Origin: Methanosarcina barkeri str. Wiesmoor
GTDB lineage: Archaea; Halobacteriota; Methanosarcinia; Methanosarcinales; Methanosarcinaceae
NCBI RefSeq assembly: GCF_000969985.1
Contig: NZ_CP009526.1
Location: 1,116,001 to 1,180,000 of the forward strand
Length of the DNA stretch: 64,000 bases
Direction of reading: 5' to 3'
Shown here: piece by piece, positions 1 to 64,000 of the stretch
Position numbering within the stretch: position 1 is the first letter of the stretch
Layout of the letters: each line of letters begins with the position of its first letter
The notes under the pieces: generated by a model
Database searches by the model: none
Told to the model about the DNA's origin: nothing
Seen by the model: only the letters and a program-made list of their open reading frames with translations
Made by a program: the position numbers and the translations under genes

Positions 1-504
1 GGACTTCCTCAGGAAAAACTCTCGATCCGGCAGGTGCTTACTGAGATCGGGAAAAACCTTGATGATGATTCCTCTATCCTGAAAACCGCAGCAGAAATGG
101 GTGTGCCAGTTTATTGTCCTGCCCTTCAGGACTCGGTAATAGGGCTTCAGGCCTGGCTATATAAAGAAGGAAACCCTCTGCATGTTGATGCATTTGCTGA
201 TATGCACGAGTTTATAGAGATTTGCTATGCGGCTGAGAGTGCAGGTGCCCTGCTCATTGGTGGAGGGGTTCCCAAGAATTATATTCTCCAGTCCATGCTT
301 GTGACTCCCAAATCTTTTGACTATGCAATCCAATTAACAATGGATCATCCTGAGACTGGCGGCTTGAGTGGGGCAACCCTTGATGAAGCCCAGTCCTGGG
401 GAAAAGTAGGAGAAAACGCAAAAGCCGTAACCGTGTATGCAGATGCGACTATTACTCTCCCGCTTATGGTTGCAGCTGTGCGTACACGTCTTTCAAAGAA
501 GTAA
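1..504 (+). CDS. dys: Deoxyhypusine synthase, C-terminal part (5' end outside window)
   Basis: Transfers the aminobutyl group of spermidine to a lysine of aIF5A, the first step of hypusine formation in the archaeal cytoplasm. The frame is open from base 1, so only the C-terminal ~167 residues are present; the GTG at 34 is internal. Visible family signatures are the segment VPVYCPALQDSVIGL, the glycine-rich LLIGGGVPKNY that binds NAD, the SGATLDEAQSWGK stretch and the terminal VYADATITLPLM. The homologous stretches of eukaryotic DHS carry the same order of motifs. pyrF follows after an 18-bp gap, so the two are probably co-transcribed. Confidence 0.95.
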   Translation, partial: GLPQEKLSIRQVLTEIGKNLDDDSSILKTAAEMGVPVYCPALQDSVIGLQAWLYKEGNPLHVDAFADMHEFIEICYAAESAGALLIGGGVPKNYILQSMLVTPKSFDYAIQLTMDHPETGGLSGATLDEAQSWGKVGENAKAVTVYADATITLPLMVAAVRTRLSKK

Positions 505-522
505 TTTCAAAGAAGTGGTTTT

Positions 523-1188
523 ATGGAAAAGAAAAGCTGTATGATTCTCGCCCTTGATGTTTCCGACAGGGAAGAAGCGCTTAAAATTGCAGAAGACGTT
601 TCGGAATTCGTGGACGCTATAAAGGTAGGCTATCCTCTAATACTTGCTACCGGACTTGGAATTATCAGGGAGCTTGCCGAGTTTGCTCCTATAATAGCCG
701 ATTTCAAAGTTGCCGATATTCCAAATACCAACCGCCTTATCTGTGAGCATGTCTTTGAGGCAGGAACCGATGCAGTAATTGTTCAGGGTTTTACAGGCCG
801 GGACAGCCTTGATGCCTGCATTGAGATTGCTTCCGAATACGGAAAAGATGTGTTCGTGGTAAGTGAAATGAGCCACCCAGGAGGAGCTGAATTCCTCCAG
901 CCTGTCGGAGAAGCAATCGCAAGAATGGCAGCCGAAGCAGGGGCTTTTGGCCTTGTTGCACCCGCGACCAGACCGGAAAGAGTGACAACGATTAGAAAAA
1001 TTATCGGTAACAAACTTACCATCATCTCGCCTGGAGTCGGCGCTCAGGGAGGAAAAGCGTCTGATGTTATTGCCGCAGGCGCAGACTGGGTAATTGTAGG
1101 AAGAGCCATTTACAAAGCAGAGTCACCAAGAGAAGCTGCCCGCAAGATTGCTGCTGAGATTGAGGCTGAATTCGAGCAAGAAAACTGA
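523..1188 (+). CDS. pyrF: Orotidine 5'-phosphate decarboxylase
   Basis: Decarboxylates OMP to UMP in de novo pyrimidine synthesis. The 221-residue protein is of normal length for the archaeal TIM-barrel enzyme. Visible motifs are [12 protein letters not shown] at the first strand, the catalytic [11 protein letters not shown] stretch (D-x-K-x-x-D) around residue 60, and [10 protein letters not shown] in the phosphate-binding loop near residue 168, followed by WVIVGRAIY. The ATG at 523 follows the stop of the deoxyhypusine synthase by 18 bp with a weak purine-rich site (AAGAAGTGG). A T-rich stretch follows the stop codon. Confidence 0.97.
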
Positions 1189-1189
1189 A

Positions 1190-1245
1190 AAATATTTTTT
1201 AAGACATATTTCGTATCTTCATATTTTTTTCTTTTTTTCTGAAAG
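1190..1245 (+). terminator. T-rich probable transcription terminator after pyrF
   Basis: Several T-runs (six to seven T each) lie directly downstream of the pyrF stop codon, the usual form of archaeal intrinsic termination. No strong hairpin is visible. Confidence 0.5.
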
Positions 1246-1835
1246 ATATTTCTTATATTAACTGCATGTATTATCTGAATATCAATTAGTAGTGCCTGTG
1301 ATGAAAAATTATGCTGATTTCGTGATGAGCCCTATGAGTTCTGAGGCACGAAAATTGTCCCGTATCTGATTAGGATAAAAGCTAAAACATGTATCGAAGA
1401 AGTAGCGTCTAAATCCCCTAATTCTCAAAAAAGATCAAAACATGTGTAATTATATACTAAAAATTCATAGCTATTTATGGGAATTCGCTCACCCCTATTA
1501 AATCCCACATTCCAGGCTCGGAGAGAACTTTTCCAGATAGTTACTCTCCATGACCAGCTTTTAATCTCCATTTAAAAAACGGAAACATTTTCTCGCTACT
1601 GGCATCCACTTTTGAATTTTGGTATCATCTCTTTCTGATTATTATTAGGTTGCAATCATTATTCTAACTAGTTTTCTGGATTTATTTGTTCTTTTTTCCC
1701 TTTGGTCTTCATTTTTTCACTTTCTCTCCTTTTCCTTTCATTTTAATTTTTTCATCTGATTTTTCAGGTAAGAAGATGTTTAAAGGAAGCGTTTTTAATT
1801 CAGCAGGATAAATTACTGGGACAGGTGAACTGGAT
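1246..1835. other. Spacer without a convincing gene
   Basis: AT-rich spacer between pyrF and cooC. The only notable item is a 22-codon open frame at 1301-1369 without a good ribosome-binding site, which I do not call as a gene. T-rich tracts around 1690-1760 precede cooC. No repeat was recognised here. Confidence 0.5.
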
Positions 1836-2651
1836 ATGAAAATAGCAGTGTGCGGAAAAGGAGGAAGCGGAAAAAGTACGATTTCGGCGCTCCTGGCAAA
1901 GGAAATGGCAAAAACTAAAAACGTGCTTGTGCTCGACATTGACGAGTCCAATTACGGTCTTCACAGCCAGCTAGGAACGGCGGCCCCTAAGGATCTTATG
2001 GAATATTTTGGAGGAAAAACAGGCTTTAAGGAAAAACAAAGGACTGCTCCCAAAAAAACGCAGTTCTTGGGACTTGCAGCCAGTGGGAGTACTTCAGGTC
2101 AGCCAGCTCAACAGCAGTCCCGCCTTTTCGAGAAGAGATGGAGTTTTTCCGACCTCCCGCCGGAATTTGTGGAAGAAAAGGACGGAGTCAAGCTGATGGC
2201 AGTTGGCAAAATCCATGATTTTGGGGAGGGCTGCGCGTGTCCAATGGGAGCTCTGACAAGGGAATTTCTTGAAAACCTTGACCTTGGTAAGGATGATCTT
2301 GTAATCGTGGATACCGAAGCCGGCACTGAGCACTTCGGGCGCGGGGTTGATAAGGACTTTGACCTTATTCTTGTTGTTATTGACCCTTCCTACGAGTCCC
2401 TCAAGCTTTCAAATAAATTTGATGAATTTGGCGCTCAGTGTGGGTGCAAGGTTTACTTTGTGCTTAATAAAGTTGAACCGGACATAAGGGAAGAGATGCT
2501 AGCGTCGGTAAATTGCGCAAATGTCGTGGCTGAAATTCCGGAAAGAAGAGAAATTTTTAAAACGTCTCTTAAGGGCAAAGAACTTGATTTCGAGCTGGAT
2601 GAAATCAAGAAGCTTGTAGAGTTTCTGGAGAAAAATGGAGTTATTAATTGA
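1836..2651 (+). CDS. cooC: CooC-type nucleotide-binding protein (CODH nickel-insertion ATPase family)
   Basis: A MinD/ArsA-like P-loop ATPase of the CooC family, which supplies nickel to the C-cluster of carbon monoxide dehydrogenase. The 271-residue protein opens with a deviant Walker A, CGKGGSGKST (residues 6-15). A CACP motif near residue 132 resembles the CxC metal site at the CooC dimer interface. The segment IVDTEAGTEHFGRG (about 153-166) is the Walker B/switch region typical of CooC. The insert around residues 60-95 is rich in Ser, Gln and Lys and looks variable. The gene stands alone: no CODH subunit is visible within the window, so its partner enzyme is elsewhere. The start ATG has AGGTGAAC upstream. 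Confidence 0.88.
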   Translation: MKIAVCGKGGSGKSTISALLAKEMAKTKNVLVLDIDESNYGLHSQLGTAAPKDLMEYFGGKTGFKEKQRTAPKKTQFLGLAASGSTSGQPAQQQSRLFEKRWSFSDLPPEFVEEKDGVKLMAVGKIHDFGEGCACPMGALTREFLENLDLGKDDLVIVDTEAGTEHFGRGVDKDFDLILVVIDPSYESLKLSNKFDEFGAQCGCKVYFVLNKVEPDIREEMLASVNCANVVAEIPERREIFKTSLKGKELDFELDEIKKLVEFLEKNGVIN

Positions 2652-3016
2652 ATTATTTATTCTTGAGCTGGGCAGCAAGCTAACTTATACCAGCTTTTAA
2701 ATCTATTTTTGTGTTCTCTCAAAAACTGTAAACTTTCATCGTTTCTTATTTTTCCCTGCAGGTTAATTGATTGTACAAGAGGAGAACTTCAGGGTACTTA
2801 TCCGAAAGTATATTATTGATCGTGTTATTTGATAATGTAAAAGTTTTACCTGGTTTCGGACAGCAGGTATGGTTTGCTGAACTGTCCTTATAGAACTTCA
2901 GATTCGCTGTCACCAATCGAGTAAATTATCTAAATTTGCAGATACTAATCAATATGAATATATTTAATCTGTTATCGTAACGGTATTTTCCTGTATCAGT
3001 ACTGGAGATAATAATT
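2652..3016. other. Spacer upstream of iorA
   Basis: No gene or repeat was found in these ~365 bp. An AT-rich block (around 2950-2975) is a candidate TATA/promoter region for the iorAB operon, but no precise element can be assigned by eye. Confidence 0.35.
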
Positions 3017-4819
3017 ATGACAATGCGTGAGTACATGCTTGGAAACGTGGCAATTGCCCGCGGGCTTCTTGAAGGCGGCGTGCAGGTTATTGCAGGCTAT
3101 CCCGGAACTCCGTCTTCGGAGATTATAGATACGCTTGCAGCCCGAAAAGACCGGGATTACTATGTAGAATGGTCGGTTAACGAAAAAGTTGCAATGGAGG
3201 TTGCAGTCGGAGCTGCCTGGACAGGCGTTCGTTCTGTAGTAACAATGAAACATGTCGGGCTAAACGTTGCAGCCGATCCCTTTATGACTCTAGCGTACGC
3301 AGGGACAAAGGGTGGTCTGATTGTAATCGCGGCTGATGACCCATCGTGCCACTCATCCCAGAATGAACAGGATACGCGGCGCTATGCCCAGTTTGCCCTT
3401 GTGCCCTGTTTTGATCCCGCGACTCCCCAGGAAGCAAAGGATATGCTACCCTATGCTTTTGAGTTCTCTGAAAAGTTTGAAGTTCCTGTGATCTTCAGGC
3501 CCACCACCCGGATTTCGCACGGAAAGTCAGATATCGAGCTAGGAGAAATACCCGTAGAAAAACCGGCTCCTAGTTTTGAAAAACTTTTGGACCGCTGGGT
3601 CATGCTTCCGAAGAACGCACGCCCACGCCATACACATCTTCTTTCTATCCAGCAGTCCATTGAGGATGCTCTTGCCGAATCTCCATGGAACTCCCTTGAG
3701 CTGAAATCCGATGCAAAATTCGGAGTAATAGGTGCAGGCATTGCCTCAGTGTATGCAAAAGAAGCACTTGTGGAGCTTGGACTTGAAGTTTCGTACCTTA
3801 AGATTGGAACGTATCCGGTTCCGAGAAAACTGATTCTCGAGCTGCTTGAAACCGTAGACACCGTACTTGTGTTTGAGGAACTTGAGCCTATCGTGGAAGA
3901 ACAGGTAAAGATGATTGCACAGGAAGCCGGGATTGAGGTTTCGGTGCTTGGGAAAACTAATGGTTTTGTGCCAAGGGAAGGCGAACTGAATGTAAGTGCT
4001 TTCCTTGAAACTCTTAAGAAAACCTTTGACCTCGAGACCGAATCTGAAACATCAGGCACATCTCTTGAGCTTGCTCCTCGCCCACCTGCTCTTTGTGCGG
4101 GCTGTTCTCACAGGGCAACTTTCTACTCAATGAAAAAGGTCTTTGGAAAAGATGCGATTTACCCCAGCGATATTGGTTGTTACACCCTCGGAATCCAGAG
4201 TGGTACTGTTGAGACCACACTCTGCATGGGCTCAAGCATCAGCGTTGCTTCAGGGCTTTACCATGCAGGGGAAAAGCGGCCGATCTGCTGTTCTATAGGG
4301 GATTCAACCTTTTTCCATTCAGGCATGAACTCACTCCTGAATGCAATTGTTAATAAAGCGAATATTACGGTTACTATTCTGGACAACCGTATTACTGCCA
4401 TGACCGGACACCAGCCAAATCCGGGAGTCGGGTATACGGCAACAGGAGAGCCAACCGTACAGGTTTCACTTGAAAAGCTCTGCAAAGCAATGGGTGCAGA
4501 ATTTGTATCGGTTGTCGACCCTTATAAGCTTGAGGAGACTCAGGAAGCTTTCAAGGCAGCAAAGGAATTTGAAGGCGTATCTGTGGTTATTTCCAGGCAA
4601 CCCTGCGTGATTTCAGGAAAAAGGGCAGGTATACGTCGGGCTCCATATGTTGTTGACCCTGAGAAATGCGAAGGCTGCAAGCAGTGTGTTAAGTTCGGCT
4701 GTCCTGCAATTGAGTTTAACGAGAATAACGAATGTGCTGTAATTACGGCCCTTTGCAGTGGGTGCGGAGTTTGTGCCCAGATCTGTAAGTTTGATGCGAT
4801 TCAGGAGGTGAAGCGATGA
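3017..4819 (+). CDS. iorA: Indolepyruvate:ferredoxin oxidoreductase, alpha subunit
   Basis: Catalytic subunit of the oxygen-sensitive enzyme that oxidatively decarboxylates aryl pyruvates (from aromatic amino acids) to aryl-acetyl-CoA with ferredoxin as acceptor. The 600 residues show the family order: an N-terminal pyruvate-ferredoxin oxidoreductase domain (about 1-190, with AGYPGTPSSEI), a central domain, a thiamine pyrophosphate domain (CAGCSHR near 360 and GDSTFFHSGMNSL near 428), and two C-terminal 4Fe-4S clusters (CEGCKQC near 551 and CSGCGVC near 579). The start ATG has GGAGA upstream. It overlaps iorB by four bases (ATGA), indicating translational coupling. Confidence 0.96.
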   Translation: MTMREYMLGNVAIARGLLEGGVQVIAGYPGTPSSEIIDTLAARKDRDYYVEWSVNEKVAMEVAVGAAWTGVRSVVTMKHVGLNVAADPFMTLAYAGTKGGLIVIAADDPSCHSSQNEQDTRRYAQFALVPCFDPATPQEAKDMLPYAFEFSEKFEVPVIFRPTTRISHGKSDIELGEIPVEKPAPSFEKLLDRWVMLPKNARPRHTHLLSIQQSIEDALAESPWNSLELKSDAKFGVIGAGIASVYAKEALVELGLEVSYLKIGTYPVPRKLILELLETVDTVLVFEELEPIVEEQVKMIAQEAGIEVSVLGKTNGFVPREGELNVSAFLETLKKTFDLETESETSGTSLELAPRPPALCAGCSHRATFYSMKKVFGKDAIYPSDIGCYTLGIQSGTVETTLCMGSSISVASGLYHAGEKRPICCSIGDSTFFHSGMNSLLNAIVNKANITVTILDNRITAMTGHQPNPGVGYTATGEPTVQVSLEKLCKAMGAEFVSVVDPYKLEETQEAFKAAKEFEGVSVVISRQPCVISGKRAGIRRAPYVVDPEKCEGCKQCVKFGCPAIEFNENNECAVITALCSGCGVCAQICKFDAIQEVKR

Positions 4820-5415
4820 GCCCGGCTGAGCAAAATAAATTAGACCTCCTTATTACAGGTGTTGGAGGACAGGGTGCAATTCTTGCCTCGGACATTATAG
4901 GAAAAGCCGCAGTTACTGCAGGACTTCCCATCAGGGCTGCGGAAACTCACGGAATGGCACAGCGTGGAGGTTCGGTTGTAAACCATATTCGGGTTGGAAA
5001 TGACTATGGGTCCATGATCCCGAAAAAAGGTGCAGACCTTCTGCTTGCTCTTGAGCCCATGGAAGCAGTCAGGTACCTGGATTTCCTGAAGGACGGCGGA
5101 ATTGTTATAATGAATACGCAACCCATAATTCCTGTAACTGTTACCTCAGGCCTTACGAAATATCCGGAAGTCTCAGACATTCTTGATTTTCTTTCGGAAA
5201 AATACATAGTCAAAGCCTTTAATGCAGATGATCTGGCTTACGAAGCTGGGAACAGGCTTGCAATGAATGTCGTAATGGTGGGAGCAGTCTCAGGCTATCT
5301 GCCGATTCCTAAAGAAACCCTGCTTGAAAGTGTTAAAGCCCTTGTGCCGCAGAAAACAATTGAAGTGAATCTCAGGGCTTTTGAAGCGGGAAGACAAAAA
5401 GTAGAGGAAAGTTAA
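4816..5415 (+). CDS. iorB: Indolepyruvate:ferredoxin oxidoreductase, beta subunit
   Basis: Small subunit of IorAB, belonging to the gamma-type pyruvate:ferredoxin oxidoreductase domain family. The 199-residue protein starts with TGVGGQGAILASDIIGKAA, the glycine-rich signature of this domain, followed by ETHGMAQRGGSV. The ATG overlaps the iorA stop codon, and a strong ribosome-binding site (AGGAGGTG, 4803-4810) lies inside iorA. Length and motif order are normal for archaeal IorB. Confidence 0.95.
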   Translation: MSPAEQNKLDLLITGVGGQGAILASDIIGKAAVTAGLPIRAAETHGMAQRGGSVVNHIRVGNDYGSMIPKKGADLLLALEPMEAVRYLDFLKDGGIVIMNTQPIIPVTVTSGLTKYPEVSDILDFLSEKYIVKAFNADDLAYEAGNRLAMNVVMVGAVSGYLPIPKETLLESVKALVPQKTIEVNLRAFEAGRQKVEES

Positions 5416-5523
5416 ATCTTTCCTTTTACTCCTTTATAATAAAGAAATTGCTATCGTATTTTATGTCACCTGGACAGATGTATTAATTTCACAGCTACTC
5501 GTTGTAAATCTCGTTTATTCTTT

Positions 5524-5641
5524 TAGGATTTGCACAGTTGAACTAAAAATCAACAGTATTAGACCGTTAACTGTCTAAAACGCGACATTAATCCACAGTC
5601 TTTTCATTAATTGATTTTGTTACTTAAGTTCGTAAGTCCTA
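5524..5641 (-). repeat. ~118-bp TIR element, copy C (MITE-like)
   Basis: Non-coding element; its reverse complement matches the segments at 8610-8727 and 11315-11431 along the whole length. The ends are inverted repeats (TAGGACTTACG type). A central GTTAAC flanked by related arms is shared by the copies. There is no coding capacity, so it is presumably mobilised in trans. No clear target duplication was seen. Confidence 0.75.
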
Positions 5642-5649
5642 TTTCTTTT

Positions 5650-5902
5650 ATAGATCCTACATTCCGCAGTATTTTTTTGAAAATCAATATTTTTCATGAT
5701 AGCGTTTTTGGAACAGAGTAAATAATTTGGATTTTTAATGGTATTTGGTGAAAAATTGAATGATATCGTTTTTGGTCTCTAAATACACCACATCGTTGCT
5801 TTTACCTACTGCATAAAAGTCCAATAAATCTACATTTGATTGAAAATCGATAGCAGTAAAAATATGAATTTACGAAAATTTACTGCGGAAAGTGGGATAG
5901 AT
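5650..5902. mobile_element. 241-bp MITE with IS1634-type ends and 6-bp target duplication
   Basis: The element spans 5656-5896. Its left end reads CCTACATTCCGCAGTA and the reverse complement of its right end reads CCCACTTTCCGCAGTA. These match the two ends of the IS1634-like element at 17079-18794 (CGCACTTTCCGCAGTA and CCTACTTTCCGCAGTA). Flanking ATAGAT at 5650-5655 and 5897-5902 is a perfect 6-bp duplication. The interior does not code for a transposase. It is most simply a deletion derivative mobilised by the IS1634 transposase. Confidence 0.8.
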
Positions 5903-6196
5903 TCCAGCAAATTGCTAATATCCTTATTACAGCTCGCTTCAAAAATAAAAGGGTTCTTCATTAAATTATATGCACAAACAGAACACAGTTGCCCACAATT
6001 TTCGAAATTCCTGTTAATTAATGCGGAACTAGGAGTAGCAATTCGCTACATTTAAGAACTAAAGTTTCTAAGAATACTTTTTTATACTAATACGTTATTT
6101 TTACTTTAAACTATATCATTCTTTTATATAATTTGCAATACCTAGCAGGCGTCTTTAACATTTAGAAAAGAAATTATATTGGTGGAAGGTGTTATT

Positions 6197-6463
6197 ATGT
6201 TACTAAGTAGTATGTCATCTAGTATTGTCTCAAGCGCTGCTGCATCGAGTGCAGTAACAATGATCACGACTCCAGGGCTTCCTCAGTATGGGGCTGCAAT
6301 AGTTGTTGGACTGATAGCTCTTCTCTCCCTGAAAGAGGTTTTTTCAGCATCTGAAACGTGGAATAAATACCTTAACAATTCCTTTAATATGGCAATTATT
6401 CCTTTGTTCTTCAGCTTTATGGCAATTGTAGTTTTTAATGTTATAGCGATTATCAGACCCTGA
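6197..6463 (+). CDS. Small membrane protein of unknown function (88 aa)
   Basis: I do not recognise a family. The ATG at 6197 is preferred over an upstream GTG because GGAAGGTG (6184-6191) sits at the right distance. The protein has a Ser/Ala-rich N-terminus, a hydrophobic segment (about residues 30-47, AAIVVGLIALLSLKEV) and a second, longer one near the C-terminus (about 66-86, MAIIPLFFSFMAIVVFNVIA), so it is probably a two-helix integral membrane protein. A long T-rich tract follows the stop. It stands alone between mobile-element-rich spacers. Confidence 0.7.
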   Translation: MLLSSMSSSIVSSAAASSAVTMITTPGLPQYGAAIVVGLIALLSLKEVFSASETWNKYLNNSFNMAIIPLFFSFMAIVVFNVIAIIRP

Positions 6464-6484
6464 TAACAGCTTTTATAGAGAATT

Positions 6485-6540
6485 CTATTATTTTTTATTT
6501 TTTTATTACCAGTTAATTTTTTATTTTTTACTTTTTTGGA
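6485..6540 (+). terminator. T-rich terminator after the small membrane protein
   Basis: At least four separate T-runs of 5-7 bases lie immediately after the stop codon, typical of archaeal termination. Confidence 0.55.
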
Positions 6541-6632
6541 TATTTTCCTATCAAAAAGCATGCTTTTATTTAATCCAAATAATTTTTGTGTCTATTACAG
6601 CTATCTATAATCAACGCCAATTCTAATCTCCA

Positions 6633-7182
6633 GTGTGCCAATCTTCTATAAACTTAAAATATTATAGGGTCCTTCCAAATCAGTACTAAAACTAAGGGCA
6701 TACAATGCTTATTTTAGATGATTGGTATGCATTTAGAGTTTCCCCAATTAAGGTACACTCTAAAAATCAATTTTTTAGATAAACAATCTATAATACTCTT
6801 TTAAATCAAGAAAAAATTGAGATAAATACTTTATTCTTTTACAATTTATATTTATTTACAAATAAGGCATGTGATGTCATTTTCATCCATACAAAATTCA
6901 ATGTTAAAAGTAAGGAAAAACCAACGTTTAATTTACCAATTAAAGTACTTAAGTAATTTAAACAGCAAATAGATCATTTAATGAATGTACCTTAACTGTG
7001 GGAGGGCTGACACTACATTATATTTGGCAAATAAGGTTTAATATTCCTTAAAAACTAATCATTTTTCAAGGGGTCTAAAAATATTAAGAATTTATGGGAT
7101 AGAAAATTCCATATCCAAAGATTTATTTTCCATCACATACAAAAATTTGATTTTAAATTTACAGTAAATTCGTGACGCTGAC
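6633..7182 (+). repeat. ~130-bp TIR element, copy 1, split by a 413-bp MITE
   Basis: The flanks 6633-6664 and 7086-7182, once joined, align with 51453-51588. Shared blocks include GTGCCAAT, AAATTCCATAT and TTTACAG-AAATTCG-GAC. The two outer ends are imperfect inverted repeats (CAGTGTGCCAAT against CAGCGTCACGAAT). The 413-bp MITE at 6665-7077 lies inside this element. Confidence 0.65.
6656..7086 (+). mobile_element. 413-bp MITE, copy 1, with flanking target duplication
   Basis: The element occupies 6665-7077. It begins TAGGGTCCTTCC and ends GGGGTCTA, so the ends are short imperfect inverted repeats (TAGGGTCCTT and TAGACCCCTT). AAAATATTA flanks it on both sides (6656-6664 and 7078-7086). A reverse-complement copy lies at 29180-29593 and matches along the full length with scattered substitutions. 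Subterminal inverted copies of TTAAGGTACA lie inside. It has no open frame. The ends resemble those of the 1.25-kb IS at 27917-29172 (TAGGGTCCTC and TAGTCCCCTC), which also makes 8-bp duplications. Confidence 0.85.
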
Positions 7183-7217
7183 AATAGCTAAATACTTACA
7201 CTGATTTTAAGAAAGTC

Positions 7218-8408
7218 TCAGAATATTGTCCAGCTACTTAGATAATGGGGAAAAATCCCAAAAAGGAATACATTGACTAAGCCGTGCAGAACAACAACAA
7301 AAGGCAGACTTCTTGTCTTGTAGAAAGCGAAGCCCATGAAAAGTCCTACAAAACCTGTATATAATACTTCATGGAAGGTGCCGTATCCCGAGTGCATGAG
7401 ACCGAATAAGAGCCCTGCAATTAACACCGCTTCTTTCACACCAAGTGCATCTTCGAGCCTGGTCTGGAGGAGTGACCTGAAAATAATTTCCTCAACTAAA
7501 CCTACTAAGAACACCATTATAAAAGTGAGTATAAGCAGGTTTACGATAGAAAGTTCCTTAATAAGGTAGCCTGGATGGATGGTCAGGTATTCTCCAAGCC
7601 CAAGCAGAAAGCCTAGAGGAATTGAAAGGATAATATAAGCCGGAAGATTCTTTGCAGTAATCCCTATATGCTCAAAAGAGGAACGTTGATTAATTACTAT
7701 AATTGCCAGGGGAACTAAAAGAGGGGCGTAAACGAAAACGAAGGTATAAAGAGTGGTATTAAAAAACACAGGCATAGAAAGATTTACTAATCTAAGGATA
7801 GGGAGAAGCATTAGAGCCTGGTAAATTCTGTATACTTTGAGATCCTTTATGACTATATCGGAAAGAGATAACGCAATTAAAACTCCGATATGTATCCAGA
7901 TAGCGAGTTTCATTTTGCCTGCAAAGATAAGAAGTTCGGCTATGCCTATACATACAACAGGTATTGCGGTAAAGAGCCTGATTCTTGTGGCCTCGTACTC
8001 TTCCTGGTTTAATTTTTCAAGCCCTAGTGTTTTCCAGATCTTATGCAAATCGGGAGCTTGCGGAGGCCTTTTGATCATTTCTTGCTCTTTAGAGGCCATA
8101 CGTCGATACATTAAAAGAATCAGAAGTGCGGCTCCGATTCCTCCAAAAGTGTAAATAAGGTCGACATATTGTTCGACTTGCTGAAAAGGCCCTGAACCCT
8201 CATCAGATAACACAAATTTTGAAAAACCTGGTTCTTCCGAATTGTTAACAGGTATCAGTTTCAAAACATGTCCTGCCTGTGAGGATGAGGAATTATTTAA
8301 GTCACTACAACATGCAGGAGAAACTGCCAGTAAAGCCAGACTCAACACTGAAATAATTATTAGAAGATCTAGCTTTTTTTGTTTAGTATGAATAAGTCTT
8401 TTTTTCAT
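7218..8408 (-). CDS. CPBP-family intramembrane glutamic endopeptidase
   Basis: A membrane protease of the CAAX-processing/bacteriocin-processing (CPBP, Abi) family. The conserved motifs sit in the C-terminal half: EEIIFR (the catalytic EExxxR), FGLMHSG and HGLVNVF, each in or next to predicted membrane helices. The N-terminus carries a hydrophobic signal-like segment (LLIIISVLSLALLAV), followed by a polar extracytoplasmic stretch and another helix near residue 90. I chose the ATG at 8408 over the in-frame ATG at 8426 because GAAGGTG is correctly placed before the former. Its substrate is unknown and the neighbours give no clue. Confidence 0.85.
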   Translation of the reverse strand: MKKRLIHTKQKKLDLLIIISVLSLALLAVSPACCSDLNNSSSSQAGHVLKLIPVNNSEEPGFSKFVLSDEGSGPFQQVEQYVDLIYTFGGIGAALLILLMYRRMASKEQEMIKRPPQAPDLHKIWKTLGLEKLNQEEYEATRIRLFTAIPVVCIGIAELLIFAGKMKLAIWIHIGVLIALSLSDIVIKDLKVYRIYQALMLLPILRLVNLSMPVFFNTTLYTFVFVYAPLLVPLAIIVINQRSSFEHIGITAKNLPAYIILSIPLGFLLGLGEYLTIHPGYLIKELSIVNLLILTFIMVFLVGLVEEIIFRSLLQTRLEDALGVKEAVLIAGLLFGLMHSGYGTFHEVLYTGFVGLFMGFAFYKTRSLPFVVVLHGLVNVFLFGIFPHYLSSWTIF

Positions 8409-8609
8409 TGGAACACCTTCTTTCATTCAGGGCGAATTCACTTATATTTGCACAGATCTGCCTGAGATTCCACAACATCTTATAGTGAATAATATATAAA
8501 GTTTTGTTTATAGTTTTTTATTTTTAATCACAAGTATTAATTTCTTTAAATTCATATACATAAAAAATCAAATTATCTATCTTATAAATGCTGAAGAGGC
8601 TGCCCAACT

Positions 8610-8727
8610 TAGGACTTACGTACTTGAGGAACAAAATAAATCACGGCAGAGACTGTGAATTGAATCCTGTTTTAAACAGTTAACGGCCTAATGCTGTTGA
8701 TTTTCCAGTTCAACTACGTAAGCCCTA
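8610..8727 (+). repeat. ~118-bp TIR element, copy A (MITE-like)
   Basis: The left end TAGGACTTACGTACTTGAG and the right end CAACTACGTAAGCCCTA are inverted repeats. The interior shares AGACTGTG-ATT, a GTTAACGG core and TGCTGTTGATTTT with copies B (11315-11431) and C (5524-5641). Confidence 0.78.
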
Positions 8728-8992
8728 CAACTATTACTATCAGTAAGAAACTAACTCCTTCTTTTTCAATTTAAAGGTGTCAAATTATCCTTTTTCGTAA
8801 TCTTTTGATCCTGAAATAGAATTATCAAACATCATTAAATAACTGAGTATGTTTCGGGTGTTACGCAGTTTGATTTTTTCAACAGCTTTTCTATGGGATC
8901 GATAGATTAGGTTGCATTTCTCTAATTAATTTTTCCAGAAATATTTTTTCATCCTTTTCTGTTAAAATGCGAGGAGTGAAAAAGGAGTCAAG

Positions 8993-9061
8993 ATGAAATT
9001 AGAATTATTCAGAGATGCTGAGAAAGCCTGGGATATGGTCTGGATGCCTGCAGGCTGGTAA
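8993..9061 (+). CDS. Possible 22-aa small ORF with a good ribosome-binding site
   Basis: The ATG at 8993 follows AAAGGAGTC at the expected distance and opens a short frame (MKLELFRDAEKAWDMVWMPAG, then W and a stop). Acidic and tryptophan-rich content is all that can be seen. No family is recognised, and it could be chance or a gene remnant. Confidence 0.25.
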   Translation: MKLELFRDAEKAWDMVWMPAGW

Positions 9062-9666
9062 TGATCTTGTTTCCACAGTTATTTTATTGTTTCTATGGTT
9101 TTTTATCGATTCTCTAGTTTTTTCTTGTTTCCATATTTATTTTCTTATTTTCTGAGATTATCATCTTATGTCTAGCTACTGGATATTTTTAGAATGTCTA
9201 ACTCAATGATGATGTTGTATCGTTCTGATAACTGAGTGTTTTGTTAACTGAGTATTGTTTTATTCGCAATACTTTCCATTTTATTATCGCATAATTATAT
9301 TAACTCACTAACTTTATATATAATAAACTAGTTTAGTATATTTATTAAATAAGATTATATGATTTATATAATCGTTCCTTATAGATTTCAAGTAGAATAA
9401 TGAAATTTGTATTCCTCTGCCAACTCAAACGAGGGGTGTCGTATTGATTATATGAATTTGTTCTACTTTATATATTAGTGGGCAAAAAAATCAAATGATT
9501 ATTTAATATTTAATATATTTATTTTATAATTTGTATAGCGTTTTAATTATGTTTAAATAATATTTAGTATCCGCACGGATCAAAATTCCATGATGCCTAA
9601 TACAGATTTGTAAAAGCTTCTTGCCTAAAAGATATGAAAGTGGCTGTAAGAGAGGGGTAATAATAG
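9062..9666. other. AT-rich spacer before the polysaccharide island
   Basis: A very AT-rich region with no gene. It presumably contains the promoter of the tandem GT2 gene at 9667, but no element could be fixed by eye. Confidence 0.35.
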
Positions 9667-11253
9667 ATGAGTAATGAGCTGAAGCTGGGCAGCAGCTCGC
9701 AGTATATGACTCAAAATGAAAATCTGCGCGCTAAAGACACGGTCCCCCAAAATGTAACTGTGATTCTTCCGGTCTATAATGAGGAAGTTTCAGTAGGTAG
9801 CGTGGTTTTACAGGCGAAGGAATTAGCCGATAAAGTAATTGTTATAGATGATGCAAGTTCGGACAATACGATTGAAGTAGCTGAGCTTGCAGGTGCAGAA
9901 GTAATTCACAAAGTTGGGCATAGAGGGCCGGACTTTCCATTAACAATGGGTATCCAACATGCCTTAGATTCTGATGTTCTACTGTTTATGGACATCAGTA
10001 TTTGCCACGATTCCAAGCTAATTCCTGAAATGCTTGAGCCCATTCAAAAAGATGGTTTCGATATGGTAATCGGCACCTGTTTTGTCCAATCAAACCGATT
10101 ACAGGAAAACGTATCTTTTTTGAATGAGACGCAGACAGAAAATGGACCTATAGGATTTTTTGCTTTTTCTAAACAATGCTTTGAGATACTAAGTTCCTCT
10201 GATATTTACATTTCTTCTGCAAGTGCCATTATTTCTTTTGCTGAAAATAATAATCTGAAAGCAAAGCACCTTGATCTTAAAGAAGAGCACACATTCAGCC
10301 TTTTTAAAAAGTATCACATCGGAGTTGTAGTGCCTGCATATAATGAGGAAGCTTTGTTAGGCAAAACGATAATGGGAATTCCGGAGTATGTAAGCCGCAT
10401 TTACATAGTAGATGATTGTAGTTCTGATCGAACTCCTGAGGTGATCAAAAGTCTAAAAGATTCCAGAATAGTTTCCTTAAGGCATGAAGTGAATATGGGA
10501 GCTGGAAAGTCCGTTGTTGACGGATATAAAATGGCTCTGAAAGGCAAAATGGACATAGTTGTTGTCATGGATGGCGACAACCAGATGGACCCATCCCAGA
10601 TGCCTCGTCTTTTAATGCCTATAATAGAGGATAAGGCTGACTACACTAAAGGAAACAGGCTTATTACCAGAAAAGCCAGAGAAGGAATGAGCACCTGGCG
10701 GTTCATTGGAAATTCTCTACTCTCACTGCTGACTAAAATCGGAAGCGGTTACTGGGACTTAATGGACCCTCAAAATGGTTATGCTGCTGCATCTCGAAAA
10801 GCTCTGGAAACAATCGATCTTGATTCCGTATACACATATTATGGCTACTTAAATGATATACTAATTAAACTCAATGCATACGGCATGAGAGTAACTGATG
10901 TTGTAATCCCTGCTCGTTATGGAAATGAAAAATCCTCTATAAATTATCGTAAATATATCTTAAAAGTTGCTCCCATGCTCTTTAAAGGATTTCTCTGGAG
11001 GCTGAAAACCAAATATATACTTTTGAGCTTCCACCCACTGGTGTTTTTCTATACTGCCAGCATGATCCTTTTGCCCTGTGGACTGCTTTTTGATTTCTGG
11101 ATATTGTTACAAAAATTGATTCACAATTCGGTTTCTCCAAACTATCCGCTGTTGGGCGTATTTGTTACTTTGATGGGTATGCAGTTGTTGCTTTTTGCAA
11201 TGTTCTTTGACATGCAGTCGGATATCAGCAAGAAATTGGATCGTAGCTTTTAA
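9667..11253 (+). CDS. Tandem-domain family 2 glycosyltransferase with C-terminal membrane helices
   Basis: Two GT-A domains of the dolichyl-phosphate-mannose-synthase type are fused in one 528-residue chain. Domain 1 (about 25-215) has the N-terminal VILPVYNEE and IVIDDASSDNT motifs, but the usual DxD is replaced by MDISICHD. Domain 2 (about 218-450) has VVVPAYNEE, IVDDCSSDRTPEV and an intact MDGDNQMDP. Two hydrophobic segments close the protein (about 455-480 and 498-520). The second domain is likely the active sugar transferase using a lipid phosphate acceptor; the first looks catalytically impaired. The gene at 35130 is a single-domain relative with a very similar N-terminus. GAGAGGGG precedes the start. 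Confidence 0.85.
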   Translation: MSNELKLGSSSQYMTQNENLRAKDTVPQNVTVILPVYNEEVSVGSVVLQAKELADKVIVIDDASSDNTIEVAELAGAEVIHKVGHRGPDFPLTMGIQHALDSDVLLFMDISICHDSKLIPEMLEPIQKDGFDMVIGTCFVQSNRLQENVSFLNETQTENGPIGFFAFSKQCFEILSSSDIYISSASAIISFAENNNLKAKHLDLKEEHTFSLFKKYHIGVVVPAYNEEALLGKTIMGIPEYVSRIYIVDDCSSDRTPEVIKSLKDSRIVSLRHEVNMGAGKSVVDGYKMALKGKMDIVVVMDGDNQMDPSQMPRLLMPIIEDKADYTKGNRLITRKAREGMSTWRFIGNSLLSLLTKIGSGYWDLMDPQNGYAAASRKALETIDLDSVYTYYGYLNDILIKLNAYGMRVTDVVIPARYGNEKSSINYRKYILKVAPMLFKGFLWRLKTKYILLSFHPLVFFYTASMILLPCGLLFDFWILLQKLIHNSVSPNYPLLGVFVTLMGMQLLLFAMFFDMQSDISKKLDRSF

Positions 11254-11314
11254 TAGTTGATAATTGTGACATAGCATTATAATATGAAGGTGTTGTTGGA
11301 AAAAATAAACAGTG

Positions 11315-11431
11315 TAGGACTTACGCACTTGAGAACCAAAATCAATTACGACAAAGACTGTGGATTAAAGTCACATTTTAGATAATTAACGGTTTGATGC
11401 TATCGATTTTTTAGTTCGATTGCAAGTTCTA
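11315..11431 (+). repeat. ~118-bp TIR element, copy B (MITE-like)
   Basis: Starts TAGGACTTACGCACTTGAG and ends TTGCAAGTTCTA. It aligns end to end with copies A (8610-8727) and C (5524-5641, opposite strand). Non-coding. Confidence 0.75.
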
Positions 11432-11829
11432 CAGTGATAAAACGTGTATAAAATTTATAGAGTTAAGCTAATTGAGTTACATCTTGCCATATCACTTCTA
11501 AGAGATTATGTACTGTAGACATCAATGTAAATGAAAATTGCATGGATCCTCTAGAAAATGAGAAACTCACATACTTGACGTAAAGGATGACGATACTCAG
11601 AAAACATGTTACATGAATGAGTCTATCTCGAAACCAATTTTGCTCTTAACGATAAGAGTTTTCAGAAAAAATTCCGTGATCAAAAGCTGCATTGACTATT
11701 CAAATACTAGATTTACAGAACCAATTTTTGAGTTTCGGGATCAGTTCAACATTAATATTTAAATTTAAATTAAGCCTTTATGAAAAGTATTGCAATATTT
11801 AAATATTATCACATTTTTGGGATGAGAAT
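11432..11829. other. Spacer upstream of the DUF354 operon
   Basis: AT-rich, no gene seen. The last 80 bp, with several TTTAAAT/ATATTTAAAT blocks (11755-11810), are the likely promoter region of the four-gene operon starting at 11830. Confidence 0.4.
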
Positions 11830-12921
11830 TTGAGAATAATGATTGATATGGGACACCCTGCACACGTTCATCTTTTCAAGAATGTCATATGGAAACTTAA
11901 TAAAAAAGGCCATCGTGTTTTGGTCACAGCTAGAAATAAGGAAGTTACCATAGATTTGCTCAAGGCATATAATTTTGAATATGTCTCAGTAGGTGAAATT
12001 GGGAGTAGTAAAGTTGATTTGGTACGTGAATGGATAAATAGAGATTATGAAATACTGAAAATTGCAAGTAAGTTTAACCCAGATATTCTAATGGGGATGT
12101 CAAATCCATGTGTAGCGCATGCGTCTTGGATTCTCAGAAAAAAAGCTATATTGCTGGATGATTCGGAGGTTACTGCGTTTAGTCATAAAATAACATATCC
12201 ATTTGCAAATGTAATTTGTACTCCATCTCTTTACAAAAAGGATCTTGGCAAAAAACAAGTTAGGTACGACGGTTATCATGAATTGGCATACCTTCACCCA
12301 AATTATTTTACCCCTGATCCATCTGTGTTAGAATCTTTTGGGTTCAAAGAAAGTGATAAATATGTAATTTTAAGGTTTGTGTCTTGGGGTGCCAATCACG
12401 ATATTGGAAATAAGGGTTTGAGTCTGGAGGATAAAAGAAAAGTTGTGCATGAGATTGAAAAATACGGGAAAGTACTTATTACTTCGGAAAAGCCATTGCC
12501 AGATGATTTGGAAAAATACAGAATTTCGACAGCACCGGAGAGAATGCATGATCTATTGTTTTATGCTCAGATGTTTTTTGGTGATAGCCAAACAATGACA
12601 ACTGAAGCTGCAATTCTCGGTACTCCAGCCATAAGATGCAATTCATTTGTTGGTGAAAACGATATGTCAAATTTCAAAGAACTTGAAAATAAATACGGAC
12701 TGATTTTTAACTTCAATGATCCTGAAAAAGCTTTGAAAAAGGCAGTTGAATTGCTTCATAAACCTGGCATAAAGGAAGAATGGTTTAGTAAAAAGGAACG
12801 GTTATTGAAGGACAAAATTGATGTTACTGGATTTCTAGCATGGTTTATAGAAAATTACCCTCAGAGCTTTAATGTAATGAAAGATAATCCAGATTTTCAA
12901 TATCAATTTAAAATGGTGTAA
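11830..12921 (+). CDS. DUF354 family protein (GT-B-like, polysaccharide biosynthesis)
   Basis: Belongs to the DUF354 family, whose members resemble GT-B glycosyltransferases and WecB and are often found in archaeal polysaccharide clusters. The hallmark N-terminus DMGHPAHVHLFKN is present. The C-terminal half has FFGDSQTMTTEAAILGTPAI, a nucleotide-sugar-binding-like loop with a conserved Glu. I use the TTG at 11830, which keeps the usual start (MRIMIDMGHPAH) and has GGATGAG upstream; the ATG at 11839 is an alternative. It is the first gene of a tightly packed operon, with wecB starting two bases after its stop. The exact reaction is unknown. Confidence 0.8.
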   Translation: MRIMIDMGHPAHVHLFKNVIWKLNKKGHRVLVTARNKEVTIDLLKAYNFEYVSVGEIGSSKVDLVREWINRDYEILKIASKFNPDILMGMSNPCVAHASWILRKKAILLDDSEVTAFSHKITYPFANVICTPSLYKKDLGKKQVRYDGYHELAYLHPNYFTPDPSVLESFGFKESDKYVILRFVSWGANHDIGNKGLSLEDKRKVVHEIEKYGKVLITSEKPLPDDLEKYRISTAPERMHDLLFYAQMFFGDSQTMTTEAAILGTPAIRCNSFVGENDMSNFKELENKYGLIFNFNDPEKALKKAVELLHKPGIKEEWFSKKERLLKDKIDVTGFLAWFIENYPQSFNVMKDNPDFQYQFKMV

Positions 12922-12923
12922 CT

Positions 12924-14009
12924 ATGAGAATTGCAAGTATTGTTGGAGTCAGACCTCAATTTGTTAAAGCTTCTGTAGTTTCAAGAGAATTAAGAAAAAA
13001 GAATGAAGAAATTCTGATTCATACGGGGCAGCACTATGATTATCAGATGAATAAACTTTTTTTTGAGGAGCTTAACATTCCCGAGCCTGAATATCATCTT
13101 GATATTGGTTCTGGATCTCACGGATATCAAACAGGTGAGATGCTAAAGAAGATCGAAGAAGTTTTAATCAAAGAAAAGCCTGATCTCGTCCTTACCTACG
13201 GTGATACCAATTCAACACTTGCAGGAGCTCTTGCCGCATCAAAGCTACATATCAAAACTGCGCATGTTGAGTCTGGTCTCCGAAGCTTCGATAAGGCGAT
13301 GCCAGAAGAGATCAATAGAATCGTAACAGACCACTGCTCTGATATATTATTTTGCCCAACAGAAAATGCGGTTGAAAATTTAAAAAACGAAGGCATAACA
13401 AAAAATGTTTATTTAACCGGAGATGTGATGGTTGATTCTCTATTGTATAACAGGAAGATTGCAGAAGATAAATCTACTATTCTAAATGATTTAGGCCTAC
13501 AAAGCAAAGGGTACCTTGTGGCCACAATTCATAGAGCCAGCAATACAGATAATGAAGAAAATTTGAAAAATATTGTAAATGCTTTTTCCGAATTAAAGGA
13601 AACTATTGTATTTCCATTACATCCCAGGACGGATAAATTTTTGAAAAAATATGGACTCTATGATAGATTGAAATCATCTGTTATTTTAATAGAGCCTTTG
13701 GGTTTTTTTGAGTTCATAAAGCTGATGAATAATGCAAAGATGATACTTACCGATTCAGGTGGTGTGCAAAAAGAGGCTTATGTACTCAAAGTTCCTTGCA
13801 TCACATTGAGGGAGAACACTGAATGGATTGAAACTGTCAACGATGAATGGAACGTTCTTGTTGGAACTAACAAGGAAAAGATTGTCAAAATGGTAAAGGA
13901 ATTTCGACCTTTTTTAGAGAAACATAGAGATAGATTCGGGAATGGAGATGCAAGTAAGAATATCTTATTAATTATTGATTGTCTCAAAAAACAAGAGGTC
14001 AATTTATGA
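12924..14009 (+). CDS. wecB: UDP-N-acetylglucosamine 2-epimerase (non-hydrolysing)
   Basis: Interconverts UDP-GlcNAc and UDP-ManNAc. The 361-residue protein has the family pattern: GVRPQFVKAS at the N-terminus, HTGQHYDYQMN, THGDTNS-like YGDTNSTLAGA, HVESGLRSFD, and the C-terminal LTDSGGVQKEA (about residue 276) with RENTEWIETV. Length is normal. It lies two bases after the DUF354 gene and overlaps the next gene by four bases. Together with the dehydrogenase at 49517-51268 it could supply UDP-ManNAc uronic acid. Confidence 0.95.
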   Translation: MRIASIVGVRPQFVKASVVSRELRKKNEEILIHTGQHYDYQMNKLFFEELNIPEPEYHLDIGSGSHGYQTGEMLKKIEEVLIKEKPDLVLTYGDTNSTLAGALAASKLHIKTAHVESGLRSFDKAMPEEINRIVTDHCSDILFCPTENAVENLKNEGITKNVYLTGDVMVDSLLYNRKIAEDKSTILNDLGLQSKGYLVATIHRASNTDNEENLKNIVNAFSELKETIVFPLHPRTDKFLKKYGLYDRLKSSVILIEPLGFFEFIKLMNNAKMILTDSGGVQKEAYVLKVPCITLRENTEWIETVNDEWNVLVGTNKEKIVKMVKEFRPFLEKHRDRFGNGDASKNILLIIDCLKKQEVNL

Positions 14010-15205
14010 CATCCCAAAAAATAATCTGGGATTCTATTGAATCTCTTCACAAGTGGGTAAAAGATCAAGCCTACTATGGTTGGGATCCTTATGACGCTCT
14101 GAATAGTAAATTTATCCTAAAACTATGTATGGGGTCACCATCTTTAGAGATATTGGCTACCCAGATTAATAAATATTCTATAGTCAATTTTCGGCCGCTT
14201 CTGAGGGTGGAAAAGGGAATTGATGTAAAAGGTATGGCACTCTTTGCCCAAGCATATTCAAAGATGTATACTTTAACAGCTGATGAAAATTACAAAAATG
14301 ATCTATTAAATTGTATGTTGTTCCTGAAAGAAAAATCACTTGTATCTATTTATGGCCATGATTGTTGGGCTGGTCATTATTATAATTTTCGAAATTCTGA
14401 CAAAAGTATACTATCTCCTAATATACCAGATGTGATTACTACTTCTAATGTCATTAAAGCCGCTGTAGAAAGTTATAAAGTTCTTAAAAGGAATGATTTG
14501 ATAAAAATGGCAAGGAGTGGGTACGAGTTTTTAACTAATTCTCTTTTACATGAATCAAAGGATGGATATTTTTATCTTGATTATGATTCTTCAAGTGATG
14601 GTAAAATTGTAATTAATGCTTCTGCTGAAGGTTTGTCTGCAATATGTAAACTTATGCATTTGTTTGATGATAAAAATTTGAAAGAAACGTCTTACAATCT
14701 TGCTGAGTTTTTAATAACAAATCAAAATACTGATGGTTCCTGGATATATAGCAAATACAACAATGGGAAAATTCGGATTCAGTTAGATTTTCACCAAGGT
14801 TTTATTATTAATTCCTTATTGGAATATCTTCCTTTTGCTGCTTTGAACCAAAAAGACCGAATAATTTCATCCATTAAAAATGGTGCCAAATTTTATAAAG
14901 AAAAACAGTTTTTTGAGGATGGAACGTGTCATTTTAGATATCCTCAAAAATATCCAATTGATATCCACAATCAGGCACAGGGTATAATCACTTTTAGTAA
15001 ACTAGCTCCTTTTAATAACGAATTTTCAAATTTTTCTCTAAAAATTGCTTTATGGACAATTTTAAATATGCAAAATAGAGCTGGTTACTTTTATTATCAA
15101 AAGTATAGAATTTTTAGAAATAACATTCCTCATATAAGATGGGGACAGGCTTGGATGATGTTAGCTTTAGCTACTTATTTAGAAGTAAAGGAGGAGCAAA
15201 AATGA
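14006..15205 (+). CDS. Predicted alpha/alpha-toroid protein of a polysaccharide operon
   Basis: A 399-residue protein with repeated helix pairs, regularly spaced aromatic/His motifs (HDCWAGHYYN, NTDGSWIYS, DFHQGFIINSLLEYL, HIRWGQAWMMLALA) and no signal peptide. This pattern suggests a six-hairpin or squalene-cyclase-like toroid, a fold used by polysaccharide lyases, glycosidases and the catalytic domain of uronyl C5-epimerases. A definite activity cannot be assigned. I chose the ATG at 14006, overlapping the wecB stop (ATGA), with GAGGTC upstream. Its position between WecB and a GT4 suggests it modifies or degrades the glycan or its precursors. Confidence 0.6.
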   Translation: MTSQKIIWDSIESLHKWVKDQAYYGWDPYDALNSKFILKLCMGSPSLEILATQINKYSIVNFRPLLRVEKGIDVKGMALFAQAYSKMYTLTADENYKNDLLNCMLFLKEKSLVSIYGHDCWAGHYYNFRNSDKSILSPNIPDVITTSNVIKAAVESYKVLKRNDLIKMARSGYEFLTNSLLHESKDGYFYLDYDSSSDGKIVINASAEGLSAICKLMHLFDDKNLKETSYNLAEFLITNQNTDGSWIYSKYNNGKIRIQLDFHQGFIINSLLEYLPFAALNQKDRIISSIKNGAKFYKEKQFFEDGTCHFRYPQKYPIDIHNQAQGIITFSKLAPFNNEFSNFSLKIALWTILNMQNRAGYFYYQKYRIFRNNIPHIRWGQAWMMLALATYLEVKEEQK

Positions 15206-16284
15206 TTCGAGTGTTTATGTGTGGTCCAATATCATCATCAGGAGGAGTCTCAACACACACAAAGTATATAACGAAATGTTTATCTAAATTAGGAGTAAAG
15301 GTTACTCTCTATAACTTCATTTCAGAAAATAAATATTTATTTAAAAGTATATCTTTAGATAAATTTTATCGACGCACGATTGGTCTCTTTTATACTTCAG
15401 TTAGTCACAGAAAAGAATATGATGTACTTCATGTTCAAGCTTCTGGAGGTATCTTCAGTTTCATTTCCTCTATAACAGCATCTATTGTGTCAAAGATTAC
15501 AAACAAAAAGTTAGTTGTAACCTTTCATCACTCAAAGACGGAAGAATTTGTAAAAAAATATAAATCTTTGTTTAATTTTGTACTAAGAAATACTAATGTT
15601 ATGGTTTTAGTTTCAAATAAACAAAAGGACTTCATTTCTAAAATGTTCCCAAAAGATTCCCATAAATTAATTGTGATTCCAAACGGCTATGATTCAACTT
15701 TATTTTTTCCTCGTGATGCTAATGAGTGTAGAAAAGTTTTAAACATACCTATAAATAAAAAAGTAGTATTTAATGTTTCGAATTTAGTTGAAATAAAAGG
15801 TCATAGATATCTTATAGAAGCAATAGGTGATATTGTTAAGAAGAGATCGGATATTTATTGTATTATTGGAGGAAGAGGTTATTTAAAAGAAGAGTTAGAA
15901 CAGCAAATAAGAGAGTCTAAACTAGAGAACTATGTAAAACTAGTTGGCTGGATCCGAGACGAAGATGTTCCTATTTATATAAACGCTAGTGATTTATTTG
16001 TCCTTCCTAGTTTGGGTGAAGGAAATCCTATTGTCATGTTTGAAGCAATAGGTTGTGGAAGACAATTTATTGGAACGAAAGTAGGTGGTATCCCAGAGGT
16101 TATAACGTCTGAAGATTATGGCCTTTTGGTTGAGCCTGGTAATTCGCAAGCACTAGCTGAGAAAATAGAAAGTGCTCTATATAATAACGAAAAAAATAAA
16201 AAAAATATCAAAAATGTAGAGCAGTATCGGTGGGACAATGTTGCAGAACAAACAAAACAAATTTATTGCAAATTAGAATTGTGA
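15202..16284 (+). CDS. Family 4 glycosyltransferase (GT-B)
   Basis: A retaining GT-B transferase for glycan assembly in the cytoplasm. The N-terminus has the acceptor-side glycine loop SSSGGVSTHTKY. The C-terminal Rossmann half has FNVSNLVEIKGHRYLIEAI, then YVKLVGWIRDEDVPIYINASDLFVLPS (written here in parts: VKLVGWI, SDLFVLPS) and the EGNPIVMFEAIGCG motif with the conserved nucleotide-binding Glu. The ATG at 15202 overlaps the preceding stop (ATGA), and AAGGAGGAGC lies just upstream. It is the last gene of the operon starting at 11830. The sugar specificity is unknown. Confidence 0.88.
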   Translation: MIRVFMCGPISSSGGVSTHTKYITKCLSKLGVKVTLYNFISENKYLFKSISLDKFYRRTIGLFYTSVSHRKEYDVLHVQASGGIFSFISSITASIVSKITNKKLVVTFHHSKTEEFVKKYKSLFNFVLRNTNVMVLVSNKQKDFISKMFPKDSHKLIVIPNGYDSTLFFPRDANECRKVLNIPINKKVVFNVSNLVEIKGHRYLIEAIGDIVKKRSDIYCIIGGRGYLKEELEQQIRESKLENYVKLVGWIRDEDVPIYINASDLFVLPSLGEGNPIVMFEAIGCGRQFIGTKVGGIPEVITSEDYGLLVEPGNSQALAEKIESALYNNEKNKKNIKNVEQYRWDNVAEQTKQIYCKLEL

Positions 16285-16351
16285 ATTTACCTTCTAATTT
16301 TTTATTGAAAATATTAAATAATTTAGTCTCTGTTATCTCCAAGTTTATATC

Positions 16352-16376
16352 TGTAGGACTTACGCGGTTGAGTATT
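16352..16376 (+). repeat. Fragment of the ~118-bp TIR element (copy D, left end only)
   Basis: TGTAGGACTTACGCGGTTGAG matches the left end of copies A and B, then similarity stops. It is a truncated remnant downstream of the GT4 gene. Confidence 0.5.
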
Positions 16377-17078
16377 TTTTTTCTACAAATTGTATTAAAG
16401 TATTACAGTTGATAAATTATAAAAACATAATTAAAAAACCTGTGAAGTTATATGAAATAAGCCTGCCTAAATGCACTGAACTTGATTACATTAACTTTCT
16501 CATCCTATATTTGCAGTAGTTCCGAATAACTCAAGTTCCGAATAATGAATTTGGAACATTAGTAACTAATTATAATTACCCGAAAAAAAGTTTTATTAGA
16601 TCATGGAATTCATTTTTAATGCCAACAAAAAACGATTCCATGACCTTAGATACAGCCAGCTTGCTGGCTGTATCTTCTGAATTGATTAGCAAATATAATA
16701 TAATAACTTTGCCAGAATCTGCAAATTATAAATGTCAGGACACTTTAAACATATTGTTGCATGCCGCAACATTCTCTACAAATTCTCTTGAATCTGCAAG
16801 TAATGATCTGCAAAGAAAAAATCCTGACTTAAGAATACCTTCAGCAGATACTATTTTCAATTACATCAACGAAAATAAAATTGAAGATATTCTTTCCTCC
16901 TTTAGAAAAATGAATCTTGAGCTTTTCAAGATGATGAAACTTGAAAACAAGATTCACGATATAGCTATTGATTTTCATGACATTTCCTATTATGGAGATA
17001 AAAATACTCCTGGTATTAGGGGAATAAAACTAAAGAATGGTAGTTCATGGGGTAAATCGTTCTGTACTCTTGATATAA

Positions 17079-18794
17079 CGCACTTTCCGCAGTAAATTTT
17101 CGTAAATTCATATTTTTCAGATCATGTACTTACTTCTTATAAAATCCCATTCAATTTCACCTTGATGACTCTCTCCCAGCTCTGAATCCACAACTCATCT
17201 TGGTCATTATGGCCTTATTGCTGGCGTATTTGACGAACTTGAAATTTCAGATTTGATTGACACTCTTCTTCCTAAGAAAAGTGGCCATAACATTTCTCAT
17301 TCTACTGTTCTTAAGGCAATGTGCATTAACGGTTTAGGATTTACTGAACGTCGTCTTTACCTATTTTCTGCTTTCTTTGAAAACTTGCCCACTGAAAGGT
17401 TACTGGGAGAAGGTGTTCTCCCAGAACACCTTAATGATGACGTTTTTGGCAGAACTCTGGACAAAATCCAGGAATATGGAGCAACCGAACTCTTCAATCA
17501 TATAATTCTGCAAGCTATGAAACACGTTCCTATTAATCCTCGTTTTTGTCATTCAGATACTACAAATTTCAGTGTTTATGGTGACTATGACCATAATGAT
17601 AACGGCAAAACTATCAACATTACTTATGGTCATCCTAAAGACAAGAGAGTAGACTTACTTCGTTTTTCTATTTATATGGTTACTGACCAGAAAGGAATTC
17701 CTCTGTTTGTGAGAGCATTAGATGGTAACAGTTCCGATAAGAAAGTTCTCATCAAAACCATAAAGGAAGTAACACAGAACCTGAATCTTGATCAGAGAGT
17801 CTACCACATTGCAGACAGTGCATTTTATACTGAAGATAATGTCAAAGAGATAGGAAATAATGCTTTTTTCATCTCGAGAGTACCTGCAACCATCAATGAA
17901 TCAAAGGAATTATTGATGACAGACTTAATTCTGGAAACATGCTCTGATGAACGTTATTCTTGTTCTGCTGTAAAATCCTGTTATGGTGGAGTAGAACAGT
18001 TATGGGTTGTATTCTGTTCAGAGGAAATGAAAAAGAAGGAAGAGAAGAAATTTGATGAAAAGATTCTTAAAGAGCTTGACGCAGCAGAAAAGTCTCTTAA
18101 AAAGCTTTCTAATCATGAGTTTGCTTGTGAAGCAGACGCAAGAATGGCTGCTGAACAATAGTTGAAAGAGAATGAACTGTATGAATTCCAGAAACTTGAG
18201 ATACAAACTAAGTCACACAGACTTGAAAACAAGAAAGGAAGACCAGGGAAAGGTGAAGATGTACAGACTTTTTGCCTGATAGAAGCAGAGATAAAACACG
18301 ATCAGGAGAAAGTACAGGAAAAAAGAACAAAGTTAGGAAGGTTCATTCTTGCAACCAATGATCTGGAGTTGACTCCAGATCAACTCCTAAAGTACTATAA
18401 AGAACAGGGAACAGTTGAAAGAGAGTTCAGGTTCCTTAAAGATAAGAGTTTCAGAGTGTCTTAAGGTGTACCTGAAAAAAAGTCCAGAATAGAAGCGCTT
18501 GCGATGGTAATGGTTCTATGCTGGTTATTGTATTCAATAGCTGAGTGGAAACTGAGAACAAGATTGGAAGAAGCAAAAGAAGCTATCAGAAACCAGGTTA
18601 AGAAGAAAACACAGACTCCGACAATGAAATGGGTATTCTTTCAGTTCAGGAGAATAACGGAGTTAGAGATCGAAATTGAGGGAAAGAGGATAAAGAAGGT
18701 ATTAAATCTGGACGAAGAAACAATTAAAGTGCTGAGATTGATGGGAGAAAAATACGAAAAATATTATATGTGAAAAAATACTGCGGAAAGTAGG
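17079..18794 (+). mobile_element. IS1634-family insertion sequence, degenerate, nested in the ISH3 element
   Basis: About 1.7 kb. The left end CGCACTTTCCGCAGTA and the right end (reverse complement CCTACTTTCCGCAGTA) are inverted repeats. ATATAA at 17073-17078 and 18795-18800 is the target duplication. End sequences of this family recur at 5656, 5896 and 22075-22110. Confidence 0.85.
17180..18773 (+). pseudogene. IS1634-family transposase with three lesions
   Basis: Recognised by HSDTTNFSVYGDY, HPKDKRVDLLRFS, a VYHIADSAFYTEDN block and the C-terminal YKEQGTVEREFRFLKDKSFR, which together give the IS1634/IS4-type DDE core. Lesions: a frameshift near the N-terminus (about 17175-17190), an in-frame TAG at 18159-18161 (AEQ-stop-LKENE), and a TAA with compensating frameshifts at about 18462-18500. 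UAG can be read as pyrrolysine in Methanosarcina, so the amber codon alone would not prove inactivity, but the other lesions do. The longest intact parts are 17253-18158, 18162-18461 and 18504-18773. Confidence 0.8.
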
Positions 18795-19531
18795 ATATAA
18801 TTGGAACTTCTCACTTAACACTTGACGTAATAGACATCAATAGTTTGAACAAGAATTATTCTCTTTTAATCGAATCTTTATTCAAAAGACTTCAAACGAT
18901 AGGTGTAAAAACAGGAACAGTATACCTTGATAGAGAATTTTTTAACACTGATGTGATTCCAAAATTGGATGAACTTAAAGTCAATTTTGTTATAGCAGTT
19001 AAATCGACTCAGGTTATCAATAGAGAACTTAAAAATCATCAAAAAGAGTATGGAAATACTTCGACTATTTTTGAATATCAATTTCAGAAAGGAGGACCTT
19101 CTTTTAATGTTGTGGCAATATATAATGATGAAAAGAAAAAGTATCTTCTGTTTGCTACAAACAAAAAAGCAGAATCAATTGAGAAATTTGAAAAGATGAT
19201 TCCTGAAGAATATAGAAAACGATGGAATATAGAAACTGGATATAGAGTGAAAAACGAGTTCAAGATACGATCATGTACAAAATCTCCAGTAGCGAGATTA
19301 TTGTTCTTTATTATTCAATGTATAATGTACAATGTGCTAAATATGCTAAAGTCAGTTCTAAAAATTACAGCTTATGAGCTAAAATCATTAATAAATGAAG
19401 ATATAAACAAAGTTGTAAGATATGGACTAAAGTCGCTGAATTTTATTCCTGTTAGTGTGTTACTGGATTGTTTGAGATGGGTCAATGAAGAAAGAAATCG
19501 AGTGCTACGCACTCGATTAACTATAATATAA

Positions 19532-19930
19532 CTTATCTCAAATTAAAGTTTAAGAACCTAATAGCGTATGCTATAAAATTACTCAATGTGATCTGATTTT
19601 TTGAAAAATGTAAGTGAAAGTTATAGCTTAAGAATTTTAAAATCTGAGCAATAATATAGTCTACTTTGAAAATTAATGGATAAAATGTAAGTTCAGTTTG
19701 TTTTTATCATTCGGAAATCAGTCTGATCGGAACTACTGGAGTCAATGAAAGACTTATATGCTAGGACATTATAACTTAATTATTTCCAATTTGTATTCGG
19801 TTAAGATATGATTTATCAGAGATGTGTTATTTCGATATATATATATTTGTAGTTGTAAATTCGATAGAAATGTTTACAAAAGCGTTATTTCATAGCTCTT
19901 TATAATGGAATCAAAAGCAACGAGGAAAGT
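19532..19930. other. 3' non-coding part of the ISH3 element and promoter region
   Basis: Up to 19738 this is the untranslated right end of the ISH3 element. The remaining ~190 bp upstream of the acyltransferase are AT-rich with no further gene seen. Confidence 0.5.
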
Positions 19931-20488
19931 ATGTTTTTAAAAATTCCTTTTAAGATATTACGTTTAGCAACTGCTTATGTAAGGATAAGGGTAAAAAATA
20001 TTATTCTCAAATTGAAACTTGTTTTTGGAAAAAATGTGTTCATAGGAAGTAATGTTGTTATAGATCCTGGATACCATTGGTTAATTTCTATTGGTAATAA
20101 TTCTGCTATTACTAACGGTGTGACTATACTATCTCATGATGGCAGTCTTAGCAGACATACTGGGTATACAAAAATAGGGAAAGTATCGATTGGTTCTAAT
20201 ACTTTTATCGGTGTCAAAAGTATCATTTTACCAGGCGTCAGTATAGGTAATAATGTTATTATTGGGGCGGGGAGTGTTGTTACAAAAGACATACCAGACA
20301 ATTCAGTTGCTATAGGGAATCCAGCAGTAGTAGTGGGGTCTATTAAGGATTATATTAATAAACATAAAAGAATGATAAGAACATCTGAAGTCTATGAATG
20401 TCAATCCTTACTAAAAGATAATATCAGAGATTTTAAGGGAGAGATTGGCTACGTTAAGACAAATTTTGAAAATCATGAGGACCTATAA
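19931..20488 (+). CDS. Left-handed beta-helix (hexapeptide repeat) O-acyltransferase
   Basis: A 185-residue sugar O-acetyltransferase of the WbbJ/LacA/CysE type, which adds acetyl groups to the glycan or a precursor. Hexapeptide repeats are clear: KNVFIGSNVVIDPG, ISIGNNSAITNGVTI, VSIGSNTFIGVKSIILPGVSIG (in parts), then NNVIIGAGSVVTKDIPDNSVAIGNPA with the terminal GNPA signature. The N-terminal 35 residues are basic and amphipathic. GAGGAAAG precedes the ATG. It is flanked on both sides by insertion sequences and is isolated from the other cluster genes. Confidence 0.88.
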   Translation: MFLKIPFKILRLATAYVRIRVKNIILKLKLVFGKNVFIGSNVVIDPGYHWLISIGNNSAITNGVTILSHDGSLSRHTGYTKIGKVSIGSNTFIGVKSIILPGVSIGNNVIIGAGSVVTKDIPDNSVAIGNPAVVVGSIKDYINKHKRMIRTSEVYECQSLLKDNIRDFKGEIGYVKTNFENHEDL

Positions 20489-20576
20489 AATTAGGCACAC
20501 TACCATGTTGGCTCTTCGCTGTTTTGAATGGGTAATTTAATATAAATATATAAATATAAGTTAGTAATTATTTATT

Positions 20577-20622
20577 TTATTACTACTGGAGTGCAGAGGG
20601 TCACGAATACCCCATTCTTTAC
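20577..20622 (+). repeat. Left-end fragment of an IS200/IS605-type element
   Basis: About 42 bp (TACTACTGGAGTGCAGAGGG, then TCACGAATACCCCATTCTTT) match 61021-61065 with a few differences. Similarity stops after the first hairpin arm, so only the left end remains. Confidence 0.6.
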
Positions 20623-20709
20623 AGGCTGTCCGACAATTATCTCAGTTAATTGAGGTTTCTGCTTTGAATATATTAATTATTATATAATATTTTACTACTT
20701 TTTTGATTT

Positions 20710-21335
20710 ATGGCGTTTATCAAATCTTCAAAGAATCAAGTTTGGATCTTGCCTCCAGATATTCGAGATCTAATTCCTTCAGATCATATCTGCTACTTGG
20801 TTGAGTCTTTTATAGATGAGATGGATCTCAGTGAATTTGAAACAACGTATGACGGTTCTGGACACCCAGCTTATCATCCCTGCATAATGTGTAAAATTTT
20901 GATTCAATCTATGCTTGACAGAGTTCGATCATCGCGAGCGATAGCTCGCAATGTCCGAGAAAATGTAGTTTACATGTATTTGGTTGAAAACCTCAACCGG
21001 ATTTTAGAACAATCAGTGATTTCAGAAAAGAAAATGAAAAATTGATTACAGAACTGTTCAAAAACACAGTTAAAGCAGCTAAAGATCTAGGAGTAATAAG
21101 TCTTGAGCAGTTAAGTATTGACGGCTCCATAGTAAAAGCTTCTGCGTCAAAAAATAATGTGGTTTTGGAAGAGGTCTTGAGAGTTATTGGAGAATACGTT
21201 AACAATGAATTAAAAAAGGTATTGAAGTAGACAAACTTGAAGATGAACAGTTTGGCAACTGTCGTGGTTACGATCAATTGAATGAAAGTGGAAAATACAA
21301 AGTAAAAGCTGTAGTTGCGAAGTATATAAAGCAAG
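20710..21335 (+). pseudogene. IS1182-family transposase, truncated and frameshifted
   Basis: The N-terminus (FIKSSKNQVWILPPDIRDLI, then SDHICYLVESF) and ISLEQLSIDGSIVKASASK, with the first catalytic Asp, identify an IS1182-like transposase. Frameshifts lie at about 20995 (after which the frame continues PDFRTISDFRKEN) and about 21215 (continuing GIEVDKLEDEQFGNCRGYD). The gene ends where the IS1 element begins, and its C-terminal half is missing. Confidence 0.8.
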
Positions 21336-22069
21336 GGTATTGTTAACTAATTATAGCTATCTCTTTATTTCTATGTTTCATCAATAGAAGAACAGAGTAC
21401 TTTAGCATTTCAATACTCTTCGTATAACATTTTGTCTTTCGTCTCAACCTTGCCAGAAAGTGCCTCAATATGCCGTTATATCCTTCAACTGTATATGTTT
21501 CGGCTTTGGATTGAGTATGAATATTTTCTGGAAGAAACTCTGCATATGCTCTCCAGTGATCTGTCATCACTTCTCCAATCTCTTTTTGCTTTAATTTTTC
21601 CCATATTAGTTGTCCAGTTTCCGTTCCTCTGCTGCCAAAAGAGCAGTTGATGAATTTTTTTCCTAACTCTATCAACAGCAATCCAGATCCAGAAATATTT
21701 TTTTGTTACCGATGTAAGTGTGCATCTCATCCATTTCAACAATAGATATCTCATTTTCGCTTTTTAGGTCCTCCAACTCCTGACCAAATTTCTTTATCCA
21801 TTTTTGGATAGAAATATGACTTACTCCTAAAAATCGTCCTATTGAGCGAAATCCTAACCCTTCAAGATAGAGTTGCAAAGCCTGTCTCTTAACAGAAGGG
21901 GAGCTAGCAGTTGATTTTACCTCTACGGTATAGTTATATCCACAATCATGGCATTTGTAGCGTTGACGTCCAAAAACTATACCATTTTTTTTGTGAGTGG
22001 AACTATTACACCTTGGGCAGTTCATATAGAAATATAGGTTCTCATTATACATAACTATAGTTAACTACC
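21336..22069 (-). mobile_element. IS1-family insertion sequence (734 bp)
   Basis: The left end GGTATTGTTAACTAATTATAG and the right end (reverse complement GGTAGTTAACTATAG) are imperfect inverted repeats beginning with GGTA, as in IS1. The flanks AAAGCAAG and AAAGCCAA are similar but not an exact duplication. It separates an IS1182 remnant from a 3' fragment of an IS1634 element. Confidence 0.75.
21343..22052 (-). pseudogene. IS1-family transposase with two frameshifts
   Basis: The N-terminal zinc-binding motif (CPRCNSSTHKKNGIVFGRQR, CHDCGYNY) and helix-turn-helix are followed by EMDEMHTYIGNKK, VMTDHWRAYAEFLP and the terminal EGYNGILRHFLARLRRKTK. The reading frame changes at two homopolymer runs, the A-run at about 21700-21710 and another at about 21655-21665 (plus-strand coordinates), so three short frames encode one protein of about 235 residues. 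This is consistent with slippage mutations in a once intact gene. Confidence 0.8.
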
Positions 22070-22074
22070 AAAGC

Positions 22075-22111
22075 CAATATTATATGTGAAAAAATACTGC
22101 GGAAAGTAGGT
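22075..22111 (+). repeat. Right-end fragment of an IS1634-family element
   Basis: AATATTATATGTGAAAAAAT followed by ACTGCGGAAAGTAGG is identical to the right end of the nested IS1634 element at 18764-18794. Only the end is left. Confidence 0.7.
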
Positions 22112-22278
22112 AGAATCATTCCAAACTAGTGTTATGATAATTTAATTATTATGCATAATCATTGATATCCTCTCATCAGAACATGATGATTCAAGTTTAC
22201 TATATGACCAATAACTAAATTTTCTTGACACTAGTATTAAAACTAAGGAAATTTGGAAATACTGAGTTTGGAATAGGT

Positions 22279-24264
22279 TCAAATATACGCTTTTGCTTCC
22301 TTTGTATCGTATATACAATTAAACTTTTGATCTAATGTTGATTCGAAACCAGAACCTATAAAATATAGGGGATGCTTATACCCTCCCATTTGTACAGCAC
22401 GTGTTTGAAAATCTTTTCTATAAATAATCATCTTTCCCTTTAAAAAATCAACATCTATTTCTTTGTTAATTGTTAATTTATAAGATATTGCATTATCTCT
22501 TTTAAGATATGTTCTAAAAGGTCTATTGCATGTTTGTAAATCACTTACAATGACTCCGTTATACGAATTGTTTACTTTTGAAAATAATGCCATTTCAGAT
22601 TCAGTCCAAAGGAGTTTACTGGTTGTTTCTTTAGCAAAGATCGGTGAATCAGTATTTGCATAGTTAGAAGTCATCATCAAAAAAGTAGATGTTAATAGTA
22701 AGATTAAAATGAAACAAATACCTTTTTTAGCATTATTACTAAATATATTTAAAAATTGCAGAATACCATAACCTACAAATGGTATAAATGTAATATATAT
22801 ATAAACTTGCCACCTAAATGGCACAATATTTTTCATTCCAAACAATGGAAAGCAAAACATTATGAAGAATAAAACTGCGTTTGTTAAAATTAGTGAGAAT
22901 TTAATATTATTTATATGATTTTTTGATAGGCAAACTAGACTTCCAATTGCACCAAAAAAAAGGTAAATTAAAAAACCCAGTATATCGTATAATGTATACA
23001 ATGAATCTTGAATATTGGATAACGTCATTCGATTTAAAAATTGTGATTCAACATTTAATGATTTCTCTAGTCCAATAATTATAAGATCTAAAAATGGATA
23101 GTTTGGATCTGTCCATTTATACACTAAGATAACAATGAACGTTATTATCAGTCCGCAAATACTTAATTTGTTTTTATATATATTTTTCTTACAAACGTGA
23201 ACATACAAACTTTGCCATATGTAAATATTAATATAAGATATAATTCCAATAAAAGCCGCTACAACATGTGAATTTACAATTAAAATTGTGTTTAATATTG
23301 TAAAACTCCTATACGTCATAAGATATTTTTTACTACTTTGTTTAATTAATAACCAAATTAAAAAAGTGTATATTGCAATTCCAAAACTCATTGCTACTAT
23401 GAAAATTCCCCAGAACAGATGATGTTCTGACATATTTAACAGTAAAGTAGAGAATAATGCAACTCTTTCGTCATTAAATATCTCTTTTATGAATAAGTAA
23501 AAGAATATTGAACTTAATACAAGCACTATACTGATAATAAACATTGATTCTTTTATATTCAAATTTTCAATCAAGTTTCCTGTACATGACAGTAAGTGCG
23601 CTATTGGATAATGGGTATAGTAATTATCCATACCAGTTTCACTTGGATATATTCCAATTTCTATATGCTTTGTATCTAAAAAACTTTTTATGTATTCGTA
23701 ATGTGCCCATGAATCATGTCCTACTGGATAAGGTGAGATAAACCACACAGAAGCTCTTACTAGTAGTGAAATGAACATTATTTTAAATAGTAGTATAAGT
23801 ATAGTAATATTGTTTTTAAAATTTGATGTTAGAATTTTAGAACCTAATGCTGCCACCCCAATAGAGATACTTATGAAGAAAATTAATGATCTGTGATAAA
23901 GGTCTGCAGTGTTGTAACTATATATCGCAACTGCTATACATCCCCAGTATAAAATGTCCATGAATTTTGAAACTTTGGTTTCTAAGTTTAAGTTTAATTT
24001 ATTGTTTGAGTATCTTATAAATTTATCACGGTTTTGTAAATAAACTAAGCAAGTTATTGATATTAAAGGTCCTATAGAGAATATGTAATTGTTGCTATAT
24101 ATTAAATTTAAAAATGTTATAATTAATCCTAGCAAAAAACCAGCAACCGAAAATACCTTATCAATTGTATTAATTTTTTCTTTTTTAATTTTAATAGCAA
24201 TAAGACTGCAAATAATTATTGTGACTATGATCATGTAAGGTGCTAAATCTTTAAAAAAGTACAT
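22279..24264 (-). CDS. Large GT-C-like integral membrane protein (661 aa)
   Basis: An integral membrane protein with about 12-14 hydrophobic helices over residues 1-520 and a soluble C-terminal tail of about 110 residues. The loop between early helices contains YPVGHDSWAHYEYIKSF, with an acidic/His cluster placed like the first-loop catalytic motif of GT-C (ArnT/PMT-type) transferases, followed by HYPIAHLLSCTG. A protein of similar design is encoded at 40717-42510 (GREDALTHIGYM, then YPMLHILGF). Likely roles are lipid-linked sugar transfer or glycan polymerisation, but the family is not certain. Its start lies 59 bp from the flippase stop on the same strand. Confidence 0.65.
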   Translation of the reverse strand: MYFFKDLAPYMIIVTIIICSLIAIKIKKEKINTIDKVFSVAGFLLGLIITFLNLIYSNNYIFSIGPLISITCLVYLQNRDKFIRYSNNKLNLNLETKVSKFMDILYWGCIAVAIYSYNTADLYHRSLIFFISISIGVAALGSKILTSNFKNNITILILLFKIMFISLLVRASVWFISPYPVGHDSWAHYEYIKSFLDTKHIEIGIYPSETGMDNYYTHYPIAHLLSCTGNLIENLNIKESMFIISIVLVLSSIFFYLFIKEIFNDERVALFSTLLLNMSEHHLFWGIFIVAMSFGIAIYTFLIWLLIKQSSKKYLMTYRSFTILNTILIVNSHVVAAFIGIISYINIYIWQSLYVHVCKKNIYKNKLSICGLIITFIVILVYKWTDPNYPFLDLIIIGLEKSLNVESQFLNRMTLSNIQDSLYTLYDILGFLIYLFFGAIGSLVCLSKNHINNIKFSLILTNAVLFFIMFCFPLFGMKNIVPFRWQVYIYITFIPFVGYGILQFLNIFSNNAKKGICFILILLLTSTFLMMTSNYANTDSPIFAKETTSKLLWTESEMALFSKVNNSYNGVIVSDLQTCNRPFRTYLKRDNAISYKLTINKEIDVDFLKGKMIIYRKDFQTRAVQMGGYKHPLYFIGSGFESTLDQKFNCIYDTKEAKAYI

Positions 24265-24323
24265 TTCCAGACTCCTCTATATCGAAAGATTTTACTTTTT
24301 CAATAATTTACATTTAAACTTCT

Positions 24324-25631
24324 TTATTTTATATTTATATATTTTATTATAAAACATAAGTTTAGTATAAAAGTAAATATTAACGAGAAAGTTGTAGAGC
24401 TTGCAGCGCCTATTAGTCCAAACTTTGGAATCAATAAAAAGTTTAATGTTGTGTTTAGTATAGCACAAAGGCCATTAAGTTTAAACGATAAATTTACTTT
24501 TCCAATGCTTGCAAATATTGAGCCAACAGACATCCATGGTGCATATATCAGGTATCCAATGGATAATATTAACATCGGTGTATATGCCGGTATAAATTCT
24601 TCTGAGAATAGTATGAGAATGATATATTTTCCAAACACAGTTAATAAAATTAAAAATATTATTTCAATCAAAAAAATTTTTATCATTGTATTTTTAACTA
24701 ATTTTTTGATTTTTGAGTGCTCTTTTTTCTCATGATGTGTAGCTATTGCTGGTGTTGCTACTGTGTTGATGGCGCTTGGAATTAATGTCATACCTTGTAT
24801 TATAATTACTGCTGTAGCATAGTACCCTACATCGGTTTCACTCATGAAACGACCTATAAGTAAACTGCCAATTTGTGTGTTAATCATGTTAATGGAATTT
24901 CCAAGCACCACATAAAATCCGAACCATGTAATTTCTCTCAAGATGTTAACTAATACTATTCTGGAAGGCAAAGAAAATGATCTTCTGATATATAACAGAG
25001 ATAAAACTCCTATCATCACTGTAGGAACTACAAAACCAATTACTGCTCCTGTAATTCCCATATTCAAGAAAAACACAAAGAAAATTGATACTAGAAAGAC
25101 GAATGTGTTTTGGAGAATATTTATCGCTGCAAAATGATCCATCTTTCTGAATCCATTCAATGTACCTAATGTGACTTTTTGAATTGCTATAAATGGGAAA
25201 CAGACTGTTGTTATTTTTAACAATGTTACCATTTCAGGAATATGAAAAAAATTTACAGATATAAACTCAGAAGATGAGTATAATATTATGCCCATTATTG
25301 AGCCACTAACTATAGAACCTATAACACCAGAAGAAATATAATCTTTTGTTTTAGATATATTATTTTTATATTTTGCAACAGAGTTTGTCAACGCCGCTCC
25401 AAAGCCAAAAGCGGCGAACTGCATTCCAAAAATATAAATTGTAAATACCAATGTATAGGTCCCAAGCCCTTTTGGACCTAATTCTTTACCAAGTACCATT
25501 CTTAATAAAAGATGAGCAAGAGATGATGTTACAAGGCTTAAAAATGACCACTGTACATCTCTTATTGTTTTATTGGATCTGTAACTTAGAATATATTGCC
25601 TTGCATTTATTAGTTTATTAATGAAAAACAT
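24324..25631 (-). CDS. Wzx-like polysaccharide flippase (MATE/MVF superfamily)
   Basis: A 435-residue, 12-to-14-helix transporter that flips lipid-linked oligosaccharides across the membrane. The N-terminal LRMVLGKELGPKGLGTYTLV and the repeated six-helix layout are typical; the C-terminal half has MLILSIGYLIYAPWMSVGSI and NFLLIPKFGLIGAASSTTFS, a motif found in most Wzx proteins. It lies upstream of the GT-C-like gene on the same strand and probably forms a transcription unit with it. A second flippase lies at 44206-45525. Confidence 0.88.
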   Translation of the reverse strand: MFFINKLINARQYILSYRSNKTIRDVQWSFLSLVTSSLAHLLLRMVLGKELGPKGLGTYTLVFTIYIFGMQFAAFGFGAALTNSVAKYKNNISKTKDYISSGVIGSIVSGSIMGIILYSSSEFISVNFFHIPEMVTLLKITTVCFPFIAIQKVTLGTLNGFRKMDHFAAINILQNTFVFLVSIFFVFFLNMGITGAVIGFVVPTVMIGVLSLLYIRRSFSLPSRIVLVNILREITWFGFYVVLGNSINMINTQIGSLLIGRFMSETDVGYYATAVIIIQGMTLIPSAINTVATPAIATHHEKKEHSKIKKLVKNTMIKIFLIEIIFLILLTVFGKYIILILFSEEFIPAYTPMLILSIGYLIYAPWMSVGSIFASIGKVNLSFKLNGLCAILNTTLNFLLIPKFGLIGAASSTTFSLIFTFILNLCFIIKYINIK

Positions 25632-25835
25632 CTTCTTCCTGCCTTTAAAGGGGATAAAATCAAGCGGATAAATTTGTGAAATTTGCAGCTCTCAAAAACT
25701 ACTATCAAATTCCGTTAAAGGAAATAATAACCCTTAACAATTTAGTTTGAACAGAAGTTAATAACCGAATATGGAATTGAGAAATTATATTATCATCAAC
25801 GGTTACTGGGGAAGTTTTCCATCCCCGCAGCAAGC

Positions 25836-25880
25836 TAGCGGGGTATTCGACTGAAATAAAATAATAGTAAATCACGCAGA
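25836..25880. repeat. Hairpin with shared 19-bp tail (copy 1)
   Basis: CCCCGC and GCGGGG form a perfect 6-bp stem around AGCAAGCTA, followed by GTATTCGACTGAAATAAAA. The same tail lies at 52251-52270 after a different short hairpin. The layout resembles IS200/IS605 ends, but no partner end is visible nearby. Confidence 0.45.
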
Positions 25881-26025
25881 CTCACTTTTGTCTACCTTCT
25901 TACAAACCCCCTGTTCGATTTTTCTCAATTTTATATTGTTATTTTTGCTACTCAGGTAGTAGTCCTCTGAGTTTTTTGCTCATAGTTATTTACACAATTT
26001 ATTAAGGAATGCTTGAAATATAAGT

Positions 26026-26906
26026 TCAAGTTTTTCCTTCTGGAATTGCTCTATAATTCCATTTCCCCAAATAATCATCAAATACAATTTTCATATTTTC
26101 CTTGAAGTTTTCACTTACTTTTTGCTTGTTTCTGTCTTTACAGTCTGTCATTGTAACAGCTTTTTTCATTTTTCTTTCTACAAAACCGTGTTTCTCCAAA
26201 AGCTGCTTTACCACATATGGTGATATATCCTAGATTCTGCAGGTCGATATAAGGAATTTGAATATTTCTCTTGATATCGTTTTTGAATATTTGATAAATA
26301 TACATTAGATTTAAAGTTGATTAACATATGGCTCAACTCCCACGACACATATAAACACTGAATCATTTTTCCATTAAAGTTTAGTATGAGAGATTATGTT
26401 TGAATCATATGTAAACTTCACAACTACACACAATAAGGGTTCATCATTTCAAAATCGCCATCAGCAAAAAGTATCGAAAATGAAATGTCGACCTGCCGAA
26501 TATAGGATATATTCACATCTCTCGATTTAAAAGCATTTGAAATTTCTTTAAATGAAAGGTTTGTCCATTTTATTTCTTCATCCATAGAACTTCCAGCAGT
26601 ATGATCTTTTAAGATCTCAAAGAAGACTTCATCGATATTTTCCACAGTGTCGATGATTTTCTTTTTACCTCCACCAGGCTTTCGAATTCTGTCATCAGGT
26701 GTTTTTATACCATTAGTGATTTCATTAATTCCAGCCATGACAGTTTGGAAATGACAGCCCAGTACACTACTTATATACTTTTGTCCACCATGACCTAACT
26801 TAATTGCTTCTATAGCTGCATATCTTCTTCGGTCTTTCTCATTTAATGAATCAAAAAATGATTTCATTTGTTTTTCGGTTTCTTCCGAATATTTTTCGCG
26901 GAGCAT
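26026..26906 (-). pseudogene. ISAzo13-family transposase, internally deleted and interrupted by a MITE
   Basis: The N-terminal part (26513-26906) has RRRYAAIEAIKLGHGGQKYI and the VTMAGINEI-like helix-turn-helix typical of ISAzo13. After removal of the 277-bp insertion the frame continues DVNISPYVVKQLLEKHGF. After KKAVTMTDCKDRNKQ the sequence jumps to the C-terminal KVSENFKENMKIVFDDYLG, so the catalytic core is missing. This internal deletion leaves both termini, as in a non-autonomous derivative. Confidence 0.75.
26222..26512. mobile_element. 277-bp MITE inside the ISAzo13 remnant, with 7-bp target duplication
   Basis: The element runs from 26229 to 26505 and is flanked by GATATAT (26222-26228 and 26506-26512). 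The terminal inverted repeats align over about 22 bp (CCTAGATTCTGCAGGTCGAT against CTATATTCGGCAGGTCGAC). Removing it restores the transposase reading frame, so the ends are well defined. There is no coding capacity, and no parent element with these ends was seen in the window. Confidence 0.8.
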
Positions 26907-27019
26907 CCAAGGAGATTCCTTTCTGGTTTGTAATTAGTTCAAGCAGAATTGCCTTTAGGCAATGAAAATATATGAAATTATATTTTGTCATTCCTAAATC
27001 ACGGAAGTGTGGAGTTTTT

Positions 27020-27715
27020 AATCTTTCTTTGCAAATCTTTGCAGTAAATTTAAAGCTATCAGTAGCAAGCTTAATTATTTTTTAACTTTATATATATGTC
27101 GATTCATTTTGAATTCTCGCTTTAGAAAAACAAATCTGTTGAATATTTCTCAGCAGAAGTAGTTAAACTTGTTAGAAATGATATGAGTAAAATCAAAAGA
27201 AAATTAATGGATAAATTAGTAAATTACTATCCAGATTCTGCTAACATTCCGGCAGAAACTTTAATCTCCGATCCATTCCTTTTAATGATCACATATAGTC
27301 TGCCTATGGCTTTTATGACTTTGACAGGAGTTTACTGCATTTGATAGCAGGTCTGATAAATATGCCGTAAAAAGGCCGTAATTCCGACTAAAGCTATATG
27401 GCTAGGCACTATGTTTTCTAACCGGTTTTTCTTCATTTCTTCAGAAGTTGCCGCAAATAATCTCACATAGTGGATATTTTGGAAAATCCTCTTCCAAATA
27501 TGAATTTTGTCTGTAAAATATTATAAAAGATGCCCCAGGGTTTGAAAAATTAATTTTTTGGAGTCTTATTTTATACTTTTCGAGATGTCCTTTATGGAAA
27601 TTTATATTTATGGAGCTATATTTTTCAGGCATTAGCAAAATCACTTAACTTTATGTTCCTTTTTACGAAAAGGATGACCAATAGCATTATTCCACAATTT
27701 TTTTCATTTTGAGAA
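27020..27715 (+). repeat. Decayed ~690-bp duplicated segment, copy 1
   Basis: Aligns in the same orientation with 34285-34950 over almost its whole length (shared blocks: CATTCCGGCAGAA, TTTGACAGGAGT, GCATTTGATAGCAGG, GGATGACCAATA). Both copies are full of stops. Part of the sequence (clearer in copy 2) encodes a remnant of the C-terminal membrane helix of a GT2 like that at 35870-36115. The rest is unrecognised. Confidence 0.7.
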
Positions 27716-27908
27716 ATAATTTTGTATTCTCTCCAAATTCAATGGAGAATTTTCCAATTTAATAAATATACAACAATTTCCCCATACAGTTATAAAGTTG
27801 AATTTATAGTTTGAGGTTGTTTCTCAGGCTTGGTGAAATTCTTAAATTTTCAGCAAATACATAAAATTTATTTTTACCCATACAATTTGAAGAGAATACC
27901 ATTTTTAT

Positions 27909-29180
27909 TCTATTATTAGTCCCCTCTTAATTTCTTCATTCAGAGAAGGCTTGCAATTCCTTCCTTTCATTAATACCGTAATTTACAGTTACCCCTACTA
28001 AAAGTACAGCTAAAGAACAGTATTTTTGGACAGAACTCCTTGTATATCTGTGTAAATTCTCCATAGAGTATGCTTTCTTCGCTATTTTGAATACATCTTC
28101 TATAATTGACCTTACAGATCTGAGTTCTTTCCATTTGCTTATTAACTCTTTAAACTTTGCAATTATTTCTTTGTAGAATTTAATTTCTTTTTCAGTATTT
28201 CTTCTTAAATCAAATATTTTCAGAGGATATCTAAACATATTGAAAAGTTTCTTAAAATTACAGTTTTTCCTTGGAAAAATTAAAGGTACTACCTTAAAAT
28301 TTCTTACAGATATAACGTAGTTTTCATAGGAATAGTATCCTCTATCAGCATAGATAACGTCACCTGCTTTTATTATTCTCTTTCTTTTAAGTTCTTTAAG
28401 TATTTCAGGATAAATTTTAGGTTCTGCTACATTTGCTTCATTAATCAGAAACGCTAAAGGTTTTAATGTTTGAGAATCAAGTGCAAGAGTAAGTTTCATA
28501 CCAATGAAGAAACCTCTATGGGTTGAATGGCCCCACTTGTATTCTTTGTTTTTTAGGCTTTCTTTGGTAATCTTTTTAGCGTGCCAGTTCAGGTTAAGGT
28601 TTATGTCAGTACTATCAATAATAATGTCTCTTGATCCATTTTTTTCTCTTAGGGCATAAATCATTCAATATTTCAAAAACAAAAGCAGTAAACTCTTGGG
28701 GTTCATACTTACTAAGAATGCCATAAACTTCCTTTTCAGTTGGTACTAAACTGATTTTTAAAAAGTTTCTCAAGATTTCTCTTTCTTTTAATTCCTTTAT
28801 AGCATAAGAGATTTCACAAGAAAAAAACATGCTTAGAAGAACAATTTTTATAGTAGGTACTGATCTGTGGAGGGGCACAATGCCCCTCCTTGTAAGAGTT
28901 TGCTTACAGAATCTCAAATCAAAAACATTTAATATTTCGGACAACAATTGCCATTTGAAATCTTCATTTAGTGGTATAAGTGGAGGTTTCGTAATAATCA
29001 CCAGAGAAGGATTGAAAATCCTTCTCAATAAAATTTACGATTTTTTATGACATTAATTAAAATTCAGACGAAAAATTGAATGTACTTTTTTGAGGGGAAC
29101 TACTAATAACCTTAATAAATGGAACAAATAAGTAATAACCTCTAGTTTGAGAGTGAGTTTAAGAGGACCCTATCTATTAT
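27909..29180 (-). mobile_element. 1256-bp insertion sequence, copy 1, with perfect 8-bp target duplication
   Basis: Occupies 27917-29172 and is flanked by TCTATTAT on both sides. The ends TAGTCCCCTCTTAAT and (reverse complement) TAGGGTCCTCTTAAA are inverted repeats. A second copy at 53542-54795 is nearly identical and in the opposite orientation. The transposase is of the IS4/IS5 DDE superfamily; I cannot fix the family. It inserted directly at the edge of the 414-bp MITE (29180-29593). Confidence 0.9.
27936..29028 (-). pseudogene. IS4/IS5-superfamily transposase, one frameshift (copy 1)
   Basis: The N-terminal frame (29028 down to 28615) and the C-terminal frame (28664 down to 27936) overlap at a run of seven A in the coding strand (plus-strand T at 28639-28645), where copy 2 has six. 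With six A the protein would be about 363 residues. DDE motifs: DIIIDSTDINL, VIYADRGYYSYEN and a C-terminal Glu in RSIIEDVFKIAKKAY. The earlier T7 run (A at 28821-28827) is in frame here. Confidence 0.85.
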
Positions 29181-29593
29181 AGACCCCTTGAAAAATGATT
29201 AGTTTTTTAAGGGATATTAAACCTTATTTGCCCAATTAAATGTAGTGCCAGCCCTTTCCCCGTTAAGGTACATTCATTAAAAGATCTATTTGCTGTTTAA
29301 AAGACTTAAATACTTTAATTAGTAGATTAAACGTTGATTTCCCCTTACTTTTAACATTGAATTTTGTAGGGATAAAAACGACATCAGATGCCTTATTTAT
29401 AAATAAATATAAGTTATAAAAGAATAAAGTATTTATCTCGCTATCTTCTTGATTTAAAAGAGTATTATAGATTATTTATCTAAAAAATTGATTTTTAGGG
29501 TGTACCTTAATTGAGGGAACTCTAAATGCATACTTATTATCCAAAATAAGCATTGTATATCCTTAGTCTTAATACTGATTTGGAAGGACCCTA
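29180..29593 (-). mobile_element. 414-bp MITE, copy 2, with 8-bp target duplication
   Basis: The reverse complement of the MITE at 6665-7077, roughly nine bases in ten identical by eye. Its ends are TAGACCCCTTG and, reverse-complemented, TAGGGTCCTTC. Ignoring the later IS, it is flanked by TTCTATTA on both sides (before 29180 in the pre-insertion sequence and at 29594-29601). Non-coding. Confidence 0.85.
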
Positions 29594-29631
29594 TTCTATT
29601 AACTTCCTCATTTATATGCAATCAAAACCTT

Positions 29632-30087
29632 TCACTTGATTTGATCTTGATACCACCCATAAGTTTCTTTAATTCCATCTTTCAATGACATCCTGGCTTT
29701 CCATCCCAATCCATTCAACTTAGACACATCCATCAACTTCCTTGGAGTTCCATCAGGCTTTGAAGTATCATAATTAATCTTTCCTTCAAACCCTACAATC
29801 TCTTTTATTAATTCCACAAGTTCACTGATTGTAACATCCTCTCCAACCCCTATATTTACAAACTCTCCTACCTCCGAAAAATCATAATTTTCCATCAAAA
29901 ACACACATGTATCAGCCATATCATTCACATGCATGAATTCCCTGAGAGGCTTGCCTGTACCCCACACAACAACTTCAGGTTTGTCATTCACCTTCACTTC
30001 ATGGAACGTCCTTATTAATGCGGGCATCACATGGGAAGTCTCAAGATCAAAATTATCATTAGGTCTATATAGGCAGGTCGGCAGTTT
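29632..30087 (-). pseudogene. Duplicated C-terminal fragment of GDP-L-fucose synthase
   Basis: About 150 C-terminal residues of the fcl gene at 31586-32524, nearly identical (for example YGWYQDQIK against YEWYQDQIK). The copied block also includes downstream non-coding sequence, since ATTTGAAGAGAATACC at 27884 matches 31527. Homology ends at about 30087 within the LPTCLYRPNDNFD segment, where the intact gene has [13 protein letters not shown]. It lacks the Rossmann NADP-binding half and the catalytic Tyr-Lys pair, so it cannot be active. Confidence 0.88.
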
Positions 30088-30104
30088 TTCCAAAATTACT
30101 AGTT

Positions 30105-30205
30105 TTTAGCTGTACTTTTAGTGGGGATGATTGTAAATTATGGCGTTAAGAAAAGAAACACCATCAACCCTTCTCTAAATAAAAAAGTAATGAAGCTATA
30201 CCAGT
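30105..30205 (+). pseudogene. C-terminal remnant of an IS transposase
   Basis: The frame FLAVLLVGMIVNYGVKKRN resembles the C-terminus of the IS4/IS5-type transposase at 53940-54776 (FLTVLLVGVTVNYGINER) but is clearly diverged. It abuts the breakpoint of the duplicated fcl fragment, so an older related IS probably took part in that rearrangement. Bases 30206-30407 contain nothing recognisable. Confidence 0.55.
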
Positions 30206-30407
30206 AAACAAAATCAGAAGAGGAAGAACAAAAAGAAAAATGAAATCGAAAAGCTCTTTAGTTGATAGAACAGTGCAAAAAAGTATTTCCAAGAGATCAA
30301 ATCAAAGAAACCCATATTTGAGAGTTATATTAGTAGCAATAATGAGATTATGAAAAATTTTGGGATAGATTCGAATTAACTGAAAAATATATCCCTAATA
30401 TCTTAAA

Positions 30408-31358
30408 TCACACTCTTCCAAGTAATATCCTTGCTGCGTCCCTAATACTTCTCTCCGACGTATATACCGGCTTCCAGCCCAAACTCTTCATTTTTTTAAT
30501 CCCCAGCTTCATCCTTGGCACGTCGCCTTTCCAACCCCTGTTTCCTCCGGTGTAGATAATTTTAACATTAGAAAGCCCCATCTCTTCCATAACAACTTTT
30601 CCAATCTCTGTGGCACTGATCGTATCCTCAGAGCCAATATTGAAGATATTTACCTTTTCATCACTATTCTCTATTAAAAACAATATAGCTTCAACACATT
30701 CTGACACATGAAGGTAGGATTTTTCCTGCTTGCCATCTCCAAGGATCTCCAGCATATCGGAATTTTTTTGCAGTTTTTGTATAAAGTCAACGGTAATTCC
30801 ATGTGTGCTTCGTGGGCCAACAATATTTGCAAAGCGAAATATCCAAGCTTGCATGTCGAAGGTATGAGAATATGAAGTTATAAGAGCTTCACAGGCCAAT
30901 TTGGAGGCGCCGTAAAGAGATATAGGGATAAGAGGGCCGTAATCTTCTGGAGTAGGGATAATGCTCGCTTCTCCATAAACTGTCGAGGTGGAAGTAAATG
31001 CAATCTTTTTAATATGGTTTTTCCTCATAGCCTCCAGAAGATTATAAGTCGCAAGAATATTCTGATTCAAGTGAACTCTGGTATCCGAAGCTCCGAGCCT
31101 GACATCTGGATTTGCAGCCACATGGCAAACAAGATCAATGCCTCTACAGGCCTCCTCAATTACATCCTGATCAAGAAGATCTCCCTCTATCAGAGTAAAA
31201 TTCGGATTTTCAAGATGATCTTCTATGAATTCCATTTTTCCTGAGCTAAGGTTATCAAAAACAGTAACTCTATTCCCTTTTTCTACAAAACGATCTGTGA
31301 GGTGGCTTCCTATAAAACCGGCTCCTCCTGTCACAAGTATTTTATTTTTTGCAGGCAT
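30408..31358 (-). CDS. NAD-dependent nucleotide-sugar epimerase (extended SDR)
   Basis: A 316-residue extended short-chain dehydrogenase of the GalE-like group. The NAD-binding motif VTGGAGFIGSHL is at residues 9-20. The catalytic Ser/Thr lies in STSTVYGE (about 122) and the YxxxK pair in SLYGASKLACEAL (about 148). The C-terminal substrate domain includes GNRGWKGDVPRM, a common UDP-sugar epimerase feature. It is likely a UDP-glucose/UDP-GlcNAc 4-epimerase, but specificity cannot be read. It follows fcl and gmd on the same strand. Confidence 0.88.
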   Translation of the reverse strand: MPAKNKILVTGGAGFIGSHLTDRFVEKGNRVTVFDNLSSGKMEFIEDHLENPNFTLIEGDLLDQDVIEEACRGIDLVCHVAANPDVRLGASDTRVHLNQNILATYNLLEAMRKNHIKKIAFTSTSTVYGEASIIPTPEDYGPLIPISLYGASKLACEALITSYSHTFDMQAWIFRFANIVGPRSTHGITVDFIQKLQKNSDMLEILGDGKQEKSYLHVSECVEAILFLIENSDEKVNIFNIGSEDTISATEIGKVVMEEMGLSNVKIIYTGGNRGWKGDVPRMKLGIKKMKSLGWKPVYTSERSIRDAARILLGRV

Positions 31359-31585
31359 TGTTTTATCCCTAAATTTTTGCTTAGTTGTTTAATCCAATTT
31401 ATTAATCCTAATTTGACAAATTCTGTTTATTAATTCAGTATTTACTTACAAAAAACACATTCTATTGACACGTTAACTTTTAAAAAAATAAAATATATCA
31501 AAAAACAATAAACACAAGAGATAAATTTGAAGAGAATACCATTTTTATTCTATCAGTTTCCTCATTTATATGCAATCAAAACCTT

Positions 31586-32524
31586 TCACTTGATTTGATC
31601 TTGATACCACTCATAAGTTTCTTTAATTCCATCTTTCAATGACATCCTGGCTTTCCATCCCAATCCATTCAACCTCGAAACATCCATCAACTTCCTTGGA
31701 GTTCCATCAGGCTTTGAAGTATCATAATTAATCTTTCCTTCAAACCCTACAATCTCCTTTATTAATTTTACAAGTTCACTGATTGTAACATCTTCTCCAA
31801 CACCTATATTTACAAACTCTCCTACCTCAGAAAAATCATAATTTTCCATCAAAAATACACATGCATCAGCCATATCATCCACATGCATGAACTCCCTGAG
31901 AGGCTTGCCTGTACCCCACACAACAACTTCAGGTTTGTTATTCACCTTTGCTTCATGGAACTTCCTTATCAATGCAGGCATCACATGGGAAGTTTCAAGG
32001 TCAAAATTATCATTAGGTCCATAGAGGTTCGTCGGCATTACAGAAATGAAATTAGTTCCATACTGATGGTTGTAATGTTTGCAGAGCCTTATGCCTGCTA
32101 TTTTTGCAATTGCATAGGCTTCATTTGTCTCTTCAAGGGAGCCAGTCAATAGATATTCTTCCTTGAGAGGCTGAGGGGCGAGTTTTGGATAAATACAGGA
32201 AGAGCCAAGGAAAAGCAGCTTTTCCACACCACATTTGTAGGCAGCATGGATAATATTTGATTCAATCATCAGGTTTTCGTAGATGAATTCAGCGGGATAG
32301 GTGCTGTTGGCAAGGATTCCGCCCACTTTTGCTGCGGCTAAGAAGACATATTCAGGCTTTTCCTGTTCGAAGAATTTATTTACAGCTTGCTGGTTTGTAA
32401 GATCTAGTTCTTTATGGGTACGAAAAATAAGGTTGGTGTAGCCTTTTGATTCAAGTTTTCTTTTGAGGGCTGAACCTACAAGGCCCCTATGTCCGGCTAC
32501 GTAAATTTTTGATTCTTTTTCCAT
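31586..32524 (-). CDS. fcl: GDP-L-fucose synthase
   Basis: NADPH-dependent 3,5-epimerase/4-reductase that converts GDP-4-keto-6-deoxymannose to GDP-L-fucose. The 312 residues begin with the NADP motif [12 protein letters not shown]. The catalytic region has [14 protein letters not shown] and [15 protein letters not shown] (YxxxK), then the family-specific [13 protein letters not shown] and [16 protein letters not shown] (catalytic Cys/His region of the family: GSSC and the ETSHV His). It lies just downstream of gmd on the same strand (53 bp). A truncated second copy lies at 29632-30087. Confidence 0.96.
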
Positions 32525-32577
32525 TCTATCGCCTTTATTTTAAAAAAATTTTACTTTTTGAGGTACTGTTCTGAAAT

Positions 32578-33699
32578 TTACAAACTCCTGATATCTAATT
32601 CTGATTTTATTGACTCTTCCTCAGTTTCCTGACTGGAAGCTAATTTCTCTGCAGGATAACTTTTCAGGACTTCTTCTTCATCGGACTTTACCATCATCTT
32701 TACCAGTTCTTCCAGTCTGACTTTTGGTTGCCAGCCAAGTTTTCTTCTGGCTTTTGATGAATCGCCAATCAACATTTCTACTTCAGTGGGTCTATAATAC
32801 TCAGGATCTACTTCAACTAAGATTTTATTTGTAAGGGCATCGATTCCGACTTCTTCTTCTCCTTTTCCCTGCCAGATTATATCGATTCCGAGTTCTTTAA
32901 ACACAAGTTCAATAAATTCTCGGACTGAGTGAGTTTCGCCCGTTGCTATAACGTAATCGTCGGGCTCTTCTTGCTGGAGCATCAGCCACATGGCTTCTAC
33001 ATAGTCTTTTGCAAAACCCCAGTCTCTTTTTGAATCAAGGTTTCCAAGGTAAAGCCTATCCTGCATGCCGTATTTTATCCTTGTAGCCGCCATTGTGATT
33101 TTTCTTGTCACAAAAGTCTCACCACGGATTGGAGATTCATGGTTGAAAAGGATTCCATTACATGCAAAAATACCATAGGCTTCCCGGTAGTTGACTGTAA
33201 TCCAGTATGCGTACAGTTTGGCTGCGGCATACGGGCTTCTTGGGTAAAAAGGAGTAGTTTCTTTCTGGGGGACCTCCTGGACTTTCCCATAGAGTTCACT
33301 GGTAGAAGCCTGGTAAAATCTTGTTTTCTTTTCAAAACCCAGGATGCGGATAGCCTCTAGTAGTCTGAGAGTTCCTATAGCATCAGAATTTGCCGTATAC
33401 TCTGGAGTCTCAAAAGATACCTGAACGTGGCTCTGGGCTGCAAGATTGTATATTTCATCAGGCTGAACTTCCTGGATTATGCGGATCAGATTGGTAGAAT
33501 CTGTCAAATCCCCATAGTGCATGAAAAAATTAACATTTCTCTCATGGGGGTCTTTGTAAAGATGATCAATTCTTGCCGTGTTAAAAGAAGAAGATCGCCG
33601 CTTGATTCCATGCACAATGTATCCCTTTTCGAGTAATAATTCGGCAAGATAAGCGCCATCCTGACCTGTAATTCCAGTTATTAATGCAACTTTGGACAA
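32578..33699 (-). CDS. gmd: GDP-mannose 4,6-dehydratase
   Basis: First step from GDP-mannose to GDP-L-fucose (or GDP-rhamnose). The 373-residue protein has the glycine motif [17 protein letters not shown], a [15 protein letters not shown] loop, [15 protein letters not shown] and [20 protein letters not shown] with the YxxxK pair, and the C-terminal [13 protein letters not shown] signature. The length is slightly more than usual because of an acidic tail. It is the first gene of the gmd-fcl unit. Confidence 0.97.
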
Positions 33700-34284
33700 A
33701 CTATTTTCCTCTACTTCGTTAAAAATTATAAAAATTAATCTATTAAATTTCTAGTCTTGTGCTGCGAATAATTTCACCCATCATAATTTCATCTTGTCTT
33801 CATCGGAAACTCTGTTTTCCCTCTTAATTTTTAACAAATTACATTTATTAATTATTTAAATACATTGGTTTGCATTTATTACTTCTGCTTCTAGTTTTTT
33901 CTGACTATCTGTTCTTAATTTTTGGTTATATTTTTATAAATAATTTCCTAATACAATTGTTTAGATAAATTCTATTAAAAACAAAAACTTTTCCGAAATT
34001 TTACTGAAAAATTGTATTTTAAGTGCAAATTATGAGATTACTTTTTAGAAAGTGGGACAACTTTCTGGAGATTTGATACTTATTATTTAGGATTTGAGGT
34101 TTTGCCAAAATTGACGAAAACGCATTAAATGCAAAAAAATGGACTACAATTGCTTATTTGATCAAAAATTACATTTGATGCCTTTAAAATCGCACCATGA
34201 AATGTCGCTGAATACAAAATTTAATTATAAAAATTTAATTAATGTTATATTCATATATAATATTAACACTTAATGCAATCTTTT
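33700..34284. other. AT-rich spacer upstream of gmd
   Basis: No gene recognised. It presumably contains the promoter of gmd on the minus strand. Sequence becomes recognisable again at the decayed repeat starting about 34285. Confidence 0.4.
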
Positions 34285-34950
34285 TTCAAATCTTTGTAAT
34301 AAATTTGAATATCTCAGTAGCAAACTTAGTTATTTTTTAACTTTGTATATGTCGACTCAATTTGAATTCTCGATTTAGAGAGACAAATTTGTTGAAATTT
34401 TCTCTGTAAAAATTATTAAACTTGTTATAAATGACAGGGAGTTAAATCAAAAAAAATTAAAAGATAAATTAGTCAGTTACTAACTAGGTTGTGCTGATAT
34501 TCCGGCAGAAGTTTTAATCCCGAGTCTATCCTTTTAATGATCCTGTTGCTCTGACCTTTACTTTTATGGCTTTGACAGGAGTCTTATTGCATTTGATAGC
34601 AGGACTAATGAATGCTGTAAAAAGACCGTAATTCCGACCGAAGTTGCCTGACCAACCATTGTGTTTTTCCTCCGGCTTTTCTTCATTTCTTCAGATGTTG
34701 CCGCAAGTGTTCTCAAGTTGTGGATATTTCGGAAAATACTATTCCAAATACGGATTTCATTTGTAAAATCTCCAAGAAGATGCCGTAAGGTTTGCAGGAT
34801 AACTTTTTTGGAATCTCAATTTATACTTTACGAGAGGTCTTATAATGGAAATTTATATTTATGGAGCTATATTTCCAGGCTTTTAGTAAAATCACTTAAA
34901 ATTTATGTTCTGTTTTACAAAGAGGATGACCAATAACATCATTACCCAAT
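34285..34950 (+). repeat. Decayed ~670-bp duplicated segment, copy 2
   Basis: Matches 27020-27715. Around 34545-34632 a frame reads FMALTGVLLHLIAGLMNAVK and stops, resembling the last membrane helix of the GT2 at 35870-36115 (FMALTGILLHSISAIL). This suggests a degraded GT2 gene end plus downstream DNA. An apparent 91-codon frame at 34661 lies within the repeat and is not conserved in copy 1. Confidence 0.7.
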
Positions 34951-35129
34951 TATTAGCATTTGCCGAAATAATTTCAGTAAATTTATATTATGGTTTTTCA
35001 TATTAGTCTCCAAAAAGTTAATATTACAGTATATATTACACACTTATAATATTATCGGAATTAGATGACCTTTCAGGTTCATACGCAAATTCACTTAAAA
35101 TTGTATACTATCAGAGGGGGTCACCCAAA

Positions 35130-35873
35130 TTGAGCAAAGAACGACTAGCGGGCAAGAGTGCCAAGTGCACAGCCCAAAAACAAAGCATGTGTGTGAAGAA
35201 CACAGCCCCGCAAAATGTCGTGGTGATCCTTCCTGACTATAATGACGAAGTTTCCATCGGAAGTGTAGTCCTGCTTACCAGATACTATGCTGACAGCGTA
35301 ATCGTGGTCGATGATGACAGCCCGAATAGGACAGCAGAAATTGCAAGTAAAGCAGGAGCCGAGGTAATTGTTCATGAGGTAAACAAAAGGAAAGGGGCAA
35401 CCCTCAAGACCGTCTTTGCGGCTATATACGACCTGGGTGCAGATATTATAGTTACCATGGACTCTATAGTTACCATGGACTCCAATAGTCACCATAACCC
35501 AGCCGAAATCCCGAAGCTTTTCGGTCCTATTATTATAGGTAAAGCCGATATGGCCAACGGTAGCAGGTATTTAAATGGCCTGGACAAGTATACTCTTTCC
35601 TATTGCCGTGTCGGTCAGAATATTCTTGACGGGGTTACCAAGCTAAACTCCGGGCTTCAGATTACCGATTCCCAGAGCGGCTTTCGTGCCTTTTCAGCCT
35701 TAACAAAAGATATTTTTCGCTTCAAAGCTCAGAAAATGTCTATAGAAAGCGAAATGCTGACAGACGCAGGCAAACCTGGTCTTCGTATAGTCGGAGTTGA
35801 AATTGGAGTCCGATATGACGTTGACTGTTCAACTGTAAACCCGATAAAACACGGCTTTGGAGTTTTCTTATGA
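35130..35873 (+). CDS. Family 2 glycosyltransferase, catalytic domain (DPM-synthase type), altered active site
   Basis: A GT-A domain of 247 residues related to the tandem GT2 at 9667. Motifs: VVILPDYNDEVSIGSVVL, IVVDDDSPNRTAEIA, HEVNKRKGATLKTVF, then a perfect 18-bp tandem duplication (35447-35464 and 35465-35482) that repeats IVTMDS. Where active members have DADGQH(N/D)P this protein has DSNSHHNP, so the metal-binding DxD is degenerate. The later DSQSGFRAFS motif is normal. The frame ends at 35873, where the membrane anchor would begin. It may be inactive. Confidence 0.75.
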   Translation: MSKERLAGKSAKCTAQKQSMCVKNTAPQNVVVILPDYNDEVSIGSVVLLTRYYADSVIVVDDDSPNRTAEIASKAGAEVIVHEVNKRKGATLKTVFAAIYDLGADIIVTMDSIVTMDSNSHHNPAEIPKLFGPIIIGKADMANGSRYLNGLDKYTLSYCRVGQNILDGVTKLNSGLQITDSQSGFRAFSALTKDIFRFKAQKMSIESEMLTDAGKPGLRIVGVEIGVRYDVDCSTVNPIKHGFGVFL

Positions 35874-36115
35874 TTTTAAAAGATATCGAATTGAACAAGC
35901 CTTTTTACTACCTTACAGTCCCGGGATTGATTCTTGGAATAAGCAGTTTTGTTATGGACACTTTTTTCGTACAGGATTTCACGATGGGAAAAAATTTGTA
36001 TTTCGGGCCTACCATGCTCATGATTCTGTTTATTATCGTAGGGAGTTTCATGGCTTTGACAGGTATCTTGCTGCATTCGATATCTGCCATTTTGGAGGAT
36101 GTGAATACAGTTTAA
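35870..36115 (+). CDS. Membrane-anchor part of the GT2 (separate frame, ATGA overlap)
   Basis: Two hydrophobic segments (TVPGLILGISSFVMDTFFV and MLMILFIIVGSFMALTGILL) after DIELNKPFYYL, which in intact relatives follows directly after the catalytic domain. Here it sits in a different frame with an ATG overlapping the upstream TGA. This is either a natural two-part arrangement with translational coupling or, more likely, a frameshift (1 base lost or 2 gained in GTTTTCTTATG). Confidence 0.7.
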   Translation: MILKDIELNKPFYYLTVPGLILGISSFVMDTFFVQDFTMGKNLYFGPTMLMILFIIVGSFMALTGILLHSISAILEDVNTV

Positions 36116-36189
36116 ACTGTGATGAATTATTTCTTAAAAACTTTTAGACTAACTCTTTATTTATTATTCTCTTTATAGCAGGTAATTCA

Positions 36190-37356
36190 ATGAAACTATT
36201 GGCGTTTGTTTCTACTATCGACTTAAAATACGGACTTGGGTGTACACCCTCATGGTGGCAGTTACTGAAGGCTCTCCATGAGACAGGAAACGAAGTTATA
36301 GTAGTCCCTTACCTTGGAGGAGCAGTGGAAAGTCTCTGGTGGAGAACATATGAAAATTCGTGTAAATTTGAGAGTATTCTTTATAACAACTTCCTGAAAT
36401 CCCATAGAAAAGTTGCTGATCCTTCAAAAACCAAGGTGTTTCTTTCTACCATAACTAAAAACTTAATCAATCTTGATATCAAGCCCAAGATAAAAAAGCA
36501 ACTCACGGACATTATAACTAAAGAAAAAGATATTGATTTTATTCTTTTTATGAATATTCCCCTTAACCACATCACAGGAATTCCTTCTGAGTTAAAAACA
36601 GAATTCGGGATTCCATGCCTTTATTATGATGGAGATATGCCTACAATCCTTCCCAAGTATGCGGTGTCACGTGGATTTAAGTTTAACTACTATGTGAATT
36701 CGGATCTTTCAGAGTATGATGCTTTTTTTGTCAATTCAAAAGGAGTTATAGAAGACCTCAAGGAAGCTGGTGCAAAAAACGTTACTCCATTGTATTATGC
36801 AGCAGACGCAGATCTTTTTGCCCCTGTAAATGTTGAGCAGACTATTGATGTCTCATTCTATGGTCACGGAAGTGGATTAAGGGAAGAATGGATGACAAAT
36901 ATGATCACAAATCCTAGTAAAAGGCTGCCTGACGTAAATTTCTCAGTAGGGGGTGGTAACTTCGGAATTGACATGGGGAATGCAAAGCTTATTGGCCCGG
37001 TTTCCTATAGCGCATTCCGCGAATTCTGCTGCAAAAGTAAGATCAACCTGAATATTACCAGGTGGTCTCATACAAATATATATGCCTCTGCTACAGCCAG
37101 GCCATTTGAACTTGCAGCTTACGGAGCCTGCATAGTTTCCCAGCCTTACAAAGGGATAGAAGATTGGTTTGAAGTTGGAAAAGAGATTATTGTTGTCAAT
37201 AGTGAAGATGAAGCTGTAGAAACCTATGAATGGTTATTATCCTCTGATGAAGAAAGGCTGAAGATCGGTGAAAGGGCGAGGCAGAGAATTCTGAAGGACC
37301 ATACATACAGGCATAGGGCTAAAACGATTATTGACGTGTGCAAATTGTGCAACTGA
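36190..37356 (+). CDS. CgeB-like glycosyltransferase (GT-B)
   Basis: A 388-residue protein resembling the CgeB/DUF3880 plus Glyco_trans_1_2 arrangement. The N-terminal half contains YDAFFVNSKGVIEDLKEAG and YYAADADLFAP, which bridges to the second Rossmann domain. The C-terminal half has VSFYGHGSGLREEW, the conserved KINLNITR, then ATARPFELAAYGACIVSQ and the closing RARQRILKDHTYRHRA, all typical of CgeB-like transferases. It starts 75 bp after the GT2 anchor and is followed within 10 bp by an acyltransferase, so it heads a compact unit. Confidence 0.82.
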   Translation: MKLLAFVSTIDLKYGLGCTPSWWQLLKALHETGNEVIVVPYLGGAVESLWWRTYENSCKFESILYNNFLKSHRKVADPSKTKVFLSTITKNLINLDIKPKIKKQLTDIITKEKDIDFILFMNIPLNHITGIPSELKTEFGIPCLYYDGDMPTILPKYAVSRGFKFNYYVNSDLSEYDAFFVNSKGVIEDLKEAGAKNVTPLYYAADADLFAPVNVEQTIDVSFYGHGSGLREEWMTNMITNPSKRLPDVNFSVGGGNFGIDMGNAKLIGPVSYSAFREFCCKSKINLNITRWSHTNIYASATARPFELAAYGACIVSQPYKGIEDWFEVGKEIIVVNSEDEAVETYEWLLSSDEERLKIGERARQRILKDHTYRHRAKTIIDVCKLCN

Positions 37357-37366
37357 TGTGATTTAT

Positions 37367-38041
37367 ATGGCTGAGAGACAAAACGAAAGAGACGACCGTC
37401 AAAAGTTAAAAAATATTAGCTTTGCTAAGAAAATCTTGCTAGGTCTTTCAATGTATGTTCCCTCATCTACATTCAAAAAAATAGTGTTGAAATTGCTGGG
37501 TGCACATATCGGCAAAAATGTATACTTTGGTCCTGGATCTCTTGTTCTTTCCAATGATTACAGTAGTGTTTATATTGAAAACAATGTTTTTGTGGCTCCA
37601 GGTGTGTTAATAAATGTAAATAATTTTACAGTCGGGGAAAATTCACATCTTGGGTATCAGTGTTTAATGGTAGGGGAGTCCCTCAAGATCGGATCCAGAT
37701 GCAATATCAGCAACCGAACATTTATAGAATGTTCCTATTCTCCAATACTCATTGAAGATGATGTAACTATTGGTGGATGTGCTATGGTTTCAACTCATGA
37801 TGGCTCTTACAGGCAGGTTTATGGTCTTGAAATGAAAGCTGCTCCTATCTATATTAGATCAAAAGCTTTTATTGGCAACAATGCTATCATTTTGCCTGGA
37901 ATTGAAATCGGTAGAAAAGTTATTGTTGGAGCGGGTGCTGTCGTAACAAAAAATGCGGTGGCAAATTCAGTAATATGTGGAGTCCCTGCTGACAAAATTA
38001 GAACTATGGAGGTTTCAAATGAAAATATTACAGGTAACTAA
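37367..38041 (+). CDS. Hexapeptide-repeat O-acyltransferase
   Basis: A left-handed beta-helix acetyltransferase. Repeats: LGAHIGKNVYFGPGSLVL, VYIENNVFVAPGVLI, then ILIEDDVTIGGCAMVSTHDGSYRQ containing the catalytic-type His, and AFIGNNAIILPGIEIG followed by VIVGAGAVVTKNAVANSVICG and a terminal GVPADKIR. I chose the ATG at 37367 (MAERQNERDD) because upstream codons overlap the CgeB-like gene without a better ribosome-binding site. It overlaps the next GT4 gene by 23 bases. Confidence 0.88.
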   Translation: MAERQNERDDRQKLKNISFAKKILLGLSMYVPSSTFKKIVLKLLGAHIGKNVYFGPGSLVLSNDYSSVYIENNVFVAPGVLINVNNFTVGENSHLGYQCLMVGESLKIGSRCNISNRTFIECSYSPILIEDDVTIGGCAMVSTHDGSYRQVYGLEMKAAPIYIRSKAFIGNNAIILPGIEIGRKVIVGAGAVVTKNAVANSVICGVPADKIRTMEVSNENITGN

Positions 38042-39197
38042 TTTTTTCAAACCCTCTTGGGAAGCAGGTGGAATTGCAAGGGTTGCCTATGAAATTTCAA
38101 AAAATTTAGTACAACAGGGCCATGAAGTAACAGTTTTTACTACCGATGGATTTAAATCGAGGCTGAAAACTATTAAGAACAAGCCTGTTAATGTAGATGG
38201 AATAAATACCTATTATTTCCGAAATCTGTCTAATTATTTAACAAAACGCAATATTGTCATCCCTTATTATTTACCTTTTATCGCTAGAATAAAAATTCAG
38301 GATTTTGATGTTATCCATATTCATGAGCATCGGACATTGCTTGCAGTAATCGTTCATTATTATTCAAAAAAGTATAATATTCCATATGTGTTACAAGCTC
38401 ATGGAACACTTCCAAACACTATTGGTAAACAGAATCTAAAAAAGATATTTGATGTTTTATGGGGAAATAAAATATTAAAGGATGCATCTAAGCTGATTTC
38501 AGTATCCAATACAGAAGTTGATCAATATTTACAAATGAATGTCCCTATTGAAAAAATGGTCATTATTCCAAATGGTATAGATGTTGATTCATTATCTAGC
38601 TTACCTGAAAAAGGTAGTTTTAGAGCTAGGTACCATATTAATCAAAAGCATGCGATATTGTATTTAGGAAGGTTACATAAAATAAAAGGTGTTGATTTTC
38701 TACTCCGGTCTTTTGTAGAGTTGGTTAAAGATATCGACGATTCTGTATTGATATTAGCTGGTCCGGATGACGGTTATAAAGATAAAGCGAAAGAACAAAT
38801 ACGTGAGTTTGGTTTAGAAAAAAAGGTTATTTTTACTGGATATATGGGACCAATGGATAAAATTTCAGCTTATTTGGATGCTGATATCTTAGTTTATCCC
38901 TCTTCTTTCGAAATATTCGGGCTTGTTCCATTTGAGGCAATAATGTCTGGCACTCCTGTAATAGTTACTGATGACTGTGGGTGTAGCGAATTTATAAAAA
39001 GAGCTTCTTGTGGGTACTTAGTTAAATATGGGGATGTAACTGATTTTAAATGCAAAATGAGACTAATGCTTGAAAATCCTGAAATTGGGAACAAATTTGT
39101 TGAGAATGGGCAAAAATATATTACAAATAATTTAACTTGGCCACTAATTTGTAAAAAAATGGAGACCCTTTATGAGAATTGTATTTACAAAGTTTGA
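38019..39197 (+). CDS. Family 4 glycosyltransferase
   Basis: A GT-B transferase starting at the ATG at 38019, with GGAGGT 7 bases upstream. The N-terminus QVTNFFKPSWEAGGIARVAY carries the GT4 glycine loop; the acceptor domain has AHGTLPNTIGKQ. The donor domain shows YLGRLHKIKGVDFLLRSFV, VIFTGYMGPMDKISAYLDAD, and the E-x7-E signature FEIFGLVPFEAIMSGTPVI. It is translationally coupled to the acyltransferase upstream. Sugar specificity is unknown. Confidence 0.9.
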   Translation: MKILQVTNFFKPSWEAGGIARVAYEISKNLVQQGHEVTVFTTDGFKSRLKTIKNKPVNVDGINTYYFRNLSNYLTKRNIVIPYYLPFIARIKIQDFDVIHIHEHRTLLAVIVHYYSKKYNIPYVLQAHGTLPNTIGKQNLKKIFDVLWGNKILKDASKLISVSNTEVDQYLQMNVPIEKMVIIPNGIDVDSLSSLPEKGSFRARYHINQKHAILYLGRLHKIKGVDFLLRSFVELVKDIDDSVLILAGPDDGYKDKAKEQIREFGLEKKVIFTGYMGPMDKISAYLDADILVYPSSFEIFGLVPFEAIMSGTPVIVTDDCGCSEFIKRASCGYLVKYGDVTDFKCKMRLMLENPEIGNKFVENGQKYITNNLTWPLICKKMETLYENCIYKV

Positions 39198-39211
39198 ATA
39201 TACTACAATTT

Positions 39212-39243
39212 ATCTCGAGATAGCTAGAAGACCGAGATCTCGA
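39212..39243 (+). terminator. Hairpin downstream of the GT4 gene
   Basis: CTCGAGAT and ATCTCGAG form a perfect 8-bp inverted repeat around a 16-base loop, 15 bp after the stop codon. No T-run follows, so it may be an mRNA 3'-end structure and not a classical terminator. Confidence 0.4.
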
Positions 39244-39263
39244 GTTTCTAATTGATATTCATA

Positions 39264-39375
39264 CGTTTTCGGTTAGTGAGGAATCGCAAGTTACATTATT
39301 CCATTTAAATTCCACCTAAGGTACAAAATCGATAGCTTTCAGGCAAGAAAATTCTCCAACCGATGACAATGAATT
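39264..39375 (-). repeat. Non-coding repeat, copy 1 (inverted relative to 43857-44181)
   Basis: CGGTTAGTGAGGAATCG at the left and a ~60-bp block containing AATCGATAGCTTTCAGGCAA at the right recur in reverse complement at 44157-44181 and 43857-43916. The two copies bracket the three genes between them. Copy 1 lacks most of the interior. Confidence 0.65.
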
Positions 39376-39402
39376 GAATACTGGACAAACAAAGGAATAT
39401 AC

Positions 39403-40524
39403 ATGGTAATTAAAAGAAAAAGCATTTGTGTGATCACTTTTCCACCCATGAAAGCAGGGTTCACTCCATTATCTAATCTTATTGATATTTTAACATCTTC
39501 TTCTAATGAGATATATCTAATTACTGGAAACGAAAGTTATCATCATTTTGCTGGTAATAAACATATTCATTTGTATGGTATATTCCATTCAAAAGGTAAT
39601 GGTTCAGTTAATAGAATTAAAAATTATATTTGTACCCATTTAAAAATAGCTCATTTGTTCCTAAAAATAATTCGTAAAGTCGATGTATGTATTTTTTTCT
39701 TAGGAGGGGAAATGCAAATTTTATCGTTGATCCCCGCAAAATTATTTAAAATAAAAACAGTTACTATAGTTTCGGGAGTTTCAATAAAATACGAGAAAGA
39801 TATTCTATCGAAAATAGTTACAAAATTATGTACTGTAAACTTTAATCTGGTAGACAAGATTATATTATATTCTCCACGTCTCATAAACGAATGGAATTTT
39901 GAAAAATATTCCAATAAGATTTTGATAGCTCCTCGGCATTTTTTGGATTTTTCTAATTTTAATTTAAGCGTTGAGTTTAGTCAAAGGAGCGATTTCATTG
40001 GGTATGTAGGTCGTTTATCTGAAGAAAAAGGTATTATTAATTTTATAGAGTCAATTCCTATCATTTTAAAACAAAAACCGTATCTGAATATTTTGATAAT
40101 AGGTGATGGAGATTTAAAAAGTAATGTTGATAAGTATCTTTCTCAAAATGGTCTTGAAAACAATGTAAAACTTGTTGGATGGAGCTTTCGTGAGGATCTT
40201 CCCAAATATTTAAATTCATTAAAATTGCTAGTTATTCCTTCGTATACAGAAGGTCTTCCTAATGTTATGTTAGAAGCAATGGCTTGCGGAACGCCTGTAC
40301 TTGCTACAGGAGTGGGAGCAATTCCTGATATAATAAATGATGAAGAAACTGGCTTTATTATGGAAAACAATTCTCCTGAATGCATTGCAAAAAATGTTTT
40401 CCGTGCTATGAAACATCCAAATCTTGAACATGTTGTAGAGAACTCTCATAGTTTTGTAAATGATAACTTCACTTACAATAAAGCTGTGGAAAGATATTCA
40501 GAAATACTTCATAATATTCAATGA
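39403..40524 (+). CDS. Family 4 glycosyltransferase
   Basis: A 373-residue GT-B transferase. The N-terminal domain begins ICVITFPPMKAGFTPLSNL; the donor domain contains IGYVGRLSEEKGIINFIESI, VKLVGWSFREDLPKYLNS and the signature YTEGLPNVMLEAMACGTPVL, with GVGAIPDIINDEETGF. All are normal for GT4. It is the first gene of a three-gene cassette (GT4, GT-C-like, GT4-like) flanked by inverted non-coding repeats. Confidence 0.9.
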   Translation: MVIKRKSICVITFPPMKAGFTPLSNLIDILTSSSNEIYLITGNESYHHFAGNKHIHLYGIFHSKGNGSVNRIKNYICTHLKIAHLFLKIIRKVDVCIFFLGGEMQILSLIPAKLFKIKTVTIVSGVSIKYEKDILSKIVTKLCTVNFNLVDKIILYSPRLINEWNFEKYSNKILIAPRHFLDFSNFNLSVEFSQRSDFIGYVGRLSEEKGIINFIESIPIILKQKPYLNILIIGDGDLKSNVDKYLSQNGLENNVKLVGWSFREDLPKYLNSLKLLVIPSYTEGLPNVMLEAMACGTPVLATGVGAIPDIINDEETGFIMENNSPECIAKNVFRAMKHPNLEHVVENSHSFVNDNFTYNKAVERYSEILHNIQ

Positions 40525-40716
40525 ATTTATAAACAGATCATTTACGAAATATTATGACTTGAATGAATTGTCAAATTAACTTTAATTTAGGGCGATCTTA
40601 CAGCAATTTAAAAAAAGGTTATATCTATATACATAACATATCTCTATGTATTTTTATTGATGACTACTTAAATGGTCTCAATATAATATATTGAATATTT
40701 TAATGGGCGGATAAAA

Positions 40717-42510
40717 GTGTTCTCCAAGGATAAGTGTATTAATACTTCTAGATACATAAAATTAGTATCAATATTTGGGTTTATAATAATATTATCAGCT
40801 TTAACTATTATAACTAACAGCCATTCTCCTAATGTATATGCTTTTTCAATATACAATATGTATCCATGGTATTTTTGGGCTCTTATTGTTATGGCTATTT
40901 TCATCGGCCAGATGATATTAATCTATAACGCAATTTCTAAGTATGAGACTAATACTTGGCTAATTGGTTTTTTAATGATAATAGTTTCAAACCTAATTTT
41001 ATTGCTTATGCCAATTATCCGAGGATATTTCATACATGGCAGGGAAGATGCTTTAACTCATATTGGTTATATGGTCGATATTGAGAATACCCATAGTATT
41101 GGTTTTAACTCTTATCCCATGCTTCACATACTGGGTTTTACACTAAAATCCTTCTCTGGTTTAAGTTATAACGATATTACTATGTTTCTACCTTTATTAT
41201 ATTCACTATTCTATATATTTTCGTGGTATATTCTTGGAAAGTATATATTTAAAAACAAACGTGATCTATTTATAATGTTATCATTTTCTTCAATACTATT
41301 ACTTGGCAGTAAAAATGTTATGCTTAGCCCTAATGGGCAAGCAATTCTTTTTGTCCCTTTCTTTCTTTATGTTTTTTTTAAATCGAGATTACCAAAGAAA
41401 GCTGTGCCATATTCGATTCTGTTAATTCTACTTAGTTTTTTTATAATATTTTCTCATCCTTTAGTCACAATTTTGCTTACAGTAACGATTTTATTATCTG
41501 ATTTTACTATGTATCTTAATCGTAACAAAAACTCTGAGTTTAAAATAAAAAAGTCAACTAATTTATTATTTATTATGATATGTTCCTTTCTCATATGGTC
41601 TTCATATTTACATATTCTTGCATACAGTCTGGAAAATATAATATCTACGTTAATATTCAGTGACGGAGGAGGCTCTGAATTTGGGAGATACCAGACATCT
41701 CTTAGTTCTGTTGATGTATCTTTTTTGAAAATCTTCGGACTAATACTAAATCTGTACGGTCCCTATATCATATTATCCATACTCTCTGCCGCCTGTATAA
41801 TATACATGCTTACTTTTTGGAAAAAAGATAACATAGAAGTAAATTATTACCATAAACTTTCAATTCTAGGATGGGCATTCCTTGTGATCTTCTCACTGCT
41901 ACTATTTCTCTTCAATGATCAATTTGGTTTTATAAGAGTTTATAGTTATTCAATATTTTTCTCTATTATCTTGATATCTTTTTCAATAAGTATGTTTCTA
42001 AGAAGATCTTCGGATAAAAATAATAGTAATTTGAAAGTATTAGTAATATTTTCAATTTTGATACTTATTACGAGTTTATCCACATATAGTTTATTTTTGT
42101 CACCTAATATTTTAAAAATAGATCAACAGACTCCAGAGAGTGAGTTTTCTGCAATGAAAACATTTTATAAGGTAAAAGAAAATTATCCTGTATTGGAACG
42201 TGGAACAGTAAACTATAGGATTTACAATGTAGTTTATGGAGTTTCAGCCGCTAAGAAAAATGATGTTGTTTATGGTAATCAAGTTATCAAGCATTTTGGA
42301 TACAATAACAATTCTTCGTTAAGTGACTCTTATAACAAATCATATCTACTGGTTAGTTATGTTGGTAGAAACCAAGATCAAAAACTATTGCCAAATTTTG
42401 AAAACAGATGGAATTTTAATTATAGTGATTTTGTGCACTTAGATAATGACGTTGGAGTTACTAAATTTTACTCCGATAAATTTTCAGATATTTATATTAT
42501 CAAACCTTAA
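40717..42510 (+). CDS. GT-C-like integral membrane protein (597 aa)
   Basis: About 12-13 membrane helices up to residue ~470, then a soluble tail of about 120 residues. The loop after the early helices has RGYFIHGREDALTHIGYMVD, an acidic/His-containing motif positioned as in GT-C transferases, and the following NSYPMLHILGFTLKSF. The layout parallels the protein at 22279-24264. The start is a GTG at 40717; an in-frame GTG/ATG choice cannot be settled by eye. Likely function is lipid-linked sugar transfer or polymerisation. Confidence 0.65.
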   Translation: MFSKDKCINTSRYIKLVSIFGFIIILSALTIITNSHSPNVYAFSIYNMYPWYFWALIVMAIFIGQMILIYNAISKYETNTWLIGFLMIIVSNLILLLMPIIRGYFIHGREDALTHIGYMVDIENTHSIGFNSYPMLHILGFTLKSFSGLSYNDITMFLPLLYSLFYIFSWYILGKYIFKNKRDLFIMLSFSSILLLGSKNVMLSPNGQAILFVPFFLYVFFKSRLPKKAVPYSILLILLSFFIIFSHPLVTILLTVTILLSDFTMYLNRNKNSEFKIKKSTNLLFIMICSFLIWSSYLHILAYSLENIISTLIFSDGGGSEFGRYQTSLSSVDVSFLKIFGLILNLYGPYIILSILSAACIIYMLTFWKKDNIEVNYYHKLSILGWAFLVIFSLLLFLFNDQFGFIRVYSYSIFFSIILISFSISMFLRRSSDKNNSNLKVLVIFSILILITSLSTYSLFLSPNILKIDQQTPESEFSAMKTFYKVKENYPVLERGTVNYRIYNVVYGVSAAKKNDVVYGNQVIKHFGYNNNSSLSDSYNKSYLLVSYVGRNQDQKLLPNFENRWNFNYSDFVHLDNDVGVTKFYSDKFSDIYIIKP

Positions 42511-42603
42511 TTTTATTTGATAGTACGACATATAAAATTGATATAAAATTTAAGTTATATAATAAGTAATATTCAAGCAGTTCTCTGATTAAAAGGAATC
42601 TTT

Positions 42604-43782
42604 ATGAAAGTGTTATACTTAATCTCGACAATGGAGCCTCACTCAGGAAGAGGAGGGCATTATTATAGTTTAAGAACTACTGCTGAAGAAATTAGTAAAA
42701 AGTTAGATTGTGCTATAGTTGTTATTGGAAAAAGAGAGTCTCCAGTTATAAATCAGTCAAAAGTAAAAGTATATAATTTAATCTATGAAAAAATAAGTGT
42801 TATTAAAGTAATGAAAGATCTGAAAAACATTATTGATATTGAGTGCCCTCAAGTTATTCATAGTTTTGATGAAGATACCTTCTTTTTTGGGAGTTTAATT
42901 AGTAATATTTTCAAAAAGCCATATATTCATACGAAATGTGGAGGCCCAAATCCAAGAATAGCTTTTCCAAAAGTGAATAACTTAATATTATTTTCTCAAG
43001 AAAACGTTAAGTTTTATCAGTCTTCAAGAAGATTTAAAAAAACCAATCTATTTTATATTCCAAATCGAATCAAGGAAATTCCTTCAGATTTTTCAAGAAT
43101 AAAAGACATCAAGTTATCAGTGCATTGCAATAAATCAAAAGTATTTCTAATAATTTCCAGGCTTGAAGTATCCAAAAAGAATGATATATTACAGGCAATA
43201 GATCTTGTAAAAAAATTAAATTTTGATGGAATTAAAACTAAGTTAATTATTATTGGAACCCTACAAGATGCAAATGTTGGTAAAGAAATAAGTGAGAATC
43301 TAGATAATAATATTTATCTGTTCACAGACGAGAAGTACTCAATTAACGCTAGTCAGCTAATTGATGTTGCTGACTTTGTTATTGGTGGTGGAAGAAGCTT
43401 TATGGAAGCTGCATCAAAAGGGAAGATTATGCTGTGCCCCTTAAAAAACTCAAATTATCCTTTATTAATCACAGAAAAAAACTTTCAAAGTGCTTTTGAT
43501 CAAAACTTTTCAAGTAGATTAACTATTGATAATTTCGATCCAGATGATAATTATAAACAAATTCTTCAAGCGATAATCAACGAAGAATACGCAAATAATA
43601 TTACTAGTTTTATTAAATCGGTTTCAAGTGAACATTTTGAAATCAGCAGTCAGCTCAACAGATATTACAAGATTTATAACGAAGCAAAATATAAAATGCA
43701 TTTTAGTATGTTCGATATATTAACTCAATTTTTCAGAATGGTTTATTGTAATGACTTAATCCCAAAACTTAAAACTATTTGA
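42604..43782 (+). CDS. GT4-like glycosyltransferase
   Basis: A 392-residue protein with GT-B features. The N-terminus has MEPHSGRGGHYYSLRTTAEE, with the glycine loop; the middle has FYIPNRIKEIPSDFS, then VFLIISRLEVSKKNDILQAI at the start of the donor domain, and IDVADFVIGGGRSFMEAAS near the C-terminus, where the usual E-x7-E motif is replaced by GGGRSFMEAASKGK. It is therefore a divergent member. AAAGGAATC precedes the ATG. Confidence 0.78.
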   Translation: MKVLYLISTMEPHSGRGGHYYSLRTTAEEISKKLDCAIVVIGKRESPVINQSKVKVYNLIYEKISVIKVMKDLKNIIDIECPQVIHSFDEDTFFFGSLISNIFKKPYIHTKCGGPNPRIAFPKVNNLILFSQENVKFYQSSRRFKKTNLFYIPNRIKEIPSDFSRIKDIKLSVHCNKSKVFLIISRLEVSKKNDILQAIDLVKKLNFDGIKTKLIIIGTLQDANVGKEISENLDNNIYLFTDEKYSINASQLIDVADFVIGGGRSFMEAASKGKIMLCPLKNSNYPLLITEKNFQSAFDQNFSSRLTIDNFDPDDNYKQILQAIINEEYANNITSFIKSVSSEHFEISSQLNRYYKIYNEAKYKMHFSMFDILTQFFRMVYCNDLIPKLKTI

Positions 43783-43856
43783 TATCAGATCTATTGAACT
43801 TTTATGCAAAAAGTAAAAGCAACTATATGGTGTATTTGGAGACAAATATGAATCTG

Positions 43857-44181
43857 TTTCCATTGTTCATCGGTTAGGGAATTTTCTTGCCTGAAAGCTA
43901 TCGATTTCGTATTAAAATCCGACCTTAAATTTTGGCCTCTTTATATGAAATCGATACCCTGTTCCAGCTTATCATTTATTAATATATTTGGAGAGGTCAT
44001 CCCAAAACTTGAAATTTGCTTCTTGGACCTTGTATTTTGAATAATCAATCAATCTCATGATCATGAAAATAATTCTGAGAATTCCCAATGATTAAGAGTA
44101 AAGTGGCTTTTGGGATAGGCTCGGAAAATATTGAGGCAATTGAGGCAATTTATCACGATTCCTCACTTAACCGAAGACACA
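43857..44181 (+). repeat. Non-coding repeat, copy 2 (longer form)
   Basis: CATCGGTTAGGGAATTTTCT through AGCTATCGATTTCG (43866-43912) and ATTCCTCACTTAACCGAAG (44158-44177) are the reverse complement of 39264-39375, but about 240 bp of interior are kept here. No gene is visible in this 420-bp spacer. Confidence 0.6.
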
Positions 44182-44205
44182 TGAATCTGTTTCAAAAACA
44201 CCAAT

Positions 44206-45525
44206 TTAGGTGATTCTCTTACGCTTGATTGGTGGTGCATGAATCAATCCTAAAATAAAATTGATATCACTTTTTTTACAAATAAATATGTCACTTAAAC
44301 TTAATTGAGTAATTTTCATATAGTAATACAAAATGGATACTGATGCAAGCGTATAACTAACGGTTGAAGCTAAGGCTGCACCACAACCACCATAATCTGG
44401 TATTAAAATTATATTAAGCACTATATTGATCAAAACGGCTGGGGAAAAAATTTTTAGAGTAATATCAGGTTTTCCTCTGCCAGCCAAATCCATATTAATA
44501 ATTTTAAAAAGACTCATTATAACTATTCCAGGTAATAATATTTTTAGCATCTTGACACTTGGGATATATTCGTCTCCATTCAAAAAAGGGATTATATACC
44601 CACTAGCAAAATATAAAAATAATGACCCAAACAAGACAATAGGGAAAATAATCCTTATCATTTTTGCAATATCTTGAGAGAATTTATTTGAATCCTTTGC
44701 GTTTGCACTATATGAAAAAATAACTACCCCAAAAGCAGTCGGTAGCTGCCATAATAATTCAGCAAAACCAACTCCTATTGAATATTGACCTACTTCTGCA
44801 ATATTACTTAAACGTTCAAGTATAATTATGTCCACTCTATAATTAAGATTCAGGACAAACAGTGAAAGTGCATAGATAAATCCTAGAGAAAACATTTTTT
44901 TGATTATTTCGGGTGAACAGCATATTTTTAAAGAATATTCTCTCTTGATCATTAATAAGGCATATAAAGCAAGCATAATTCGGGCAACAAGTGTGGCCAA
45001 AATCGCACCTAACACATATAAATTCTCAAAAAATACTAAAAAGATGATAAGTACAAAATTAATTATAGGAACCAAATATTTTATTTGGTTAAATTTATTT
45101 ATTCGCTGTTTGCCAATTAAAATCCCAGTAAAATAATTAATAGTAAGATCTGCAGGAACTGTAAATGACGCAAGTAATATTAGCATTTGATTATAATCTG
45201 GGTTTTTAGTATACGAGATTATTACAATTGAAGTTAAAACTCCAATTGCGCTTGATAAAATAAGTAATAATAACGTTACACCTACAATGTCTGATTCCGA
45301 GTATTTTTTTGTACCAAGATAATAAACAGTTGCCTGACGCATTCCCATACTTAAAAGACTAATTAGTATTCCCGGATAAACTAAAAGAGCAGAAAAGATT
45401 CCTTTCCCTGAAGGTCCAAGTTCTCTCGCAAGTATTACTCCTGAAATGAAACTTACAATTAAAATAAACAATTGAGTTCCAAAAACAGATATTCCATCTT
45501 TTGCCAAACTGTAGTTCTTTACCAT
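44206..45525 (-). CDS. Wzx-like polysaccharide flippase of the murAB operon
   Basis: A 439-residue, 12-to-14-helix protein of the MVF/Wzx group. It opens with FGTQLFILIVSFISGVILAR and ELGPSGKGIFSALLVYPG; the C-terminal half has NMDLAGRGKPDITLKIFSP and NIILIPDYGGCGAALASTVS, standard Wzx motifs. It is the last gene of a minus-strand unit (murA, murB, acetyltransferase, flippase), 13 bp after the acetyltransferase stop. This suggests it exports a glycan carrying the MurA/MurB-derived sugar. Confidence 0.88.
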   Translation of the reverse strand: MVKNYSLAKDGISVFGTQLFILIVSFISGVILARELGPSGKGIFSALLVYPGILISLLSMGMRQATVYYLGTKKYSESDIVGVTLLLLILSSAIGVLTSIVIISYTKNPDYNQMLILLASFTVPADLTINYFTGILIGKQRINKFNQIKYLVPIINFVLIIFLVFFENLYVLGAILATLVARIMLALYALLMIKREYSLKICCSPEIIKKMFSLGFIYALSLFVLNLNYRVDIIILERLSNIAEVGQYSIGVGFAELLWQLPTAFGVVIFSYSANAKDSNKFSQDIAKMIRIIFPIVLFGSLFLYFASGYIIPFLNGDEYIPSVKMLKILLPGIVIMSLFKIINMDLAGRGKPDITLKIFSPAVLINIVLNIILIPDYGGCGAALASTVSYTLASVSILYYYMKITQLSLSDIFICKKSDINFILGLIHAPPIKRKRIT

Positions 45526-45538
45526 TTTATACCCTACG

Positions 45539-46094
45539 TTACTTAATTATTTTTGCAGGACTTCCTACTGTGGTTGAGTTTTTAGGTACATCAGTCAGTA
45601 CAACTGAATTTGCACCAATTACAGCATTTTTATGAACAGGTATTCCACCTATAACTTTTTCTCCAGAATAAATTATTGCGCCTTGTTTTACTGTGGGGTA
45701 GGGCTTTGCTTCGTCTTTATGCCCATAGCTTCCAAATGTAGTTTGTTGAAAAATTGTAACTTCATCTCCAATAATCACTCTCGCTCCATATTACGACTGA
45801 AGTATGAGCAAATTTTATTCTATTACCTAATTTAGCTCTACAATCGATTTCATTGCCGCCAAGGATAGGTTGTCGATATTTGTTAAAACCGAGAGCTTTT
45901 CTAGCTATCTTAGATCTTAAATAACAACATCTAGAAATACGATACCGATATATTAGTTTAAAAAAAATCTTCAAAAAAAAGATCGCAGCCTTACTCAATA
46001 AGTTTTTACCACCGTAGAAAACTAAATATTGATTTATATCTTTCAAGCAGTTTTTTAAACTATATTTATCTTTATTCAACTTTTCCAATCTCAT
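45539..46094 (-). pseudogene. Serine-acetyltransferase-like hexapeptide acyltransferase, frameshifted
   Basis: The N-terminal helical domain (46094 to about 45790) has LRSKIARKALGFNKYR and ends KFAHTSVVIWS. The C-terminal beta-helix (45778 to 45539) begins VIIGDEVTIFQQTTFGSYGH, includes the catalytic-type His and closes GANSVVLTDVPKNSTTVGSP. The two frames meet at about 45785-45800, where one base too many or two too few break the GARVIIGD motif. The combined length of about 184 residues matches CysE-like sugar acetyltransferases. It overlaps murB by 23 bases. A sequencing error cannot be excluded. Confidence 0.78.
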
Positions 46095-47028
46095 GCAATG
46101 ATCTGAGACTTCCCAGCTCTCCTACATACTTCACTTCGCTTTCTAAACAAAGTCCGTAACGTTGATATACAACTTTTCGAATATATTGGACAATAGAAAT
46201 CACATCTTTAGCCGTAGCATTTCCCAGATTTACTATAAAATTGGCATGTTTTTCCGAAATTTGAGCACCACCTATTTGATAACCTTTTAAACCTGCTTCT
46301 TCAATTAACTTTCCAGGAGGTGCAAAAGTGTCGTTCACAACAGGATTACTTAAAAAAACAGATCCACAATTGGGATAATTAAGTGGAAATTTGTTCTTAC
46401 GGTTATTTAGTATAGTTCTCATTTCGGACTTTATTCGTTCTTTTTCTCCAAGTTCACATTCTAGCTCAATTTTACAAATAATATAATCTGAATCCTGAAA
46501 TACTGATTTTCTGTAAGAAAAATCACATTCTTTTTGGGATAAATATATTAAATCATAATTCTTGTCAACAGCCCATACTTTTTTGACAATGTCTCCTATG
46601 CATTTTCCACTGCTTCCTCCGTTCATAAAAATAAGTCCGCCAAGAGTGCCTGGAATTCCAATAGCATGTTCAAGGCCTGATAAACCATTATCTGATAATA
46701 TTTTTGCAAATTTTGGAGTCCAGATACCTGCTTCCGCGCAAACCCTTTTACCATTAATAGTATATCTAGAAAAATTATTTCCCAACTTTATAATGATTCC
46801 ACGAAGCCCTTCATCACAAAAAAGTAAATTTGTTCCATTCCCTATAACAACCGTGGGAATTTTCATTAAATCAGCATATTGTACAATTTCAATTATCTGT
46901 TTGATATTATATGGTTCAATTAAAACGTCTGCGGGACCACCAATACGCCAGCTACTGTGTTTTGAAAGAGGTTCTTTTAAATAAATATCTCCTACTTTTT
47001 TATTAATCAAATTATTTATTTTATCCAT
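46072..47028 (-). CDS. murB: UDP-N-acetylenolpyruvoylglucosamine reductase (MurB)
   Basis: A FAD-dependent reductase that turns UDP-GlcNAc-enolpyruvate into UDP-MurNAc. The 318 residues show the FAD-binding SSWRIGGPADVLIEP, IGNGTNLLFCDEGLRG and HAIGIPGTLGGLIFMNGG. Active-site residues are present: FSYRKSVF (Tyr172/Arg173), NCGSVF (Ser223, proton donor) and LESEVK (Glu298). GLKGYQIGGAQISEKHANFI is the type II MurB signature. It overlaps murA by 8 bases. Archaea lack peptidoglycan, so this is most likely acquired from a bacterium and used for a surface glycan. Confidence 0.93.
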   Translation of the reverse strand: MDKINNLINKKVGDIYLKEPLSKHSSWRIGGPADVLIEPYNIKQIIEIVQYADLMKIPTVVIGNGTNLLFCDEGLRGIIIKLGNNFSRYTINGKRVCAEAGIWTPKFAKILSDNGLSGLEHAIGIPGTLGGLIFMNGGSSGKCIGDIVKKVWAVDKNYDLIYLSQKECDFSYRKSVFQDSDYIICKIELECELGEKERIKSEMRTILNNRKNKFPLNYPNCGSVFLSNPVVNDTFAPPGKLIEEAGLKGYQIGGAQISEKHANFIVNLGNATAKDVISIVQYIRKVVYQRYGLCLESEVKYVGELGSLRSLHEIGKVE

Positions 47029-48277
47029 ATCTTATATTTCCCCCCAATGAAATTAATTTTTCTACAAAATTATCATACCCTCTTTCAATCTGCCAGGCAT
47101 CTAAGATCCGGGTCTCACCTTTTGCCACCAGTCCAGCTAACGCTAATGCAATACCAGCTCGGAGATCAAGAGCTCTTACTTGAGCACCATTAAGGGGATT
47201 TCCACCGATGATTTCCAATATATTACCATTGATATTATATTGCAAGCCCATTTTGGCTAGTTCACTTGTATAACAATATCTACCAGGGAAACGTAAGTCA
47301 ACAATTTTTGAACTACCTTTTGCACAGGCACCATAAACTGCAAATAGAGGTTGAACATCCGATTTGATTTCGGGATATGGACCAGTACTAATCTCTACAG
47401 GATAGGGGGTTCCCCCTCTTACAATAAGACTGTTGTCTCCAAGATAATACTTCGCTCCGCTTTGACGAAGATGTATTAGCGTAACTTCAACGTCCTTGAA
47501 GGGAAAATCAATGATCTCGATATCTCCACCCGTAATCACTGAAGCAATTAGCCACGTGACCGCTTCGATATTATCAGCAATTACAGAATGTCTAGTCCCA
47601 AATAATTTTTTCACTCCAGTAATTTTTATATGTTCCTGGCCAAAAATCTCGATCTTCGCACCCATCTCATTAAGAAAACGCGCCAAATCAAGAATTTCGG
47701 GTTGAATATGAGGATTCCAAACTCTGGTTATACCTTCAGCTAAAGATCCACAGATCATTGAATTTTCAGTCGCGCCTGTTGAACGGATAGGTAAAAAAAT
47801 GTCAGCCCCTTTTAGTCCATTTTCTGCTTTAGCACAAAGCATATTATCTTCAATCCAAACTTTTGCTCCCATGTTTCTGAGAAGCATTTCGTGTAGATCA
47901 AATTTTCTTTCTCCAAGATTACAACCTCCTGGAAGAGGAACCTTTGCTTCACCTATGCGACTTACCAGTGCACCTAATATAAGTAAAGTATTACGAATTG
48001 AGCGCTTGTTCCAATTAAGAATTTTCAAAGGAGCTTTTTCCTCGTAAATGGTTATTTTTTCATCCTCTACGACACATTTTTTTCCAAGAGCTTCCAACAT
48101 ACCAACATGAATTTGAGCATCGAGTAAATTAGCGGGGTAATTTGTCAGTTCTATTTTCTCATCCGTTAGCAATGAAGCTGCAAGAAGACGTAAAGCACTA
48201 TTTTTTGCACCACTTACTTTTACTTTCCCTTGAAGCCTGGATGGTCTGACTATATATTCACATTTTTCTGGATTCAT
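47021..48277 (-). CDS. murA: UDP-N-acetylglucosamine 1-carboxyvinyltransferase (MurA)
   Basis: Transfers enolpyruvate from PEP to UDP-GlcNAc. The 418-residue protein has the two-domain EPSP-synthase fold pattern. KVSGAKNSALRLLA carries the Lys-Asn pair (Lys25, Asn26); LPGGCNLGERKFDLH holds the catalytic Cys119 (equivalent of E. coli Cys115); KSDVQPLF supplies the catalytic Asp; and DLRAGIALALAGLVAKGET carries the conserved Arg. All key residues are therefore visible. It is the first gene of the minus-strand unit murA-murB-acetyltransferase-flippase. Confidence 0.94.
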   Translation of the reverse strand: MNPEKCEYIVRPSRLQGKVKVSGAKNSALRLLAASLLTDEKIELTNYPANLLDAQIHVGMLEALGKKCVVEDEKITIYEEKAPLKILNWNKRSIRNTLLILGALVSRIGEAKVPLPGGCNLGERKFDLHEMLLRNMGAKVWIEDNMLCAKAENGLKGADIFLPIRSTGATENSMICGSLAEGITRVWNPHIQPEILDLARFLNEMGAKIEIFGQEHIKITGVKKLFGTRHSVIADNIEAVTWLIASVITGGDIEIIDFPFKDVEVTLIHLRQSGAKYYLGDNSLIVRGGTPYPVEISTGPYPEIKSDVQPLFAVYGACAKGSSKIVDLRFPGRYCYTSELAKMGLQYNINGNILEIIGGNPLNGAQVRALDLRAGIALALAGLVAKGETRILDAWQIERGYDNFVEKLISLGGNIRYG

Positions 48278-48554
48278 TTCTGATACCTTTTACTTATTTT
48301 CCAAAATAAAACTTCAACTGCAAGATTAAATTTATTAAATAACACTGATTAATATAATTACATCATCTAGTTCAAGGTTAATCTTTTTTATCAGTTGCTA
48401 GCAGAATTTGACTCTTTTGCAGATCATTATCCTCTAAATTATGAGATTAATTATTACAAACCATAAGCCGATGAATAATCCCCATATTTAAATTTGAATG
48501 GGAAACATAATCTTGTTAGATCGGATTATATTTCTCTAAAAATACTTTATCAGC

Positions 48555-49481
48555 TTAGTTCAGGAACCATTCTGCTACTGTCTTAAGTTCATCCCTAAAA
48601 TTACCAATGGGATTATATCCGAATTCTTTAGCCTTTGATATATCTGCTAATGAGTGCTTAATATCCCCTGGTCTTGGTTCTGCATGTATCGATTTTATTT
48701 TCTTTCCCAGTATTTCATTAACGTAATCGACTAACTGATTAATTGTAATTCTTCTACCACATGCTATATTGAAAACTCCAGTTTTCTTAGACTCGCAGGA
48801 AAGAATATTCGCATCAACAACTTTTTTGACAAAAGTGAAGTCTCTGCTTTGTTCTCCGTCTCCGTATATCACGGGACTCTCATCGTTTAGAATTGCAGTT
48901 ATAAATTTTGGGATTACAGCTGCATATTGAGAATTTGGGTCCTGCCGAGGGCCAAAAACGTTGAAATATCTTAAACTAACTGTTGGCAGATCATAAAGAT
49001 CCTGAAAAACCCTGCAGTACATTTCTCCGGTTGCTTTTGTAATTGCATATGGAGACATTGGGTTTATGGGCATATCTTCTCTTTTTGGGAGAGTTGGCGT
49101 ATCGCCATACACCGAAGAGGAAGAAGAAAATATTAATTTCTTAATTCCAGTATCTTTTGCAGCTGTCAGAACATTCAGTGTTCCTGTGATATTAGAGTTA
49201 TTTGAACTAAAAGGATCTTTTACACTTCTTGGAACACTGGGAATTGCTGCAAGATGAAAAACATAATCCTTGTCTTTGAAAATTTCTGTTAAATTCAAGT
49301 CTACTATACTGCCTTTTATTACAGTTAGATTTTCGTGGTCTAGTAGATGTCTTATATTTTCAATGTTACCTGTAGATTCGTTATCAATAACTGTTACTTC
49401 ATTATCTTCAAGTAGCCTCTCAGTAAGATGGGAACCAATGAAACCCATACCACCTGTGACTACTACATTTTTAGTTTTCAA
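48555..49481 (-). CDS. UDP-sugar 4-epimerase-like SDR protein
   Basis: A 308-residue extended SDR of the GalE/WbpP group. It has the NAD motif [64 protein letters not shown] (YxxxK) and [20 protein letters not shown] with the PRQDP motif that is typical of UDP-GlcNAc/UDP-Glc 4-epimerases. It lies 35 bp downstream of the dehydrogenase gene on the same strand, so the two are likely one unit. Confidence 0.9.
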
Positions 49482-49516
49482 ACAATCCCTTCTGCGAAAC
49501 TGTAATTATAAAGTTA

Positions 49517-51268
49517 TTAAAGTTGTTGCAGTTTTCTTTTCTGGACTTCTTTTTTAATTTGCTGAATATGGCCTCTTCCAAGGGCTTTAACTTCGCAGCC
49601 AAGTTCGAAATATCTTTTGATATCGTCATCCGATAATATTCCAAAACAGTCAATAACTGCGATAGGCCCGCCTGCCATCTTTACGATAGTTTCCGGCTCA
49701 AAGTTAAGATATTCATTATGTGGAACTGCGAGGATAAGGGCTTCTATATCTTTAATTGCTGTTGAAAAGTCACTTTCGATTTTTAGCTCTGTCAGACTTC
49801 CCTGGTTTCTGAAGAAACGTTTCCAGGAGTGGCCGGAAGCCGGATATGTGTCCTGATTTTCCATTTCATACCAGTGATCAACGTATGGATCATGGACACG
49901 CATCTCAGCGCCCATTTCAGTCAGTTTCCTGACTACAATTTCACTTCCACTGTATCTTGTATCGCCTACATCCTGCCTGTAACTAGCCCCACAAATGAGG
50001 ACATCTGCTCCGGCTATATAGTGGCCCATATTCCGAAGAGCATCTCGCGTAAGTTCGGCTACATGAAGGGCTCTTGTGTCATTTATATCAATTGCTGTGG
50101 GGGTGATCTTGAATACCTCATCTCCATCCTCAAAGCCCAGAATATGCTTATAAGCCCAGTAACCCAGACCTCCGTCTTTTGGAAGGCAATAGCCTCCAAT
50201 CCCCGGTCCTGGGAAGATTATGTTACTGTGAGTTGGGCGCATTTTGATTGCATTAATAACTTTTATGATATCGACACCGTTTCTTTCCGAAAAAAGACTC
50301 CATTCATTAAGGAAAGCGAGTATCGTTGCACGGTAGGAGTTCTCAATGATTTTTGCAGTTTCGGATTCAATAGGTCTATCCATTATAGTTAGAGGATAAT
50401 CTTTAGTGTTTATCACTTCACTGAGGAACTTTTCAACCTTTGCTCTTGCTTCGTCAGTACAACCTGCGCAGACTCTCCAGAAGTCACGTACACTTGCCAC
50501 ATAATTTCTCCCAGGCATAACACGTTCAAAACTATGTGCAAGTAAAGGAGTTGAATCGATTCCACGCTTCTGGAACGCTTTTTTCAGGAGAGGAAGTGCA
50601 ACGAATTCGGTCGTTCCTGGGGCAACAGTTGTTTCTATTAGCACAAGGCAATCGGGGCAGATATTTTCTCCAATTATTTTCATAGAAGCTTCAAGTGCTG
50701 CCATATCGGCTTCGCCGGTTCTGACATTTCCAAGTTCACACTTTACATAATCGCACTGGATATCTACCACAACAACATCAGCAAGTTTCAGACATTCGTT
50801 TGTGTATGTAGCTACAAGCGTTTTTGTTTCAAGAACACAGCGGTTTATAATTTCATCTACTTCTTTATCTTCTGATTTCACAGGAGATTGTCCTCTGTTG
50901 AGCAGTGGTATTTTCCAATAACTGCGGGTACTTGGTCTCTGACAACCGATTACAAATTTGCTATAATTCCCGTTTTCGTCTTTCGTATCTGCAATAATCG
51001 CAGCCATTACAGCTCCAACAAATCCGACCCCCATCACAACGACAATCTCTTTCCCTTCTTCACGGGCTTTGTCCACAAGATCTTTAACTCTTTTAAATTC
51101 TTCTTTGTATTCTTCAGGTTCAGGTATCGGAAATTCTTCTCCTTCCGGACTAACTGAATAATTTATAATATTAGAAGTAAGTTCAACGGACTCAACCTTT
51201 TCACCCTGAATGCTTTCCTGAATAGCTGAATAATTTCTTATTTTAGAAGACATAACTTCTATCTCCAA
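49517..51268 (-). CDS. UDP-sugar 6-dehydrogenase (UDP-GlcNAc/ManNAc dehydrogenase-like), extended
   Basis: Oxidises a nucleotide sugar to its uronic acid. The protein is long for the family (583 residues, against about 420-450 usually), with an N-terminal extension of about 60 residues and insertions. Recognisable motifs are VVVMGVGFVGAVMAAI (NAD), ETTVAPGTTEF, the Lys/Asn region SETAKIIENSYRATILAFLNE and the catalytic Cys in GPGIGGYCLPKDG, then LICGASYRQDVGDTR. The pattern fits UDP-ManNAc or UDP-GlcNAc dehydrogenase better than UDP-Glc dehydrogenase, but the exact substrate is inferred. Confidence 0.85.
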   Translation of the reverse strand: MEIEVMSSKIRNYSAIQESIQGEKVESVELTSNIINYSVSPEGEEFPIPEPEEYKEEFKRVKDLVDKAREEGKEIVVVMGVGFVGAVMAAIIADTKDENGNYSKFVIGCQRPSTRSYWKIPLLNRGQSPVKSEDKEVDEIINRCVLETKTLVATYTNECLKLADVVVVDIQCDYVKCELGNVRTGEADMAALEASMKIIGENICPDCLVLIETTVAPGTTEFVALPLLKKAFQKRGIDSTPLLAHSFERVMPGRNYVASVRDFWRVCAGCTDEARAKVEKFLSEVINTKDYPLTIMDRPIESETAKIIENSYRATILAFLNEWSLFSERNGVDIIKVINAIKMRPTHSNIIFPGPGIGGYCLPKDGGLGYWAYKHILGFEDGDEVFKITPTAIDINDTRALHVAELTRDALRNMGHYIAGADVLICGASYRQDVGDTRYSGSEIVVRKLTEMGAEMRVHDPYVDHWYEMENQDTYPASGHSWKRFFRNQGSLTELKIESDFSTAIKDIEALILAVPHNEYLNFEPETIVKMAGGPIAVIDCFGILSDDDIKRYFELGCEVKALGRGHIQQIKKEVQKRKLQQL

Positions 51269-51452
51269 AAATTTTCAATCAAATTGATTATTTTCTAACT
51301 AAGTCCCGTATTTTATCTGGCATTGTGCCTAAAATAATCGCAAGCTACATATTTTTTCCCTTGTCTGTGCTGGAAAATCTCATAATGTCGACTAATTTTT
51401 ATCGAAAGATACTTTATAGTTATTTAATTTCTTTGATTCACGTTTATGCCGG

Positions 51453-51588
51453 CAATGTGCCAATTTTTCTGTAAAATCAGAAATCTCCATAAGTTATTGG
51501 GTAGTAAATTCCATATTGGGAGATCCATTTTCTTCCATTACACAAAAACTTGACTTCAAATTTACAGCAAATTCGCGACACTACCGTC
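51453..51588 (+). repeat. ~130-bp TIR element, copy 2 (uninterrupted)
   Basis: Left end GCAATGTGCCAATTTTTCTG and, reverse-complemented, right end GTAGTGTCGCGAATTTGCTG are imperfect inverted repeats of about 26 bp. It matches the element at 6633-7182 after removal of the 413-bp MITE. Non-coding. Confidence 0.65.
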
Positions 51589-52317
51589 ATGCCTTATTCT
51601 TCGGGATATTTCAGATTTTTATCGCTTAATTTCGAGTTCTGTTTTTGTGTTTATATTAATTATTTTTATGAACTCTTTTGCAATATAATTTTTAAATAAA
51701 TCCTGTTATACATAAAAAAACTTTCCTAAATTATACTAATGTTACTGTTTGAAAGGCAAAATAAGAGTTATTAATGTCGAACTATCCTACCTTTAAACTT
51801 GAGTCTTCCCACAAACTGTTTATATTTAGGAAATTTTTATAATTTAGGAAGACCTGATATCTATCATATTGACCAGAACTATCATATTGACCAGAACCTT
51901 TCTCTTGAAAAGCTTAGCTGATCCATAAAAGACTGAAAAGTAAAAAAAATTCAACATAAGTTATAATTTGTCCTAACCAGGTTACAATTGGCAAAATATT
52001 TCTTTTACCAACTATGATGAAACATATAGTAAAAAGCCTCTTTGAACGAGAATTATTAAAAATGACTTAATAAAAAACCTGAATATTATCAAACTATATT
52101 CTACCTGAGAGTAAAGATAAATGCCTAAATGTTTGTATCACAAAAATCTAGTGTAATTTCATAATAATTCATACATTTGTACTAAAGAAAATATGTTTAT
52201 TAATTGAAATTTAATTAAAGTTGCTCTGGCGCACCCCGCTGAAGCAGCAGTGTATTCGACTGAAATAAAAGATAGCTAGACAGAACTAAAACTATTACTA
52301 AAATTGGAGATTAGACT
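51589..52317. other. AT-rich spacer with the second 19-bp tail hairpin
   Basis: No gene recognised. CTATCATATTGACCAGAAC occurs twice in tandem at about 51861-51900. GCTG-AAG-CAGC followed by GTATTCGACTGAAATAAAA (52236-52270) repeats the tail seen at 25855. The promoter of the acyltransferase at 52318 must be here. Confidence 0.45.
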
Positions 52318-53355
52318 ATGATCTCTCGGTTTTATTCAGAAATAAAAGACAAAATTACTTTAATTGATGGTATTAGTATTATTTTTATTGTGCTCTTTCA
52401 TGAGTTAGGCGGGATAAATCGGCCCGATTCTATATTTTTGTTAAGATATCTTGCCACATTTGGCCTAGTTTTGTTTACATTCTCATCTGGACTTAAGATG
52501 GGGATAAATCATTCTGCAGAAATTAACGACAAATCATTTATAAGTAGGTACTTTGTTAAGAGACTCACTCGACTGTATAAAGCATATATTGGGTATACAC
52601 TGCTGGCGTTTGTTCCTCTATATTTCATCAGTTATATATCAATTAATTATCTTAACCTAAACTTTGAAGGTATTACACATTTTTGGAATAATTTAAACAT
52701 AGACGGTTTACTTAAAACTCTGGTTGGAAATAATATTGTTTCTTTTCAATTAGGGTATCTAATTTTACTAATTGTAATAACAACTATTTGTTTTACAATT
52801 ATATATTATTTTCAGATTGATACTTTATTTTATTTAGGGATACCACTACTGATATTTGATGTTATTTATAAGGATACTTTAAAACAGTGCCCTAGTATTT
52901 TGTTTAATGTCATGATGTATATGCCAGTTTATATTTTTGGGATAGCCTATGGCTACAAGCGATTAGAACAAAATAAATTGTCCGTTTCATATATTTGTTC
53001 AGCAATTTTTGCTGCAATATTTATTATTTCCATAGTTTACCCACAATCATTTGCATATAAATATGCTATTTTATTATATGGAATAACATTCCCACCATTT
53101 ATGATGTTATTTTCTAGATTACTACTAAATTGCAAATATTTAAAAGAATCACTAATGCTGTGTGGGAAATATTCATTCCAAATTTATTTATTTCATTGGC
53201 CGATTATTTTACCTGTGTTAAGCAGATTTATTATTAATATTCTCAAAATTAATTATTTTTTCATTCCATACGGTGTGGCAGTCCTTACAATAATTGTCTG
53301 TGTTTATGTGTACAAAGTAAGTAAAAAATTAAAATTAAATCAAATATTTGAGTGA
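52318..53355 (+). CDS. Acyltransferase 3 family membrane protein (OafA-like)
   Basis: A 345-residue integral membrane protein with about ten helices that O-acylates exported or membrane-associated glycans. The N-terminus LIDGISIIFIVLFHEL matches the LDGLR...FH signature with the catalytic His. RYFVKRLTRLYKAYIGYTL corresponds to the RRxxR motif, and CGKYSFQIYLFHWPIIL to the late conserved helix. It is somewhat short but appears complete. The last codons touch an IS1634 remnant, so the 3' flank has been rearranged. It has no co-oriented neighbour. Confidence 0.82.
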   Translation: MISRFYSEIKDKITLIDGISIIFIVLFHELGGINRPDSIFLLRYLATFGLVLFTFSSGLKMGINHSAEINDKSFISRYFVKRLTRLYKAYIGYTLLAFVPLYFISYISINYLNLNFEGITHFWNNLNIDGLLKTLVGNNIVSFQLGYLILLIVITTICFTIIYYFQIDTLFYLGIPLLIFDVIYKDTLKQCPSILFNVMMYMPVYIFGIAYGYKRLEQNKLSVSYICSAIFAAIFIISIVYPQSFAYKYAILLYGITFPPFMMLFSRLLLNCKYLKESLMLCGKYSFQIYLFHWPIILPVLSRFIINILKINYFFIPYGVAVLTIIVCVYVYKVSKKLKLNQIFE

Positions 53356-53533
53356 TAAAACCGACTTTCGATAAGTCGATATATAAATTAAAAATTTTTC
53401 ATGATGCCGTTTTTATCCACATTACTTGCGGTCATCCTAAAGGCAAGAGAATCTACTTATTTCGTTTTTCTATTTTCACGGTTACTGACAAGAACAAAAT
53501 TTCTCTTTTTGTAAAAGCATTGGATGGCAATAG

Positions 53534-54803
53534 TTCCAATATAGGGTCCTCTTAAACTCACTCTCAAACTAGAGGTTATTACTTATTTGTTCCATTAATT
53601 AAGGTTATTAGTAGTTCCCCTCAAAAAAGTACATTCAATTTTTCGTCTGAATTTTAATTAATGTCATAAAAAATCGTAAATTTTATTGAGAAGGATTTTT
53701 AATCCTTCTCTGGTGATTATTACGAAACCTCCACTTATACCACTAAATGAAGATTTCAAATGGAAATTGTTGTCCGAAATATTAAATGTTTTTGATTTGA
53801 GATTCTGTAAGCAAACTCTTACAAGGAGGGGCATTGTGCCCCTCCACAGATCAGTACCTACTATAAAAATTGTTCTTCTAAGCATGTTTTTTCTTGTGAA
53901 ATCTCTTATGCTATAAAGGAATTAAAAGAAAGAGAAATCTTGAGAAACTTTTTAAAAATCAGTTTAGTACCAACTGAAAAGGAAGTTTATGGCATTCTTA
54001 GTAAGTATGAACCCCAAGAGTTTACTGCTTTTGTTTTTGAAATATTGAATGATTTATGCCCTAAGAGAAAAAATGGATCAAGAGACATTATTATTGATAG
54101 TACTGACATAAACCTTAACCTGAACTGGCACGCTAAAAAGATTACCAAAGAAAGCCTAAAAAACAAAGAATACAAGTGGGGCCATTCAACCCATAGAGGT
54201 TTCTTCATTGGTATGAAACTTACTCTTGCACTTGATTCTCAAACATTAAAACCTTTAGCGTTTCTGATTAATGAAGCAAATGTAGCAGAACCTAAAATTT
54301 ATCCTGAAATACTTAAAGAACTTAAAAGAAAGAGAATAATAAAAGCAGGTGACGTTATCTATGCTGATAGAGGATACTATTCCTATGAAAACTACGTTAT
54401 ATCTGTAAGAAATTTTAAGGTAGTACCTTTAATTTTTCCAAGGAAAAACTGTAATTTTAAGAAACTTTTCAATATGTTTAGATATCCTCTGAAAATATTT
54501 GATTTAAGAAGAAATACTGAAAAAGAAATTAAATTCTACAAAGAAATAATTGCAAAGTTTAAAGAGTTAATAAGCAAATGGAAAGAACTCAGATCTGTAA
54601 GGTCAATCATAGAAGATGTATTCAAAATAGCGAAGAAAGCATACTCTATGGAGAATTTACACAGATATATAAGGAGTTCTGTCCAAAAGTACTGTTTTTT
54701 AACTGTACTTTTAGTAGGGGTAACTGTAAATTACGGTATTAATGAAAGGAAGGAATTGCAAGCCTTCTCTGAATGAAGAAATTAAGAGGGGACTATTCCA
54801 ATA
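53534..54803 (+). mobile_element. 1254-bp insertion sequence, copy 2, with perfect 8-bp target duplication
   Basis: Occupies 53542-54795, flanked by TTCCAATA on both sides. The ends TAGGGTCCTCTTAAA and (reverse complement) TAGTCCCCTCTTAAT equal those of copy 1 at 27917-29172. The two copies are almost identical, so at least one transposition is recent. Confidence 0.9.
53686..54776 (+). pseudogene. IS4/IS5-superfamily transposase, one frameshift (copy 2)
   Basis: The N-terminal frame (53686-53916) breaks at a run of six T (53887-53892) where copy 1 has seven. The long C-terminal frame (53940-54776, 278 residues) is intact through the A6 run (54068-54073) and contains all visible catalytic motifs: IIIDSTDINL, YADRGYYSYEN and SIIEDVFKIAKK. 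The lesion differs from that in copy 1. Confidence 0.85.
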
Positions 54804-54972
54804 AGAAAGTTCTCATCAAAACCATCACGAAGTAACACAGAACCTGAATCTTGATCAGATAGCCTATCATGTTGCAGACAGCATATTTTATACTGAAGAT
54901 AATATCCTAGAATAGGAACTAACGCTTTCTTCATATCGAGAGTACCTGCAACCATCAATGAAGCAAAGGAAC

Positions 54973-55085
54973 GCTTGAACGCAACCCTTTTCAAAAAACT
55001 ACTTGCCCGCAACCCTTTTCAAAAAACTACTTGCCCGCAACCCTTTTCAAAAACTGCTTGCCTGCAACCCTTTTGAAAAAAGGCT
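54973..55085 (+). repeat. Four tandem ~27-28-bp repeats
   Basis: The unit CTTGCCCGCAACCCTTTT plus CAAAAAACTA occurs four times, the first and last slightly diverged. It lies between the IS1634 remnant and the 3' end of the DHH gene. No spacers separate the units, so it is not a CRISPR array. Confidence 0.7.
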
Positions 55086-55181
55086 TGACCGAAAATTCCA
55101 TCAACTCCGAGATCAACACCTTAACGGTTGTGGGTCAAAGGTTGCGAATCAACATTTTTAGTCACGCAGTGCTCCGGTTTT

Positions 55182-56159
55182 TTACCCATGTGCTTCTCCA
55201 AGTTCTTTATCAAAAGCCCTGAGGAATGCGTTAAGGGAATCTTCGGGAATTCGAGCGCCTGCCGCAAGGGGATGTCCACCGCCGCTTCCTCCGAATCTTG
55301 GAGCGACTGAGCGGAGAATATGGTTTACGTCGACCTTTCCTCGGGAGCGGATGCTCAGGTCATAAGCTCCCTTTCTTTCACGGTATTCGGCTGCAACCCC
55401 TACTTCCCGCCTGCCGTAAGAGGCTGCATAGATCGCTGCCTTTGAAATGGAGTTATTTGTATTTACAATATATGCGCTATTTCCCAGGACTTCCACATTA
55501 TATTTAACAAAAAGCCTTAATCTCTCCTCGTTAATTGCAGCTTCCCTGGCAAGTTTAAGCAACTCTGGAATATTTGAAGGGATGATGTCCTTTGAGAGAG
55601 GGTCAAGAAGTTTCCTCTTGAATTCGTAATTCCTTCCTTTATATAATATAGCCTGGGTCAGGGTTCCGGCCTGGAAATAAAGATTCCTTTTATCCCAATC
55701 TTTGACCCAGTTTTTTAAACATGGGGTGTTGTCGCAGAAATCCCCAATTGCTCCATAGATTGCTATCCTCCGCATATCTCTGTCCAGGCAGTCCTCAAAG
55801 AGCCTGTAGGTCAATTCTGAGGAACAGGCTTCGATGTCATGGTAGAACCAGCTTTCTTTTTCACAGCTTTTCGGGAGAGGATGGTGGTCGATATAGTAAA
55901 GGGTACACTTCTCCGCAAATCCTCTGAGTGCTGCGTGAAGTTCGGAACAGTTCCTTTCATCGATTGCAATATCGCAAACAATAAGGGTTTTCACGTTCTT
56001 TATACTCCTTAATTTTTCAAGAAGGTTAACCGGATTTGTAAAATACACATACGCATCCGGATAAGCGGTTTTTGCAATCGCACCTGAACATATCCCATCC
56101 GAATCTCCGTGAGTAAGGATTAGAGTTTTCGCTTTGATCCAGTTCTGGAGTTCTTTCAT
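55182..56159 (-). CDS. DHH-family phosphoesterase (RecJ/NrnA-like)
   Basis: A metal-dependent phosphoesterase of the DHH/DHHA1 superfamily, probably a nuclease or nanoRNase acting in the cytoplasm. Motif I is ILTHGDSDGICSGAIAK, motif III is YYIDHHPLPKSC (the DHH signature), a conserved Asp lies in GAIGDFCDNTP, and the C-terminal DHHA1 domain ends with GGSGGGHPLAAGARI. I chose the ATG at 56159 because AAAGGAAG is properly spaced; an in-frame start at 56207 adds 16 residues without support. The protein is 325 residues. Confidence 0.9.
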   Translation of the reverse strand: MKELQNWIKAKTLILTHGDSDGICSGAIAKTAYPDAYVYFTNPVNLLEKLRSIKNVKTLIVCDIAIDERNCSELHAALRGFAEKCTLYYIDHHPLPKSCEKESWFYHDIEACSSELTYRLFEDCLDRDMRRIAIYGAIGDFCDNTPCLKNWVKDWDKRNLYFQAGTLTQAILYKGRNYEFKRKLLDPLSKDIIPSNIPELLKLAREAAINEERLRLFVKYNVEVLGNSAYIVNTNNSISKAAIYAASYGRREVGVAAEYRERKGAYDLSIRSRGKVDVNHILRSVAPRFGGSGGGHPLAAGARIPEDSLNAFLRAFDKELGEAHG

Positions 56160-56581
56160 GTTTTGCTTCCTTTTTCCCGTAAAAATATTTATTTTTTCTA
56201 ACGGCAATATCTCTTCTAACGTCAGTGTTGAGCTTTTATCACTTTCAACCCTTTGTTTTTTGCTTCACATACTTTGTTTTTCATTTCGGAAATTAATAAA
56301 GATATTTATTTTTCCTTTTGTTCAATTTTTATTCAAATGAGTTTCAGGGTAAAAAGAGCTTTTATTAACCTAATGCTTTTGAAGACTGGTAGGAACAATG
56401 AGAATAAATAATTCATAAGTAGTATAAATGGTCATGAAAAAAATGAAAACTGATAAAAAATGAAAAGTGATGTAAAAATGAGATGTGAGAATAAGAGGCT
56501 TTTCTCAGTATATTTTATTAAATACAAAAGATGAATGCACTGGAAAGTCCAGAGCGTTCGAAACTCTTAATATAAGTTTTT
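56160..56581. other. Spacer between the DHH and PGF-CTERM genes
   Basis: AT-rich and without a recognisable gene. T-rich tracts (56255-56340) lie upstream of the DHH start. Nothing else seen. Confidence 0.4.
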
Positions 56582-58177
56582 TCAGGTGCGTCTTCTTCCC
56601 AGGATGCCTGTAACTGCGAGAAGTCCTGCTATAGCAAGGACAGGACCGAACCCTGGAGTATCTTCAGGTTCTTCATTTTGCGCCAGAGCTGATGATTCAT
56701 CTTTTTCCTGATTGGAGTCAGTTTTTCCCTCAGGCTGCTCGCTGCTTCCTTCAAGAGAAATTGGTACTCCTACATAAATAACAGGAGTGTCCGAAATAAC
56801 CTCTCCTGAGTATTCGTCAAGGTCCAGGAAACTTGCTTTGCAGGCAGGTAGGTGGATTTCCCCTTCTTTATGCATTTGCAGTATGTAAGTTACTGTTTTT
56901 GAACCGCCGCCGCTTCCGATAACCTGCTTGAAACTGGTTTCCCCGCTTATTAGTTTAGCTTCAGGAGGTACGGTGTCGGTTACTGTCACACTTGAATCAA
57001 CGTTTCCTGTGTTTTTTACAGTGATCATTACAGTCAGTTCATCTCCAGAATTCAGTTGCTGTCTGTTAATGGTTTTTGTAACTGATATCTCAGGCCCATA
57101 AATTTTTATCTTTTCCGAGTTATTAGATCCTGCGTCCCCATTCTGCCCATTGGGCAGGGTAAAGTTAGCCGTTGCTTTTGGGAAGGTGAATTCTCCAGGT
57201 TTTTCAGGAATCAGGGTGTATTCAAAAACTTTTTCAGCTAATTCTCCGGATTTAAGGGAAAGGGTCTTCTCGAGCACCACGTCTTTCTTAAGGTGTGTTT
57301 CGGACGCAATCGAATCCTTAAGTACGATATCATCTATGTCGCAGAGCCCTGAGTTCCGGACATTGACCGAGACATGGATAGGCCTTCCCATGTGATTGTC
57401 TCTTGTAATAAATTTTGAAATAACAAGGCCCCATTTTTTTTCTATTTTTATGACTTTGAAGCCTATGTCTTCGTACTTCTCGTCCCTTACATCCTCGCAT
57501 GTAATTTTTGCAGTTATATTAAGTTCGGTGTCTTCCCACGGCTTGGGAGCTTTCAATGTAATGTTCACAGGTTCAAGAGCCTCATCTTTAAGTACATCTC
57601 CAAGCGTATACTTCTTTTTTCCTTTAAGGATCTCCATTCCAGCCGTGTCGATAGTTAGAACGGCATTTTCAGCTTTTGCGTCTCCATCGTTTTTAATCTC
57701 TACCAAGACATCGATTGAACTGTCTCCGGTAGATTTCGAATCATATGTGTCTTTTTTGGTTTCAACGTCTATGTCAAACTCTGGCTCTCCTTTTATAAGG
57801 ATATCAAGTTTAGCATAAGGGTTCCAGTTTCCTGTCTTGAATTCCTTTCCATCCTTCTTGAGAGTCTCATAATTCGGGTCCACTTTCTGGGCATAAACCT
57901 TTACCCTGTCGTCATATACGACTTCCATGCCTGCGGAAAGCGGAGATGTCTTCAGTTTTTCCCCATCCTTTGAGATTGAAACAAAAACTTGTTTGTTATC
58001 ATTAAAATCTTCTGCCTTTATATCATAGCCGTTAACTGTTACTGTATTCCCCCAGTACAGTGTTGCTCCATCCTTTTTCTCTACCCACTCGATGTCTTCT
58101 TCCGCAAGAGCGATTATTGAGAAAGCCGAAGTGAAGAAAACGGCAAGTAATGCGATCAGTGCAAGCTTCTTCGCCAT
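56582..58177 (-). CDS. Secreted surface protein with conserved repeat domains and PGF-CTERM anchor
   Basis: A 531-residue exported protein. The signal peptide is KKLALIALLAVFFTSAFS (start at the ATG at 58177, with AAGGAAGGT upstream; an in-frame start at 58231 adds 18 basic residues). CARDB/DUF11-like beta-sandwich repeats follow: EIKNDGDAKAENAVLTID, VSVNVRNSGLCDIDDIVL and VMITVKNTGNVDSSVTVTDT. The C-terminus TPGFGPVLAIAGLLAVTGIL with RRR is a PGF-CTERM sorting tail, processed by archaeosortase A. It is likely a lipid-anchored S-layer-associated protein, resembling COG1361. Confidence 0.88.
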   Translation of the reverse strand: MAKKLALIALLAVFFTSAFSIIALAEEDIEWVEKKDGATLYWGNTVTVNGYDIKAEDFNDNKQVFVSISKDGEKLKTSPLSAGMEVVYDDRVKVYAQKVDPNYETLKKDGKEFKTGNWNPYAKLDILIKGEPEFDIDVETKKDTYDSKSTGDSSIDVLVEIKNDGDAKAENAVLTIDTAGMEILKGKKKYTLGDVLKDEALEPVNITLKAPKPWEDTELNITAKITCEDVRDEKYEDIGFKVIKIEKKWGLVISKFITRDNHMGRPIHVSVNVRNSGLCDIDDIVLKDSIASETHLKKDVVLEKTLSLKSGELAEKVFEYTLIPEKPGEFTFPKATANFTLPNGQNGDAGSNNSEKIKIYGPEISVTKTINRQQLNSGDELTVMITVKNTGNVDSSVTVTDTVPPEAKLISGETSFKQVIGSGGGSKTVTYILQMHKEGEIHLPACKASFLDLDEYSGEVISDTPVIYVGVPISLEGSSEQPEGKTDSNQEKDESSALAQNEEPEDTPGFGPVLAIAGLLAVTGILGRRRT

Positions 58178-58731
58178 AGTTACCTTCCTTGAATTTGATC
58201 TCTTTATACTGGATTTTCGCACTGGAAGCATGCATTTTGAGCTGCTGTAATGGCTACGGCTCTTTATGTTTTTTATATTTTATAATTTATATACAATTAC
58301 TAACTGTTTATTCACAAGTGATACCAGTCATATGATACCAGTCGTATTTTATTATTCGATGCATTGATTTTGCCCCAGCACTCCCCTATGATTTACATTT
58401 TCTAACTCGATGTTAAATTAACTCCAATTTCATGGTTTCCCCATTGAAGTCCAAGATCATTTAATGTTCTGTAATTTGCTTGTCTACACTGGTTAGATCT
58501 ACATGGTAGTATTAAGGCCGTTTTAATCCGAAATTTGTCTAAACTCTATAAGTTATCTTGGTATCTCATATTTTAATTTTTTGTACTGTTTTCCTTCTTG
58601 AATAAACTTCTTATATAGTGTCGTTTTCTTTTTAAGTTGTGTATCTCTAACAGAATCAGGAAAGGAAGTCTCGGAAGTCTCTAAATCCAATCAAGAAGTA
58701 GCAGTCCCTTCCGGATATAAGAGGTTTTTTC
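58178..58731. other. Divergent spacer with promoters for both flanking genes
   Basis: AT-rich. TATACCAGTC-like sequence (ATACCAGTCATATGATACCAGTCGTAT, split: ATACCAGTCAT and ATACCAGTCGTAT at 58321-58348) is a short direct repeat, which may be a regulator site. No gene seen. Confidence 0.4.
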
Positions 58732-59481
58732 ATGGAACTTATGAAAGTCGTAGAAATTCTCGAAGAAATCGCGCCACCTGAACTTGCTGAAGACTTTGAC
58801 AAAGGCAGGATCGGGCTAATTCTCAATTTGGAAAACAATATAGAAAAAATTGCAGTTGCCCTCGATGCCAGTTCTTACGTACTTAAGAAAGCTGCAGAAA
58901 TGAGAGCAAATCTTCTGGTTACCCACCACACCCTTATCTTCCATCCGATAAACAAAATTTCAAAATCCCTGGCTGAATCCCTCAGGCTTGCCCTTGATAA
59001 CGGGATATCCCTTTACAGTATGCATACAAACTATGATAGGGCCGAAGGAGGTATTAATGATGTGCTTGCTGCAAGGCTCGGGTTAAAGAATCTCGAAAAT
59101 GTGGAAATTGGCAGAATAGGAGAGATCGAACCCTGTACTTCGGCTGAACTGGCGTCTCATGTTTCGGAAACCCTGAAAACTCCTGTCATGTATGCCGGAG
59201 AAAAAAAGGGGATGAGGCGGGTAATGGTCTTCGGTGGCAGTGGCTTTGCAAATGAGTTCCTTGAAATTGCAAGGGCAAATAGAGTTGATGCCTTCATATC
59301 TTCTGAACTTAAGCATAATATTCTCCGCGAGTATGAGGATCTCTGCCTGATTGACGCCACTCACTATGCTACGGAAAATCCGGGCATGGAGGCTTTATGC
59401 TCCAGACTACATGAAATTTCGGGGCTTGAAGTGGAATTTATCGAACAGCCTTCCGGACTCAAGGCGATTAATAAAACCTGA
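58732..59481 (+). CDS. NIF3-like (DUF34) dinuclear metal centre protein
   Basis: A 249-residue member of the NIF3/YbgI family, which forms hexameric rings and binds two metals; its precise role is unresolved, with nucleotide or metal-insertion functions proposed. Metal ligands are visible in LLVTHHTLIFHP (HH), MHTNYDRAEGG (His and Asp) and IDATHYATENPGMEAL (His and Glu). The phosphate-binding-like GGSGFANEF lies in the middle. Length is normal for the single-domain archaeal form. It is transcribed alone, apparently. Confidence 0.92.
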   Translation: MELMKVVEILEEIAPPELAEDFDKGRIGLILNLENNIEKIAVALDASSYVLKKAAEMRANLLVTHHTLIFHPINKISKSLAESLRLALDNGISLYSMHTNYDRAEGGINDVLAARLGLKNLENVEIGRIGEIEPCTSAELASHVSETLKTPVMYAGEKKGMRRVMVFGGSGFANEFLEIARANRVDAFISSELKHNILREYEDLCLIDATHYATENPGMEALCSRLHEISGLEVEFIEQPSGLKAINKT

Positions 59482-59681
59482 ACATCTTTCTGGGTTCTAT
59501 CCCATAGAGGAAGATTCTGAAAAACTCAAACTAAAAATGAGACTAAAAATGAGACTTTAACTAAAACATGATTTTAATTAAAATAATGCCCTAATTAAAA
59601 TTATTGAGAATAAGTTTACGCAGAAATGTAGATTACAGCGAAAAAATGTTTTAACTCTGTGAACGTAGGAGTAATTCTAAT

Positions 59682-59888
59682 ATGACAGAAAAAAAGGATC
59701 AAAGTAGACCAGATCTAGGAAAAAAAGATGAAAACAGAGCGGAAATAAAGAAAAAGAATAAAAATATGGAGGAAGAACTTACAGAAGATTCCTTAGAATC
59801 AATGCTTGAAGAACAATCCAGAAACCAGGTTCGTTCGGATTACCGGCGTAGTCTGGGCAATGAATCTCGTAGAAGATACATGGAATGA
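59682..59888 (+). CDS. Small, highly charged protein of unknown function (68 aa)
   Basis: No family recognised. Over half of the residues are Lys, Glu, Asp or Arg, with an Arg-rich C-terminus (SDYRRSLGNESRRR); the whole is predicted disordered or helical without hydrophobic core. GTAGGAGT upstream of the ATG supports translation. It lies between the NIF3 gene and a convergent HD-domain gene. Confidence 0.55.
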   Translation: MTEKKDQSRPDLGKKDENRAEIKKKNKNMEEELTEDSLESMLEEQSRNQVRSDYRRSLGNESRRRYME

Positions 59889-60082
59889 ACTTATATGTGA
59901 TGAATTTAGAGTGGATGTAATGAATTCAGAATGGATTTCTCTTTTTCCAGCAAATCATTTTTAAAATTTTCATATGTTGTTTTCTTTTCTCTTTTGCTTC
60001 AGTTTATCTGAAACTTCACTAACGTTTCAGTTTAACTTGATTTATACTCTTTAATACCTATTGGCTCAAATAATATCCTTTT

Positions 60083-60913
60083 TCACAGCTTTTCTATATC
60101 ATTTTTCACAGCTTTACTTCTGGCTCTGGTCTCAACCGAGTTCAAATAGCTCTCAATATGTTCGCGTACCAGCTGCACTTTTTCAGTCTCTGGCATTGAG
60201 TACAGAATTGCCTCAAGATAGCCGTGTTCTCTGAGAAGGGAAAAAGCTGCAGGAAAACTAATGTCAAAAATCCAGCTCAGGCGAAGGAGTTTAATGTCAT
60301 TCCGGTTTTTTACATCTGCAAGCTTTGCCATCCTATTATTCAGAACATCCGCAACTATATTTTCCGAACATCCAGGCGTATCGGGAATATTGAGTTCAAG
60401 GGCTGGATTCCTGAACTCTTCTTCTTTCTCATAATCTTCACTCACAAGCTTCAGGATATCAAGCTTATCGGCGTCCCTGATCAATTTCAAATAAAAAAGG
60501 AATTCGCTGGTAGTTTCTGTGCATTTGGGAATCTCCATGCGATTATGATATTCCACAGCTTTCAGGATTATATCTTTTTCTTTCCGAGATAGAATAGAAA
60601 GAATCCCGGTATTTTCCAGGATTTTTACGCCAAGTAAAGCATGATCTTCAGATTCTGAGTCTTTGAACGTCCTGTATTTAGTAAACTGTTCAAAGCGGCC
60701 CAGGTCATGAAATAAGGCTATTGTTTCAGCGAGCCTGCAATCTCTCTCCTCTAAATTTTCTGCTTTGGCAAGTAAAAGAATATTTTCACATACTCTCGTC
60801 GTATGTTTGATTTTTAGCTCAACGTTTTCCTGGATAAAGACTTCAGGAGAGGAAAATTGGTCTACATAATCCAGAAACCATTTTTTGAAAAAGTCCAGGT
60901 CTTCCTTCTGCAT
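60083..60913 (-). CDS. HD-domain phosphohydrolase
   Basis: A 276-residue metal-dependent phosphohydrolase of the HD superfamily. Ligands are visible: His in IKHTTRVCENIL (about 32), HD in ALFHDLGRFEQF (about 69-70), His in SEDHALLG and HNRMEI, and Asp in IRDADKLDIL (about 148). The substrate cannot be told; it may be a nucleotide. There is no signal peptide. It is convergent with the small charged protein gene. Confidence 0.85.
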   Translation of the reverse strand: MQKEDLDFFKKWFLDYVDQFSSPEVFIQENVELKIKHTTRVCENILLLAKAENLEERDCRLAETIALFHDLGRFEQFTKYRTFKDSESEDHALLGVKILENTGILSILSRKEKDIILKAVEYHNRMEIPKCTETTSEFLFYLKLIRDADKLDILKLVSEDYEKEEEFRNPALELNIPDTPGCSENIVADVLNNRMAKLADVKNRNDIKLLRLSWIFDISFPAAFSLLREHGYLEAILYSMPETEKVQLVREHIESYLNSVETRARSKAVKNDIEKL

Positions 60914-61020
60914 GCTTTTTCAATAGGATTTTCAATGTATAACATTTTCGTATATCTACGGAGGCTTTGAGGCTATAATCTAATCGTTAATTTTATTCTT
61001 TATTATTAATTTTAGTCTTT

Positions 61021-61275
61021 ATTACTACGGGAGCGCAGAGGGTCACGAATACCCTATTCTTTAGATTGGGGATGAAGTGAACCCTCGCCTCTTTTTGGTT
61101 TCGTTTAAACCTCTGTACCGTTGCTTCTTTGTAAAGTAGGTTTCTTAGTCTCATGGTTACATAAGTTGGTAATGAAACTCTGCATCAAGGAAGTCTTGTA
61201 AATGGATACTTAACTATTCCCCAGAAACCGGGCGGGAGGCCCGAAGCATACCCCATCCTTTAGGGTGGGGTGGCC
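61021..61275 (+). mobile_element. ~255-bp tnpB-less IS200/IS605-type element
   Basis: The left end (61021-61065) has CAGAGGGTCACGAATACCC and a hairpin CCCTATTC-TTTA-GATTGGGG. The right end (61240-61275) has CCCCATCC-TTTA-GGGTGGGG, a perfect-looking 8-bp stem with the same TTTA loop. Subterminal hairpins with similar loops are typical of IS200/IS605 ends. There is no transposase or tnpB between them, so it is a non-autonomous derivative. Its left end recurs at 20577-20622. Confidence 0.65.
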
Positions 61276-61668
61276 GCACGCAATTTGATTATTAATCTTA
61301 ATCTTTATTAATTTTATCCTACTGTAAAAATGTTTTTATTTTACGATTTATTATTTCTCTAACCATAATATACTTTTGAGTTAGATATAATGACGATCCG
61401 AGGATTCTTTTTAAACTCCACAACTTTTATATGGGGGGACTCGCCAAATTAAATGGTAATGTATGGGGCCGTCCCCTTAAACTGAATAAATTATCCACGG
61501 GTGATGCAAAAAGATTTTATCTAGTTACTTTTATTCTTTAATTGTTCGCGCTTACGCAGGTATAGAGACAGCACAGAATAGTGAGTATAATTAGTGAGTA
61601 TAATGATAGTTTGAGACTCTTTATGAAAAGTCTTCATAAGAACTCATTAGAGTAAACAGGGGTATTTA
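61276..61668. other. Spacer upstream of the TPR gene
   Basis: AT-rich, no gene. AGTGAGTATAATTAGTGAGTATAAT at about 61580-61604 is a tandem direct repeat of AGTGAGTATAAT (first copy GTGAGTATAATTA), near the likely promoter of the TPR gene. Confidence 0.4.
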
Positions 61669-64000
61669 ATGAGCTCAATTAGGAAAAATAATTTGATTGT
61701 TGGTTTTTTTATTCTCCTTGCATTGATGCTATATTTCTTTTCAGGTTTTTTATCTGTTGCAGGAGCTGTTACAGGTAAGGAGCTGGTTGCAGAAGACTAT
61801 GAGAAGAATGAAGTTAATGAAAAGACTGAAGTCGCTCCTGATCTTTATGAGATAATGGCACAGCGCCCATCTTCTATAGAAGGCTTGATTGATAAGGGAA
61901 ATGCGTTGTACTCTAGTAAAAAATATCAGCTCTCTGTAAACTGCTATAATGATGCACTTAAGATCGATCCTAATTCTTCATTGGCCTGGTATGGAAAAGG
62001 ATGTTCTCTGGCCGAACTGGGAAAGAATGACCAAGCAGTCAACTGTTATGAGAAGGCTCTTTCAACCTTTCCGGTCTCTCCCGAAAACTGGTATAATAAG
62101 GGTAACAAACATCTTGAGCTAAATAACTATGTTGAGGCTATCAACTTCTATGACAAAAGCTTTGCTGCAAATACCTATCTCTCTACGGTATGGTACCGAA
62201 AAGCTCTTGCCTCTGAGCAGCTGGGGCTTGATCAGGAATCTCTGAACTCTTATGATAAATCTATTGAACTGAATTCCAATTCTTCCAGCTCTCTGCAGAT
62301 GCAGGGAATGGCTTACCTCGGACTTGAGAAGTATCCTGAGGCAATTGAATACCTTGACAGCGCTCTTAATATTACTCCTGACAATGCTGAACTCTTGTAT
62401 CAGAAAGGAGTAGTTCTTGATAAATCCGGTGATTACGAAACTGCAATAGACTGTTATGACAAAGCAATTTCTTTTAATCCAGATCTGGTAAATGCCTGGC
62501 ATAATAAAGGTGTTAACCTTGAAAAGATGGGAATTTATGATGAGGCGCTTACTTGCTACGAGTTTGTTCTTCTGTCCGAGCCTGAAAATCTTGATGTTTT
62601 ACAGAGAAAAGGTGTATGCCTTGAAAAGCTTGGAAGAAATGATGAAGCTCTTCAGTGCTATGACGAGGTTCTGGTCTACGATCCTGGCAGTTCCGAAGCC
62701 TGGTATAGTAAAGGTTCTCTGCTTAATAAGACCGGCCAATATGACGCTGCAATAGCGTGCTATGATAAGGCGCTTAACCCGGACACAGGGGTTCAGGTTG
62801 AGGAAATCGGAAGTGATTCGCTCGAACAACTAAATGTTTACGAAGCTGCACTTCCATCTTATCCCGAAAATCCTGAATTTAAGTCGTCACCTACAGTTAA
62901 AATCTGGTACGAGAAAGCCCTAGCTTTTGATAAGCTTGAAAAATACGAATCTGCGATTGAGTGTTATGATAAGGTTCTTGAAACAGAGTCTGGACATGCT
63001 GTTGTCTGGTATCTAAAAGGCCTGGATCTTGAAAGGCTTGGCAGGTACGAAGAGGCAATTGAATGCTATGGCCGAGCCCTGAAACTGGACTCCGGGTATG
63101 CTAAAGTCTGGTATCGGAAAGGCTTAGACTCTTCAAAAATCAAAGACTACAAAGATGCAGTAGAAAGCTATGATAAAGCTCTCGAGATTGATGAAAACTA
63201 TACCCTTACCTGGGCTGGCAAGGCTTTTGCCCTGGCGAAACTTGGAGAATACGAAAGTTCGCTCACATGTTACAACAAAGTCCTTGGGGCTGTGCCCAGC
63301 AGCGCAGTTGCCTGGTACAATAAAGGGCTTGTTCTTGATGAACTCGGAAAGCATGCAGAAGCTTCTGAATGTTATAACCAGACTCTTCTGATCGATCCCG
63401 AATATTCGGCTGCGCGCTTTAAGTTGAACAAAAACATGAAACAGGACTCAACAGAAGCTCTAATATCAGAGCATGTTAAAAACAATAGTGCAGATGCCAA
63501 TCCTGCCCAGATGCTTTCTGGAGGTTTCTGGGCATATCTTCTGAACTATGAATACGCAAGCTCAGAAGACCGCGATGAGCCTTCCGAAGATCTGAACCTG
63601 TTTAGCCCCGATATCAGTTACGATGCCGCATGGTATGGAAAGGCCTCAATCTACGGTAAACTCGGAATGTACGACGATGCACTTAATTCTTATGATATGG
63701 TGCTTGCAATTAATCCTGCACGTGCTGAGGCCTGGTATGAAAAAGGCTCGATACTTGATAGGTTAGACAGAAGTGAGGAAGCTCTGGAATGCTACAGGAA
63801 AGCCCTGGACCTTGATCCACAGTCAAGTACAGCTCTGTATGGGATAGCCTCTACTACAGGTGATCTTGGAAAGCTTGAAGAAGCAGTCAGTTACTATGAC
63901 CAGTTGCTTACTCTAAACTCCAGTAACTCAGATGCCCTCCTTGGGAAAGGTCTTGCTCTCTCGAATCTGAGCAGGTATGACGAGGCAATTTCCTGTTACA
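61669..64000 (+). CDS. Membrane-anchored TPR repeat protein (3' end outside window)
   Basis: The frame is open from the ATG at 61669 to the window end (about 777 residues visible). An N-terminal hydrophobic segment (VGFFILLALMLYFFSGFL) is a signal anchor or signal peptide, so the rest is probably extracytoplasmic. About 16-18 tetratricopeptide repeats follow, with consensus like AWYNKGLVLDELGKHAEA and SYDKALEIDPNS. A break with non-TPR sequence lies near residues 580-640. TPR arrays hold protein partners together; no enzymatic domain is seen. The start follows AGGGGTATTTA. Confidence 0.9.
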   Translation, partial: MSSIRKNNLIVGFFILLALMLYFFSGFLSVAGAVTGKELVAEDYEKNEVNEKTEVAPDLYEIMAQRPSSIEGLIDKGNALYSSKKYQLSVNCYNDALKIDPNSSLAWYGKGCSLAELGKNDQAVNCYEKALSTFPVSPENWYNKGNKHLELNNYVEAINFYDKSFAANTYLSTVWYRKALASEQLGLDQESLNSYDKSIELNSNSSSSLQMQGMAYLGLEKYPEAIEYLDSALNITPDNAELLYQKGVVLDKSGDYETAIDCYDKAISFNPDLVNAWHNKGVNLEKMGIYDEALTCYEFVLLSEPENLDVLQRKGVCLEKLGRNDEALQCYDEVLVYDPGSSEAWYSKGSLLNKTGQYDAAIACYDKALNPDTGVQVEEIGSDSLEQLNVYEAALPSYPENPEFKSSPTVKIWYEKALAFDKLEKYESAIECYDKVLETESGHAVVWYLKGLDLERLGRYEEAIECYGRALKLDSGYAKVWYRKGLDSSKIKDYKDAVESYDKALEIDENYTLTWAGKAFALAKLGEYESSLTCYNKVLGAVPSSAVAWYNKGLVLDELGKHAEASECYNQTLLIDPEYSAARFKLNKNMKQDSTEALISEHVKNNSADANPAQMLSGGFWAYLLNYEYASSEDRDEPSEDLNLFSPDISYDAAWYGKASIYGKLGMYDDALNSYDMVLAINPARAEAWYEKGSILDRLDRSEEALECYRKALDLDPQSSTALYGIASTTGDLGKLEEAVSYYDQLLTLNSSNSDALLGKGLALSNLSRYDEAISCY

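Follow-up and report, generated by a model that had tools for sequence, protein, structure and literature searches.

A divergent MurA/MurB pair in a surface-polysaccharide cluster of Methanosarcina barkeri may supply a lactyl sugar for an exported glycan

Introduction

Muramic acid and its synthesis are regarded as a bacterial hallmark. No published function was found in the literature for the accessory MurA/MurB pairs that are carried on bacterial plasmids. Sugars bearing lactic acid ethers are also part of bacterial O-antigens, examples being N-acetylisomuramic acid (Proteus penneri 62) and 4-O-carboxyethyl-mannose (Salinivibrio). In 13C-NMR, C2 of an ether-linked lactyl group gives a signal near 78 ppm (PMC9912281).

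Here, we describe a murA-murB pair from Methanosarcina barkeri str. Wiesmoor, located in a stretch of 64,000 nucleotides (NZ_CP009526.1, positions 1,116,001 to 1,180,000; hereafter, the window). What is new is that, judged from sequence, the Methanosarcina pair belongs with accessory MurA/MurB and not with the peptidoglycan type.

Results

The murA-murB pair

A preliminary description of this DNA, made from the window alone, reported overlapping murA and murB reading frames, and both were found, intact, at the following positions:

47021..48277, minus strand: murA-like UDP-HexNAc enolpyruvyl transferase of an accessory subfamily, 418 aa (PF00275, PRK09369, catalytic residues, tree, AF2 model)
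46072..47028, minus strand: murB-like enolpyruvyl reductase, 318 aa (TIGR00179, residues, tree)

The two genes overlap by 8 bp. The MurA protein matched PF00275 (E=7.5e-73), exceeded the cut-off of NCBIfam model PRK09369 (392.8 bits) and narrowly missed that of the murA equivalog TIGR01072 (370.5 bits versus 392.7); its identity to housekeeping MurA is about 37%. In the alignment, K25, N26, C119 and D307 correspond to E. coli K22, N23, C115 and D305, in line with the earlier claim that Lys25/Asn26, Cys119 and the Asp of KSDVQ are retained, and R95, R124, H129, R333, D371, R373 and R399 are conserved as well. The residues K22, N23, R91, C115, R120, D305, R331, D369, R371 and R397 (E. coli numbering) are kept in this protein and in 10/10 subfamily members. 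MurB, composed of FAD_binding_4 (PF01565) and MurB_C (PF02873) domains, scored 247.6 bits against TIGR00179 (cut-off, 144.5), and its Y172, R173, S223 and E298 are likewise kept in 10/10 subfamily members; the alignment agrees with the Tyr172, Ser223 and Glu298 named before.

The AF2 model of MurA, compared with MurA crystal structures, gave TM values of 0.94 to 0.95, and the protein is predicted to have the inverse alpha/beta barrel EPT fold. The same fold is found in NikO, an enolpyruvyl transferase of nikkomycin biosynthesis, by analogy with which the pair might serve a soluble secondary metabolite. We consider this very unlikely: in the fold comparison, identity to NikO is just 25%, versus about 36% for MurA proper, and the dedicated MurB, the flippase and the polysaccharide neighbors in bacteria favor glycans.

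Relationship to accessory MurA/MurB of bacteria

In the MurA and MurB trees, both proteins group with accessory pairs from alphaproteobacterial plasmids, the relatives being Rhizobium gallicum, Rhizobium CC1099, Agrobacterium MA01 and Qingshengfaniella, with Haematobacter added for MurB. Ten MurA sequences form a distinct clade apart from housekeeping MurA (support, 100/100; branch, 1.7), within which the accessory alphaproteobacterial proteins are 58 to 64% identical to the window MurA. Haematobacter MurA is a long branch; the clade persisted when the tree was remade without it. The comparison with bacterial and archaeal homologues that had been proposed as a check on the pair places both proteins with bacterial accessory pairs, outside housekeeping MurA, and on the basis of these trees we assign the Methanosarcina proteins to a divergent accessory subfamily rather than to copies of the peptidoglycan type.

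A probable haloarchaeon has a subfamily MurA, too, in the gene order MurA-MurB-GT2-ABC exporter; a single archaeal clade uniting its MurA with that of Methanosarcina was not favored, although the test did not reject it (p-AU 0.114). A viral origin was not supported: searches of IMG/VR, by exact-peptide patterns only, yielded no relative, and matches among phage records were all below 40% identity.

The plasmid pairs mostly adjoin polysaccharide genes (flippase-like, dehydrogenase, epimerase, O-antigen ligase or glycosyltransferase). Most of the bacterial pairs, including that of Qingshengfaniella, have an adjacent GT2. This partner GT2 had no match in the window and only generic matches (<=30 bits) in the whole genome; its being missing here counts against the explanation that we favor below.

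The surrounding polysaccharide genes

The remaining features of the locus are as follows:

44206..45525, minus strand: Wzx/MATE-type polysaccharide flippase, 439 aa (PF01943, 60.3 bits)
45539..46094, minus strand: EpsC-like (serine O-acetyltransferase-like) hexapeptide acyltransferase gene, a frameshifted pseudogene (2-base deletion versus three relatives)
48555..49481, minus strand: SDR epimerase, WbpP-type, putatively a UDP-HexNAc 4-epimerase (closest PDB entry 6dnt, E=9.2e-108)
49517..51268, minus strand: nucleotide-sugar 6-dehydrogenase (TIGR03026, 190.5 bits; cut-off, 189.8)
42604..43782, plus strand: glycosyltransferase-like protein, 392 aa, convergent with the flippase (assigned by appearance and context only)
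40717..42510, plus strand: multi-spanning membrane protein, 597 aa (kept at the locus in 5/5 species)
39403..40524, plus strand: GT4-type glycosyltransferase (PF00534, 128.8 bits)
37977..39197, plus strand: GT4-type glycosyltransferase (PF00534, 127.9 bits)
37331..38041, plus strand: hexapeptide acyltransferase (PF00132, 63.5 bits)
36190..37356, plus strand: glycosyltransferase, Glyco_trans_1_2 (PF13524, 112.5 bits)

With both a Wzx-type flippase and glycosyltransferases present (PF01943, PF00534, PF13524), the murA/murB locus is a surface-polysaccharide cluster; the PF01943 match bears out the Wzx-like flippase of the preliminary description. The structure closest to the epimerase, 6DNT, is that of Methanobrevibacter ruminantium WbpP, solved with UDP-MurNAc, and the one closest to the 6-dehydrogenase is an NDP-GalNAcA dehydrogenase (3g79). 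The 392-aa protein had no match in the Pfam search, and the 597-aa membrane protein, which had none in Pfam or NCBIfam, is a possible polymerase, given its context.

The sugar acetyltransferase-like gene that had been counted as part of the operon fared less well. Acyltransferase-type sequence does lie between murB and the flippase, but the reading frame at 45762-46094, which overlaps murB by 23 bp, is merely the front half of a gene that carries the 2-base deletion relative to the three relatives, and the frameshift rules it out as a functioning part in this genome. An intact relative scored 133.6 bits against EPS_EpsC, under the cut-off of 150, and in M. spelaei the gene is reduced to a remnant.

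Distribution and selection

Among 31 Methanosarcina genomes, murB was found in five (5/112 in the family), so the module is not a general trait of this group of methanogens, nor is murAB a general requirement for methanochondroitin, to which the literature assigns no genes. The flippase and the 392-aa glycosyltransferase-like gene occur in precisely the five murB-positive genomes, a co-occurrence that may reflect shared descent alone, and the 6-dehydrogenase occurs in 10/31. This patchy distribution, together with the acyltransferase broken here and lost but for a remnant in M. spelaei, would suit a transferred relic without function. We nevertheless judge a relic to be highly improbable, given that murA and murB are intact at the same locus in 5/5 genomes, that the catalytic residues of both are kept and that dN/dS is 0.10 to 0.27; the two genes are under purifying selection.

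Peptidoglycan genes elsewhere in the genome

MurA and MurB are the first two enzymes of peptidoglycan precursor synthesis, and the pair could in principle make UDP-MurNAc for a peptide-bearing, peptidoglycan- or pseudomurein-like wall. From the window, MurC-F, MraY and MurG had only been called not visible, and peptidoglycan-type ligases elsewhere in the genome had been named as a finding that would point to another role. Whole-genome searches support their absence: the sole Mur-ligase protein is CfbE of coenzyme F430 synthesis (430 bits), with no MurC-F and no pMur ligase; MraY is absent; and the best match to MurG reached 42.7 bits versus a cut-off of 250. These searches lead us to reject a peptidoglycan or pseudomurein remnant and, with the polysaccharide gene context, make a peptide-bearing wall extremely unlikely.

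Substitutions common to the subfamily

All ten subfamily MurAs share V161R, V163T, changed residues at 186-188, R232N, T304S, I327R, E329P and N330G (E. coli numbering), which sit beside conserved active-site residues, the catalytic residues themselves being unchanged. The MurB subfamily shares changes at 137-139, 214, 227-228 and 238. Peptidoglycan MurA has other residues next to these conserved positions, so the acceptor sugar may differ as well; which of the changed positions contact the sugar we presume from what is generally known of MurA structures.

Discussion

The explanation that we favor, and consider probable, is that a few Methanosarcina species laterally acquired a cassette providing a nucleotide-activated 3-O-lactyl-HexNAc for an exported surface glycan, not for peptidoglycan. 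With PEP as donor, MurA would attach an enolpyruvyl group to the 3-OH of a UDP-N-acetylhexosamine; MurB, using FAD and NAD(P)H, would then reduce this enol ether, leaving a lactyl ether. The resulting UDP-3-O-lactyl-HexNAc, which could be UDP-MurNAc itself or its counterpart based on GalNAc or a uronic derivative, would be built by the cluster glycosyltransferases into a lipid-linked repeat unit, which the adjacent Wzx would flip outward to yield a surface polysaccharide. The explanation is supported by the catalytic residues, the predicted MurA fold, dN/dS, the missing peptidoglycan pathway, the co-occurrence with the flippase and the 392-aa neighbor, and the tree grouping; enzyme activity, acceptor identity, glycan incorporation and export are inferred. 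A lactyl glycan is further suggested by the polysaccharide genes adjoining the bacterial pairs and the haloarchaeal locus and by the ether-linked lactyl sugars known in bacterial O-antigens. The earlier interpretation stands in part, as to bacterial-type enzymes, the lack of a peptidoglycan pathway and a link to polysaccharide assembly (from co-occurrence and independent bacterial loci), the acetyltransferase being dropped from it. Against this explanation, the published methanochondroitin repeat, a GlcA-GalNAc-GalNAc polymer, contains no lactyl sugar, and a lactyl polymer would therefore have to be a different or minor one. Also against it is the classic M. barkeri wall report of Kandler and Hippe (1977), whose title has the words "Lack of peptidoglycan".

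Our best reading of the product, from sequence comparison, would be UDP-MurNAc or a close relative. In a nested form of the same explanation, which we hold to be possible but somewhat doubtful, the acceptor is not UDP-GlcNAc; another UDP-sugar (e.g., UDP-GalNAc or a HexNAc uronic acid) would be lactylated to a MurNAc analogue. This would account for a second, plasmid-borne pair in bacteria that make peptidoglycan, and it is consistent with substitutions common to all ten MurAs alongside intact catalytic residues, with the shared MurB changes and with a sugar 6-dehydrogenase and an epimerase adjoining murAB in Methanosarcina, Agrobacterium MA01 and Haematobacter. On the other hand, dehydrogenase and epimerase are also found without murAB, the changes could be drift or altered regulation, and the sugar-contacting positions are presumed from what is generally known of MurA structures. 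In its widest version, put forward tentatively, a distinct MurA/MurB subfamily, sporadic in alphaproteobacterial plasmids and archaea, might supply exported polysaccharides with a lactylated nucleotide sugar distinct from UDP-MurNAc (a MurNAc analogue built on GalNAc or on a HexNAc uronic acid), Methanosarcina having received it from bacteria.

If the favored explanation is true, this would be the first archaeon with a MurA/MurB-made lactyl sugar in its coat polysaccharide. If the pair works, MurA/MurB chemistry would be separable from wall synthesis, spreading as a glycan-decoration module, and caution would be due before MurA/MurB or muramic acid is read as strictly diagnostic of bacteria. 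The relatives in bacteria suggest that an accessory class, annotated as peptidoglycan enzymes, has been overlooked, and the murAB-positive Methanosarcina species offer culturable test organisms.

Comparison with known systems

The Methanosarcina pair resembles peptidoglycan MurA/MurB in its fold, its catalytic residues and the order of the two reactions; it differs in its separate clade, with a MurA about 37% identical to housekeeping copies and substituted beside conserved active-site positions, and in having a polysaccharide gene context instead of the downstream pathway. Pseudomurein biosynthesis likewise yields a wall polymer in archaea by way of Mur-like enzymes (the pMur ligases), whereas this genome has CfbE only. 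NikO also employs the MurA fold outside peptidoglycan but acts on UMP and has neither a MurB partner nor clade-level similarity. The lactyl-ether sugars of O-antigens would be the kind of end product expected for Methanosarcina, namely a surface-glycan sugar that carries lactic acid in ether linkage; they are bacterial, and the available portions of those reports describe no link of their synthesis to MurA/MurB. The alphaproteobacterial plasmid pairs fall in the same clades, with adjacent murA-murB and mostly polysaccharide neighbors; their hosts are bacteria, presumably with peptidoglycan MurA/MurB of their own, and most have the GT2 that Methanosarcina lacks.

Locus organization and enzyme integrity

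As the preliminary description had observed, the window holds a murA-like and a murB-like gene (murAB, overlapping by 8 bp) within a polysaccharide cluster that includes a flippase:

47021-48277, minus strand: murA, intact ORF
46072-47028, minus strand: murB, intact ORF
45539-46094: EpsC-like acetyltransferase gene, broken, next after murAB
44206-45525: Wzx-type flippase, beyond the acetyltransferase gene
48555-49481: WbpP-type epimerase, ahead of murA
49517-51268: nucleotide-sugar 6-dehydrogenase, ahead of murA
36190-43782: glycosyltransferases and a 597-aa membrane protein, converging on the murAB-flippase side from the opposite direction

Sugar and polysaccharide genes span approximately 9.7 to 53.4 kb of the window, interspersed with transposase-like ORFs. 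Those read at 16619-19531, 21672-22052, 27936-28664, and 53940-54776 would be consistent with gene turnover.

All catalytic residues checked by alignment are present in MurA and MurB, as claimed earlier for both enzymes, and the predicted MurA model (mean pLDDT, 88.9) matches MurA crystal structures with TM scores of 0.94 to 0.95. Among five Methanosarcina genomes, pairwise dN/dS is 0.10 to 0.18 for murA and 0.16 to 0.27 for murB; therefore, selection maintains both genes. Of the gene set originally proposed, murAB and the flippase stand, but the acetyltransferase does not stand as a working gene, given its 2-base deletion; the copy in M. spelaei, the nearest named relative (MurB identity, 85%), is a remnant. 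In M. spelaei and a second Methanosarcina genome (G104), another SDR epimerase gene (GalE/TviC-like, with profile scores below the cut-offs) lies between the epimerase and murA (L007:10322-11257; L010:6204-7172; local positions).

Absence of a peptidoglycan pathway

The lack of MurC-F, MraY, and MurG was borne out across the whole genome (4.9 Mb, two contigs): a search for peptidoglycan-type ligases elsewhere found CfbE (F430 synthase; 430 bits, cut-off 250) as the only Mur ligase middle domain protein, MraY had no match, and MurG had only weak ones (best, 42.7 bits; cut-off, 250). The first interpretation, in which UDP-MurNAc would be made and exported in a surface glycan, is partly supported, by the missing pathway and the polysaccharide context, but not with the acetyltransferase as a working part.

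Distribution in Methanosarcina

Among 112 genomes of the family, MurB is confined to the genus, where 5 of 31 genomes have it. The flippase and a glycosyltransferase-like 392-aa neighbor (42604-43782, plus strand) are present in the same five and absent from the other 26, while the dehydrogenase is found in ten of the 31; murAB-negative loci carry other polysaccharide genes after it and retain the epimerase in three of five cases. Because of this co-occurrence and the broader spread of dehydrogenase and epimerase, murAB, flippase, and 392-aa neighbor behave as a variable cassette adjoining a commoner sugar-nucleotide gene pair, although shared descent could also produce such a pattern in five species. 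The murA tree pairs the window with G078 and the murB tree pairs G078 with M. spelaei, a conflict that suggests interspecies recombination inside 46072-48277.

Origin and bacterial relatives

What is new is a divergent, polysaccharide-associated MurA/MurB lineage spanning bacteria and archaea. MurA is 58 to 64% identical to seven accessory copies on plasmid records of Rhizobium, Agrobacterium, and Qingshengfaniella (next matches, at most 39%), and MurB is 40 to 46% identical to proteins of the same records, likewise with a drop beyond them. In the phylogeny proposed earlier as a check, each Methanosarcina protein fell into a strongly supported group with its plasmid counterparts, separately from housekeeping (peptidoglycan) copies. 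Five bacterial loci were examined, and all but that of Qingshengfaniella have the pair bordered by polysaccharide genes:

R. gallicum and Rhizobium CC1099: a flippase-like protein of 500 aa and a GT2 (unannotated records, ORF reading)
Agrobacterium MA01: sugar dehydrogenase, epimerase, glycosyltransferase, O-antigen ligase
Haematobacter: glycosyltransferases, dehydrogenase, epimerase
Qingshengfaniella: only a GT2 adjoining the pair

A probable haloarchaeon of the same phylum (acidic, haloarchaeon-like proteins), the sole match among 391 genomes of its class, encodes a MurA with 58% identity and, adjoining it, a MurB, a GT2, and an ABC exporter; this MurB falls outside the clade of Methanosarcina and plasmid MurBs. 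Since MurA and MurB are broadly distributed in bacteria, transfer was likely from bacteria to archaea, although the trees are unrooted.

Three bacterial loci and that of the probable haloarchaeon carry related GT2 genes next to murAB (L125:16261-17268; L094:2821-3834; L124:9282-10379; L106:16252-17223; 33 to 43% identical pairwise), but the Methanosarcina pair has no such neighbor; these genes are candidate lactyl-sugar transferases. Separately, two further genomes of the phylum have MurB-like proteins, without MurA, next to a polysaccharide pyruvyl transferase and a flippase, and a single long ORF of Paracoccus aestuarii pAES7 joins a pyruvyl-transferase-family protein to a MurB-like part (MurB-like/pyruvyl transferase loci: L096:13753-15832; L098:11328-13482, with PF04230; L126:2492-5029). 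Such pairings are perhaps an alternative path to lactyl sugars.

Proposed mechanism and acceptor sugar

By homology, on which every chemical step rests, MurA would convert phosphoenolpyruvate and a UDP-HexNAc to a 3-enolpyruvyl ether, which MurB would reduce to a lactyl ether; the lactyl sugar would then enter a repeat unit flipped by Wzx. The acceptor may be other than plain UDP-GlcNAc, because peptidoglycan-making bacteria should need no second pair merely for UDP-MurNAc, although the extra pair could possibly supply a dedicated UDP-MurNAc pool. We hypothesize an altered acceptor also because of subfamily-wide residue changes in the alignments: all ten MurAs share V161R, V163T, changed residues 186 to 188, R232N, T304S, I327R, E329P, and N330G (E. 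coli numbering), and the MurBs share changes at 137 to 139 and 227 to 228.

Comparison with known systems

The open PMC literature yielded no paper linking MurA/MurB to polysaccharide synthesis in Methanosarcina; with most subscription literature outside this scope, that absence argues only weakly for novelty. Lactyl sugars are absent from the methanochondroitin repeat, whose biosynthesis genes are not yet assigned (PMC12369344). Among solved structures, the neighboring epimerase is closest to an archaeal WbpP with bound UDP-MurNAc (6dnt), a complex that shows ligand tolerance of a related enzyme rather than a pathway. Lactyl-ether sugars, including N-acetylisomuramic acid, occur in bacterial O-antigens (PMC10609480; PMC8466920).
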